Origin: Psococerastis gibbosa
Lineage: Eukaryota; Arthropoda; Insecta; Psocodea; Psocidae
Length of the DNA: 64,000 nt
Direction: 5' to 3'
Assembly: GCA_963971405.1 (NCBI GenBank)
Contig: OZ020484.1
Location: 37,656,770 to 37,720,769, forward strand
The notes under the pieces: model-generated
Told to the model about the DNA's origin: nothing
Database searches by the model: none
The model's input: only the letters and a program-made list of their open reading frames with translations
Program-made: the position numbers and the translations under genes
Shown here: piece after piece, positions 1-64,000 of the stretch
How the letters are laid out: each line of letters opens with the position of its first letter
How positions within the stretch are numbered: the stretch's first letter is position 1

Positions 1-3000
1 CTTCAGCAAAGGTCACAGGCTTCAGGGACTCAATCAAAACTTCCTTTCTCTCTTCTCTCACCTGATGCTTATCTTGATCGAGTTCAGCTTCACTCTTGGA
101 CCCTAAAATCAAAAATTAATTAATTTATATGGTTGTAGTCATAGTCGGTTGAGTAATAGTAAACGGTTTTCGGTTATAAAGTTCTAACTGACGTCTGGGC
201 CAAGAGTGAGATAGTGTATTTATAACTAACTAGAAACTTAAATAGCACCTACAAATTCAAGCTTCACTACTCCCATTCTAGATGTCAATAGAAACCTGTT
301 GCTTTACCAACTCGAAAAGGGAAATAAAGGAAACTTTGTGGGAGCGGCATTGGATTTTACATTTCACAATTCAAACCCCGCATGAAGCAATTTAGCATAG
401 GGGATTTCGTATGAGATCCATATAAATCCAAGATAGCGGCTTTCAGTTGGAGTGGTGGCGTTAACGTTAAGAGCGCTTCTATTGTACGAATAGCTCTGTA
501 CAGCTTATCAGCCCGTCTGAGTCTGATAAAACTTCAACGGGTATAGCAAACTCATAATCTCACAGTATTGCCAACTTACAGGTTAGTCGGACCTTATTGG
601 ATGAGCTCGGAATCTTGTACGGGCGACTTTCACTTACCTAGTTTGGTTTCCAAGCAAACATTAAAAAGCTTCACCCAGTATGCCTTGACATCTTGTTTAC
701 TTTGAAAGGTGTAAGGAATTACAGGGTAAGATTCATCTGGATCGATTTTGAAATAGCCAGACCGCGAATTAGTCGTATCATAAATAGAGGCATACAAGTT
801 CACGTGAAATGTCTCCAAGTAGAGATTTCTTTTATGGCATTTGTGACCAAACTTGACCAGTCCCATATAACACAGCCGACGGATATCTTGAGTCAAATGA
901 CCCAGCTGCCGATTGGAAGCAAGACCGGACCGAACGTCTGGAGGTAAGCTGCGCAATGTATAATTGCAACGTATAGGGTGGTCCAAATACTCTTGCAGAC
1001 GCCCATTGGCTGCTTTCAGCTTAACCAATTTTGTGTATAGGGACAACGGACAGTTGAGAATGACATCACCAACGGTACACCATCCCGGAATCCGCTCTGA
1101 AATTATTGAAACCGTAACTTATAATACTTGTCAAATAAAAAAAGCTCTTAAATGGTCAAATTGCGTTCAAACTTCTATTCAAATCAACAAGTTTTGAGGT
1201 CCCAAGAACGCAAAAAATTGTCTTTCACAAAAAGTATGTCAGTCAATTCGTTGATTTGTGGGCAAATTACTCGGTAGATTTTAATGAAATTTGGCATGCA
1301 GATTCACTAAAACCTTATCTCGGGACCATTTTTTATTTTTATTTTGGGCTGTCACCAAAAAACCTGCTAAAAAACGGCGAAAATAATTTTCTTTAAATTC
1401 AGATATAATATTGCAGTCGTTATTAAGTAAAAAAAAAAAAAAAACAATGGGTCGCTTGCCCCTTGATAGTTTTATTCTGGGGGCAAAAAATTAAAAAGAC
1501 TATTTTCATGATAAAGATTAACAAAACCGAACAGGTTGCTTTCGTATTTTTACGTAATTCTCAATAAAAAAAATTATTTTTGAAGAATTAATTAAGGATA
1601 ATTGATGGCCCAATACATTGGATACCCTGCGATTTTTACTGTCTGCTCATTCTAGTCTATGCAATCATCCCAACGATCAATCGGAGCTTTGGGAAAGGGA
1701 AAGTCGAGACAACCCTAGGACAATTATTTGCCAAGGAACTACTCATATTATCTGTCTCGGAACTTATGCTAATTGATTAATAGGAAAGCATGTACGGGTT
1801 CTCCCGTGCCGGTTCTTTGCTTTAGGACAATTCTATTTAAAAAAAACTCCATTTAAATTATGCTTAGGGTGTTTTATGTCATGTTAGCCATTTCGGAACC
1901 GATCGGTTTTTTTCACTATCCAAAGTCTGGTGTCGAATCAATGATACATAAATATATAAAAATAAATTTAAATTAATTTAAAAAATACCACATTTCAACA
2001 CTGACTAACCATGAATTGGACTAAGAGGTGGAATGAACATGTAGCATGAAATGTGACTATTATACAATGGAGGCATTTCGTTTCGAAGTTCCTCGTCAAT
2101 CGGAAAAGATTCGCCGAGTTTCGCAACAAGATCGTTTCCTTCACAAGACGTTATTCCCATGTATTCGCGGACCATGTAGTATACAAGATCATGGAGGACG
2201 CTGAGCCGCAGAAATTTTGGCGCATACATATTTTGCGAATTCAATATTTTCGCAACTGGTTCAGACTCGTCCATATTCTTCTGCCATGCGCTCATTTCCA
2301 AGTCGGTTTCTGTAACAATGCTACTAATCAGAGTAGCGGGATCTTCCACGTGGTTTATCAGTATGTCTTCATGGTCCGTATCATCTAAAAAAGGAAAATA
2401 AAATATATTATTAAAAAATCTGAGTTCAGTCGTTATAATGAAAAAATGCTATGTTGTTATGTAGTAAAGCATCCATTTCAACAAGAAAAGGCAAATGGAT
2501 GGGTCATGTTCTGAGACACGAAGGGCTCCTCAAGAACATCATTGAGGGTATGGTTAAGGCACCAACTCAAGAGGACGACAGAGGAAGGAGTACCTAGAGG
2601 ATGTCATGAAGGACCTAGGGTGCGACACCTATAAAGGACTGAAAAGGTCCGCACAAAACAGACAAGAGTGGCAAAGAAGACTACAACATCCAATCAACAA
2701 ACCAATCCATAGATTGTAACTCAAGAAGAAGTAATGGTTAATGGCAATGGTGTAATACTATTTAACAAAAGGCGAGGGCCGTGATCGAGTGGTTAGAGAG
2801 CTTGCATTTCAATCGGGAGAACGGTAGTTTGAATTCTCAAGGGAATCGGATTTACTTAATAATTCAGAGTAGAATACAGTAGTAGTAGTAGTAGTGTTCG
2901 TCGGGCTAATAACGACTTAGGCCTCATATTTGGGCCCATAGAGCGGCCCCGACTTGACTGTCCTACGCCAGCCCATAGGACAGTGGACCTCCTGATTATA

Positions 3001-6000
3001 GTGGATTCCGAACCACTTGGGAAACACAGTGAAGTCACACGATTAGTTCGGAGGTGACCAGGACAAGTCCTACCATGTTTCCCTACGGTACTGTGCACAC
3101 GACCAAGTTATCTGCAGCTTTGAACCTGCTCTGGTCCGCAGGATTCAACTCGGTATGGCGGCCGGCTGAGTAGAATACAAGAGCGACCAGTTAATCGACC
3201 AAAAACCATCAGTCCTTCTCAGGACTTAGCCTGATGATGGGAGTAGCACCCACTCCCAAAACGTCGCCCCTTTCCCCTGACAATGGGCTCCGCCCTAATT
3301 ATTCAATGACAATGAGGCCCATGCCTCTAATTCTATATTGAATCCTGTTAACTAAACTAAGTTTACCATTAAATGTAGGATCTGCATAAAATTTTATATC
3401 TGCGCCATTATCCGATCTTTTTACTATGAGCTTTACTAGATTTTCTTGCATGAGTTGCACAAGAATTCGATTAAGCGACCGTCTGTCCATTTTGTCTTTT
3501 AAGCTTCTGCGTTCTTCGTCTTCACGGATAATGGCTTGAAGTGCTGGTGCTTGTATTATTTTCTGAGCCTGAAAATGAAATATAATATAAGCTAAATTGC
3601 TTGGAATTCGTCATGTTTTATATTAGTGAACTAAAGGAAAGCTATAATGGTAGTTTTCTTATAAAAAAGTATATTAGATTAAATTTGCCGTGGTCAATTT
3701 GAGGTCCACAGGTTAGGGAAAAACCAAAATGGAGTAAGTAAAATACTGAGGGAGTTGGTTACTGTATAAGCAATACTGCCAGGACATATTCAGTAGTGGT
3801 ACGGAATCCGAATATCACCCGGCAGGTTGTTGATTCGAGTCCCGCACTTGCTACATTTTCTGGCCATGCTTCGGAGAGGGCATATAAAGCTGGTGGTCCC
3901 TAGTTGAGTGTAAGAGAGGGCTTTATAACCCTAACCCCACTAGGTTGGCTAGGAATAGAACCAAAGGTCATTATTTATTTATTTATTTAATACTCAGAGC
4001 AGCTCAGTGGAATAAAACCAATTAAAAAAGTGGTAAGTTTAATGTAGCTGAAATGAACCTTGAAATATCAATCAGCCTGCTCTATTGACCCCTAAGATTC
4101 CAAGAAGGAATTCTAATGTCGCTACTGACAATACGATACCTTTATAGTTTTGAGAACAATGGCAATGCGTTGCATCTTTCGAGGATCGTTAGCGACATCC
4201 TTTAGAGCAGGCACAGATTGAAATTCAGCTTCTAAATCGACAATTTGCATTGCCTCGTTGTTCTCAGGTGAATTCTCCATAAGTAGTCTCTGCAGCTGCT
4301 GCACTACAGATTTCTGAATTTCTGATTTACTAGTGACGAACCTTAGGGAAAAAATAATAATAATCTATCTATGGATTTATTTTTATTTTTAAATAACTAA
4401 TCATTTTCTCAAATCATTCCTTTTTGCGTATACATTTAAGCCTTTTATGGTGCACCCTGCTGGGTATTACTAATAAATTCATAAAAACCTTCTTCCCTAA
4501 TGAAGGCTTGGATCATACGGGAATTCAACCCTTTTATGGTTACACTTTTCTCAGATTAGGTCAAAAAAATTATAGCAAATCCATCACTTCTATACTCAAT
4601 ATTAAACCCTGAAACTAACTCAGATTCTTCTTTAGCAAAATCAAAAGGTGAAATGAAATGAAAAACGACTTTATTGACAAAAAAACCGAGTGTGTGCTTA
4701 AGACCGCACGTCGACAGAAGTGAAAACTTCATTGGCAATCCCAATCAATGTATATGTATACAGTTAATAATATTATGTAGGCAGTATTATTAGGGATTGC
4801 GTTCGTAGAATGAATGAGAAACAAGTCAGAAATTAAAGTTATAATATTTATTAAATTCTAAAACACAATACAATAAAATATATATTGAGTAGCCCTGTAT
4901 CAAACACGGACATTGGCACGGACCCATTTTTTTCAGGAGAGCCAAATTTCAGTAGACTGAAAATTTGAAGGAGTTCTTATTTTGTTACATTGCGCAAATG
5001 GCGAGAACTACCCGCCTAATCACCACAAATATAGCATGGCCTGAAAGAGGAAGAATAGACGAAGACATAGGTATAATTTAAAATTGAGATAGGCCTTCTA
5101 CATCTGCTTTAAACCCGCCCATGCAATTCAAATGGGTTTGTTGGAAATAAATTTTTTCGCGTCATTTTTTAGAAACTCGTGTTTAAGGGGTGAAGGAGCG
5201 ATTTTAAAACTATGTATTTATACTCGTTTGAAACTTTAATTTTATTTATACTGCTTCTAATGAAACATAAAAAATTCATTTCAGTTGAAAATTGCAGGCT
5301 GTGGTATTTTTTTACTCTATGCATGTAATGGTAAATGTACCCTTTGAACCTGTTTTCCGCCGAAACACGGATGGCTTACACACTCACCTGAGCCTGAACG
5401 AAGAGACAGATAGTAAAACTGAATATACAGTATGTCTGGAAAGAGTAAGAAAGGTGGAAAAGAACTAAAGTAGTTTGAAGTTTTCAAATTGATACTAACA
5501 CCTCCAAAAACGCGGCTGAAAAAGGCCTATTTTCGCTGAAAATCGGCAAATTTGGGCACACCCCATCAGGTTTCCACCTCCCAAAGTCGAACCCCTGGTC
5601 TTATCACATCAAGTATAGTATGGCCAGAAAGAGGAAGAATAGACGAAGACATGGGTATAATTTAAATTGAGTTAGGCTTTCTACATCTGCCCAAAAAGTT
5701 GCTTTAAACCAGCCCATGCAATTGAAATGGGGTGTTCAGTTCACCTGTGTCGCGTGTCGAACCAGCCCAACTTACTACCCTGCTAAAATCTGTATGTGGT
5801 GCGCTTAAAGAAGTTTTCACTTCAATAAACACTTACTTACTACTTACTAGCCAACGCCCACCCTTGGCATTTCTGCCATCAGGCGCCGCGCTGACCAGTA
5901 TAGATGTGCCGTGTGTTCATCTCCGGTAAGTCGATCGTTTCTTTCATCATCAAGCATCGGGCAGTCCTTGAGGTGGCTGGCGGCCATAGGGGTACTCCCG

Positions 6001-9000
6001 CACGCACAGGACGCAGTCGGGGGACCTCAATATTCCAATTCGGTGGAGGTGGGATGCCAAAAGATCGTGCCCGGTTATTGTTCTGAAGACTGCTACTGAA
6101 GTGGGCCATGGTAGGTTCTTCTTTACGGGTTTGTTTAACAGTGTGCTCCATTGTTTTCCACTTGAGGCTAGTCGCAGTCTGTCCTGGTTTGTCCTCCGTA
6201 GTGATATGTCTATGAGGTTTTTCACAGCCGTGAGGGGTGTTGCTTTGCTGGGCTGAGGTAGTTTTGTGCCCATCTTTGCCAAGAAGTCCGCCTTTTCATT
6301 TCCAAGTATGTCGACGTGACTCGGAATCCACTGCATCACCAACTCCCGACCTTGCTCTATGAGTTGGCTCAGTAGCTGCCTGCATTTTAATGTGGAAGTA
6401 CACTCTGTGTAGCTGTTTTTTGTGAGTGCTAAGATAGCTGCTTGTGAGTCAACTAGCAGTACTGCCTTTCTGCAATCTGGGAACTGCAGTAACTTGAGAA
6501 GGAACAAGAGAGAAAGAGTGGGGGAAAGGGGTAAAATGTATAGGGGGGGAGGGGGAGGGGGATCCATTGTCATTACCATTACAGGACCAGAGAGAGTCTC
6601 AAGCGTTATCTAAGATACATTGTTTAATTATTTTCTTAAAGCTACTGAGTGAACTAGCTGCCCTAACCTCCAAAGGTGTTCGATTAGTTTTTGCTAAGTC
6701 TTCTTATTTATTTTTATCTATGGTCACGGTACGCTTTACCATAGCGTAGCCGCTCAACAAACGTCTCACACAGTTGCAAACTCCCATCAGACATGTACAG
6801 TCATTGAGACTAGAAATTCCCGGAATAGGGCGCACAGTGTTCAAATTGCACAGACTACAGGTTGCTGCAAGTCAATATTTCCAGCAAGAAGCACTGTTTT
6901 GACAAGCTGCGCTTATGGCTAATCATTGCACTCGGGGAATTGATATAATTGTTAAATCAATGATTTTCGACAAAACATCTGCTTGCTGTGCTGACCACTA
7001 CAATCAGGGAGTCACAACAGTCCCTGCTGGATAGAAAATGGTAACTTTCAGTTCGGTTAAGTAAGTATGAATTAAATTACAAGATTAAAAATAAAACTGT
7101 TTGAAATAAAACTTGAGATCGCCTAAAATACGACGGACATGCACACCTGCAGCTGCCAACCTGCGGCAGCCCCCAAGATGGCAAAATGGTGGGACTTTCA
7201 TGGGATTAACAATTTTATCTGTTTGAAGTTCATTCAACAATTGCATGGGCAACCCCTTGCGGTAAAATCATTATTTATCTGGAATTCTTTACATTTAAAA
7301 TTATACCATACTGTAGGGCTCAACCCGTGTGCAACTTACAATATTAAATAAAACGCCTAACCTAAAATTGAGCAATAATTAATGTGTGTAAATGTTATTG
7401 CCTAGTCTTCATTTGTCGGGGTTAATTCATTGAGATGTGTTTTTAAATATTTTCGAAATACGTTTAATTGGTTATTTAGTTTTTACGTATCTTGGGAGTC
7501 TCTTGGTGCGTTAGTCCTACGTACGCCTGTCTTTGTATGTATGTCAGTCTCGTGAGGGATACTTGTAGTGACTGTGGGAATTAACTAAATTTGGTAGTCC
7601 CGTCAGTCTTAAACAGTTTGCTATGTTTAAAAATGTACATTGTGTGTCTGGGTTTGGTTTCATTATCTCCACGTACATACAATAAAACATTACTTACATT
7701 CGGGTTCGAGTGCGACCAATTTGGTGAAATTTAAACTCAATCAGCTTATCCTTCATCAACCTCTTCATTACAGCTTTCATGGTGGGGCAAGTGGCATCCA
7801 TCTTTTTTAGCAATTCAACATTGGACAGGCCGCGACTTCCTGCTGCAAGGATTTCCCGATATACTTGAGTCATCAGTGGCATATTGTACAGGAACTCTCG
7901 ATTCTCATATACTAAAAGCAGAATCATCATAGTCAGCACAATGATGACGCGAATCCTTTACTCTCACTGCTTTCCTAAAGAACATCCAACACCTAGCAGT
8001 GTTTGGCGTGGCGCATTTCCATACTTACCTTATGCTTCTTCTATGAATGCCTCTTCTATCAAAGTTTGGCGATCATCATGGATATAATAAAACTATTGTA
8101 AAGTTACTTCGGACTCCCTTAAAGGAAGTCAAGTATGCAGAGTATCGAATGTACTTAGTCGTGATGACTGTACTAGGGAATTGTAATGCATTCTGCATCC
8201 ATATGCCATTGACTCTTAATTGAGTACCTCCGCCTTCGGGGCCCAACCCAACCCCAGGACAAAAGAGTGCCCTAGTAGTGGTTGCTTCATTAGTAGCGGC
8301 AACTAAACGCCCTGTCAAATAATCATCCTCGGGCTTCTGTGGCTTTTTCTAGGTAAGCCTGCACTCCCCCCCCCCCCCTTGCATACCCTCCGATTACACC
8401 ACTGCTTGGTCGGGGACTGCTTATTCGTTATATTCGCAGCTAGCCACCATATCTACTGGCCTTTTCGCTAACAGAGCTGCAGTTCTCCTACAACAGGATT
8501 GACAGTCACAAAAGCTAAAAATTGAACTTCAACTCCCCGTAACCCCCCCCCCCCCCCCCCTTGCATATCCTCCGATTACACCACTGCTTGGTCGGGGACT
8601 GATATTTCGTTATATTTGCAGCTAGCCACCATATCTACTGGCCTTTTCGCTAACAGAGCTGCAGTTCTCCTACAACAGGATTGACAGTCACTAAAGCTAA
8701 AAATTGAACTTCAACTCCCCGTAAGGCATATAAGAATGGGGATGCGCCTCGACCATCACAGCAAGGCGGAAGTCCTCAATTTTGGATTTTCTATGTGAAA
8801 GTTCTCCATTGCCAGGTATAAAAAGTACTGTCCTGAAGGGCTCTTTATGGGCTTACTTATTCACAATCAAATATTCATAATATTTCCTATGTGTCAATCT
8901 ACAGCGGCTACAAGCGAAAATGCACAAGCTGCGATAAGCTGACCATGCCAGTATGTCATTTGTCATTATGGCCCATGACGACTACTATATGCACAGCTGA

Positions 9001-9482
9001 TGACCTATTTGATGCCAACGACAAAGCCATTCAGTGACGTGGACCCGCTAAGTAACATTTATATTAAAAATGTACTCAAACTGAAAAAGAAGCTCACCTG
9101 TTTCGACCATGCTTTCTTCATCCATGTCCCCATCCATCCCATCGTCCTTCATTAACTTGGCAGGTACTGCTTCAATAAGTTTTATACACTTTATCATTTT
9201 TTCGTCACCACTCTTCCTCTTCATTTCTTCTTGGCTAGCGTTAGGAAACACCTCGGAGTATGGTACAGACTGTAAATAATAGTTAAAATAAAATTACGTT
9301 ACTCGTGACTGGTGCCAGAATCATGAAAAAAAAAAATGCATCGAGCTGCTGGTCATGAAGTATTCACTGTCCTTTTTTCAGAAATGTACTTTATATCAAG
9401 GCTTTTTATTTTTGGGCAGTTTTCAGCCTTCGATTTTTCGTACATCGAAAATTGCAAAGATACCAACTCTTAGGACAAAGAC

Positions 9483-9519
<37 letters not shown>

Positions 9520-12500
9520 CGGCCAATTTTTAGTTCATCCTTTTAAAGGCTTTCAGGTCTTTTAAAAATTGTCAGCCCCTTAAGGCGCAAGTCAAAAACG
9601 CTAAATTAACTTATGGTCAGACCCATAGTTAAAGTGGCCAAATGATGTTTTTGTTTAAGTTTAGATGAGCTACCCCTAATTTCGGTCAAAAAATTATAAA
9701 AAAATGACAACAGGCAAACCTTCTTCTTAGTAACAAACCTAACAGTTGCGACGTAATTTTGAAATCCATCTGTGAAAGAAGTACTGGAGTGGCTTTTTGA
9801 TGTATTTAAGTACAAAAACCCGATTAACAACATTGCCTTTCACACTCCATCCATTGTTGCATGAATAATTACAGTAGCATAACTGAAGATATAACGAAAA
9901 CCAAACAATATAAGTTGGTCGTTTCGGTCTGTACGATTGTGTCGGTACATTCGACTGGTCCAACTTAGTTGTATAGCCAAGTCGGATCGTGAATTTCCAT
10001 ACGTACCTTCAAAACAGAGAAACGTTGACGGAACTGGCTCGATTGAAAAAGTTTGTTGAGACGTTTTGCATTCATGTTGGGTGCGAAAGGTCGCACGTCT
10101 GCGTACGGCATCATTTTTAGCGGTCGCCTGTTGAGCTCGCGCACGATCAGCCGAGATAAATTGTCCACCTCATCCTCCGCGACCCGGTACATCCGAAACC
10201 GGACCAGAATCACCCGCAAAAGGCCACTGCTGGTGGATGAGTCTTCATATTTTTCAACTAAGCCCAGCTGTAGAAGACGTTTTATGTGATAAAAGACTCT
10301 CTTAGAGTCCTTTCCAATGGCTAATAGACTCCCAGGCCCCGAGCAGGCGACTCCACGGGCCCGTGCTCTTCCTGTAACATTACATAACAGTTTGAGGGGA
10401 TAGGTGAGATCACAATAATCCAAAAAATCAGTATAATCAATATAATCATTTTCCATTTAAATACCAGAACATAGAAGATGGATTTATGTCGTCAAAAATT
10501 GAAGTAAAAACAAAAAATACTAACAGAGTAAAGGTTATCACCACGAGAGTTTCGTTATAACATACAATATATACTCGTACACACATAATAGCGGTGAAGC
10601 TAATTCTAACCCATTTCATAAAATTCATTTATAGAGTTGCGTCTTGAGCTTGCTATATTCAACCATTTTTCCAAATTGGAGCCGACTTTTTGACTGAATT
10701 GACAGTGGAAGTGAATTATGTAATTTATAACCAAATTTGGACAACTATTGATTGATTTTGATAATCTAAATTAAGGAAAGTTTAAGTGATAAATAAATAG
10801 CGTTTATTTAGTAATCACAGTTACATGCCCAAACGATTACTTTACAATTTAACAATTACGATATGTTGTAGTTACTTTAAACCATTGCAGGGCAGAGCAA
10901 CTTGTCATCTCTTAAATCATAACATAACATAATGTTGAATGTAATGTATATTGTAAAAGCTAGAAGTACATACAAAACATCTCACCTAGGTAATTCGTCT
11001 TTAAACTTTAACTTTAAAATTATGTTTACGCAAATAAAAAGGATCTAAATTATGCGCATTATAAAATGAGCATTTGGCTACGGCTGTGACTAATTGAATA
11101 GAATATTTTATATTATTTATTTCGCATAATGTATTTTATGTTAGCTATAGTGACTTAATGATATTTTCAGTGTTTTAAAACAGTGACGCGATTCGACCAA
11201 TAAAGTACCGTAAACTCAAAACGGGTTTCTAAAAGGATAGAGTTTTTCTTCAAAGGAAACGAAAGTTAGTTCTCGGACAGTACCTTATTTTATATTACCT
11301 ACCTACGCGTTCTAAATAAATGTAGTCAACTCTGTTAGGGAAGAGGCTTTCTAAGTCAGGCGATACATCCGAGTGAGATATGCCGAGGGCCATGAGTCTC
11401 CTCTTGAGACAAGCGACGACCACAACCCGCGAGCCCCATTCCCGCAGAAAGTCCTGCAGGTTGAGCAGCCTGATCTCATTGGTGACATCACGCCGAGTCT
11501 CATAGTCAGCGCATGAGCCGCTGTCCAGTGGGTTTGACACAGGATGAATTGGATAGAGTTTTTCTTCAAAGGATGACTAAAATAAAAGGAATTCATTGTA
11601 ATTACAAAGACTTTCCCGACCAAAACAGATGATGAAGTAATACAATAGAATGCTGCCTGATGAGCCGTGGTTGATCTGAATTCGTACTTCTAAACTTCTA
11701 TCACCATCTGCAGTTCAATCGTACTACGTGGAATATATCTCGATGTTTAGTAGCAACGGACCGCGAAATACGCTCTCAGATCGACCATCAGCCCGGATTC
11801 TACCGGATCATCAAAACGAATTCATATTTTTCAATAAGCCAAATAAGAAATAAGGCTTAGCCTTAACGCAAATTGTGATTTTATTTTTACCTATGCAATA
11901 CTGTACTGTATAATGTATTTATAAAACTTTTTTAAATCAATACGCGAAGTACACCAATGTTCTTAGTGGTGTTAATGTGGTTCGGCAAACGGAAACATTA
12001 TTATATTTAATTTATTACCGGCGATTTTTCCCTTCGGTGGTTATTTCCCCATTATGTGTCAAGATTTTTTTTTTATTCAGGATTGGTTTAAATTCAATTT
12101 AAACAGATACTTAGGAATCATATCTTCCATAAAGAAAGCTTGAGAATAAAGAACCGTAAAGAATTCCAAAGGTTGTCATACCAAAACAGTTCTGTCAATA
12201 GGTGTGAAGCATGACAAGAGATGTTCAGTAAGTTCTTCTCTTGGTTCTGGCAGGCAGAAAAACTTTACATCGGTGAGCTTAATAAGTATTTTCCAGATAA
12301 ACTCTTTACAACTTTCTACGTCAATTATGAAGTTGACTCGGAATTTTAAGCGCTCAAAAAGACCTGCAAATTGAAAATTTATAGTATGCATCAGTGCATT
12401 AGTTTTAATATATTTATTATATAATTAAGTAGGTAGTAGGTTAGTAGTCAATTGAAGCTAGAGGCTATTCGTTGAATCAACGGGCTTAAAATTGAAGTTG

Positions 12501-13004
12501 TGCATAAGTTCCTTCACTTCTTCCTCCGCACAAGCTCAGCGACGGTCCCACGAAGATACGTGGAACCCATTGGACAATACCGGGACGGTGGATACAAAAA
12601 TTACCTACTGTATGGAAATGGACGAGAACATCGAAGCAAAAAGGCCCCATGTGCACCGGGCCGTAAAGGTTGGGTTTACAGCCCCTGCCCACTTCCTTAT
12701 CTAGGAGAGTTGGATCAAAATGGACAATCGACAAACACCGTGTACCAGAATCGCCTATACCAAGCCTACACTATATGCCAGGCCATATTGAGCCCTTCAC
12801 CCATTCAAGTAGCCGAGTATGTTAGATTAATGTGACGACCTATCTTCGTAAATCAAGTACAGAAAACAAAAATAAGACTTCATAGGTGTCAAACTCAAAC
12901 TACAGTAACGACTTACTTGAAACAGTTATTCCATCAAGGCCTTCCAATGCGATTTCATCTAACAAATCAGCAACATAGTCAAACTTCGGTCTTCTGGGCA
13001 GCAT
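1..13004 (-). CDS. GTF3C1: General transcription factor 3C subunit 1 (TFIIIC B-block binding subunit), N-terminal part, 11 exons
   Basis: Largest TFIIIC subunit, which binds the B box of tRNA-type genes and recruits TFIIIB and RNA polymerase III in the nucleus. Exons read from the start codon at 13004: 12917-13004, 12182-12363, 11303-11576, 10007-10371, 9098-9269, 7698-7911, 4140-4341, 3325-3568, 2010-2384, 638-1096, 1-102 (continues off the left edge). All phases join without a stop. As recalled from the human protein, matches include the N-terminal [18 protein letters not shown] before a VTNEIR stretch, the B-block winged helix [16 protein letters not shown] near residue 205, an extended winged helix ending in GRTRTR, and [13 protein letters not shown] plus [16 protein letters not shown] in exon 10. 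About 890 residues are visible of the roughly 2,000 usual for the family. Exon 8 appears to use a GC donor. Introns are full of repeats; exon bases look unbroken. Confidence 0.93.
1195..1560 (-). repeat. Repeat A, inverted and diverged copy
   Basis: Shares GTCGCTTGCCCCTTGATAG and AACAGGTTGCTTTCG, complementary to 28.8-29.0 kb. In GTF3C1 intron 9. Confidence 0.55.
2470..2730 (+). pseudogene. LINE 3'-end fragment
   Basis: Translates to [19 protein letters not shown], the usual C-terminal stretch of RTE/CR1-type reverse transcriptases, followed by a decayed remainder and an AAGAAG-type tail. In GTF3C1 intron 8. Confidence 0.6.
2762..2880 (+). mobile_element. tRNA-derived SINE head
   Basis: GTGATCGAGTGGTTAGAGAG resembles an A-box region and GGTAGTTTGAATTCTC a decayed B box about 45 bases later. 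Followed by an AGT microsatellite (2879-2895). Confidence 0.45.
2896..3300. repeat. Interspersed repeat in GTF3C1 intron 8
   Basis: GC-richer than its surroundings and ends CTGATGATGGGAGTAGCACC. No coding sequence recognised. It abuts the exon 8 donor region. Confidence 0.4.
3735..3990 (+). mobile_element. tRNA-like SINE with a TTTA tail
   Basis: B-box-like GTTGATTCGAGTCCCGC at about 3829 and a body containing AACCCCACTAGGTTGGCTAG. It ends in TTATTTATTTATTTA. In GTF3C1 intron 7. Confidence 0.5.
5034..5731 (+). repeat. Direct-repeat-flanked segment containing repeat B
   Basis: A block of about 100 bp (GAGGAAGAATAGACGAAGAC ... CATGCAATT) occurs at 5038-5131 and 5627-5731. Between them is repeat B (5150-5570), also at 57230-57780. 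No gene. Confidence 0.55.
5880..6560 (-). pseudogene. LINE RNase H fragment (I/R1/LOA-like)
   Basis: Frame on the minus strand gives [28 protein letters not shown] and [15 protein letters not shown], the RNase H and C-terminal zinc region of an I-type LINE. The end shifts frame near 5950 (VLCVREY then [10 protein letters not shown]). 5'-truncated and old; in GTF3C1 intron 6. Confidence 0.75.
6580..7690. other. GTF3C1 intron 6 remainder
   Basis: No recognisable gene or repeat beyond short AT-rich stretches. Confidence 0.4.
8360..8725 (+). repeat. 182-bp tandem duplication with poly-C tracts
   Basis: Two units, each starting with a long C run then TTGCATA(C/T)CCTCCGATT and ending AACTTCAACTCCCCGTAA. 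Few differences. In GTF3C1 intron 5. Confidence 0.85.
12440..12850 (+). other. Unidentified coding-like stretch in GTF3C1 intron 1
   Basis: A plus-strand frame from 12500 to 12835 (about 111 residues; contains [18 protein letters not shown]) is GC-richer than the intron around it. No family was recognised; it could be a mobile-element remnant. No splice or promoter evidence. Confidence 0.15.
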
Positions 13005-13155
13005 TTTCCACAGTAAAGCAATTAATAAATTAGAAAAAATTCCATTCCCCTTCAGTTTAGTTTGTATATTTCAAATTGTTATTATTTTCAATATTATCTG
13101 CCATTTTGTATTTTGTATTTGAAAGCGAAGCCATTGATATTGTATATATGATATA

Positions 13156-13317
13156 GGGGGGTATTCCACATACTTCAATCGTCAACGAAAAATTGAAAAA
13201 TGACGTTTTAGCAGACATTAAAGACATACTAAAAATTCTGCTACCACGTCAATTTACGTCATTTTGACGTCATTTTTCAATTTTTCGTTGACGTTGTACG
13301 TATGTGGAATGGTCACC
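13156..13317. mobile_element. Hairpin MITE, copy 1 (short type)
   Basis: Palindrome with ends near ATTCCACATAC and GTATGTGGAAT. Stem blocks such as ATTGAAAAATGACGT pair across a centre holding TAGCAGACATTAAAGACATA. It starts about 150 bases upstream of the GTF3C1 start codon. Confidence 0.75.
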
Positions 13318-13380
13318 GAAGTACAACGTCAATGAAAATTATGAAATTGATGGTGGCAGCAGAATTTTTAGTACCTAATA
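13318..13380. mobile_element. Single arm of a short hairpin MITE, copy 2
   Basis: Matches one arm of the 15240-15382 element (GTACAACGTCAATGAAAATT through AGAATTTTTAGTA). The other arm is absent. Confidence 0.6.
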
Positions 13381-13760
13381 GGTGCCCATTCCATTGACCG
13401 GCTAGGGCTATTCCCAACAACGGTGACGTGGTAGCAGACATTCAAGACTTAGGTGGCGTTTCCACCGACCTCGCATTGCAGAATTGACCGAAATGTTTAT
13501 TTTCCTCTATGCCATAGTTGAAATTGATCAATGATCATACAATAAAATCACAAACAAACTAATATTAAAAAATGGCGTCATGGGATATGTTAAGTACAAA
13601 CATTTTAATAGATTTCTATAAAAAGAAAAATTCTAATTTCCGTCAATGTCATTTGCAATATGCAATGCGAGGTCGGTGGAAACGCTACCTAAGTCTTGAA
13701 TGTCTGCTACCACGTCATCGTTGTTGGAAATAGCCCTAGCCGGTCAATGGAATGGGCGCC
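13381..13760. mobile_element. Hairpin MITE, copy 3 (long type)
   Basis: 380 bp with arms of about 125 bp. Ends GGTGCCCATTCC and GGAATGGGCGCC; each arm carries GACGTGGTAGCAGACATTC, and the centre is AT-rich with ATTGATCAATGATCAT. Confidence 0.85.
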
Positions 13761-14043
13761 TTATCCCTTTCTTCCGCTAAGGTTTTGTCTTCTGCTAAAA
13801 GCTAAAAAGTGGTTTATTCCACCGCGCGCTAGCAGGCAGCAGCTTTCCCGCTGAAATTCAAAATAACTTGTGTTTTTAACAAAGAAGTTCTAATAAAATA
13901 ATAATATTTTTACAAATTAGTATTTTAAATAATAGTAGATCACCCAACACTGCGTAAAAATTAGGTTCTAGCTAGTTTCATTACCATAAATAGTTTGGGC
14001 TATTGAGTAGCCTACTACATGCCAAAGTTTTATGTTCCGATAA

Positions 14044-14427
14044 GGCGCCCATTCCATTGACCAGCTAGGGCTATTTCCAACAACGGTGACGTGGTAGCAG
14101 ACATTCAAGACTTAGGTAGCGTTTCCACCGACCTCGCATTGCATATTGCAAATGACATTGACGGAAATTAGAATTTTTCTTTTTATAGAAATCTATTAAA
14201 ATGTTTGTACTTAACATATCCCATGACGCCATTTTTTAATATTAGTTTGTTTGTTTGTGATTTTATTGTATGATCATTGATCAATTTCAACTATGGCATA
14301 GAGGAAAATAAACATTTCCGTCAATTCTGCAATGCGAGGTCGGTGGAAACGCCACCTAAGTCTTGAATGTCTGCTACCACGTCACCGTTGTTGGAAATAG
14401 CCCTAGCCGGTCAATGGAATGGGCACC
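14044..14427. mobile_element. Hairpin MITE, copy 4 (long type)
   Basis: Same architecture as copy 3, inverted relative to it. Its uninterrupted GTACTTAACATATCCC stretch (14208-14223) is the empty site for the element nested in copy 6. GTTCCGAT lies just outside both ends. Confidence 0.85.
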
Positions 14428-14640
14428 TTAGGTTCCGATCAAATCTATATTCTATATAAATATATTTATATATGTCCATGGATAAAATAAACTTAGTTAA
14501 TCAGCCATCTTTGTTTGTATTTTACTTTTTACTCAATCAATCAATCTTTGTCCATGACCCAGCAAGGTGGGATAGACGGCGTCCAAAACAAAACAAAATC
14601 TAGAACAGAAACAAAAAATTTCATGCGGAAGCATATGTTA

Positions 14641-15066
14641 GGCGCCCATTCCACATACGTACAACGTCAATGAAAATTATGAAATTGAAGGACATTTCAA
14701 TTCCTCATTGATGGGGGCCATTCCATGTTTTTCAAAAAATGACAATTTTCAATTGAAGCGTATGCGCCAAATTTTTGAAATTTGTTTCTTGAAATTGTAT
14801 TTGTTTTCTTCGTCGCCTTATTATTTAATCCTTATTATAATTTTTATACAGAAATGCTTTCTTTTTAGAGAAATCAATTAAAATAGTTGTTCTTGTCATA
14901 TCACAAGACGCCATTTTTTAATTTTAGATTGTTTGTTTCATTGTTTGTGATTTTACTCTATAATCAATTGATCATTGATCAATTTTAACACTGGCATAGA
15001 GTAAAATTGAAATGCCCTTCAATTTCATAATTTTCATTGACGTTGTACGTATGTGGAATAGGCACC
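14641..15066. mobile_element. Hairpin MITE, copy 5
   Basis: Ends GGCGCCCATTCCACATACG and its near-complement, with TTA on each side (14638-14640, 15067-15069). Inner arms carry GTACAACGTCAATGAAAATT; the middle contains a second ATTCCATG-type end, so a further insertion is likely. Confidence 0.7.
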
Positions 15067-15069
15067 TTA

Positions 15070-15593
15070 AGCGCCCATTCCATTGACCGGCTAGGGCTAT
15101 TTCCAACAACGGTGACGTGGTAGCAGACATTCAAGACTTATGTAGCGTTTCCAATGACCTCGCATTGCAGAATGCAAATGACATTGACGGAAATTAGAAT
15201 TTTCCTTTTTATAGAAATCTATTAAAATGTTTGTACTTAGGTGCCCATTCCACATACGTACAACGTCAATGAAAATTATGAAATTGAAGGTGGTAGCAGA
15301 ATTTTTAGTATGTCTTTAATGTCTGCTACCACCTTCAATTTCATAATTTTCATTGACGTTGTACGTATGTGGAATGGGCACCTTAACATATCCCATGACG
15401 CCATTTTTTAATATTAGTTTATTTGTTTGTGATTTTACTGTATGATCATTGATCAATTTTAACTATGGCATAGAGGAAAATAGGAAAATAAACATTTCCG
15501 TCAATTCTGCAATGCGAGGTCGGTGGAAACGCTACCTAAGTCTTGAATGTCTGCTGCCACGTCATCGTTGTTGGAAATAGCCCTAGCCGGTCA
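15070..15593. mobile_element. Hairpin MITE, copy 6 (long type), with a nested short hairpin and a cut right end
   Basis: Long-type arms flank a 143-bp insertion at 15240-15382. The right arm stops at CCGGTCA, where copy 7 begins directly, so about 17 terminal bases are missing. Confidence 0.8.
15240..15382. mobile_element. Short hairpin MITE nested in copy 6
   Basis: 143-bp near-perfect palindrome, ends GGTGCCCATTCCACATACG and complement. TTA flanks it on both sides (15237-15239, 15383-15385), and the empty site at 14211 in copy 4 has a single TTA, proving a 3-bp target duplication. Confidence 0.92.
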
Positions 15594-15948
15594 GGCGCCC
15601 ATTCCATTGACCGGCTAGGGCTATTTCCAAAACGGTGACGTGGTAGCAGACACTCAAGACTTGCAGATTGCAAGTGACATTGATGGAAATGTTTGTTTTT
15701 CTTTTTATAGAAATCTATTAAAATGTTTGTAATTAACATATCCCATGAAGCCATTTTTTAATTTTAGTTTGTTTGTTTGTGATTTTATTGTATGATCATT
15801 GATCAATTTTAACTATGGCATAGAGGAAAAAAAACATTTCGGTCAATTCTGCAATGCGAGGTCGGTGGAAACGCCACCTAAGTCTTGAGTGTCTGCTACC
15901 ACGTCACCGTTTTGGAAATAGCCCTAGCCGGTCAATGGAATGGGCACC
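15594..15948. mobile_element. Hairpin MITE, copy 7 (long type)
   Basis: 355 bp; GGCGCCCATTCC to GGAATGGGCACC. The arm core GTAGCAGACACTCAAGACTT differs by one base from the other copies. Part of the left inner arm is shortened. Confidence 0.8.
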
Positions 15949-15990
15949 ATATGAAATAATCAGGTCACGCGGTCAGGATCATGGAGCTAA

Positions 15991-16372
15991 GGTGCCCATT
16001 CCATTGACCGGCTATGGCTATTTCCAGCAACGGTGACGTGGTAGCAGACATTCAAGACTTAGGTGGCGTTTCCACTGACCTCGCATTGCAGAATTGACGG
16101 AAATATTTATTTTCCTCTATGCCATAGTTAAAATTGATCAATGATCCTACAGTAAAATCACAAACAAACAAACTAAAATTAAAAAATGGCTTCATGGGAT
16201 ATGTTAATTACAAACATTTTAATAGATTTCTATTAAAAAAAAACAAACATTTCCGTCAATGTCATTTGCAATCTGCAATGCGACGTCGGTGGAAACGTTA
16301 CCTAGTCTTCAATGTCTGCTACCACGTCATCGTTGTTGGAAATAGCCCTAGCCGGTCAATGGAATGGGCGCC
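15991..16372. mobile_element. Hairpin MITE, copy 8 (long type)
   Basis: 382 bp inserted into another repeat. TAA lies on both sides (15988-15990, 16373-16375), and the second copy of that repeat keeps the uninterrupted GGAGCTAATAAAAC site at 41595-41608, so the duplication is TAA. Confidence 0.9.
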
Positions 16373-16375
16373 TAA

Positions 16376-16790
16376 TAAAACTATGGAGCCACCATGTCGT
16401 ATTTCGGCTGTGCAGAAGGACTGAAGCCACGACCACGCCCCCTCATAAGTGCATTTTGGCGGGAAATTCAAATTTATAAGTTTTATTATATGTTTTCTTT
16501 ATAGTTTTCTTTGTTGTTTCATATATAATTATATTTATTATTTACATTTATTATATATATTGTTTAAAATTTAAATTCAAAGTACTGAAAGATCTGCATT
16601 AAAAAAATTTATTTTTATCTAAAAGTAGGGAATACTTTGCTAAAAATATTGTTTAAAATGTAAATTAAAAGTACTCCAAGTTCTGCATAAAAATATTGCT
16701 GGTTAGCTGGCATGATTTTCCGTTCGAAATAATCTTTAAATAATCAAATAAAAAATAAAATGTTAAGAGTGAACAGCCCGTAGGAAATTT
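16376..16790. repeat. Repeat C, right part (copy 1)
   Basis: Matches 41600-41985 from AATAAAACTATGGAGCC to AAAATAAAATGTTA, then ends AAGAGTGAACAGCCCGTAGG, the complement of ends seen near 29388, 41462 and 60254. It was entered by hairpin copy 8 on its left; the ISL2EU-like element starts just to its right. Confidence 0.6.
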
Positions 16791-17034
16791 TGGCAATGGG
16801 GTATACAGGCATTTTTTTGCCGTATTTAGAATGAAACTAGATTTTATTTTACATATAAATTGATATAAATTTCTTTTAAATTTATTCTTACTTGGGAGTA
16901 AAATTCATTTATAAATTTTGCTTTTAAGGCAGGGGCGGCCATATTTGAACGTCACCGTTCCCACCACCATAGTAAACAAAAACGGAAAACATAATATAAT
17001 CGTGTTTCTTTTTACTTGGTTTTCCTAATTTTAC

Positions 17035-20000
17035 ATGGCAACTGCGAAAACTAATTATAAGTACTGTGCTGTGCCTAACTGTACAAATACGACATTCAGT
17101 ACGCCACAAAAACTGTTTTTGCATATGCCTAATGATGGAAAAAGGCGAAGAGCATGGATCCAAGCCGCAAGACGCGATGAGGCTGTCAGTCCGAAGTCAA
17201 CTCTGTTTTTTTGTGAAGACCATTTCGAGGTAGGTTTGCGTTGATTTCTACTCTTTTTTCCAATGAAATTAGTATTCAGCCGTAATTTGCAGGCAGGTAA
17301 TTTCTCCGACTGATGTGGGGTCTATGATGCATGACTACATAAACAATATACGTATTATGGTAGGGCTATTCTGTGGAGGAGACTTCATATTGACTTATTG
17401 ATTATTGCTAGGTTATGAAATTTAAATGTTGCGGCCTTACAAGATTCAATCACTTTCTTCTGTCACTCTTAGCATAAGCGTAGATTTCTTTCGCTCACTA
17501 AATAGTGTAGCTCCCTAGCTCCTTCGATTTTTGCCGATACTGACACAGTTACAGTATATAACTGCGCAGCTCATTGTTGATTTGGACTTTATATTTTTAG
17601 TCGGTTACTGGCCAATCAGTGCTCGGTTCATTTACAGCATTTATATGGACCAGAGACCCACCGACCGCTTTCAACAAGCTGTCATTAATTATTAAAGTAG
17701 TAAAGTGGTTGTACTTCATTTTATATTAGATTGAACTTACTGACGTGTTTTTTTCTGTACCAGTTGGAAGAATGCATTGAAAATTTAACTTATGTTAAAT
17801 TAATGCACGGGCGAATGACTATAACCAAAACAGCGATGCCAACTAAATTTGAATGCCAGGGCAGGCGCATCAACAAGTTTTTGGAGCCGACAAGACTTTT
17901 ACTAGTGAAGAGGCGAAGGAAAGAACTTATAGCTTCGGCCGTAAATGCGCAAGTAGAAGCTCAAGCAGGGCCAAGTAATGACAATCAAAGCTGCGAAGAT
18001 AGTTTGCCTATTATTGAAGACCATGATAGCAATCGTAAGTAGAGTTTTCTATCATGTTGTTATGTTGCCTTCGCCTGGCAATCAGCATCTTCGCTGTCGA
18101 TGATCATGCGGTAAACTTCCCGAGATATGTGCAATTTAATTGTAGGGCATTTCTCCACTAACACATGAGGTTTAACACAGTCGACACAGTCATCGCCGTC
18201 CGCATCTTTTTTTCTTGCGGGAGGCAGACTGGGTGAGCCGAAATCTCTAAAATTCCATCAAGGCTCTTTACTATCATCATCATCATATCAATATTATAAA
18301 ATTGCGCGCAGGAGGCTTCCCCTGGGGAAAAAGTATGTGAAATGCGGCACGCCAGAATTAGTAGCGTTCACGAATTTTGATAGCAGTCGAGATTTTACAG
18401 TCTAATACTTATTTATAAAACTCCAAGCTCCGCCAGACAGCGACATGTTGCTCTCGTTCTAGGCGGGGGGCAGCTGGTCTCCCCTGCCCTCTCCTGTGGA
18501 CGCCCATGGACATAATGTGTATTTAAACTGCGTTTATTTTTTACATTTTCCTGGTTTATGGTGACCCCATGTAAACACAGGAATTACGGAGTATTAATGT
18601 AGTTTATGTAAAAATACCAATGTGCGACACATGACGGTTTCTCTAAAAATAATAAAAATCTATATCTGAAAATATTGTATAGTAGACGTTCCGTGTAATG
18701 TGTGAGCCACTGTGAATCTTATATTGTGTTTTAAAATTTACTGTATACCTGTACATGGTTTTTTTTTGTTTCAGTTTTTTCAAATGACAAGTGCACGCAA
18801 ACTATGCAGGCAGCTGCCGTAACTAGCCGAGCTGTGCAAGTGACGCCACAGTACACGACTGTCAGTTGCTCACCAATTAAATCTGCAACTACCAGTCGCG
18901 GTACTACAAAAACCCCGGAGAAACTGGAGAGGGGGTCCGGCCGCAAATTTTCGGCCTGTAGTTTTCTAAATTCAAGCAGTGAAGATAGTGATGACAGCGA
19001 TTTCGCAATTGACGATGTCGTCGAGCTGAAGGAGCTGTCTGCTCGCAGGATGAAGTTAATAATTCAGGCTAGGCCAAAGAAATATTTAGGCATTCCTGCG
19101 AGCTGCATTTTCGTGTTTGAAATGCTGACAAAAGATGCCCCCTGCCGCAATGTGGCGATAGTCTTGCAGCGAATAAAACTCTGCAGGACCTTCGATGAAA
19201 TAGGGGACGACTTCGGAATTACCCAACAGCACGCCAGTACTGTTTTTAAGCAGACATTGCCTTACGTCCATTCAAACCTGAAGTCGCTTATACATTGGCC
19301 CCCTAAACCTACAATACTTGCCAACTTACCAATTGCATTTAGGGCCAATTACCGGGAAGTAGTGTGCATATTGGACGCATTCGAAATTGAAATCCAAAAG
19401 CCAAGCAATCCCATCCTGCAGTCAGCCACTTGGTCGCAATATAAAAAATGCAATACAATTAAGTACATAGTGGGTGTTACTCCCGATGGACTAGTCTCAT
19501 GGTGTTCGAAGGGATATGGAGGTCGGACTGAAGACACGCACATAGTGACCGAGTCTGATTTTCTACATCACCTTCCGATGGACAGTTTAGTCATGACTGA
19601 TCGTGGGTTCAAAACACTTGAACCATTCCTTTTGAGAAAAAATTGTCGGCTTGTGCGACCGCCAAGTGTTTTTCTTACAAGTGGTACAGTCATGACTAAG
19701 AAAGAAGTCATAGAGACGAAGCAAATACGAGGGCGGATTGAAAAGTCCGTAGAAAATCCGAGGGATGGCGCCACTCGTCAAGGCCAAATATCACCTCATT
19801 TAGCGAACTGTCTGATCGGAACTCAGTCAAAGTTTGAGCGTTATTCGATCATAATTGACATCACAGTGATTTTTTAAGTTCGGGGAGTTGCAGGTAATTG
19901 TGAGCAATGGATGAAAAAGAATTTCGAGTCGTTATTAAGCATTATTTTTTAAAGAAGAAGAATGTGCAAGAAACGAAAAAAAGCCTTGATAAACATTATG

Positions 20001-21184
20001 GGGAGTCTGCTCCGTCAATTAAAACTGTTTATAAGTGGTTCTCAAATTTTCGTACTGGGCATATGGGCACAGAAGACGCCGAACGCTCTGGGCGGCCTTC
20101 TGACGTCACTACGGCAGAAACTGTAAAAAAAATCAGTGATTTAGTGCTAGGAGAGCGTCGAATGAAACTGCGAGAGGTAGCTGACATTGTGGGGATCTCG
20201 AGCGAAAGGGTTCACAATATATTACATAATCACCTTAAAATGAGAAAATTGTCAGCAAGATGGGTGCCGCGACTGCTGACAGCTGAACAAAAACACCGTC
20301 GCGCCGAGCTTTGTGCAGAGAATTTAAAGCTGTTTCAACGAGCCCCCAAAGAATTTCTTCGTCGTTTTATAACGGTAGATGAAACTTGGGTTCATTTTTA
20401 CACCCCAGAAACGAAGCAGCAGTCTAAGCAGTGGGTAGCCAGTGGAGAACGTGCCCCGAAGAAGGCAAAGACCGTCCAGTCAGCAGGCAAGGTCATGGCC
20501 ACCATTTTTTGGGACGCAAGAGGTGTCATTTTCGTAGATTATTTAGAAAAAGGAAAAACGATTACCGGCACCTACTACGCATCCCTTCTTGACCGCCTTA
20601 AAGCAGAAATTCAAACTGTGCGCCCCCATTTAGCAAAAAAGAAAATTCTTTTTCATCATGACAATGCGCCGGCTCATACCGCAGTGTTGGTGACCTCTAA
20701 AATTCAGGAATTAAAGTTCGAACTATTGCGCCACCCTCCTTATTCCCCTGACCTGGCACCGTCCGATTATTTTCTGTTTCCCAATATGAAGAAATGGCTT
20801 GGAGGGAAAAGATTTGGCTCAAATGAGGAAGTAATGCGCGAAACAACCGAATATTTTGCAGGGCTCACGGAAGATTATTTTCTGGGTGGAATAAAAAAAC
20901 TTGAGGGAAGATGGACCACCTGCATTGAGCGACAAGGGGACTATGTTGAAAAGTAGTAGTAAGCATTGTTAATACATTGTACCAGTTTAGAGTTTCTACG
21001 GACTTTTCAATCCACCCTCGTAGCTGCCCTCCGTATACACGTTGAGCGAGTTATAGAGCGCATTCGCGAGGAGAAGTTGTTGTCTATGCATTCGTGTGTG
21101 AATTTAAAATTTTTACCTATGCTGGATATGGCAGTGGAATGTGCATTAGGGCTTGTAAATTTACAGGGAAAATTAATTAAGTAA
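17035..21184 (+). CDS. THAP-domain DDE (Tnp_4/IS5-type) transposase, interrupted by a mariner
   Basis: Three exons: 17035-17229, 17764-18034, 18775-21184 (the last containing the mariner). Exon 1 is a THAP zinc finger (YKYCAVPNC, then CEDHFE); exon 2 continues it with the usual MHGRM and AMPTKFECQ features and a basic tail. Exon 3 has a helix-turn-helix (FDEIGDDFGITQQHASTVF) and a DDE_Tnp_4-type core with Asp in CILDAFE and LVMTDRGF. The third acidic residue, Glu in RIHVERVIERI, lies beyond the mariner, whose TA-flanked insertion after base 19727 separates it from the rest; the original frame resumes at 21023 and runs to a stop at 21182. The gene thus looks otherwise intact but is currently disabled. 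Confidence 0.82.
19728..21020 (+). mobile_element. Complete mariner element
   Basis: 1,293 bp with about 28-bp inverted ends, starting CGAGGGCGGATTGAAAAGTC at 19728 and ending with the complement at 21020; one mismatch was noticed. Target duplication TA at 19726-19727 and 21021-21022. It holds one uninterrupted transposase reading frame. The near-identical ends and open frame point to a recent, possibly still mobile copy. Confidence 0.95.
19907..20956 (+). CDS. Mariner transposase (DD34D), intact
   Basis: 349 residues, the usual mariner length. An N-terminal helix-turn-helix pair (FRVVIKHYFLKKKN; LREVADIVGISSERVHNIL) binds the inverted ends, followed by the WVPRLLT linker. The catalytic core has Asp in ITVDETW, Asp in HHDNAPAH and Asp in YSPDLAPSDYFLFP, the third acidic residue being Asp as in mariner rather than Glu as in Tc1. 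As recalled, the sequence is closest to the irritans group (Himar-like). No stop or frameshift is visible. It cuts and pastes its own element at TA sites and is nested in the ISL2EU-like transposase. Confidence 0.95.
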   Translation: MDEKEFRVVIKHYFLKKKNVQETKKSLDKHYGESAPSIKTVYKWFSNFRTGHMGTEDAERSGRPSDVTTAETVKKISDLVLGERRMKLREVADIVGISSERVHNILHNHLKMRKLSARWVPRLLTAEQKHRRAELCAENLKLFQRAPKEFLRRFITVDETWVHFYTPETKQQSKQWVASGERAPKKAKTVQSAGKVMATIFWDARGVIFVDYLEKGKTITGTYYASLLDRLKAEIQTVRPHLAKKKILFHHDNAPAHTAVLVTSKIQELKFELLRHPPYSPDLAPSDYFLFPNMKKWLGGKRFGSNEEVMRETTEYFAGLTEDYFLGGIKKLEGRWTTCIERQGDYVEK

Positions 21185-21640
21185 CATTACGACTTTGATT
21201 TGATTATCACAAGATTTACTAAATTCTGTGTTAAGGCCGGAAGAACCGGCACACACGAAACACTCTTGTGTTCCAAAAAATGGCGACTATGAACTTTTAC
21301 TTATTAAATTATTTTTACTTTGACTGGACATCATCATGAAATCGTTGATTTGTCGTAAAAAGTGTAGATTACCATTATCGTATATAATAATACAGGCTTT
21401 CAGTGATATTTTAATTCATTCCTCTGCGACCAATATTAACTGAGATATGAATTATATAAGGTTTCAATCGGCCGCTATCTTGTAACTAAATAGTGGATTT
21501 AGCTGGTTAAAGAACTCGATCAAGACATTTTTGAAGTTCATCAAAATCGGATAATATTTACGGAAGTTGGAGTGTTTCCTAAAATCGATATACATACATA
21601 AACACATACTGTACATACGTATATACAGTATATATGTATA

Positions 21641-21950
21641 AAGCTGGCCATTGACAAGGCCTCCAAACGGACTCGCGCCAAGCCAAATGGCGTGTCCTGT
21701 TCCATTTGGCGTTAGCGCCATTTAGAGGGGTCATTCACGACTACGCTGAACCAGTCGCTTTAAATCTTTCAAATTGTACAGTGTAAAAGTACCTCTTCCA
21801 TATCGTAACACTATACAATTTGAAAGATTTGGAGCTACTGGTTCAGCGTAGTCATGAATGACCCCTCTAAATGGCGCTAACGCAAAATGGAACATGACGC
21901 GCCATTTGGCTTGCGCGATTCCATTTGGAGCCCTCGTGTATGGCCAGCTT
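21641..21950. mobile_element. Foldback MITE, 310 bp
   Basis: Long inverted arms begin AAGCTGGCCAT at 21641 and end with the complement at 21950. Inner arm blocks such as TTTAGAGGGGTCATTCA and TTCAGCGTAGTC pair across the element. It carries no gene and lies between the two ISL2EU-type genes. Confidence 0.75.
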
Positions 21951-22613
21951 AACATTTTGAAAAGAGGGTGGTTTTAGGCTCAGGGGGTCATGAAATGAAA
22001 AGTCGTGAAGAAATTTTCCGAGAGTCGAACATTGGTAGATGGTAGATCTCAATAGGTACATGAATCTGCCTTTAAGCTGAAAATATAAAGGTGTTTTGTT
22101 CAGCTGCTATTTATCCGCCCCTGGGTCCAGTGCAATTTGTTTTGAATTATGGCGGTTGGCTGTTGCTGTGCAGGAGAATCCGGGCTAATAGGCCGTGGTC
22201 GATTTGAAAGTATGCTTCCAAACGTTTCGTCAACAACAACAGTGGCACTATGTACTACACTTCTAAGATTGTATCGTGGGGGTACCGTAGGAACTGACTG
22301 ACAGACTGGTGCAGGTATGGATCGGCGCGCAAGCGCTCTCGTGTCTGCTTGGCTAGTTGGCGTCATTCTCTGTTTTGTTGTTTTATTTACTTTTAACCTA
22401 CCCCCGACTACATAGGAAAGCCATAGAAATCTATAAACATCCGCAAAACTTTAATAGAACGGAAGAAGGATTAAAACACTACCGAGTCAATCAGACACGA
22501 GAGCGCCTGCGCACCAATTCAGACCTGCTCGGTGGGCCCTCTAACTGTAGCCTACGTCTTCAATTCCTTAGGGACACCTGAAAACTATGACACTACCTAT
22601 AGAAGTATTGTTA

Positions 22614-23583
22614 TACAGGGTGCCCCAGACCATCCGTCCACCTACTTTTTCTCGAAAACGAATGACGTCAGAGGTCTGATTTTTTTTTAAATCATTACAA
22701 AATGGGGGTTGATGCATTTCTGGAAATTAGTTTGGAATTTTTTGGGGACCTGGAAGGGGGGTTTGGGGGGTCCGTATGCTGTTCCTCGAAATAATGAGAA
22801 CAATTTTTTGTTTGTCATTGTTAAGTTGAAGTCATGAGCTTTCATTTGAGATGTCACTTGCCATGCTTCGGGTGACCTATTCCCAACCTCCCCCCCTCCC
22901 CATTGAGGCGCAGGTTCAGGCACTAACATTTGTGTATCATTGTCAAGCTGAAGTCATGAGCTTTTATTTGAGGTGTCACTTGCCATGCTTTAGGTGACCC
23001 ATTCCCACCCTTCGCCCCTCTCCCCGTTCAAGCGCAGGTTCAGGTACGATTTGTATAGTTAACTTGACATTTCTTGTAATAAGCTTTCATTTAAGGTACA
23101 ACATGCCATATGATATTTTAGAGAAATTTAATCTCAAACTTTAGCTGTTTACTGTACCTGAACTGAAAAACTCAGGTACACCAAGGTAAGATTATCAAGT
23201 ACTCCTATTTTTTCTTTACCAGAAAATTTGATTTAGACTTTTAGCATTCAGCACACTAATAGCCCACAGGTACCCAATGTTTGACTTTTAAAGACCTCCT
23301 GTACCTGAACCTGTAGGGATACAATCAAAATTTTTGCAAATTATGAATGAACACTTTATAAGCCTTCAACTGATGTACAATTTGACATACCTTTACATTT
23401 GATTATTCCGAGGAACAGCATACGGACCCCCCAAACCCCCCCTTCCAGGTCCCCAAAAAATTCCAAACTAATTTCCAGAAATGCATCAACCCCCACTTTG
23501 TAATGATAAAAAAAAATTCAGACCTCTGACGTCATTTGTTTTCGAGAAAAAGTAGGTGGTCGGATGGTCTGGGGCACCCTGTA
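22614..23583. mobile_element. Foldback element, about 970 bp, with roughly 190-bp inverted arms
   Basis: The left arm starts TACAGGGTGCCCCAGACC at 22614; the right arm ends with the complement at 23583 and stays nearly identical for about 190 bases (to the CATACGGACC block). Both ends are bordered by TA. The interior has AT-rich repeats with GGTACA/TGTACC-type motifs and no coding sequence. A single related end (TACAGGGTGTTCCAGACCA) is at about 27999. Confidence 0.75.
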
Positions 23584-24144
23584 TATGCAGCCTCACCGTA
23601 TTTTCTTACGGAACATTGCCTATAAAATTAGTTTATATTGTAGCTTATAACAAGAATGGTTTTTTCCATTTATTGCATATTTACTGTGATATACTGTACC
23701 CCTGAATAAAAAACTACTTCTAGTACTAAGTGGTCTCCATTTTTTGCTTGATATGCAATTCCTCATGAAATATCTAACTTGCAACAATAAACGAAGCGTC
23801 ATAAAGCAGAAACAATGTTCCTCTTCATTCTGATATGTAGTATGTGACCATGATTCACACCAATTGGCCACAGTTTTGAAACTCCTTCAACGTGACGCCC
23901 CCAGAGACCATTATTTTTTTTACAAATGAAGTTTCAAAACTGTGGCCGATCTGTGTCAGTGACGGCAGCATATTGTGCATCAAAGCGTGGAGAATTATTT
24001 CCTCCAGTTAATGACACTTTATTTCTTTGTTCTCATTGAACAGGTGTTGTAAAACTGGTTCCGCAAGCACCGGTTAGCAAGGCACATGCCCAGACTCTGG
24101 CCAATGGCAATCACAAACCCGGCCCTAGCGTGGACAATCCCATA

Positions 24145-24262
24145 GGCGGGGTTTCCACATACGTCAATGTTAAATATGGTGGTAGCAGACATTTTTAGTA
24201 TGTCTTTAATGTCTGCTAAAACGTCAATACCACATTTACCATTGACATGTGGAAACCCCGCC
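24145..24262. mobile_element. Hairpin MITE, copy 9 (short type)
   Basis: 118 bp; ends GGCGGGGTTTCCACATACG and complement, flanked by ATA (24142-24144, 24263-24265). The centre reads GTAGCAGACATTTTTAGTAT then ATGTCTGCTA. It lies downstream of the SWIM-YqaJ stop codon. Confidence 0.85.
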
Positions 24263-24516
24263 ATATAATGTGCTCCACAGTTTCCAGCTGATCGCACGAT
24301 ATATATTGGAATAGATCGATTGACTTATGGGAGAGAGCACTGGCTGAGTGAATTTGTGTAGGTGGCAGTAGACAAAAAAAAATGGCGGCCCAGTTATAAG
24401 GATTTGAAAACCACGTCAAAACAATGTAAATAAATAAACAAAACAACTATTGGGATCACAAAGCATTTAACCATTATCAATCGAAGGTACAATCGCTGAT
24501 TCCCCTCCGAAGCAAA

Positions 24517-27190
24517 CTACAATCTGGGCCTAATGAACGATTCCCAAAACTGATGCGCTTGATGCAGAAGTTGACGCACGTAGGGCTCGTCATAGTCCAC
24601 GATTATGAGGATTGCTTTTTGTGACTTTTCGAAATCCGGCGAAGCGCAACAAAATAATCCTCTTCGCCGTTTGGTCACTAGCATCTGCAGCTGCATTTGG
24701 GCTTTCACCTTCTCTGTTAATTCTGAGTGAGAATTGACGTAATGACTGATATTTTTGTATTTGGTGGGACACTTCACTTCAATCACATAATCTTCGCTCA
24801 CACCATCTGGTGACGCAGCCAGCCAAGGGTGGGATGGCAAAAAGAACAGTCCCGTCTTACGCCACTTCAAATTGAATGTCTTTGCCAACAATCGGATAAC
24901 TGGCTCCTCCAAGATGCGGCCCCTTTCCATAGCTTTTGTGTCCCTGACTTTGAGAACCCCAATTATTGAATTGACGAGCGATCCGTCGGGTGTTCTACAG
25001 TGGGCGGCTTCATGGATTTTCGAGGCGGTGATCCTACCGTACCTATAATAAAAATTGTCAAATTTACTGATTTGCAACCAATTAAATCTCAATTAAAGGA
25101 TTGCAGAGCAATCCGGATATAAATGGCAGGCATATATCCATGACTTAAATTATGAAATGAAAAATCGTCTTTACTTCAGGCGAGCTTTAGCCCCGAAAGG
25201 CTACTCTTCCAGCGAACCTGCAACTTGTAACAAATTCATCCCCAAATTTGTGAGTCGTATGAACTATGGTCAAAACGTCGTGAAACGCACCAATACATTG
25301 GCTGTCGCATAATGACGTTTCCATTTAGAACACAGTGCAATGTTCTTAATTTCTTCCCTCAACTGTCACCATTACTATGACATTTCAAATAGTCTACTGT
25401 TAACTTACTTGCGACCAATTACAGGAAAGCTGTCATTTGCCTTGAGTCATGGACCAAAGCTTGTAAGTTTTTGTTGGGCACTCAGAAACTCAGTGAAAAC
25501 CCGGTTGCGCATTCATTTTTGTTTGTTTGTAAATTAATGACAGTGGCGCGACCCCAATGATTTTAACAAATTGATGTTTCCATTTCTAAACTTTTTTTAT
25601 TTAACTTGCAACATTTCTTAACCCATTTACATGCTTTCATGTAACATATGAAGATGTAACTAACCTTAGCTCATGCCAAAGAGGATTGTCAGCCTGGCCT
25701 CTTGTGGCGACTTCTGCTTCCTCGCAAACTGAAGCCGTCATAACCCTCTGCACTAAACTCTCAAAATCTTCTGAATTATTTATCAGATAGTGCAGACTGA
25801 GCTGCTCCACGGTCGGTCTTTCCAGGAACTGTCTGTGGATCATGCTACTGTTATATGATCCACCAGACAGAACTTGTGCACGAAAGTCCACGTTGTCCGG
25901 CAACGGTATAGGTACCCTCCCAAAGTCAGCTAATGTGACGTGCGTGCCTCCTCTTCCAACAGAAGACAACGCAGGCTTCTTCCAGTAGCAAACAGTGGAA
26001 GTAGGAGTTGGTTCTTCTGTCCTCCGCTGCAGCCACAGAAGAAATGCAACCGAATGCTTACAGCCACCTAAAATGAAAATAAAAAAGTTTAGATAAATGT
26101 TGTTGTTGATAGTAGCATATTATGCTAATGCTTGCCAATAGGTCTGTTCATCGATCACAGTTAAGTCAATTTAGTGGCACCACAAACACCTTTAAGTAGT
26201 ACGCAATGGAAATGCGTTAGGAATGGCCATGGGCCGATGATACTCTTCAAACTTTCACATTGACATAATACAGTAGGTAAATAAATGACAAATAAATTCT
26301 GTTAAGTTCTTGACTGCATTGTACATTATGTTAACATTTATTATTTACGCTATTTTATTGAAAATCGGTGCAATATAGACTTTCTATTCTATCCCTAGTC
26401 AATTGATATCATCTTACCTAGAGCGGCTTGGCACCCAGTGCACTGTGCATCCAATATTTCTTCAGCCTGCTCATTCAAATGCACCACTACTTCATACGGT
26501 GTACTTGTCACTCGGTGTTCAGGACACACTCTGCCTTTCACCCAACATTCTTCGTTGCAACGAAGGACTCCCACTTTTCCCACAGCGTTATCACCGTAGG
26601 TCTGTCTTCCTGATCTGTAAAAAATTGTTTGGCTATTATGCATGTTAAAAAGCTAACGTACATGCAAATAGGCAATAGCCCCCGAACAAAGTTATGAGGC
26701 TGCTAAAATTGGTGCCCTCATATCACTGACACTACAAATGTTTAGTTGGTAGGTGAATTAGTTTTTAATAAAGTAAATACTTTCAATGCAGGGTACCTAC
26801 TGGTGTAATGGACAAAGTAGAAGTACACAATCCGCTATAGTATAGCAGATTGTGTACTGAACTGTATTGCAGCTATACCCTACGCAAACAAATGTATTGC
26901 ACATAACCACTGACAAACAAAAAGTGCCGACAACAAATAGTATAAAAACGAGAAGTCATTTTAAAAAATATCCTACATTGTTAGGGGCAAGGAAGACACC
27001 AAATTATTAGCTAGACCTAAGCGTAAAAAGCAAAGAGCTGCATTACTATCTTTAGCGATTCTTACCTGCTTTCTTTGACGCCTCGCAATTCCGGTGCTGT
27101 ATATACAGATTTGCCACTTAAATAGGCCAAAACCATGTCGACGTCTACATGTGGCAGATTAGTAGAATTTGCTTGCACATACCGATCCAT
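24517..27190 (-). CDS. SWIM-like zinc finger plus YqaJ (lambda-exonuclease-like) nuclease, four exons
   Basis: Exons from the ATG at 27190: 27066-27190, 26418-26614, 25665-26067, 24517-25042; phases agree and give about 416 residues. The N-terminal half has a Cys-rich stretch (VLRCNEECWVKGRVCPEH) and a zinc site C-x2-C-x6-C-x-H (QCTGC, then GGCKH), split by intron 2, resembling a SWIM finger. The C-terminal half is a YqaJ/PD-(D/E)XK nuclease: GRITASKIHEAA, RGRILEEPVIRLL, WLAASPDG, YVIEVKC and KAQMQLQMLV supply the expected Glu, Asp, Glu-x-Lys and Gln positions. Such proteins process DNA ends in phages. Here it is convergent with the THAP-DDE transposase inside shared inverted ends, suggesting an accessory nuclease of the transposon. 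It appears uninterrupted. Confidence 0.82.
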
Positions 27191-28296
27191 TTTTCTAACT
27201 ATATTTCAAGTTTTCCACCAAATAAAATATTAAAAAAAAGATTTATTAAACTCGTCCACTGTAAAATGTAAACAAATATGCGTTTCTAACTTAAACCCGA
27301 ACTTTCCCGAAGCTGGCGAGCACACGTGTGAATGTCTACGTCACGACGTCCGAATGTTTCCGAGTGGAAATTACGAACTTAAAATTAAAATAAAACTTAA
27401 CTTACACTAAAAATGAGATAACTGGGCTCACAAAAACTTTAGTTTACAACTAATCTACAGCATTTCAACTCTAAAACGATTATTCCTCCCGCACCTGTAT
27501 ACCCCATTCCATATTTGGTACCACAGAGCAAAAAGAGAATAATTTTTTAGAATAGTTCAATTTTTGTCAAGTTGTCAACACACATTGGGAGATCCTTGAG
27601 GGTCGGCAGCAGGTATACGAGCGAAGGGTGTGAGTGATGACTCATCATCTGATATATTTACGACCCTCTATGCCTCAATAACAGCCGAGTTCCTATATTC
27701 CTTCATCCAGCCAAAAAGCAGTGGCGTGCCGTATCTTCCAGGCCGCAGTTATAGCAGTGGCGTCTCCTTACATTTTGTATTCTTTATGAGAATACAAGCC
27801 GTAGAATGGTGTTTTGACATATGTATAAACACATGTGAAGCATGTTCCAATAAAATTATGATTTATGATTGCATTAAATGTCTACCATAATTAAAAAGGC
27901 AATGATATGGGATGTAAATAAATGTATTGACTTACAATTTTGATATGTACAGTCACGTATGAGAAAAAGTTTTTGCTTTCCTGTTTGTTCGTAATATATA
28001 CAGGGTGTTCCAGACCACCCGGACACCCCCTATATCTCGGTTATTACGAGGAATTTTGAAATGCGGTAAAAATCTACGATAACAAAGTCAAGATTGAACT
28101 ACCTTATGGTGCAATCAAATGTTTTTTTCGGGGAGTCCGAAAGGGGAGTGTCAGGGGGTCATAGGTGGTATCTCGGAATTTTCAAATGCAAAGGTATAAC
28201 GTGTTGCATATCAAATGAAAGCCCTGTGAGGGATATCCTTTTCATCCAGAACCCTTAGGACTCTTTTAAGGAGTATAGCCTCAAAGAATTGGCGCA

Positions 28297-28440
28297 TTGT
28301 GGCCCCATTGTTTTTTAATCTACTCAGTGAGTCTAATAATCTGCTGTTGTGTGCTACAGCCTTTCCGGATACCAAAAGGTTCTGGACGCAGGATATCCTT
28401 TTCATCCAGAACCTTGAGGACTCTTTCAAGGATTATAGCC
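28297..28440 (-). pseudogene. LINE reverse transcriptase fragment
   Basis: Minus-strand reading gives ERVLKVLDEKDILRPEPFGI then RKGCSTQQQIIRLTE, the motif-2/3 region of jockey/CR1-like reverse transcriptases. A 45-bp piece of it (GGATATCCTTTTCATCCAGA...) is repeated at 28236-28280. Confidence 0.65.
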
Positions 28441-28680
28441 CCCCCCCCTCAAAAATTTGGGAATTTACATCAATCCCGGGAAATAGCAGAGCTCAAAGCA
28501 GGCATTAACAGTGTACAGCCCTTTGGGGAAATTGGAAATTAAATTTAACAATTTATTTATTATTTAATTAGTTCATAAAGATTTGGCCCACTTAAGTTCT
28601 AGAAGACTACTTCATGCATCGTATAATAAAGTATTTTTAATTTTTGAAGTTCTAGTTTTTTCATAAACACGATAATAATT

Positions 28681-29410
28681 TATACTCGGTAATTTATAAT
28701 ACGCAATGCGTTTCACCGTGAATTTTCTATCATTTAAAAAAAAAAAACATTTTTCCACAAAACCAAATAGATTTTGGCGAAAGCAACCTGCTCGGTTTCG
28801 TTACTCAATTAAACACATAATTCATGCCTGAAGGTAGAAATCATCGATACAAAGGTTTCGCAGAGAAATTATTTTTTAGTCATTTTTCATTCAAATTTAG
28901 TTATTTTTATTTTTTTACCCCCAGACAGAAACTATCAAGGGGCAAGCGACCCCCCCCCCATATTGTAAACATTAATGGCGACTGCAATATACTGTATGTG
29001 AATTTAGAAGAAATCGTTGGAGCCGTATTTGAGAAATAAATTGTTAGACGTTTTTTTGGAGATTTTTGAAAATAACCCCCCCCCCCCCCCAAATTGAGTA
29101 AGCCCCATTTAAAAAAAAATTGTCTCGAGGTATGATTTTTGTAAACCTACATACCAAATATCATCAAAATCGGCCGAGTAGTTTGCCCGGAAATCGATGA
29201 ACAGACAGACAGACAGAGCTACAGACAGTCATTTCGTAAAAAGATTTTTTTTGGTTCCTGAGACCTCAAAACGTGTAAATCCGTTGAAATCTCGAAATCG
29301 AAAATTTCGACCATCACAAAGCTTTCCTTATACTAGGCTACGTATAAATTGGAAAGCAATAAAAGGTACTAAATATCGGGCTGCCAATTTCCTACGGGCT
29401 GTTAATTCTA
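28681..29410 (+). repeat. Repeat A, long copy
   Basis: About 700 bp with AAACTATCAAGGGGCAAGCG, poly-C runs, AAATCGGCCGAGTAGTTTGC, a CAGA run and ATTTCGACCATCACAAAGCT. It ends near CCTACGGGCTGT. No coding sequence believed. Upstream of it (28550-28690) is one arm of repeat F. Confidence 0.65.
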
Positions 29411-29595
29411 AAAGACCGCCGTTATGGCAAAGAGAGGGAAGGACTGAGACTGGGCGAGCACTAATTCTAAAAAACACTTAGAAAGGCCTGTCTGATGTCG
29501 TTAGTCCGCTCTGCAAGGGTGTACCGTGGTGAAACAATTTCGCATAATAAGGCTTCCTTGTAAAACCTCTCGAGTTTTGGCACCATGACTGAACG

Positions 29596-32500
29596 CTAAA
29601 GACTCTGGTCCCTGGTAACTTCAATGACCTCTTGCCAATGAGGCGTGTATATGAAAAGGTAGCACTTATTCACCTTCAAAATGTTCAGCTGCCCCTGTAT
29701 CTGGTAATGCCAGTAACTTTTTGGTTTAAGCTGGACGACACCTTTTTCGCCAAGTTTCAACATTGCAGTCTTCTTCTGCCTGACAGCATCTGCCAGCGAC
29801 GTCGTCTCAGCTTTTGTGGCTGCCCACAAACATTTTATCTCCAGTAGAGCATCCTCTCCACAAACTAATCCATCGGGCGAAGCAGCGAGAAAGGGATACG
29901 TGGGATCAACAAAGAGACCACATTTTTTCACTTTCTTGCCGTTTTTGCAGCAAAATATTTCCCGGGCCAAATCCTCGTTCGTTTTCCCAAACTTTACGGC
30001 TTGAGTCCGTGAAATATCACTGTACAGGATCGACTTCACAGTGTTTCGGGTTGAGGTCGTTGGCCTTAAGCACATCACTTTACCAAAATTTGAAGCAGTG
30101 AGGCGTTTCACCCTTTCCACCATCCAATCTTCCGAAAGGTCTTGACCCATTGTCCTCAACTGTAATTCTTCCGGATCAACAGAACTCAACTCTTCTAGGA
30201 AACGCTCTTTACTCTGACGCAACTGCGATTCTGGGATATCTGGAATATCCTCAACGTCCCCGTAATCTTCATCTGGACCTGCTTCTTCTTTCCACTGAGT
30301 CGGTTTGCTTCTTTTAAACAGTTCTCGCCGTCGCCTGTTATGTTCCGTTCTTAATTTTGCCCGTGAAACGTATCCCTTCGTTCTACTCCCTGGGGTTCGA
30401 ATGTTACAAATACGCCGTGCGACATCTGCTAAAAAGGCACCCTCGTTAAATTGAAGACATGCGGCTTCCATTCTCATGTTGTAACTTCCGCGAGCACCAT
30501 AAAAAATTCTCTTGCCACCAATTAATTTATTTGCTAGGCTATTGAGTTGTTCGCATAGATTGCTGTCAACCTCAAGCAAGAGTGAATCAGCATGGTGTGC
30601 GACCCTGGTCATCAATCTTATCAAATCATCAGCTAGGCCAGATTTTGTCATCACATTGTACAAGCTGGACTCATTTACGCCTTTCTCTTTGCAATAGTAC
30701 TCCAGGCAATCATGATGAAGACCAAGTATGTGTTTAGGGGCATTTAAAATGTCCTTGTGCAATCCCTCACAACGAATTGATGAAAGGCCAGCTGCATTTT
30801 TCCAATGCTTAATCGCGCCTCTCACAGCCTGGCGAAAGCGGAAAACGTTGGATGCTAAGGCTTTTCGCTCTGCTATGGGGAACTTAGTCGCCTTCAAAAA
30901 CCCACGCAAGTGGCCGTCCATATTTCTGAGTAAATGGTTGCGGCATTCCACTTTTTTTATTGCAACGGTAAATCCGTACGGCTGTGCCCCTAATAGACGC
31001 TTCATAACACTTGAATCCCCATCACCAATGAGCCTCGTGTAAGCAATGCCTTGCGTCTGTATGCTCCGCCGAAATCCCTCAACAATTATATCAGCTTCCA
31101 TGGCAGTTGAGGAACGTTTCCAGTTCCTAAAGCATTTGTGGGGCGCCTTCTTCCCCGTTTTTTTTTCTCTACAACACAAGGAGCAGAACTTATTACGCGT
31201 GCCCACAAAAACAACTTTCCTTGTCCTGTACCCAATAATTGACGCCATCCCCGACAACGAATTATATTTCGTCTTATATGACCTCTTAGCCCACATTCCA
31301 TCAGCCACAACTGTAATAAAAGGAGTGCCATCTGGCAAGACGTCTCCAGCTTCTAAAGCTAACTGTTTTTCTTCAGCCGCAGCTGCAGCCATGGACTGAG
31401 AAAGGCTAGCTCCAATTCGCTCGGACACTTTCAGTCCCTCTTTCATAAATTTTCTCTCACTCATGAAAGGGATGTTCAACGCAGCAAAAATTGGTTCAGC
31501 GGCTGCAAAGCCCACACCACCAGATATCACGCCGTTCACCAAATTACCTTCGATGTTTTCATCGTTAGGCTGAAGGGCGTATTTTCTAGTGGAGTTGCAC
31601 ATGCGGCATTGAAATAGCAACTGCACCGTCATTATGCTGTGCTTTTTTATGGGCACCTCCCTTATGAAGTCCATGTCAGCAATAGTGCACATGAATGGTT
31701 TGTGCACGTCATTTTTTAATTGGGTGAAGAGGTGAGCCAAGTTAACAATCCTGTTGCCTGGTAAAGTACCAGTTGGCAAAATTGTGTTGGGCTCATCGGC
31801 CCCGATGGACTGATTGCCAACAGTCTCATTAACTGGGTCCTCTTCCTCCATAAGAAATGGGCTGGGCTCATCGGCCCCAATGGATTGATTGCTAATGACT
31901 GTCTCATCAGCTGGGCCCTCTTCCTCCATAGCAATTGGGCCAGCAAGATTAAGGCTGTCAGATACGTCGTCTGGCGTGGATGTTAAAATAACACCTTCTC
32001 TTTTAAGATAATTATCAACCCTACAAAAAAGTATTAGACATAAATATAACAGCAGTGAATATTGTATAAGCTTACACCATGGTTTGATTATACTCTACTG
32101 TTCATGCAATCACAATTGGGGATACACATTGTATATATTGTAGTTATTTTTTCGTCTCCGAGGTAGAGACTCAGTTTCTGGGCCCAGTGTTCTGCCAATG
32201 AAATGAAATGAAATGAAATGAAATGAAATGAAATGAAATGAAATATAATAGGCCATTATTACCACATACAGTACAATATAGATATAAAGGTACAGTATGT
32301 GCTCGGCACCGTCAAAAATACAATTAGGTCTACCATGTAGGCTACATAATATCAAAACATCAAGTCTAGACTATAAACATTTTGACTATTTATGAGTCAA
32401 TAATTTGAAAAAAAAAAAAAAAAAAAACAATGAGAGAAAAGTCCAATCAATCAATCAATCAGACGCAATGGTCGGTGCTGACCCAAAGGTCGTTGAACTG

Positions 32501-33634
32501 TTTAAGTCGTTGGTCTCTTTTCGATGGTGGAAGGATTAGCCGCTAGATATTTCCACTTTGCATTGCCTGGGGTACGCCCGATCGTAATATAATAATAGGA
32601 CTCGTAAATGTAGTGACGAACAACACTTAGTCTACTTGTTTCAATTTCACTATATTTACTGCTCAAATGCAAATGCTAATTTCAGAGTAAGGCACTATAT
32701 ACCCGGGTATTGTCATCCGCCATGTTGTATCCTAATTCCTATATGGTAAGTATTGTAAGAAAAGTAAGAGGTTGAGAAATATTGAAAAAACTAATACACG
32801 TTTTAGTATTTTTTTATGAAACACTTCCCTAATTGGTAGCACGTTTTTTTAAATAATAATAAATAAACAACGATAAATTTCTAAAAATAAATAGGTAAAC
32901 ACCCAATGCTTGGCTTATACACCAGACTTATAATGGATATAATGTGACGGATGACAATACCTGTCTAATATAGAGCCCTATTTCAGAGAAAACAATTCGA
33001 AATTTGTAACTCTGTAACAATCACTTCTTTCTCTCTGGATAAAAAAATTGAATGAATTTTTAAAACACTAAATTCATCAGAATCAGTCTGGAAGTAGGTT
33101 TTTCCCCCAAACAAAGCTTGTGACCAGGTAACCAAGGCACAAAGTCTCCCAAGATTGATACATGTATGTTTATAAATGATATGGCGGCTATTCCACTTGC
33201 CGATATTCCCTCATTTATGCATCAATAATAAGTCTCTACCATATTATAACTTAATTTATAATAGATAAGTTAAGTATCTACATAATAGTCTCATTCAAAG
33301 AAAAATCGCATCAATTATTGATGCACAAATGTGGGAATATTGACAAATGCAATAGCCGCCTATGCCCATGGTTGCTCCTGACTGGTTACAATAAAAATGA
33401 GGTCCCCACATACAAATCTCACTTAGAACGAAAGATCACTATCCTCTTTAAATTGGCTGTCGATCTATCTAGACATAAATAGCAATTACAGATACGTACT
33501 ACATTTCTTATAACAACATGTACTAACCGTTCCATTTCCTTTTTTTTATGGGGTGCTACGCCTTTAAACCCTTTACGATATGCTCGCGTCCGTCTATTTT
33601 TTTCATATTCCTTCTGGCCTTTAAATTTACCCAT
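29596..33634 (-). CDS. Mutator-like transposase fused to a C-terminal YqaJ nuclease domain
   Basis: Two exons, 33528-33634 and 29596-32020, joined in phase to give about 843 residues. The basic N-terminus is MGKFKGQKEYEKN followed by RKGFKG. The centre (roughly residues 260-480) matches an animal Mutator-like transposase: VVADGMWAKRSY, a CSLCC cluster, LIGDGDSSVMKRL, and a VECRNHLLRNM helix after it. The last 165 residues or so are a YqaJ/PD-(D/E)XK nuclease: RLTASNFGK, FGKTNEDLARE, YPFLAASPDG, LLEIKC and YQIQGQLNI retain the expected active-site residues. No stop interrupts it. A hAT-like element holding a Copia sits 57 bases before the ATG and probably removed its promoter. The Mutator ends were not found. 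Confidence 0.83.
32199..32243 (+). repeat. GAAAT pentanucleotide microsatellite
   Basis: About nine tandem GAAAT units, inside the Mutator-like gene's intron. Confidence 0.9.
33183..33360. mobile_element. Hairpin MITE, copy 10
   Basis: 178 bp; ends GGCGGCTATTCC and complement, flanked by TAT (33180-33182, 33361-33363). Stem CGATATTCCC is unlike other copies; the centre shares AATAAGTCTCTACCATATTA with copies 14 and 15. It lies in the Mutator-like gene's intron. Confidence 0.8.
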
Positions 33635-33793
33635 TCTCAGTACGCCAAGAAAACAATGGACAAAATCATAAAATATGAAATAATGCGAGAGTTAACAACA
33701 GGGCTGCCAAATGACTTCTGCCGTATTCCTCGGAAATTGTTAAATAGTTCCTCAGAATACCCCGGAATTTTTTTTAAATGTTGGTCCCTTTTA

Positions 33794-33933
33794 GACGCAT
33801 ATTCCACCAACGTCAATAGTGATAGTAAATGTAGTATTGACGTGGTAGCAGGCATTTTTAGACTGTCTTTAATGTCTGCTACCACGTCAATACTACATTT
33901 ACTATCACTATTGACGTTGATGGAATAAGAGCC
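33794..33933. mobile_element. Hairpin MITE, copy 11 (short type)
   Basis: 140 bp near-perfect palindrome flanked by TTA (33791-33793, 33934-33936). Stem GTCAATAGTGATAGTAAATG; centre GTAGCAGGCATTTTTAGACT. Nested in the hAT-like element. Confidence 0.85.
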
Positions 33934-34136
33934 TTATATATCATTTTTTTCATTTTTGAACACCAAGGATGTTACAAATTAAACTGGATTTAAGTTTGTT
34001 TTCATGTAGTATGCTAAGCATAGGCGGATTTTTCTTATTTATGAGAGTATCGACTGCTGTACGTCACCATGCCTACTTCACCAGTTTTCTACATATAACT
34101 GGAGACTTTCTATTTTTGACATCTAATTAATTATAT

Positions 34137-34320
34137 TGCAGTATTATATGGAGTATATAACACTGACTTTTTAAATTAGCTTTGGTTGAAGAGGCAATCA
34201 GCACGTTATAACTAAAATTAGAGGATACATAAAAACTGGACGGGATTAGGCGTAGATCGTAGATTCGAATTAAGTCCAGTTTGTTATCTATCCTCTAATT
34301 TCAGTTATACTGTAAAAGGA
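34137..34320. repeat. tRNA-like foldback repeat D, copy 1
   Basis: Shares GGTTGAAGAGG, AAATTAGAGGATA and GGCGTAGATCGTAGATTCGA with the 56.5-kb copy; the B-box portion is more decayed. Nested in the hAT-like element. Confidence 0.5.
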
Positions 34321-34513
34321 ATTTCTAAAACCATTTCAACCATTGTAAACTTTTCATTTTTGTTTTGTGTTCTTTGTTAAATCTAACGAGACCCAATACG
34401 CCAAGTTCTGAGTTATTTTTCATCTTTTAATCTTGCTAATTTTCAGAAGCTAGAGCGGTAGCCTATAGTCTAAGGCTCCTAAGCTACACCCACGTACACC
34501 ATAAGTAGGTACC

Positions 34514-34769
34514 TTGAAATAAATTTTTTAAATTATAATTTTTGCTATTTCATAATAAAATAATAATAAAATTAAAAATAATAATAATGAAAATAAATAT
34601 TAATTTAATAATATTTTTGTTTGTCTATGACATTGTCTGTGACACTGTTTAGAGTTTACAATGTTTTTTTTACTTCCTTGCTACAAAGATGGCGAATACA
34701 CAATATTAATTCAAAGTGTGATATTTTTTTATCTATAAATTTAAAACCGATCCAAGGCATAACCCAACA
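34514..34769 (+). repeat. Copia left LTR
   Basis: 256 bp, reads identical to the right copy; very AT-rich first half, ending CCAACA just before the primer-binding site. Confidence 0.9.
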
Positions 34770-34898
34770 GGTTATGGGCCCAGATAAATCGGGAAACCAA
34801 GATGTTCCGTAAAATCAATTAAAAAGAAAAATTAAAAATAATAATTAAAATTGTCGCGTGTGCAAAGTGCTTGTGTAACCTAATCTTACCAGTACACC

Positions 34899-37800
34899 AT
34901 GCCCGAAGACGTAAAAATTGAAAAATTAAATGGTCCAAACTACCTCACGTGGAAATTTCAAATAGATGTCATCTTAAAATCGATATATGCGTACGACATT
35001 GCAACCGGAACGGAACCTTTACCAAGTATCCTTACCAAGGATAAAAAAGATGATACATCGTGGATAAAAACTGACATAAAAGCTCAACGACTAATTGTAA
35101 CCTCAGTGGATAGCAGCCAAATTGTGCATTTACTAACATGTACAACATCAGCCGAAATGTATAAAGCATTAAATGATCTCTACAATAAGGACACTCATCA
35201 ACAAAAATGTTCTCTTCTAACGGATTTTTACAACTTTAAATTGGAAGATGTCAACAAGGGAATTGCTGAAATAAAAATAATTATCCATAGACTAGCTTCA
35301 TTGGGAGAAAAGTTAACAGACGAGATGGTTGTAACAAAGATTGTATCTTCTCTTCCCGAAAAATTCAACGCCTTCAGAAGTGCTTGGGAGTCAGTCACTG
35401 CAAAAGATAAGACGCTTGCCAATCTTTTTTCTCGCCTTCAATTAGAGGACGAACGATGTGGAAACAACTCAGTAGCATTCAAAACACTAGCCCAAGGTAA
35501 AAGTACTCTATCTAATTCTAATTTTAAAAATAAAAATGAACTTTTCTGTACGTATTGCAAATTAAGAAATCATAGGATTGAAAAATGTTTTAAAAAAGCT
35601 AGAGATGAAAGAAATACGCTTTATTGCGGAATTTGTAAAAAGAGGAATTCGCACCGATCCTCAGAGTGTTTTTTCCGTAACAGAAATAGAGAAAATGGTG
35701 ACAGCAATAATAATAAAGTTTTTTTGGTATCTAAAAATTCCAATTACTTTAATAATAATAAAAGTATTAGCTTAGCTGTCGATAGTGCAGCAAGTAAACA
35801 TTTAGTTAATAATTTAAATTGTCTTGAGAATAGTAATCCTGCAATATCAAAATTCAGTTTAGCAAAAAAGAATGAATCCTTATTTGGAACGGCCATAGGA
35901 ACATTAAAGAGTGAGAGTGTGACATTAAACAATGTAGTTTACGTACCGGAGTTATCTCAAAATCTTCTTTCTGTTAAAAAAATCACCGATAAAGGTGGGT
36001 TTGTATTATTTTCAAAAGGAAACGTAGAAATTATTAATTCAAAATTCGAAACTGTCATGGAAGGTAAAGAAAATAACGGTTTGTTCGTTGTTAATTTAAA
36101 ATATGGTAAAAACCAAAATTTAAAAAATAGAGAAAATATTTTTTCTGTGAATGATTATGACGACATTTATGAATGGCATAGAAAATTAGGTCATATTAGT
36201 TTTAAAAATTTGCAAAGACTTGCAACAATGTCAGATGGAATAAAAATAACTAAAAATTCTTTAGATATTAAAAATTGTGAAATTTGTATTAAAGCTCGAC
36301 ATGCTCGTGATCCCTTTAGTGGAAATTTAAAGCGTGCTACTCGAATGCTCGAAATAATTCATAGTGACGTCGAAGGTCCCTTTGAAATTGAATCTATTGA
36401 TCAATGCAAATATTATGTATCAATAATTGATGATTTTACGTGTTATAGTGAAGTACATCCTATAAAAGCAAAATCAGACGCAGCAAATGTTATAAAAAAT
36501 TTTATTTTGCGAGCCGAAAATGAAAAAGGTTTAAAAGTATGCAGATTTAAATGTGACGGTGGAGGTGAATACCTGCCATTAAAACAATGGTTTTATAATA
36601 GAGGAATATTTTTTGATGTAACTGCTAGTTATAGTCCTCAAATGAACCCTCGTTCAGAAAGATTAAATCGGACAATTACTGAAAAAATAAGAAGTTTACT
36701 CTTTGATAGTAATGTTAATAAAAATTTATGGAGTGAAGCGGCTAAGACAAGTTGTTTTTTACTTAATCGCAGTCCAACAGTTAATAGCAAGGCAACGCCT
36801 ATAGAAAATTGGACTGGAAAAAGACCAGATTTAAAAAATTTAAAAATTTTTGGTTCTGAAGCTTATGCCAAAATTCTACCTCGTGTTAAGAAGCTTGATG
36901 AAAGATCAAGAAAATTGATATTCGTTGGTTATAATCATAATGGTTATCGTTTGTTTGACCCAAACATTAAAAAGATTGTTATTTCTAGGGATGTTATTTT
37001 TCCTGAAAACTCACTTAAAATTAAAAATAAGCTAAAACCTGAAGAAATGGTAAAACTTGATTTTAATGTTTCAGAATTTTTCAAGGATTCAGAGTCTGAA
37101 TCAGACAAGCACCAAGTGAGCCCACGTAGAGTCAATGAATCTGTGGAGGAAATAATCAGTGAAAATGATGCTGACGGTGAGTCTGAATCAGAACCTGAAA
37201 CTCCAAAGGAATACCCTTATAAATTAAGAAGTAGAATTAATCTACGGAAACCTGCTACACTTGATGATTGTGAAACTAATTTAACTGATCTATTTGATGA
37301 TAGCGTATATTTAACGTTTGAAGAAGCCGTAAAAGGCAATGAATGTAAAGAATGGGTAGATGCTGTAGAGAAGGAGAAAGAATCGTTGATTTCTAATAAA
37401 ACTTGGATTTATATTCCAAAAGCAGAAGCTGAAAATAATAAGATTTTGACTTCTCGCTGGATTTTTCGCAAAAAAGATAATAATACTTTTAAAGCCAGAC
37501 TCGTTGTAAGAGGTTTCGAACAAGAAAATGGCATAGATTTTACCGATATATTTAGTCCAGTGGTAGATTCAAATAGTTTACGATTGTTATTTGCTTTAGC
37601 AGCAAAGAAAAAAATGCTAATTGCTTCATTTGATATAAAATCTGCATTTTTAAATAGCGATCTTAATGAGAAAATTTTTATGCATATTCCGGAAGGATTT
37701 AAAAACGCTAAAAACAAAGACAAAGTATGTCTATTAAAAAAGTCATTGTACGGACTTAAACAATCTCCAGCATTGTGGAATTCTAAGTTGAATGATTATT

Positions 37801-38795
37801 TATTATCGATTGGTTTACAGAGATTAAAATCAGATCCTTGTATTTATTGTAATACTGATAAAAGCTTGATAATTTCAATTCATGTTGATGATGGATTAAT
37901 AATAAGTAAAAATGAATTGATGTTGAATGATTTTGTAAAAAAGCTAAGCAAACTTTGCGAAGTTACCTATAACAAAGACATAAAGAAATATGTAGGTATT
38001 GAAATTTTGAGAACTAAAGCTGGTATAAAAATTAGCCAGGAGAAATATGTTGAAAACATGCTTAAAACTTATAATATGTCGGAAGCAAATTCTGTTAAAA
38101 CTCCAATATGTAATCAAAAGTCAGATAACAGTAAAAATATATCCTTTCCATACCGCGAAGCAGTCGGTAGTCTCTTATATTGTTCTACTAAAACACGACC
38201 AGATATAACTTTCAGTGTGAATTATGAAAGTCGTTGTATTGAACCTAAAACTGATAATGTTTCCGATGTAAAAAGAACTTTAAGATATTTAAAAGGTACA
38301 AAGAATTTAGGAATAACTTATAATGGTTCAAATTGTAATAAACTAATTGCATATTCAGATGCAAGTTACGCAGATGATGAAATATCTCGGAAAAGTACCA
38401 CAGGTTTCGTGATTTACTATTGTGGCGGACCTGTAGCTTGGTGTTCAAAGAAACAAAATATTGTAACACTTTCCACTACTGAAGCTGAATATATAGCAGC
38501 TGCAGAATGTCTAAAAATGTGTTTGTTTTTGAAATCTTTAATCCAGGAATTAACTGGTGAAAAATTGGAAATCTTACTATTTGTTGATAATACTAGTACA
38601 ATTGAAGTAATGAAAACTGGTTGTGGAAAACGAACAAAGCACATAGATGTAAGATATAAATTTATTACTGATCTAGTAAAGAACAAGGTAGTAGAAGTAA
38701 AACATGTTCCAAGTAGTGAACAAGCAGCAGATATTTTTACAAAAGCTCTAACTAATTCTTCATTTGAAAAGTTTAGAAAAATGCTTGTTGATTAA
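34899..38795 (+). CDS. Copia gag-pol polyprotein
   Basis: Single reading frame of about 1,298 residues in the Copia order: Gag with zinc knuckles, protease, integrase, reverse transcriptase and RNase H. It looks whole and young, in keeping with the matching terminal repeats. Codon use is strongly AT-rich compared with the GTF3C1 exons. Confidence 0.93.
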   Translation: MPEDVKIEKLNGPNYLTWKFQIDVILKSIYAYDIATGTEPLPSILTKDKKDDTSWIKTDIKAQRLIVTSVDSSQIVHLLTCTTSAEMYKALNDLYNKDTHQQKCSLLTDFYNFKLEDVNKGIAEIKIIIHRLASLGEKLTDEMVVTKIVSSLPEKFNAFRSAWESVTAKDKTLANLFSRLQLEDERCGNNSVAFKTLAQGKSTLSNSNFKNKNELFCTYCKLRNHRIEKCFKKARDERNTLYCGICKKRNSHRSSECFFRNRNRENGDSNNNKVFLVSKNSNYFNNNKSISLAVDSAASKHLVNNLNCLENSNPAISKFSLAKKNESLFGTAIGTLKSESVTLNNVVYVPELSQNLLSVKKITDKGGFVLFSKGNVEIINSKFETVMEGKENNGLFVVNLKYGKNQNLKNRENIFSVNDYDDIYEWHRKLGHISFKNLQRLATMSDGIKITKNSLDIKNCEICIKARHARDPFSGNLKRATRMLEIIHSDVEGPFEIESIDQCKYYVSIIDDFTCYSEVHPIKAKSDAANVIKNFILRAENEKGLKVCRFKCDGGGEYLPLKQWFYNRGIFFDVTASYSPQMNPRSERLNRTITEKIRSLLFDSNVNKNLWSEAAKTSCFLLNRSPTVNSKATPIENWTGKRPDLKNLKIFGSEAYAKILPRVKKLDERSRKLIFVGYNHNGYRLFDPNIKKIVISRDVIFPENSLKIKNKLKPEEMVKLDFNVSEFFKDSESESDKHQVSPRRVNESVEEIISENDADGESESEPETPKEYPYKLRSRINLRKPATLDDCETNLTDLFDDSVYLTFEEAVKGNECKEWVDAVEKEKESLISNKTWIYIPKAEAENNKILTSRWIFRKKDNNTFKARLVVRGFEQENGIDFTDIFSPVVDSNSLRLLFALAAKKKMLIASFDIKSAFLNSDLNEKIFMHIPEGFKNAKNKDKVCLLKKSLYGLKQSPALWNSKLNDYLLSIGLQRLKSDPCIYCNTDKSLIISIHVDDGLIISKNELMLNDFVKKLSKLCEVTYNKDIKKYVGIEILRTKAGIKISQEKYVENMLKTYNMSEANSVKTPICNQKSDNSKNISFPYREAVGSLLYCSTKTRPDITFSVNYESRCIEPKTDNVSDVKRTLRYLKGTKNLGITYNGSNCNKLIAYSDASYADDEISRKSTTGFVIYYCGGPVAWCSKKQNIVTLSTTEAEYIAAAECLKMCLFLKSLIQELTGEKLEILLFVDNTSTIEVMKTGCGKRTKHIDVRYKFITDLVKNKVVEVKHVPSSEQAADIFTKALTNSSFEKFRKMLVD

Positions 38796-38890
38796 ACTTT
38801 TTATTGTATTTCTATATAATGAAGGAATTTTATTTTATTTTACTAAAAGTTTGGAATTTAATTATTCATGCAAAAATTAAGGGGAGGATG

Positions 38891-39146
38891 TTGAAATAAA
38901 TTTTTTAAATTATAATTTTTGCTATTTCATAATAAAATAATAATAAAATTAAAAATAATAATAATGAAAATAAATATTAATTTAATAATATTTTTGTTTG
39001 TCTATGACATTGTCTGTGACACTGTTTAGAGTTTACAATGTTTTTTTTACTTCCTTGCTACAAAGATGGCGAATACACAATATTAATTCAAAGTGTGATA
39101 TTTTTTTATCTATAAATTTAAAACCGATCCAAGGCATAACCCAACA
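38891..39146 (+). repeat. Copia right LTR
   Basis: 256 bp, follows a GGGGAGG purine tract; reads identical to the left copy. Confidence 0.9.
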
Positions 39147-39309
39147 AATTGTGGCAAATTCAAAATTGGCAGTTGACAATTAAAAATACTTGGAGCGCTG
39201 AGAAAAGCATTATAGGGGGCTGGGTAACCTTGTTTGGGTTGCCATTATCAGATCTAAGCTGTTCTCCGTGAATCCAAGCTATTAATGTTATGGTAAACCT
39301 GAATTAGTG

Positions 39310-39575
39310 AGGTTTTACACATTTTATCCCCTGGAGAAGGGGGCGCCTGCGGAGTCTCCCCTGGAGAAAAACAATGATAAATGGGCCCAAATTAATGAAG
39401 TTTTTCGCATTTTATACCCTGGTGATAGATGGGCCCGGGGGTCTCCCCCGTAGAAAAAAATTGATAAATAGGCCCAAATTAGTGAGGTTTTACGCATATT
39501 AAACCCCGGAGAATGGGGGACCGGGGGTCTCCCCCGGAGAAGGAAAAATGATGTATAGGTCCAAATTAGTGAGGT
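39310..39575 (+). repeat. Minisatellite, about three units of 85-90 bp
   Basis: Units share GGGGGTCTCCCC(C/T)GGAGAA and GGCCCAAATTA(G/A)TGA. A related unit is at 40025-40080 (CCCGGGGGTCTCCCCCGAAG). Within the hAT-like element, right of the Copia. Confidence 0.7.
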
Positions 39576-41461
39576 TGTAGCTTGTCGAAGGACGATGCAA
39601 TTGAATAGGCAGTGTAGACTTGAATTGGATTGTATTGCAGTGCTTCGACTCAAGTTAGAGTAATTTAACACACAGTGGTTACAATATGAGCTGTGAGACG
39701 AGAACGATACATGCTTACAATTAATATTGAATTTGATCCAGCCTGCTTCCATATAGAAAAACCAACTCTGTGTCCACAGCTAAAGGAGCTGATGAGACAC
39801 AGAGGGTAGATTAAAGATATTATTGAATAAGAGAAATAAATACGTAAAAGGAAGATTGAGGAATATTGAATTATCTGAATGTGAACAGCGCCATCTACCG
39901 GGAAAAAGGTGAAGCTGGAAGCAGACTGGTTATTACACATGTGGGACTAAGTGGTCCCCACAAGGTTTTACGAATTTTGCATGCAGTACAGTTGATATTG
40001 TACCGACAAATAAACTTAACACTGAGGGGGCCCGGGGGTCTCCCCCGAAGAAAAAGCTTAAAAAAATAGGTCTGAAATAGGCCTATTGGGATCTTAAGCA
40101 TTTTGAGTAATATATTTTTGTGAAAATAAGTCAATGTGTTGATTTTTTCATGATGTCTTTCATGTAAAATAAGCATACCGGTACCAAGAATTAATTTCCC
40201 TTTCGTTATTGTGGATACTATGCCTTTCGCCTCCATAACGTCTTTGTCACCAGAAATCCTGGGGGGGGGGGAATGCGGGCTTAGCCTCCCCCCAGGACCC
40301 CCCTATTTACGCCAATGTATGTACCGGTATGTATAAACTTGCAAACCTTTCTTGAAATAGGTTTGCGATGGAAATAATGCAATAGGCTCCCATGATTTAA
40401 TCATTTGATTTGACTTTTTTCTCACCCTCACACTTTTATAGGCTTATATGAAATTCTCGGCATCTTATTTCAGGTTCATCTAACTTTTATTCATTATACA
40501 AAGCTGAAGCTACTCAAGCTAGTAACTTTTTAAAAACATGCAGAAATCTAGAATAATTTTTAGTGCGCTAGCGGCGGGGAATACACGACAGCTAAGTCGT
40601 AATAAATAGCTGACAACTGCCATATGATAACTATTGAGTTTCATTTGGCGCGAAAATTTTAGGCCAAAATATGGTGGACTTTCGATTGGTCCCCTGCTTC
40701 AGCATGCAAATCATATGGAGGTGTAGGGCTCGGGGTGGAAATAGTGTTTATATTTTTTGAATTTTGCGTCAATTTTATGAAACCGCGAGAGAATCAATGG
40801 TCATTCGACAAAAATCTAAAAAAATAAAATAAAAACAAATTTCCCTAAAATCCCACAGAAAAACCTCAAAAATTGTTGACCCCGGAAATTTTTCGGAATA
40901 AAATTATTTCCCACGGAATTCCGAGGTAAACCACGGAATGTGGCAGCCCTGGTTAACAAATTACTTTGTTTACAAGCTCTGAACGCAATGCTAACAACGT
41001 AACAGAACAAAACCAAAACTGCGACATATAAATCAGTGCGACATCTTCTGGAAATTACCTACAACATTGTTCACGTCGATTGTGCTTGGTTTCACAACAG
41101 ATTAGCTTTCTGTTCTCAGCCATCTTATTTGAAATGTAAACAGATAATATAAATAATTTATTTATTATGCTATTAATGGAAATTAGTAAAATGTGATTCA
41201 TTAATTTCTTAGATATTGTAATTTAGTTGCCTTAAATATATGTTGTAGTGCCACATTACCAACGGTAAGATCTCAAATTCCCTGTTCTGTTTTATTTTTT
41301 GGCCTTTTTTAACAATTTTTTTCTCCGTAGTGACTAAATATATCAAAATTGTAAATCGTTAATATTATACCCCACACCTTTACCTTTGTTATCATGGTAG
41401 ATATGTAATAAAGGCATTAATTAAACATGCTTAAAAGGCCCTATTGCTTTAGGTCCAAACA

Positions 41462-42115
41462 CCATTCTACGGCCTGTACACTCTTAACATGGTATCAAAT
41501 GGCAAAAGGCTCAATCTGGTCCTATACTACGGAAATAGCCGAAGTCAAGCGGCTTCAACCCGAATGTTTACGATGAGTCTATAGTTTTACTCATGGAGCT
41601 AATAAAACTATGGAGCCAGCATGTCGTATTTCGGCTGTGCTGGAGGACTGAAGCCACTACCACGCCCCCTCATAGGTGCATTTTGGCGGGAAATTCAAAT
41701 TTAATAGTTTTATTATATGTTTTCTTTATAGTTTTCTTTGTTATTTCATATATAATTATATTTATTATTTACATTTATTATATATATTGTTTAAAATTTA
41801 AATTCAAAGTACTGAAAGATCTGCATTAAAAAAATTTATTTTTATCTAAAAGTAGGGAAAACAGCTAAAAATTTTGTTTAAAATGTAAATTAAAAGTGCT
41901 CCAAGTTCTGCATAAAAATATTGCTGATTAGCTGGCATGATTTTCCGTTCTAAATAATCTTTAAATAATCAAATAAAAAATAAAATGTTAACATGGTATC
42001 AAATGGCAAAAGGCTCAATCTGGTCCTATACTACGGAAATAGCCGAAGTCAAGCGGCTTCAACCCGAATGTTTACGATGAGTCTATAGTTTTACTATGTC
42101 TATGGTTTTACTATG
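41462..42115. repeat. Repeat C (copy 2) with an internal 105-bp direct repeat
   Basis: A block starting TTAACATGGTATCAAATGGC and ending CTATAGTTTTACT occurs at about 41484-41592 and again at 41986-42095. The 390 bases between match the 16.4-kb copy. The left end CTGTACACTCTTAAC fits a terminal repeat shared with that copy. Confidence 0.6.
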
Positions 42116-42594
42116 TCTATGGTCAGGATCTGCCATACGTAAACAAACAAAAATACTACCTTCAACCCTTCAACATGGAGCTGGACCCTGTCTGAAACCA
42201 AACGTCCAAACATCATTGATATACATGGATTGCTACCACGGCACCTAGCCCACGCTGAACAAATGTCTTCACTTTTGGTCACGTGACAAAAGGGGTATTA
42301 TGGCAAGAAGTGGTTGACTCCATTGCGTTCAATGCGATTTAGACGTATTTCATTGCCTGTTATTTAATCTATTTACCCATTTATTGAGTTTTTCTTTGGT
42401 TTGACATGATTGTCATATCTTGCTCTGCTTATAAATGCACTAATTAGTTCAAGATATGTCGAGAAACGGGGGAAAATATTACTTTTCACAAGTAAGTGTT
42501 CGCATGGTTTGGTCATTAGTTGATGCAACATTAATGGGTTTATTTCAGTTTTATTAATCATTATGTTAACAAATCGCACACTTTCGATTGTCCT

Positions 42595-42919
42595 CAAGGC
42601 CGTAGCCAAGGGGGGACCCTTGGGGGCGGAGGGGACGGTCGCCCCCCCCCCCCCGAGGGAAATAGCATTATTCTAGTTAGAATGGATTTTTGAAGGAAAT
42701 AAAGAGAAATTATTACTCAAGTAAGGTAAACGCGATATTTTTTGGGCTACCGCCCCCCCCCCCCCCGAAAACTTTTACTGAAACCGTTACTGCCACGAAA
42801 TGAAATGGCTTGACACTAGATAGAATCGGATTTTTAGAGGAAACATAAAAACCACTATGTAATACCCAATGAAATTTTTACCCCCCCCCCCCAAAAAAAA
42901 AAATCCTGGCTACGGCCTT
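42595..42919. mobile_element. MITE with 9-bp target duplication (Mutator-like signature)
   Basis: Ends AAGGCCGTAGCCA and TGGCTACGGCCTT. GATTGTCCT lies outside both ends (42586-42594, 42920-42928). The interior is poly-C-rich with diverged repeats and no gene. A 9-bp duplication is typical of Mutator-like elements, so the 29.6-kb transposase family is a possible mobiliser, though ends have not been matched. Confidence 0.7.
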
Positions 42920-42950
42920 GATTGTCCTGTATAATTTTAATACTAATTAT

Positions 42951-42951
42951 G

Positions 42952-42983
<32 letters not shown>
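42951..42983 (+). repeat. ATT microsatellite before the LINE
   Basis: About eleven ATT units ending where the LINE 5' UTR begins. Confidence 0.9.
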
Positions 42984-42984
<1 letters not shown>

Positions 42985-43099
42985 GTGTATATATAGTGTA
43001 TATATAGTGTACGGGATACGCGTTATGCCAAGACTTGCCAGCAAGTTGATTTGAACGAATTACAAGTTTTAACCAACACTACACATAACTACCTATACA

Positions 43100-43960
43100 A
43101 TGAAGTGCAGGCGTTGTGAAGATGATATACATGAAGAGGCCATCCTAGTACGATGCTATGGAAAGTGCGGCGGTGCGTATCATCTAGAATGTTCAAATCT
43201 ATCCATGAGAACATACAAAGCAAAATCTGAAGATGTAAAACAGAAATGGATCTGCATCGCTTGCAGGGATAAAAAGAAAAAAAATGAAAGAGATGCAGAT
43301 GTAGAGGTCAGAGAATCAGATTCAGAGCGTGAGGAAAATGAACAAATATCAATGGAAGAAAAGATAGATAAACTACTACAGGGGCAAGGCAGAATGAGCA
43401 AAATCCTAGAAGGCTTTATGAATACAATGAAGAAGGAACTGGAAAAGAGGGACGATAAAATAAAGAGATTAGAAAGCGAAATCCACGACATTCAACAACA
43501 AGCCCGGAAGAAAAATATCGAAATCCACAATCTACCGCAAAGTGAAGGCGAAGACAACGATTTATTACACATGAAAATACGATGTGTTACAAAGGAGCTG
43601 GGGGTTGAGTTGGCAAATGTCGACATTGAAGAATGTTTTAGAATTAATTCAAAAAATAAGGACAAGCCTAAACCCATAGTAGTACAGTTCGCATCAAGAA
43701 AAGTGAGAAATAAAATAATTACGCAGAGAAAGAAAATTATTACCCAAGACCAAGCATTGCAGAATGGGAGTAAAGAAAGAATTTACATAAACGAAAACTT
43801 GACCCGTTTCAACAAGGATCTCCTGTATAAAACTAAAGAAGAGGCAAAGAAGAGAGGGTTTAAATATGTCTGGACGTCAGAGGGTACAATATTAATGAAA
43901 AAAGAAGAAGGGGCAAGAGTACAAAAAATTAGAAGTGTAGAAGACTTAGATAACTTGTAG
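43100..43960 (+). CDS. LINE ORF1 protein with PHD-type zinc finger and coiled coil
   Basis: 286 residues. Residues 3-55 form a PHD-like C4HC3 finger (CRRCEDDIHEEAILVRC, YHLEC, WICIACRD). An acidic/basic coiled coil follows (about 75-140; DKLLQGQGRMSKILEGF), then a domain resembling LINE ORF1/Baculo_FP-like nucleic-acid-binding regions (RKKNIEIHNLPQSEGED). ORF1 proteins package the element RNA. The PHD arrangement is known in CR1-clade ORF1s; clade assignment here is from memory. Confidence 0.8.
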   Translation: MKCRRCEDDIHEEAILVRCYGKCGGAYHLECSNLSMRTYKAKSEDVKQKWICIACRDKKKKNERDADVEVRESDSEREENEQISMEEKIDKLLQGQGRMSKILEGFMNTMKKELEKRDDKIKRLESEIHDIQQQARKKNIEIHNLPQSEGEDNDLLHMKIRCVTKELGVELANVDIEECFRINSKNKDKPKPIVVQFASRKVRNKIITQRKKIITQDQALQNGSKERIYINENLTRFNKDLLYKTKEEAKKRGFKYVWTSEGTILMKKEEGARVQKIRSVEDLDNL

Positions 43961-44083
43961 CACTTTTGTAAAAATGTTGCAACTTTCTCTAAAAACACTG
44001 AAAATAAGATTAAGAGTGAAAATGAAAATTTTTTTGAGCAATTTTATTGTAGGAAAGTAGATGTAATTGAAAAAGACATAAGA

Positions 44084-46762
44084 ATGATGAATTCTAATTG
44101 TAAAGACATTAGAGTACTGCACCTTAATATAAGAAGCTTAAAAAAATACTACAATGAGTTAGAAATATTAAAAACACAAGTAAACCCTGAAATAATATCG
44201 ATATGTGAAACGGATTTAAAAAGTTATGAGAAAGATTTATATAACTTGCACAATTACAATAAATTTGATTTTTTTCGCTCAATACAAGAGGGGGGAGGCA
44301 TTTCTGTTTATATCAAGAAACATATTGTCGCAGAGGAGATAGTATTAGAAGATAATTATAATTCGATGGAAAAGGTAGTACTCAAACTACACATGGGAAA
44401 GAATACTTTTGTGAATGTACTAGCTATCTATAGGCTACATAAGCCACCTAAAGCTTTTATTGCGGAGCTTACTGACCTTGTAGAAAATAAATTGAATGGG
44501 AAAACTATTATAATTGGTGATATAAACTTAGATTTGATAAAAATCTCTACGACTAAAGCTGAATACTTGAATGTGCTAATAAGTAATGGGTTCATCCAAT
44601 GCATAAATCTAGTAACAAGAGAAGAGTTTCGGGAGGGTGTGCTTAAACAATCATGCATTGATCATTGTTTTACAAGAAACATGAAAATAGTAGACTCAAT
44701 TGTTATTTATACTAAAATTTCAGACCATTATCCAATTGTCATAGATTTGCAATTAAAGGAGCGTATAAAAATCTGCAACGTGCAGAAAAAAGTGCGACGA
44801 TATAACGAAAATGAAATAAACCTTCGTATAGAGAACGAAAAATGGGAAATAAGTAATTTGAATGTGATTGACCCATCTGGAAAATATAACAGACTTAAAG
44901 AAAGTTTTGCTCAAATTTACCAAGAAGCCGAACGGCTGGAAAGAATTTCAAAAAGTCGACCAGAATCGACGTGGGTTACGAGGAAAATAAAAGTGGAAAT
45001 GCTGAAAAGAGACAAGTTGTTCGTAAAGTGGAAGAAACAAAGGAATAATTGGGAGAATAAATTATTATACAATAAGCAAAGAAACTATACAAACAAACTT
45101 ATAAGCAGTGCTAAAGCTAAATCAATATACATGGAATTGAAAGGTGCACGGAATGACATTAAAAAAACCTGGAATATAATAAACAAGATTACTGGCAGGA
45201 AAAGTAACACATCAATTGATGAGACGGTGGAAAGACACTTTAAAACCAACAATCAAGATTACAGTGACACAGCGGAATTGTTTTTGAAAACTTTTATTTC
45301 TGAAATCAAAAATACTGTAGTACATTGTAATAGACAACTCACAAAAATAAATGAAATTAAAAAGTCGGAAACCGTACTTAAATGGAAGAAAACTACACCC
45401 GAGACTATTAATAACATTATATGTGAAATGAATAATGGAAAGTCACCGGGTACAGACAAGATAAGAGTAAAAGATTTAAAGAAAAATGTGAAACTAAACC
45501 ATATCATTGCGGAGGTGGTAAATGATTCTCTGGCGAAAGGAGAAATACCAAATGAATTTAAATGGTCCATAGTGAGACCTATATATAAAGGGAAAAAACA
45601 CGATGACCCAAAAAATTATAGGCCAATATCAATTCTAAATACAGTAGAGAAGGTGCTTGAAAAAGAAGTTCATCGGCAGCTCACCGACTATCTCTATGAA
45701 AATAAATTGCTAAGTGAACATCAATATGGATTTCAGAAAAATAAAAGTGCAGAATTATGCCTGAGTGAATTTTGCGACTATATAAATGGGCAACTACACA
45801 TTAATAACCATGTCTTAGTACTTTTTATTGACTACTCAAAGGCTTTTGACGTTTTAAGCAAAGAAGTGGTACTAGCACAATTGAAAAGCTTGGGAGTAGA
45901 GGATATCGAGATGGAATGGTTTGAAAACTATCTGACGGGGCGTCAAGTTGTCGTGAAAGTGTGTGACTCAACAAGTAACCCCGGAGACTGGGCAACAGGC
46001 GTACCACAAGGTAGTAAAATTGGCCCAATCCTCTACTTAGTAGCTACTAATAAAGTACTGCAAACATTGAGGAAAGGCAAGGGGTTTATGTTCGCCGATG
46101 ATACGGCTATAGTAGTGGCCTGTAAGGAAATTAACAAAGCCAATAGCATTCTCCAAAAAGTAATTACAGATATTCAAAAGATATCTCATGATATTGGGCT
46201 CACAATAAATTGTGCAAAGACCAAAATAGTACATATAAGAAACAGGGGGCCTAAACAACGGAAAAGTAAGTTCACTTTCCATAAACATGAGTGCTTACAC
46301 AATGATGAAAGCTCAACAAGATGCGAATGCAGCGATTTCATAGATATAGTTGAGGAGCATAAATATCTTGGTGTTTGGATTGATGGGAACTTTAACTGGC
46401 AAACACAAATTGACTCAGTGTGTAAAAAGCTAAGATCGGCAAGTGGAGTACTACATAAATTGAAATATGGAGTTCCTTTGAAAGCTAGAAAGATGGTGTA
46501 CCATGCACTAGTGGAATCAGTTATCAGTTATGGGATCACATCATGGGGACGTGATAATAACACTTACATACAAAAAATACAAAAAATACAAGATAGAATT
46601 ATAACTAATATGTATTCGGAAAAATGTAACAAAAAATACAATGATACATTTTCGAAATATCAACATGCTGAATTATTAACGTGCAATAAAATCTTAAAAT
46701 TTAAAATTATAAAACAAAATTATTTCGACGATAAATATAAAACAGCGGACAAAACTAGATAA
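44084..46762 (+). CDS. LINE ORF2: APE endonuclease and reverse transcriptase, with a late in-frame stop
   Basis: 892 residues to the first stop. The endonuclease has VLHLNIRSL, ICETDL, IIIGDINLD and ISDHYPIV. Reverse transcriptase motifs are NGKSPGTDKI, NYRPISILN, LFIDYSKAFD, TGVPQGSKIGPIL and FADDTAIV. The stop TAA at 46760-46762 stands where a codon is expected: the same frame continues (IYTRQQQRLQIPITYNKYGD) to a TAG near 46940, and this tail matches the C-terminus of the second LINE at 47.2-47.8 kb. One nonsense change therefore removes about 60 residues. No RNase H domain. Confidence 0.88.
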   Translation: MMNSNCKDIRVLHLNIRSLKKYYNELEILKTQVNPEIISICETDLKSYEKDLYNLHNYNKFDFFRSIQEGGGISVYIKKHIVAEEIVLEDNYNSMEKVVLKLHMGKNTFVNVLAIYRLHKPPKAFIAELTDLVENKLNGKTIIIGDINLDLIKISTTKAEYLNVLISNGFIQCINLVTREEFREGVLKQSCIDHCFTRNMKIVDSIVIYTKISDHYPIVIDLQLKERIKICNVQKKVRRYNENEINLRIENEKWEISNLNVIDPSGKYNRLKESFAQIYQEAERLERISKSRPESTWVTRKIKVEMLKRDKLFVKWKKQRNNWENKLLYNKQRNYTNKLISSAKAKSIYMELKGARNDIKKTWNIINKITGRKSNTSIDETVERHFKTNNQDYSDTAELFLKTFISEIKNTVVHCNRQLTKINEIKKSETVLKWKKTTPETINNIICEMNNGKSPGTDKIRVKDLKKNVKLNHIIAEVVNDSLAKGEIPNEFKWSIVRPIYKGKKHDDPKNYRPISILNTVEKVLEKEVHRQLTDYLYENKLLSEHQYGFQKNKSAELCLSEFCDYINGQLHINNHVLVLFIDYSKAFDVLSKEVVLAQLKSLGVEDIEMEWFENYLTGRQVVVKVCDSTSNPGDWATGVPQGSKIGPILYLVATNKVLQTLRKGKGFMFADDTAIVVACKEINKANSILQKVITDIQKISHDIGLTINCAKTKIVHIRNRGPKQRKSKFTFHKHECLHNDESSTRCECSDFIDIVEEHKYLGVWIDGNFNWQTQIDSVCKKLRSASGVLHKLKYGVPLKARKMVYHALVESVISYGITSWGRDNNTYIQKIQKIQDRIITNMYSEKCNKKYNDTFSKYQHAELLTCNKILKFKIIKQNYFDDKYKTADKTR

Positions 46763-47105
46763 ATTTATACGAGGCAACAACAAAGGTTACAGATACCAAT
46801 TACATACAATAAATATGGGGACAGGGAAAATAATGTGCTAATAAAAAAATTGTTCAACGAAATCCCCCAAGCTATAAAAAATGAAGAAAAAATTGGGAAA
46901 GCAAAACAAGTAATAAAAAAATGGTTGCTAGAGACTCAATAGGCAAGACCTATTGAACCCACAATACCCTTAAAAAGTTGCAACATTTAGTGAAGAAGAC
47001 GCCACCCCCGACAAGCGGAAGCTTTGGGGTGGTCGTGAATTGTAATTAGTCTATTTTTATTTTGAATTAATATAATCCCCTAGCTGGTGGAGTAACCAGT
47101 TAGGG

Positions 47106-47140
<35 letters not shown>

Positions 47141-47190
<50 letters not shown>
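47141..47190 (+). repeat. ATT microsatellite between the two LINEs
   Basis: About sixteen ATT units, directly between the poly-A tail of one LINE and the truncated start of the next. Confidence 0.9.
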
Positions 47191-47822
47191 GCAAATAGAA
47201 AATTGTAAATGCGAAGACAAAATTGAAATAGTAGAAGAGCATAAATACCTTGGTCTGCAAATTGACAGTAGAATGACGTGGGAAAACCACATAGAAAGAC
47301 TATGCAAACGACTACGCTCAGGGAGTGCGGTTTTGGCACGATTAAAATATGGAGTACCTTTTAAAACCATTAAATTGGCGTACCACGCCCTGGTCGAATC
47401 CATAGTAAGCTACGGTATAACAGTATACTTCAAAGATAGAAATACATATACCTACAAATTAGAAATGATACAAAAGCGAATAATAAAAAACATGTTATCA
47501 AATAAAATCAACAAGAAATACAAAGAATACGACGAAAAATTCAAACATGCTAGCATTTTGCCAATAACAAAATTATTCAAGTATAAATTAATAAGAGATA
47601 ACTATTTTAAAAAAGAGTACCAAATAGATGATAAAGGGAAGTATAATACAAGAAACCCAAAAAAGCTTAACTTTGAGATAACATATAACAAATATTGAGA
47701 GAGATTAAACAAAGTACTTATACCAAAGATATTAAATGAACTTCCCCCACAAATGAAAAAATTTAAACAGATGGGTGAGTTAAAAGCGGGTATAAAAAGA
47801 TGGCTGGTCAATGGGAGTTAAT
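47191..47822 (+). mobile_element. 5'-truncated LINE, related to but distinct from the 43-47 kb element
   Basis: Only the C-terminal part of ORF2 remains (EEHKYLGLQIDSRMTWENHI, YHALVESIVSYGI, ITKLFKYKLIRDNYF). An in-frame TGA after ITYNKY interrupts a frame that otherwise runs to TAA near 47821. It starts directly at the end of an ATT run, and the downstream flank ends in another ATT run near 48067. Confidence 0.82.
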
Positions 47823-47829
47823 AATAATA

Positions 47830-49275
47830 ATAGAAACTGACATTAAAATAACAAGTTAAAATAAAATAAAAATAAAAATAAAATAAACATTATAAATAAA
47901 TAACAAAAATAAATGATTAAGCCTTGTTTAGCAGCACTGTATGAGTCTTTTGTCCCAAATAAGCGCTAGCCTGGGGATGCGGGATGGTATTATTATGTAT
48001 TGTATTTTTGTAATATATGCTCCTTGTCCAGGGAATACTGGACAAGGAAAAGAAAGGAAAGAAAGATTATTATTATTATTGTTTCAACCTCAAGGCATTT
48101 TTTAGTTCGTCAAGTTTAAAATTATTTGAGGAAGCTGAAAATTCCAGCAGCCTAAGCAGGCCTAGTCCTGCAGAACCTAAGTTTTGATAGTGAATAAAAA
48201 TAGCGAAACACTATAAGGCAAATTTACAGAGGAAAAAGGTGTTTTTATTTCCCATAAGGGCGAATTTCGTGGCTTTCTTGCAAATCACACGTATTGCAAA
48301 ATGTCTAGAAATTATTATAGGCTTATTGATATTGACATCCCTAAATCAACACTGCAATATTTTTTCATCGATGATAGCTCACAGAAAATTCACATCGTGT
48401 AAGCATAATAAGTAGGCCATGAGATTTAAAAATTCGAATGCAGGTGTGGGTGGATCAGGGACGGATCCAGCCCATGGGGGGGGGGGGTAGCTGTGAGTCA
48501 AAATAGGAAAAACCTATGTAGTATCGATTAAATCAGAGCGTATATAAATTAACTTACAAAATAGATTTACTGAAAATAATTTTTTGGGGGTGGGGGATAA
48601 CCGCCCCCTGTCTCCGTCCATGTGGTGGATCCGGGGGGGGGGGAGGGGTAGCTGCCGCCCTGTATCCGTCCATGGGTCTAGCCAGAGTGACTACTTATTC
48701 CTTTTATATTCTGCTTATTCAAGTTGAAGTGAAGTCAAGGACAGATGAAGGGGGGGAGCTGCCCCCAAAATCTTATAAGCTAGCCTGTTGCAAGTTGCCT
48801 AACTTATTACGTTATAATGTAATAGATACTACATATGTTTATTATATTTTGAGCCAAATCCCCCCCCCCCCCCCCAATAGGCTGGATCTACCCCTGGTAT
48901 AGGTAGGAGACTAATTTTAGGAAGTTGAACACTTCAAATTTAGTCCCAATGCAATTAAATAGACAAAAATGGTAAGATTGGACTAAACAGTTTGACTATC
49001 TTTTGTTAAATTGCTGCTTGACACAATATTTCTTTGTAACATATTCCTAGCTAAATATTAATAAATCTTCATAAATGGCGGTGTGTGTCCATAGAACATT
49101 GTTCTATAATAAATTCAAAAATGTTCCAAAGCAAAAAATGTTAATTAATCGTATCAAAATAATTATTGAAATATATCAAATTTACACGTAAGTGTATATG
49201 GTACGCTTCTGCCATAATAACCAAGATATCAGGTTTTGTCCGTTACCGACAGCCCTGGCGCTCCTGGTGTATTTC
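47830..49275. other. Intergenic stretch upstream of the BARD1-like gene
   Basis: AT-rich runs, an ATT microsatellite at about 48067 and several poly-G/poly-C tracts (48475-48690, 48861-48875) bounded by diverged GGATCCAGCCCATGG-type motifs, probably a decayed repeat. No coding sequence supported. Confidence 0.4.
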
Positions 49276-49280
49276 CAGTG

Positions 49281-49306
49281 TATATATATTTAGTTCTAGT
49301 TCAGTG
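49281..49306 (+). promoter_or_regulatory. Probable core promoter of the BARD1-like gene
   Basis: A TATATATATT stretch at 49281 is followed at 49301 by TCAGTG, the arthropod-type initiator. The initiator lies about 108 bases upstream of the ATG at 49411, with no intervening splice site needed. The TATA-to-initiator spacing (about 22) is slightly short, so the TATA run may be incidental. Confidence 0.4.
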
Positions 49307-49410
49307 CGTCCAAACAACAAAGGGTCAGGGAAACTGGAAACTGGAAAGGGCGCTGTGCCGCTGTGGACCTGGAAAGTTGACAAATTTTAGTTATTCATCT
49401 AGCTGAGATC

Positions 49411-52400
49411 ATGACTGCCCAGGAAGAGCTAATAAAACTAAAAAATATGATCCTCTGTAAAACCTGGTAAGTTTTTTAGTGTTCTAGGGGTATTTCCCGT
49501 TCTGTTTGGAGCGATAAAATTAACCTAATAACTCACCATTGGTTATCGCGGGCAAACATTGCTAGGCCTAGTGTGAAAATTTGTGCTGTATGTTTTTTAA
49601 AAAAAGGGTTTGTTGTAGGGTTGCCAGATTCGCAAAACATAAAAACCGGACAGGGAGCTAATGTGGCATTCTATCTAGTGTAAATTTTTATAAAAAAAGG
49701 TCATTTTATCTAGTCTAAAATTCAGTGAATTTTGAGGAACTTGTTATCATAGTAACTGGCAAGCTAGCCTACCGCTTAAATAAAAATAAAAAAATGACAG
49801 TACATAGAGTAGACTTTTTTAATTCCTGTATGCTGTAATTATTTTATTACATTGTATGTAGGCTACCATACATTATTACATACAATACAGTTACAGTAAG
49901 ACATAATTAGATATGCATTTTAATTTTTAAGCTCCGTATTTATCACTTGACGCAGTGGCTTTCAGGAGAGCTTTGTTTTCAGCAATGGAAGCTGCGAAAT
50001 CTGTGCAGCTCTCTTCAATGTTAAAAAAAACGCATAGTTCACTCTTTACTGTATTTATGGAAAGACGATTTCTTTCGTTGGTCCACAAGTTACCCATGAC
50101 GCTAAAAATTCGCTCTACGTGAGCGTTAGATACCGGGACGCTCAGCACATATTGTAGTACTTTCAGTAAGTTCGGTGCACTTTCTTCTTTTTTAAAAAAT
50201 TCACACCACATTTCCAGAGATGATACCTCAAGGGATTTCAGAGACGGTAGAACACTTTCAAGCGCCGACAGCTCACTGTAAATATTGTCTGATGCCAATT
50301 TGTCCTTCCAAGGGGAGGCCATCCATATATCAACTATTTCGTTCAAGTTAGGGAAGGTGCGTACTAAATCCAAGCAACTGTAGAGTTTGAATTTGCTTGA
50401 ATCATATGGGTACCATTTTTCCAAATAATTTACAGCTCTGTGATAAGCATTCAAAGCTTCTTCCGTAAATTTGTCAATTTTAGTTTTTTCGATGTGACCT
50501 CTCCTGAAAGCCATTTGCACCTTCATTCCAAAGAAATTGTCTCTTATTTTTTTCAGAAGTTCATTCCTGAACTTGACCATAACGTAATGTAAGTTGAATG
50601 CTGTCGTAGTCTTTTTTTCCAGCATTAGGAGAACTTCTTGAAATGCTGCCATCAAATTATGAATAAAGTAAAGATATAGTTCATGAATAGTAGGATTTGA
50701 TTCACTCGCTAACTGATCTTCCTGGTCTTTCAGGAAGTCCCAAATCACTTTCGGGCAGTTCTCCTCACCCTTCTCCAAAAAATACATTTTTATTGGTTCC
50801 CAGCTTGATAGGACCCTGTCAACGGCACGAAATAAGCTAAGCCATCTCGTTGGTACATGCCTCAGAACTTCATGGTAGTCACTTTCAAAGAAACTGAAAC
50901 ACTCCTTAAGCTCTTCTCTCCTTTTGGCTGAACAAGAAAACTCACCAAATATCTTTGATACGAGATTTTCAACATCCAGTGAAATTACTTTTAGTGCATA
51001 TTTTGCGCAGTTATGAAAAATATGATCGTGACAATGTCCAGCAAATATATCAGCATTTTCCTCTGACGCCAGTTTTTGAAAAACGGAATTGTTTACCCCA
51101 AAATTTACGGATGTATTGTCCGCACCGTAGGCTGTCACCATTTTCCAAGACAATTTTGATTTCGTTAGTACTTCACACAACTTTTCTTTAACGGACCTAG
51201 AATCCTCAAAGGGATCTTCATAGAAATCCAAAATCTTGTGACGAATTCCATTTGGCATAAAATATTGTGCCACAACGGGATAAAATTTTTTGTTTCCCTT
51301 ATTGGAGGCGTCTGTAGCCACAGAAAATGGTATGTTAGTTTTTAAATCTTTTAGAGCAATCTCCATTGCATGCGGGTAAAGGACATGGTTTACAATAGCA
51401 GAGCATTTTGTGCGTCCCCCAGTCATCTGCTTTACAATATCAGAATCTGTTATAACCATCTTCATAACCTTTGTGTAGCAATCTTGAGCCAGGTAAGAAG
51501 TGTGATGTTTCACGCTGTGAAACACTTCAGTAATTTCGGCTATGCTTACCTTTTCTTTCTGCATGGTATCTTTTTGACGCACAAAAAATTTTTCCATTCT
51601 CAGTGATTGTGTTCTAGCGGCTTCAGCTTCCATGTGTTTTTTTCTATTTCCATGATTTTTAACCGCCTTTAAGCCATCAAACCCAATTGTGAAATTGTTA
51701 TGACATAACTTACAGAAAGCACTTGTTTCAACTTTGCTGTCCTTTGCCAGCCACGAAAAGTCTGCCTCCCATTCCACATTGTAGTGGCACATCCTTCTCA
51801 TTTTTTTGTTGGCATTGCCCTTAACTTGGAATTCACTATCCCTTTCCCTATCCATTTCTACTTTAAAATGTAATAACTGGAATGATTGTTGTTATTTACT
51901 TATTATAAAAGCAGACGAAGTTATGAAACTGAAGCAGACGCCACTAGCCATTCGCGCGATAAATAGGTTGGCTAACTTGTTTTGGCGGCTAGCATCAGAT
52001 TTTTAAAATTATTTCGTTCTATCCTCAAGTAAAAAAAATTTTTTTCACACTCAAACGAAAAAACCGGACAAAGCATTGTCCGGTCAAACATTTATTTTTT
52101 CACCGGACAGAGGTACGAAAAACCGGACTGTCCGGTCAAAAACCGGACATCTGGCAACCCTAGTTTGTTGTTGCAAGGAATTGTTTCACGTTACATGCCA
52201 GCATTGATATGGAATTGTATGGTTTGTAAACACAATAAAAACTATATTAGTTTGTTCTGAGTGTCGGGAAAAGGCTATGAAGAGGAGAATGCGTTAAATG
52301 GTGAATATGTGAAAAATTAGACGCAATTGACAAACAAACCTCATAGTAAATGAGGTTGTAAAAAGCACCGTGTGGCCCTCATGTGGGGCAAATATTAAGT

Positions 52401-55400
52401 ATGAACCAAGGAGTTCACCTGTTCACAAAGAACATCAGTGTAAAGGTGTGTACAATTAATGAGACAGCTGTAAGATTCTTAACGAAATGTAGAGAAAATG
52501 AGGATGTTTCATGTTACGCTGGGCTCCCTGGATACTGGATAGTGCAACTGTGTGCTATGGTGCCCATTCCATTGACCGGCTAGGGCTATTTCCAAAACGG
52601 TGACGTGGTAGCAGACACTCAAGACTTAGGTGGCGTTTCCACCGACCTCGCATTGCAGAATTGACGGAAATGTTTATTTTCCTCTATGCCATAGTTAAAA
52701 TTGATCAATGATCATACAATAAAATCACAAACAAACAAACAAAAATTAAAAAATGGCTTCATGGGATATGTTAATTACAAACATTTTAATAGATTTCTAT
52801 AAAAAGAAAAACAAACATTTCCATCAATGTCACTTGCAATCTGCAATGCGAGGTCGTTGGAGACGCCACCTAAGTCTTGAATGTCTGCTACCACGTCACC
52901 GTTTTTGGAAATAGCCCTAGCCGGTCAATGGAATGGGCACCTTAGGCGCCCATTCCATTACCTCGCATTGCAGAATTGACGGAAATGTTTATTTTCCTCT
53001 ATGCCATAGTTAAAATTGATCAATGATCATACAGTAAAATCACAAACAAACTAAAATTAAAAAATGGCGTTATGGGATATGTTAAGTACAAACATTTTAA
53101 TAGATTTCTATAAAAAGAAAAATTCTAATTTCCGTCAATGTCATTTGCATTCTGCAATGGGAGATCGGTGGAAACGCAACCTAAGTCTTGAATGTCTGCT
53201 ACCACGTCACTGTTTTTGGAAATAGCCCTAGCCGGTCAATGGAATGGGCGCCTTATGTTTAGAGAGCACATGGTTCACAGCTATGATCATGTGTAGGCCA
53301 GGCCAATCAATCACTTGTTCTTTACCGTAAATATTATTGTACCAAAGAAAAACAAAAAAAAAACTGTTTTAATGCACTAAGTAATGAGGCCTTATTATCG
53401 TTCTCATTTCAAGTTTCTGACATAAAGTGTGGAATAATACCTCTAATGAAATGATTCTAATCCTGAATATGACGAATATGCATTTCCTGCATTTAAAAAA
53501 TAAGTCGGGCATAGTACCTAATGTATAAAAATGACCGTCACATTTTTATTTTGTGGTAATAAAGTGTATAACCAAGTTTACTATTCTCTTGAGTCTAGTC
53601 TATCGAAGTTATTCAGCAAACCTTGGAAACTGTAATGATGTCTAGATCTTACGAGCAAATCGTAGTTTGGATCCCACTACGCGTTTTTTGCACAAAGAGA
53701 ATTTTCCCAGGAAATATCAAACGTAGACAAGTCAAAAACACCCATTAAATTAGCATAAATGCTCCTCTACCTTCCGAAATATAACATATTGCCATCACTA
53801 ATATCAACTGTGGTTGAACTCCTTCCTCGAGACACCCACACCAATAGTTTTTGAGCAAATCAAATTCATGAACCGGTCCGAGTTTACTCGAACATGCTTT
53901 CCAATTTATCAACATTAGTAGATAGAGAATATGAGTAATTTCATGGTAAATAATTTTCCAGTGGTTAAATTTCCGATATCTCGGGGGGAGGGGGGGGGGA
54001 GGGATGTCCACCTGACGTCACTGGAAGTGAGGTAAATTCTAGATAGGTCAGACAAACACATTAATTACCACACAGCAATAATGGCAGGGCATGCAATGCA
54101 TTTGAGCGCGAATTCTCTATCATTTTTTTCAAATAATAATTTTTGTGCAAAACCAAATATTTTTTTGGGAAAGCAATCTATCCGGTTTCGTTACTCAATT
54201 TAACACCTAAAACATGCCTGAAGGTAGAAATCATCGATAGAAAGGTTTAGCAGAAAAATTATTTTTTAGTCATTTTTCATTAAAATGTAGTTATTTTTAT
54301 TTTTTACCCCCAGAAGCAAACTATCAAGGGGCAAGCGACCCCCCGCATTTTGTCAACATTAATAACGACTACAATATATGAGAATTTAAAGGAAATCGTT
54401 GGAGCCGTTTTTGAGAAATCATTTTTTTAGACGTTTTTTTGGAGTTCTTTGAGATTAAAACCCCCCCAAATTGAGTTAGCCCCAATTTAAAAAAAATGGT
54501 CCCGAGGTATGATTTTTGTGAACCTACATGCCAAATTCCACCCAAATCCACCGAGTAGTTCGCCCGGAAATCGATGAACAGACAGACAGAGCGACAGACA
54601 TTTCGTAAAAACCACTTTTTTGGGTTCCTGGGACCTCAAAACGTGTAAATCGGTTGAAATCTCGGAATCGAAAATTTCGACCATCACATAGCTTTCCTTA
54701 TACTACGTATAAATTGGAAAGCAATAATTATGGCCTATCTGTGTTCATATCATGTATCGAAATGCTCAGAAAAATTTCTTCTGCTTGTCCTAATATTTTT
54801 GACAACTCTAAGATTTAGATATTTTATTTTTACATTTATACGTCTTTTCGCCTTCCGATTGTCTATTAAGCCCTCCAGAGTCCACATAAAGTTCTATAAG
54901 ATTTGTTTGACATCGTGTATTGGCATTTATTTTAATTAGATTATTTTGGCCTTATTTCAGCCGAGGATCTGACCAAGAAGACATGGTTATCTGTCCCTCA
55001 ATTCCATCTGACCCTCGGTTCTATTGTTTTGAATGCGAACCTGATTGTGGAGCTGATTGCGATCATCAATTATTATCGACTGATGCTACACTGACAGCCG
55101 TATTTTCTGCTATACGGAGTCTCAGTTACCCAGCAGTTATTGAAGAACTTAAACAACAAATTTTAGTGGAGAGAAACTTGTCAAATGCATCAGAAAAGGC
55201 CGCAGCCAGCAGTAAAAAAAGCAAAGTCTTAGAAAAAGCTACTATAACACATTCACCCGCCATACTACCGCAGCGATCAAGCTTGAGAATTCAGTGCAGC
55301 AAGACAGCTAAAACATCTCAAGAATTGGTATCCACTATTTCTCCCAAAACTGGGCAAACAAACGTGTCGCCTGCCCGAAGGAAAATATCTGAGCCTTTAT

Positions 55401-58400
55401 TTTCCCCCCGATCATCAACTGTAGGTTGTTTGAAGAATGTTCAATCGGCGTTAAGAAGGGTGGCCAAGTCAGCCAACAAGAAAGTCAACAGTTTGGGAGA
55501 GTCTGAGTTGCATGTAGCTGTTCAGAAAAGAGATATTCGAGAAACTAGCCGATTGCTCAATTGTCGTGGATGTGATCCGAACATCCAGGACAATGCCAAG
55601 TGGACCCCTTTGGTAAATTTGTAATTTTATTTATAACAATTTTCCTGGTCAAAAAATTGTCATTCATGAAATTTTTTAATATCACTTAGGCTACTATTGT
55701 TTTTTCAAAGAGTATTAAAATCGACCATTAATTGGTGAATTTATTTCATGCTCACAAATGGAACAGACATGCTCTTGGTGAAATTAATTTCAAGTAGGCA
55801 TGTTCTAGCATTTCATTTTTATGTTGTAGTGTAGAGAAGCTCTGATTAGGTGAATGGGTTAATGATAGTCGGGGCTTATTTTTTTAGCATGAGGCTGTCC
55901 TGACTGGTGACATTCCCATCATAACCTTATTGATCGAGAAGGGAGCCGTGGTGAATTCTTGTGGTGCCGAGAACCTCACACCCCTTCATCTTGCCGTCGG
56001 TGGCTACTCCAGGATTCGTGGTGGCGTAGCTGTAGGTCTGGCGGCTGTTGCCCAAGTACTTCTAAGGCATGGCGCTGATCCCTTAGCCAGAGATTTGCAA
56101 GGGAATACTCCTACGTAAGTTCACATAATTTATGCATAATATTGATGATGTATTACATTTATTTAGGTATCGCCATATATTCCACCTTAGGACTCTTTTA
56201 TTGCAGGCGGGTGCGTGAGTGGGTCAGGTGTAAAATAAATACAAGAAAAGCTTCCAGCTGGGTCATTTACATAGAACGTGGTGTTTTTTTAAAGAAAAGT
56301 TTCACAAGAATTATAAGAAGGAAACACTTTTCCCAATGGATACACCACTTGATAAGCTTATCCTATTCTGTTCTATCGATGCTTTCTAACTCCAGACATG
56401 TGTTGGTACTAAATAAACAAAATAGAACCGGGTGCTTTCCAACGCAAGGTTTTGGGTTTGAAGAAATTACAAAAAAATATATATATATACAGTACACTGT
56501 AGTATTACATGGTATATGTAACACTGACATTAAATTAACTTTGGTTGAAGAGGTAACCTCCTCGTTATAACCGAAATTAGAGGAGATGGAAAAAACTGGG
56601 CTTGGCGAGATTCAAACCCACGATCGACGTCCCGGTTAGGCGTAGATCGTGGGTTCGAATCTCGCCAAGCCCAGTTTCTTCCATATCCTCTAATTTTGGT
56701 CATATATACATATATAAGCGGAGCTCTCTCTTGCGCCTTGCATTAACATGGTTCCATTGAGCCGTACGGTCCACCGGCGAATTTACTTCATTTGCGATTT
56801 TTTGTTTGTTTTGTTTTAAGGAGACCATTATGTAGATACTTAACTTATATATTATAAATTAAGTTATAATATAGTAGCAGACATCATTAATAAGTCTCTG
56901 CCATATTATAACTTAATTTATAATAGATAAGTTAAGTATCTACAGTACATAATAGTCTCCTTAAAACAAAACAAAAATCTCAAATCACAAATGAAGTAAA
57001 TTCGCCGGTGCAATTGCCCCCTCACGAGACTTGTCATGAATGGTCGTATTTAATTGTTGAACAGAAATCAGTATTTCCCATGGATCAAAATATGTAGGTA
57101 CATTGCAGTAGCGATGACAATAAAAAATTATTTGCATGGTTTTTGTTTTTTAAAATTCAGTAATATGTAGAAGTGCAAATAAAGAAAATGAGAAATAGTT
57201 CAGACTCATACATAATGGGTAGACTTCAGGTGGTTCTCTAAATCGGATTTTTTTTTACATTTTTACAAAGTTTCGTGTTCCACACAATGTTTAAAGGGTG
57301 AATTTGAAATAATATATTTAGACTCGTTTGAAACCTTAATTCATTAATTCATACTGCTTCTAATGACACATTGACAATTCATGTCTTTTGAAAAGTGAAG
57401 GCTGTGGATTTTTTTAGTTAATGCATGTCACGCGAAAATTACAATTTCAAACTTTTTTGTCATGACACGGATTGCTTGCCGACTCACTTGTGCGCAAACT
57501 AAGAGACGGATAATGAAACCGATTAAACAGCTGGAATGAGCAAGGAAGGTGGAAAATCAATGACGTAGTTCGAATTTATTAATTTATTTATTCATATTAA
57601 GTGCTTCAGTTGAAGTCGAGAATCGCAAAGAGTGGAAGAGATCATGCCGTATCGCAGACCCCTCTTAGGGATGAAAGCGAGAAAAAATAAAAGAAAGAAG
57701 ATATTAAGACCCGAAAAGATATGTTTTTTTTGTTGAAAATCGGCAATTTTTTTGTTTTTTGTGCCCACCCCTTAACTTTTCCATGTGATCTCAAGAATAT
57801 CTTATTAAAAAAATGTACATAGCGTATATTTTTAATTGTTTACAGGAGTTTCGTTATGAAGATGATTAATAATAATGATGATGATGATGCCAAAGAAGAA
57901 TGGTCATTTTTCGACGAAGCTTCCAAGGTAGCTGTACCATTCAAACTACCTCCGCCGCCGCAAATAACGCTTTTAGATGTTGGTCTATCACCGGATGAAA
58001 AACTTACCTTCATTAAGTTTGCTGAATCTTTCGATTGCAACATTGCAGCGAACACTACCAGGCAAGTATCCATTGCATTGTACCTCTTTCTAGAAGCTTA
58101 TAGGTAAGCAAACCACCTTCCATTATCAATAAAATTTTTGAAAAAATAAGACGAAACTGATCCACAATAAAATATATAATAAGTGACCGGTTTCGGTAAG
58201 ATACCATCATCAGACTTATCTTACCGAAACCGGTCACTTATTATACATTTTATTGTGGACCAGTTGCGTCTTATTTTTTCAACAATTTTAAGTATAATGA
58301 AGTTCCACGAAGTGAAAATCTCACTATGATTCCATTATCAAGCCCAATTTAAAACATTACAACATTAATAATTAGTTAATGAGTGGAAAGTACAGTTATA

Positions 58401-60937
58401 GAGACACAAATCGTAAGAAATGACGAATGCAAACTTGCTATTTAATACCATTGTTTCAAATAAAGGAACCGGCACGAGTGAACCCGTACCTTTATAATTA
58501 GTAATGGTACCGTAATAGCTCTATGGTAAATAATTGTCCCGTGGTTAAATATGCCAATGACCAATAATATATTACTATACAATGGTATAAAAGGCATTGG
58601 GGCTCGTATTATCCATAATACGATCTTCAGAAATTAATTTTCTCTTCAAAACCTTGCTTTGGAGAACACCCTGTTCTGTTTTCTTACTCTATTTAGCACA
58701 TTAAACATGGGTGTTTGCTTACATTAATAAGTACTACAATATATACAGTTTGTGCATTTAAAAGAAATCGTCGGAGCTGTTTTAGAGAAAACATTTTTTA
58801 GTCTATTTTGGTTTTTTTTTTGAGGCGTAAACCCCCCAAATGAAGTCATCAGAAGAATGAAAAAAAATCCTCTGGATGATGTTTTTGTGGACGTGCATGC
58901 CTAATTTCAAAGTAGTTTGGCCTCAAATTCAGTTACAGACCACGTTTGTGGGTTCCTGGGACTACAAAACGAGTAAATCCATCGGAATCTCGAAATCGAT
59001 AATTTCGACCATCACAAAGCTTTCCTTATACTTAGGCGGCGGCTATTCCACCGACTAATTTGCTTCACTAGTCGTGGTAGCAGACATCATTACTAAGTCT
59101 CAACCACATTTTAACTTAATTTATAATAGATAAGTCAAGTATCTACATAATAGTCTCCTTAACACAAAACAAACAAAAAATCTCAAAACACAAGTGAATT
59201 AGTGAAGCACATTAGCCGGTGAAATAGTCGCCATATACTACAAAAATATGAGAAAGCAACAAGCCTAAACCGTACTTGTGCGTAATGCAACTAATCCTTT
59301 TTTCAGAGACGCCTATAAGGCAAATCATTTTATTGTATCCGACAATATCCAGTGCAAGAAGTTCAGTTGGGGTTTGACCAGGGCGATGGCGCGTGGAGCA
59401 TTCATCATTAAATCTAGCTGTAAGGCTCAAAATTTAACCTCTAATTCAATTTATTTTCGCTTTCAATTTCTCACATCAATTTTGGTGCTTCTAGTGAATA
59501 ATTATTTTATTAAGAGTAAAGTCAAGGTGTTTAGTAGCTATTTCTCATTATTTCTGCCAAACCAATTCATTCATTCAAATTTTTCACATTAATTAAAATT
59601 CTTATTATATTCCAAAATTCTACCTGTACATTTTAATGTTTATTAATAAACAATGCAACCATTCTCTTGTATTATAATAATTTATTACTTTGAATTTCTC
59701 ACGCATATTTCAACGCCATCACGTGACACCTTATATTATAGTATAATAATAAAATAAGCCCCGGTTTTATAATAATCCCAAATCGCCATGATCGGGCTGC
59801 AGAAAGAATGCTTTTTCAGCTTCGTTTATCCCTTAAGAGGAAACTGGCCGTTGACTTTGGCCACCTTTAGTTCGCACCAAAATAGGTTTTTTAATATGTT
59901 TTATTAAGAAAGTAGGAAAGGACAGCACGAAATGTAATACTTTTTATTTTTTATTTAATTAACTAAGCATGTTATTAAAGATTTGGCTCAAAGTTGTAGA
60001 GGACTACTTCATGCATCATATAATAAGGTATTTTTAGTTTTCGAAATTGTAGTTTTTTTATAAAATCGATAATACGTGAAAAGTTATTATTTATAAAATA
60101 TTTGCATGTTTCTGAAAAAACTTCAATATCGAAAATTAAAAATATCTTATAATATGATGCATGAAGTAGTCTTCTACAACTTTGATGAGCCAAATCTTTA
60201 ATAACATGCTTAGTTAATTAAATAAAAAATAAAAATTTCGGGCTGTCAATTTCCTACGGGCTGTACACTCTTAAATTTATTACGTAATTTTATAACGATT
60301 TGGTCTGTTGAATTAGTAGAGAACTATTCCATGCATAGCTCCATGCGGTTTTTTTTCAGTTTTGGTGCAGGGGTTTTCCAGTGAAACTGGCAGACGACGG
60401 AAATTTACCTAATTAAGAAATCCATGGAAAAATTATGACAACAATAATGAAGAACACCGTAATATAGTGTGGTATGAAAGAGTCCATTACCAATTGAATG
60501 GACCAAATCTTTATAACTTTAGTATTAACTTCAATAAAAAATATAAACCAACCTATTTTAAAGTGATTAATGGAAGTTAAGGACGGTTCGAAAAAAAACT
60601 TAATTTGTATATATTTTACTATTAATTAACTTTTTAACTATTTTCAGGGATGCGAGAGTGCAACGAACGAGAAGAACTGGTTAGCAAAGACGACTACGCG
60701 GTTGCACCAACATGGCTACCCAAGTTAAAAATGGCGCAGGAAAATCGCAGCATGGTTCGCCCAGGCCTTTTTAGCGGGTGCCATCTCATGATTGGTGACG
60801 GCAACAGCCATGAAGTCACTTATAAAGGCGATGTTATTCCCCTCAATGATTTGATCTCATTTGTAGAATGGGCTGATGGAAGGATTATAATGGGCAAGCG
60901 AATGCCAGATCCGGATGATTCGAATCTGAAAACCACC
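49411..60937 (+). CDS. BARD1: BARD1-like protein: degenerate RING, ankyrin repeats, BRCT; six exons, 3' end not in view
   Basis: Exons: 49411-49466, 54961-55612, 55888-56114, 57846-58061, 59307-59419, 60648-60937; about 518 codons with consistent phases. Exon 1 ends in LCKTC, its last Cys codon completed by the first base of exon 2, giving a Cys-rich RING-like N-terminus (CKTC, ICPS, FYCFEC, CGADC) followed by a helix. Residues near 205-310 form ankyrin repeats (ESELHVAVQKRDI, WTPLHEAVLTGDIPI, TPLHLAV, LLRHGADPLARD). BRCT1 follows (LSPDEKLTFIKFAESF, RGAFIIKSSW with the BRCT Trp) and BRCT2 begins at PGLFSGCHLMIG. This order is that of BARD1, which pairs with BRCA1 as a nuclear ubiquitin ligase in homologous recombination. 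The RING lacks the usual C-x-H-x2-C block, so a BRCA1-type pairing is inference. Exon 4 has a GC donor. Intron 1 holds a whole hAT and two hairpin MITEs. Confidence 0.8.
49616..52162 (-). mobile_element. Complete hAT transposon
   Basis: 2,547 bp, ends TAGGGTTGCCAGAT at 49616 and its complement ending at 52162. Perfect 8-bp duplication GTTTGTTG outside both ends (49608-49615, 52163-52170). Subterminal CCGGAC repeats occur near both ends (for example 52075-52150), as expected for hAT binding sites. One uninterrupted transposase gene. It lies in intron 1 of the BARD1-like gene, on the opposite strand. Confidence 0.95.
49927..51855 (-). CDS. hAT transposase, intact
   Basis: 642 residues, normal for hAT. 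An N-terminal BED-like/TTF zinc finger (AFCKLCHNNF, then NHGNRKKH) is followed by an RNase H-like catalytic core (PFSVATDASNKGNK with the first Asp, MVTAYGADNTSVNFG with the second) and the helical insertion. A C-terminal dimerisation region follows, with LQYVLSVPVSNAHVERIFSV giving the conserved Ser-x2-x2-Glu-Arg-x-Phe-Ser signature. No stop interrupts it. Together with intact ends and a perfect target duplication this is a candidate autonomous element. Confidence 0.93.
   Translation of the reverse strand: MDRERDSEFQVKGNANKKMRRMCHYNVEWEADFSWLAKDSKVETSAFCKLCHNNFTIGFDGLKAVKNHGNRKKHMEAEAARTQSLRMEKFFVRQKDTMQKEKVSIAEITEVFHSVKHHTSYLAQDCYTKVMKMVITDSDIVKQMTGGRTKCSAIVNHVLYPHAMEIALKDLKTNIPFSVATDASNKGNKKFYPVVAQYFMPNGIRHKILDFYEDPFEDSRSVKEKLCEVLTKSKLSWKMVTAYGADNTSVNFGVNNSVFQKLASEENADIFAGHCHDHIFHNCAKYALKVISLDVENLVSKIFGEFSCSAKRREELKECFSFFESDYHEVLRHVPTRWLSLFRAVDRVLSSWEPIKMYFLEKGEENCPKVIWDFLKDQEDQLASESNPTIHELYLYFIHNLMAAFQEVLLMLEKKTTTAFNLHYVMVKFRNELLKKIRDNFFGMKVQMAFRRGHIEKTKIDKFTEEALNAYHRAVNYLEKWYPYDSSKFKLYSCLDLVRTFPNLNEIVDIWMASPWKDKLASDNIYSELSALESVLPSLKSLEVSSLEMWCEFFKKEESAPNLLKVLQYVLSVPVSNAHVERIFSVMGNLWTNERNRLSINTVKSELCVFFNIEESCTDFAASIAENKALLKATASSDKYGA
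52559..52941. mobile_element. Hairpin MITE, copy 12 (long type), in BARD1 intron 1
   Basis: 383 bp, ends GGTGCCCATTCC and GGAATGGGCACC; left neighbour TAT, right neighbour TTA, shared with copy 13. Confidence 0.85.
52945..53252. mobile_element. Hairpin MITE, copy 13 (long type, shortened left arm)
   Basis: 308 bp; the left arm jumps from CCCATTCCAT to ACCTCGCATTGCAG, losing about 70 bases including the core motif. Flanked by TTA (52942-52944, 53253-53255). Confidence 0.8.
54110..54730 (+). repeat. Repeat A, second long copy
   Basis: Co-linear with 28.7-29.35 kb, with shorter poly-C runs. In BARD1 intron 1, ending about 230 bases before exon 2. Partial copies are at 58730-59030 and about 63480-63660. 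Confidence 0.65.
56500..56710. repeat. tRNA-like foldback repeat D, copy 2
   Basis: Arms GGGCTTGGCGAGATTCAAAC and its complement flank a short centre with GGTTAGGCGTAGATCG. The right arm has a good Pol III B box (GTGGGTTCGAATCTC) and the left arm its mirror. The outer stem AAATTAGAGGA pairs with TCCTCTAATTT. In BARD1 intron 3. Confidence 0.6.
56760..57019. mobile_element. Hairpin MITE, copy 14, in BARD1 intron 3
   Basis: Arms pair from CCACCGGCGAATTTACTTCA to its complement at about 57010. Inner arms carry TAGATACTTAACTTAT; the centre is GTAGCAGACATCATTAATAA followed by GTCTCTGCCATATTA. Terminal bases are degraded. Confidence 0.7.
57230..57780 (+). repeat. Repeat B, second copy, with a short insertion
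   Basis: Matches 5150-5570 through ACTCGTTTGAAAC, ATACTGCTTCTAATGA and GAAAATCGGCAA. A foreign piece at about 57570-57690 (GAAGTCGAGAATCGCAAAGA) resembles a LINE tail. In BARD1 intron 3. Confidence 0.55.
58136..58290. repeat. Near-perfect palindrome with Penelope-like motif
   Basis: Arms of about 70 bp (AAGTGACCGGTTTCGGTAAG ... its complement) around ATACCATCATCAGACTT. The GACCGGTTTCGG and CATCATCAG pairing recalls Penelope-like element terminal repeats; assignment is from memory. In BARD1 intron 4. Confidence 0.5.
59035..59232. mobile_element. Hairpin MITE, copy 15, in BARD1 intron 4
   Basis: Ends GGCGGCGGCTATTCCACCG and complement; centre GTGGTAGCAGACATCATTAC. The right half matches copy 14 (ACTTAATTTATAATAGATAA), but the left arm lacks the partner block, so it is an internally shortened relative. 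Confidence 0.7.
59935..60275. repeat. Foldback repeat F
   Basis: Arms of about 130 bp (ATTTAATTAACTAAGCATGT ... complement) with GATTTGGCTCA and ACTACTTCATGCATCATA. Followed by CCTACGGGCTGTACACTC. A single arm is at 28550-28690. In BARD1 intron 5. Confidence 0.6.
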
Positions 60938-61278
60938 GTAAGTAAAGCATTAAAGTGACATAGAAATAGACAACTTAGCAATTCGGAAGTTTTTTTATTT
61001 AATAACATCTGATTTTGTAAATCAAGCCGCAAAATAGTTAATTCCCTATATTACGCACTCCAATATTTGGTCCAATAAATATGATTGAGTGGGGTCCGGT
61101 TAAAGATCCCCCACCTAGCTCCTTGGAGCTAGGGCATGGGCACCCTTTTGTCCATGGGAGAGAAAAAGCTCCCTAAAGGCGGAAGAATTCAACAGAGGAG
61201 TCAACGGCATAAGGATGCAGAAGGCAACGGGAAACCACTGCATTAAAGGTCCTTCGGGGCATCCCTTGTACAATCATC

Positions 61279-62118
61279 ATGAGCGAAAAGTTTAAAACTT
61301 ATTCCGGCGTCCCCCCACTCGGATTGCCGGGGGGGACAGTTTTAAACAATTTGGGAAGGAGAAAAATTAATATTAAAATAGCGACGTGGAATGTAAGAAG
61401 TATGTATGAGATGGTAAAGGCGGAAATGGTGTTACAAGAAATGGAGCGAGCGGAGATAGACATTCTTGGTGTAAGTGAGATGAGATGGAAAGGTAACGGA
61501 AAGTTTGACACACAGAATCACGTTATATATTACGCAGGAAACAATGATGCCCAGCACTATAATGGGGTTGGATTTATCATTCCCAGAAGAATGGATGGCT
61601 GTGTGAAGAACTTTGTGCCGCACTCTGACCGGGTTGCTCTGATCCAAATGAAAGGGCAAGGTGTGGACGTGAATGTGATCCAAGTATACGCACCAACATC
61701 AGGCAGTGATGAAGGAGAAATCGAAAGGTTCTATGAGAATCTGAGGGACGTATTGAAGCTAACAAGGAGAGAAGACGTAAACGTTGTGATGGGTGATCTC
61801 AATGCTAAGGTGGGAGCTGGCCTCGCTGGTGATGTAGTCGGGTCATGGGGACTTGGGCAGAGGAATGAGAGAGGTGAAAGGTTAATTGAATTCTGCCAAG
61901 AGGAGGATTTGGTAATCTGTAACACCTTCTTCCAGCTACCACCAAGAAGACTTTACACGTGGAAGTCACCAAAAGATCGACCAGATAAAATTGTGCGTAA
62001 TCAAATCGACTTCATAATGGTAAATAAGAGGTATCGTAACTCTGTGAATTCAGCGACAACACTGCCGGGAACGAGACGCTCTGTTTGGGCTACAGGTGCT
62101 TGTGCAACGTTGTCTTGA
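61279..62118 (+). pseudogene. RTE endonuclease fragment
   Basis: About 265 residues of APE endonuclease: IATWNVRSMYE, ILGVSEMRWKG, VIQVYAPTSGSD, VVMGDLNAKVG and NQIDFIMVNKRY. After TTLPG the frame runs out into sequence that in another frame is the RT region, which marks the deletion junction. Confidence 0.82.
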
Positions 62119-63214
62119 TATGGGTCGTGATGTATATACTTGCTTTATAGATTTTGAGAAGGCTTTTGATAAAGTACGCCACGGGAAGATGTTGGAAACA
62201 CTAAGGGATATTGGTGTAGAGGGCAGCAATGTGCGGGCCATAGCGAGTCTGTATTGGCAACAAGTCGCAACTGTACTGATCGATGGCGGTGAGACCAACG
62301 TGATAAAGATCAGGCGCGGGGTAAGGCAAGGATGTGTGATATCTCCAACCCTCTTTAACCTGTACTCAGAGAAGATCATGGCGGAGGCGCTAGATGGTTC
62401 CCCTGAAGGCATATCAGTCAATGGACAGCTTATAAATAACCTCAGGTACGCCGATGACACTGCGCTCATAGCATCTACGTCAGAGGAGCTGCAGGCGTTA
62501 GTTAATAAGGTAGACCGGGCCTGTCAGAGATATGGCATAAGAATTAACGTTAAGAAGACCAAGGTCATGGTTATCTCCAAGCAGGTCCCACCCCACCCTG
62601 TACTCCTAAACCTTAATGGAGAGCCAATTGAACAAGTGCCACATTTTAAATATCTTGGATGCGTTGTGAATGAGAACTGGAGTATGAAGCAAGAAGCCAG
62701 CAGTCGCATTGAACAGGCCCGAAGTGTGTTTACTAGAATGAGGAAAGTCTTTTGTGACAGAACTCTATCACTTGATCTGCGGGTGAGAATGGTGAGATGC
62801 TATGTGTTTCTAATTGTCTTACATGGGATGGAGGGTTGGACCCTCACACAGCGGCTTGAAAACAAAATCGACGCCTTTGAAATGTGGGTGTATCGCCGAC
62901 TGCTTAAAATATCCTGGCGAGATCACATACGAAACGAGGAAATACTCAATAGAGTGGGGACCCAGCGAACTTTATTAATCTCCGTAAAGAAGAGGAAGCT
63001 GCAGTACTTTGGACACGTGATGCGGAATGAGAAATATCACCTTCTCCAACTCATCATACAAGGGCGCATTGAGGGGAGAAGAACCGCAGGTAGAAGACGG
63101 ACGTCCTGGCTGGCCAACCTTAGGGGTTGGTTCGGGAGGAGCACGACAGGCCTCTTCCGCGCAGCCGTGTCTAAGGTGCAAATCGCTCAAATGATCGCCA
63201 ATCTTCAACGTTGA
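62070..63214 (+). pseudogene. RTE reverse transcriptase fragment
   Basis: Continues from TRDALFGLQVLVQRCLDMG with CFIDFEKAFDKV, GVRQGCVISPTLFNLY, LRYADDTALIA, FKYLGCVVN and a C-terminal zinc-less tail (KLQYFGHVMRN). The catalytic YADD is present; RT motifs before TRDALFG (thumb-proximal fingers) are lost in the deletion. Confidence 0.82.
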
Positions 63215-63857
63215 AGGGGCACGAGAAGAAGAAGAAGAGCAGCAGATGCCCATCTGACCCACCTGGTTTCACCACTATTGGCAATACTTAGCTTATGGTT
63301 AGGCGCCATCAATTCTATTTTATTATCGTTGATCGAAACCCATTCACTGTGCAAATATGAATACGTTTACATAATAAAATAAAAAAAATGTGTGTGCTTG
63401 TGACCACACGATAGAAGTGAAACTTCAACGATCAATGGAAGGGCCCGGTGGAAGAGGGCGTTAAGTCGCATTTTCAAAAACCTCTATTTTCATGAAATAC
63501 TGTGTTATACATGTACCCCCACCCTTTCGCATAAATTTGAGGGTTGAAGGCGGTTAAATTCCCCAATATTGAGTTAGCCCAAAACAGAAAAGATATGATT
63601 TTTATGAACATAAATGCCGAAATTCATCGGGTAGCTTGCTCACAGTTTGTGTCGCACTAAAAGCATAACAATCCAGATTACAAGACCCTCCCTTTGGAGA
63701 GTAGTGGATGTGTGGTGAAACCACCTGTGCCAGTCGCATTACCTCAAAGGGGTACACGACCGCGACAACACTATCTAACGAGAAAAATTTTAATTACTTG
63801 CTTCGGGTCTTTTCGTTCCGGTTTTTTTTTCGGATTTACTCATACTGTTGTGCACAA

Positions 63858-63884
63858 TGGCGGCTGGTGGCGGATTTTTTCAGG
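63858..63884 (+). other. Possible first coding exon of another gene
   Basis: CACAATGG context, then MAAGGGFFQ followed directly by a GTAAATG donor. Too short to judge; it could be chance. Confidence 0.15.
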
Positions 63885-64000
63885 TAAATGTAGTTATATA
63901 ACTTTTAAGGCATATTTCTTCGAGAAAGATTTTTTTTAATTCGTGTAAAAATGTGTTAGGCATCTTTGAGTATTGTCTATTTCCATGTGTTTTCAAAATG

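Follow-up and report, generated by a model that had tools for sequence, protein, structure and literature searches.

How can short inverted-repeat elements share one central sequence while the stems that lead to it differ? The question is raised by the window studied here, the whole 64,000-nucleotide stretch that was analysed (C1:37,656,770-37,720,769 of a 409-Mb assembly), in which an earlier note had described some 15 palindromic elements of a single hairpin kind, with shared ends, a shared centre and interchangeable stems. The elements were studied in a sample of 334,735 bases in 43 pieces, made up of the window, twenty 10-kb stretches taken from C1 at approximately even steps and 30 core-centred loci. 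Since these loci were chosen by their core, they were kept out of the divergence test.

Short hairpins, composites and their common core

The palindromic elements are real, but the core-bearing ones in the window number 13 rather than about 15 (all the entries of Table 1 except those at 13318, 14641 and 33183), to which the half relic at 13318 can be added. In most elements a GGYGNNN(A/T)TTCCA end leads into a lineage-specific stem, about 30 bp long, and then into a palindromic core that reads GTGGTAGCAGACATT-loop-AATGTCTGCTACCAC. The sharing of ends and core lies far above chance. When up to 2 mismatches are allowed, GTAGCAGACATT has 28 matches in the window (mean of the shuffles 4.6, largest 14) and GGYRCCCATTCCA has 25 (mean 3.2, largest 7). 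In the whole 409-Mb genome GTGGTAGCAGACATT is found exactly 26,337 times (13,090 + 13,247), against 3 (1 + 2) for the reversed string, and GGYGCCCATTCCA is followed by the core 15-45 bases on in 11,799 places, against 0 for the control. Nevertheless, this sharing does not extend to all the elements that had been grouped together: at 33183-33360 and 14641-15066 the ends are present but a core is missing, even with 2 mismatches allowed, and the ends of the element at 56.8 kb are eroded and devoid of ATTCCA. The GGCGAATTTACTTC of the latter resembles, by eye, a diverged C stem. Other genome-wide counts include 1,111 copies of the C-type core GTGGTAGCAGACATCATTAATAAGTCTC, 241 of the B stem with core and loop, and 910 of TGACATTGAC + core + AAAGACAGTCTAAA within 2 mismatches, many TGATATTGAC forms included.

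The elements are 118-435 bp long (apart from the rows that span two elements), too short for a transposase gene, and they fit the description of MITEs: they are short, have inverted terminal repeats, reach high copy numbers and carry no transposase gene. DNA folding of three window elements (15240-15382, 24145-24262 and 33794-33933 each being among those folded) produces hairpins, with z of -22.8, -18.3 and -11.1. The order of GGYGNNN(A/T)TTCCA end, stem and palindromic centre is common to the short hairpins, with few exceptions, and a core placed at the centre is, among the window's core-bearing elements, confined to the short hairpins. Two facing cores were seen in 18 short hairpins, drawn from the sample and from the Harbinger locus treated in the next section, the hairpin loop being of about 14 bases. 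The distance from the end to GTGG was measured in 38 arms, 34 of them from hairpins (2 of 36 were left out) and 4 from families A and C; it is 47, 48 or 49 bp in 28 arms and 34-70 in the other 10.

The idea of one kind of hairpin does not survive closer comparison, since many copies in the window are composite, a second unit lying at their centre. Family A accounts for 7 of the 13 core-bearing window elements and has the motif in a subterminal position, 46-47 bp from the end. About 260-270 bp separate the cores of complete copies, where a second GGYGGCGTTTCCACCGACCTCGCATTGCAG-like end comes after CAAGACTTA. A complete inner unit of 238-242 bp, with GGYGGCGTTTCCA-like ends of its own, is found between the cores in 4 of the 7 copies; the remaining ones are shortened (15594), have lost one arm (52945) or are interrupted (15070). 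This inner unit, called H and about 240 bp long, is flanked by TTA/TAA in 18 of 21 inner pairs (one pair spans two copies), which is not a 3-bp duplication, and the sequence between the cores includes a stretch that resembles the start of a MADF gene. The A signature, the core followed by CAAGACTTAGG, marks 13,909 arms in the genome, about half of all the exact cores. Family A is best read as a hairpin that received another MITE in its centre and was then amplified as one element. A family A palindrome with an empty centre had no match within 2 mismatches, so the insertion of H is read from its ends only. The E hairpin at 15240-15382 sits in the interior of an A copy, and paralogous sequence near 14204-14229 reads like its empty site.

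Table 1 Core-bearing and related elements of the window (positions counted from its first letter)
Element	Position	Strand	Remarks
Hairpin MITE, F-type stem, arms unequal	13156..13317	+	core at 13208 and 13233; TSD none seen
Half E-type hairpin, relic arm up to the core	13318..13380	+	read by eye
Family A composite MITE	13381..13760	+	inner unit H 13452-13689; flanks ATA/TTA
Family A composite MITE	14044..14427	+	inner unit 14115-14356; flanks TAA/TTA
E-stem element without core, 426 bp	14641..15066	-	TSD TTA
Family A copy, right end damaged	15070..15593	+	interrupted by E hairpin 15240-15382
E-type hairpin MITE	15240..15382	+	arms identical over 53 letters compared; TSD TTA
Family A MITE, shortened interior, left inner end missing	15594..15948	+	
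Family A composite MITE	15991..16372	+	TSD TAA; inner unit 16062-16302
G-type hairpin MITE, unequal arms	24145..24262	+	TSD ATA
Related element, GGCGGCTATTCCA ends, no core match	33183..33360	+	flanks TAT/TAT
B-type hairpin MITE	33794..33933	+	TSD TTA
Family A composite MITE	52559..52941	+	inner unit 52629-52870
Family A derivative, left core arm deleted	52945..53252	+	TSD TTA
C-like relic, one core, eroded ends	56764..57018	+	limits by eye
C-type MITE, one core	59038..59232	+	TSD none seen

Harbinger identity and the parent element

The superfamily very probably belongs to PIF/Harbinger, its members being non-autonomous Harbinger MITEs. According to PMC9710019, PIF/Harbinger elements have a two-gene structure, a TIR of about 15 bp and typically a 3-bp TSD. 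Among 48 outer elements (two rows spanning more than one element were left out of the test), 27 have equal 3-bp flanks; shuffling of the right flanks gave 11.2 on average and 20 at most. The 27 are TTA (11), TAA (9), ATA (3), TAT (2), TAC (1) and TTT (1); the other 21 have no equal 3-mer, equal flanks of 2 bp are seen in 2 elements and those of 4 or 5 bp in 0. The genome was also searched for DDE_Tnp_4 and MADF, and four neighbouring pairs were read for 451 bp on the outer side of MADF. A Harbinger at C2:18.156-18.160 Mb contains a 288-aa frame with DDE_Tnp_4 (PF13359, 1.1e-27) and, on the opposite strand, a MADF gene (PF10545, 6.5e-8) whose frame begins MASWDITSTTILINF and which adjoins an E end. 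This end, GGCCCCCATTCCACATACGTACAACGTCAATGAAAATTATGAAATTGAAGG, is the E stem without the core: it is identical to the E hairpin at 15240-15382 over 47 bp (94.5% over 55) and has GAAGGACATTTC where the core-bearing arm has GAAGGTGGTAGCAGACATT. Two kinds of interior match the 5' region of the MADF gene: that of the core-less E element 14641-15066 (86% across 222 bp) and those of A copies (about 76-82% across some 160 bp). The attribution of the elements to Harbinger is based on the 3-bp duplications, the two domains, the E-stem end and the matches to the MADF 5' region.

No left end of the C2 Harbinger was found in the 700 bp read, the first part of which is sequence common to other loci, and the 451 bp read for each of three MADF/DDE candidates (L119, L121 and L122) did not contain an end of this type belonging to the candidate itself; in L122, a fragment of a family A MITE forms the outer edge. 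The DDE_Tnp_4 frame of the window itself (18804-19877) was rejected as a parent, as there is no such end between 16,372 and 24,145 and none among the 25 inverted-repeat pairs listed, out of 27, for 17000-23500. It adjoins an uninterrupted Mariner-type frame of 349 aa at 19907-20956 (Transposase_1, HTH_48). A search of the sample for larger elements between such ends, which required equal 3-bp flanks and left out the standard A stems, returned two pairs, both explained by nesting. Beyond this genome, 65 places in viral contigs and 3 in prokaryote contigs were taken as chance matches: TTCCA lies within 80 bases before the motif in 13 of these 68, and the stem, by eye, in none. Similarly scoring DDE_Tnp_4 frames occur on one strand at C3 25.54-25.84 Mb (five) and C14 20.36-20.85 Mb (six), tens of kb to about 200 kb apart, perhaps in duplicated segments. 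Mariner, hAT, Mutator, non-LTR and copia transposons were met as well and, together with DDE_Tnp_4 and MADF, make an insect source likely; the window holds a 777-aa frame in which a Mutator-like transposase domain is combined with one of the YqaJ/alkaline-exonuclease type (29596-31929, minus strand) and an uninterrupted copia polyprotein frame of 1298 aa (34899-38795).

Insect PIF/Harbinger elements and their MITEs resemble the present system in the two-gene parent (transposase and MADF), the short terminal repeats and the 3-bp TSD, but here several stems share a single palindromic core, which the only parent end located lacks. The mPing/Ping/Pong elements, from the Harbinger group of rice, are alike in that small elements are moved with a related larger one. 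Unlike the elements described here, mPing is not known to be a long hairpin or to come with alternative stems. Galileo and Foldback-like elements have long, structurally dynamic inverted repeats too, for which template switching and exchange between copies are discussed (PMC4168063). Yet Galileo belongs to the P superfamily and has a TSD of 7-8 bp, instead of the 3 bp and DDE_Tnp_4 seen here, and lengths of 7 and 8 bp are excluded by the lack of equal 4- or 5-mers in the 48 elements. Among the papers listed in literature searches, none deals with this superfamily, judging by titles and the beginnings of abstracts.

Stem lineages, core-less forms and arm symmetry

The stems were compared by local alignment against 300 shuffles, and the resulting p values are not corrected for many tests. 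The links B-G, G-F, F-E and E-L124a (L124 being a hairpin of the Harbinger locus) have a p of 0.003 each, as does K-H; D-H has a p of 0.013, and D-K alone is not significant (0.153). The proposal of at least five stems without obvious similarity must thus be reduced, since B, G, F and E are linked to each other and so are D, H and K. It holds better for the two stems that match neither group clearly: A has no residual similarity to any other stem (lowest p 0.62), and the nearest to C is only F (p 0.053). The intermediates that had been expected of a single ordinary family accordingly exist within B-G-F-E and within D-H-K, but nothing seen joins A or C. A wholesale E/F chimera, first suspected at 13156, gave way to a change by small steps once the arms were compared. 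By eye, the loop AAAGACAGTCT goes with stems B and D and the loop ATTAATAAGTC with C and the K-like hairpin L024, and the loop of the hairpin at L036:1666-1714 holds AGTATG and ACTGTCT, that is, both loop types of the superfamily; judged in this way, loops may also mix between stems.

The notion of a conserved centre with exchanged stems is correct in that one core is found with different stems, to which it must be added that E and H/K each exist with and without it. In the whole genome 961 arms have the core after the E stem, and 1,975 have RCATTTCAAT in its place. Among the first 100 places listed, E with the core mostly forms pairs 44 bp apart, corresponding to hairpins, and core-less E mostly lies about 320-405 bp apart. 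The H/K stem with the core (AGAATGCAAATGACATTGACGTGGTAGCAGACAT and close forms) has 1,032 matches within 2 mismatches. H without the core was seen in this sample only inside A, next to the cores of A itself, where the long stem is kept in a single inner arm, AGAATGCAAATGACATTGACG with GAAAT after it, the other inner arm being shorter. All four combinations of two stems and two interiors exist, which would follow from an exchange of modules as well as from two losses of the core at roughly one position. The alternatives are a re-assortment of stems and interiors and a parallel loss of the core. For the former the evidence goes further than resemblance, because stem E is abundant both with and without the core and H/K also occurs in both forms, although no stem-exchange breakpoint was observed directly.

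It is known that template switching can take place between the arms of inverted repeats (PMC8604942, PMC8794818); the former paper describes its outcome as homogenised arms and inverted spacers. Such quasi-palindrome correction is comparable to what is observed here, but it is a mutational process and not an element family, and it would here act on amplified MITEs. The replacement of stems by template switching, suggested earlier, predicts arms of one type within an element. This is mostly the case in family A, where the pairs typed at one site are 14 C-C, 11 A-A and 1 mixed, that is, one type in 25 of 26, with 12.8 mixed pairs expected (26 of the 28 pairs were typed, the two dropped ones having unlike arms there, A and T). 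These pairs are not independent, as some look like segmental duplicates, and their homotypy may come from two old symmetric subfamilies. At C1 3.06-3.71 Mb, A arm pairs that share rare variants recur (3171977/3502964; 3058922/3710415), which suggests segmental duplications. In the E hairpin at 15240 the arms are identical over 53 letters, while a GAATTT/GACATT asymmetry persists on the loop side, as in F. The G-type arms, on the other hand, do not follow the prediction: arms a and b keep two versions across copies, L005b being closer to L021b (0.96) than to the other arm of its element (0.88). Since the G arms differ, and since only 17 of the 34 arms compared together with their partner are closest to that partner, the arms are not always homogenised. 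In the L124 hairpin the inner stem looks, by eye, E-like on one side and G/B-like on the other, and this hairpin is a plausible intermediate.

Origin of the core and stem combinations

Several scenarios may explain these combinations. The one that we favor, with little more than even confidence, is that one palindromic core was joined to different Harbinger terminal repeats and that the products were symmetrised by template switching. A given Harbinger transposase/MADF pair would recognise ends and stem together, and with a new stem a hairpin would accordingly be moved by a new Harbinger. The joining could have occurred by recombination or template switching near the common TTGA(C/A)G ... ACATT junction, after which a polymerase switching at the core palindrome would copy one arm onto the other and yield a symmetric hairpin in which a new stem encloses the old core. 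In family A, the centre of such a hairpin would have received the second unit H before the composite was amplified. More speculatively, the core could be viewed as a hinge that fuses to the end of an active Harbinger, snaps back, copies the arm to the other side and so becomes movable by a new transposase, a passenger of successive Harbinger families. The superfamily bears, in our judgement, on how MITEs acquire their ends and outlive the parent transposon. It brings together, in one assembly, different stems (at least one of them matching a Harbinger end), a common core in tens of thousands of copies, and elements with mismatched arms that resemble intermediates, and it makes the capture of terminal repeats and the symmetrisation of arms directly testable by sequence trees.

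Alternatively, the diversity could result from plain descent, in which an ancestral Harbinger repeat had both stem and core and the stems drifted along with their Harbingers. The core-less E and H would then have lost TGGTAGCA or little more, GAAGG[TGGTAGCAG]ACATT becoming GAAGGACATT. The intermediates that connect B-G-F-E and D-H-K agree with this possibility, and the arms of core-less E, with GAAGG and then RCATTTCAAT, fit a deletion of 8-9 bp from a core-bearing arm. Nevertheless, the loss would be required at about the same junction in both E and H, a single loss before the E/H split being contradicted by the core-bearing E and K hairpins, and the stem of A is like no other, with C approaching F only. 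We consider descent of this kind, including the loss that it implies, as possible but rather improbable. A role of the core in mobilisation, as a second binding site for MADF or the transposase or as an internal transposition enhancer that selection would retain when elements are mobilised, with the stem as a free spacer, seems unlikelier still. It would account for ends and core that are common to the lineages and for the prevalent spacing of 47-49 bp, and PMC9921582 reports that terminal and internal sequences both affect mobility in mPing/Ping/Pong and that internal regions alter the mobility of mPing and mPong. However, E was amplified without the core, as seen from the Harbinger end and the 1,975 core-less arms, and the spacing is 34-70 in ten arms; H provides no comparable evidence, being known only within core-bearing A copies. 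The same end and arms lowered the standing of a narrower idea suggested by the 47-bp spacing, that of the core as a purely subterminal transposase site. Some binding role of the core is possible, but the amplification of E elements did not require it.

A use of the core by the host, for instance as a source of small RNAs or a regulator site, could be imagined from the very high copy number and the long hairpins, but it is highly improbable. Its prediction of a slower decay of the core was evaluated in family A with 28 near-complete places out of 36 A-arm places from the window and the twenty stretches (stem, columns 20-43; core and loop, columns 44-72). With all columns, the core does appear to change less, with 35 differences in 672 stem positions and 17 in 812 positions of core and loop (p = 0.0016). 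The excess stem differences sit in columns where several copies differ, and without the columns that have more than 2 differences the contrast is no longer clear (13/532 against 13/784, Fisher p = 0.32). The function of the core raised in the earlier note is thus not supported as a service to the host, and a clearly lower substitution rate of the core is found only when all columns are counted. Once a family A copy has inserted, its core and stem decay at about equal rates, and this similarity implies that the conservation of the core between lineages is a property of the moving lineage, not clearly one of host use.
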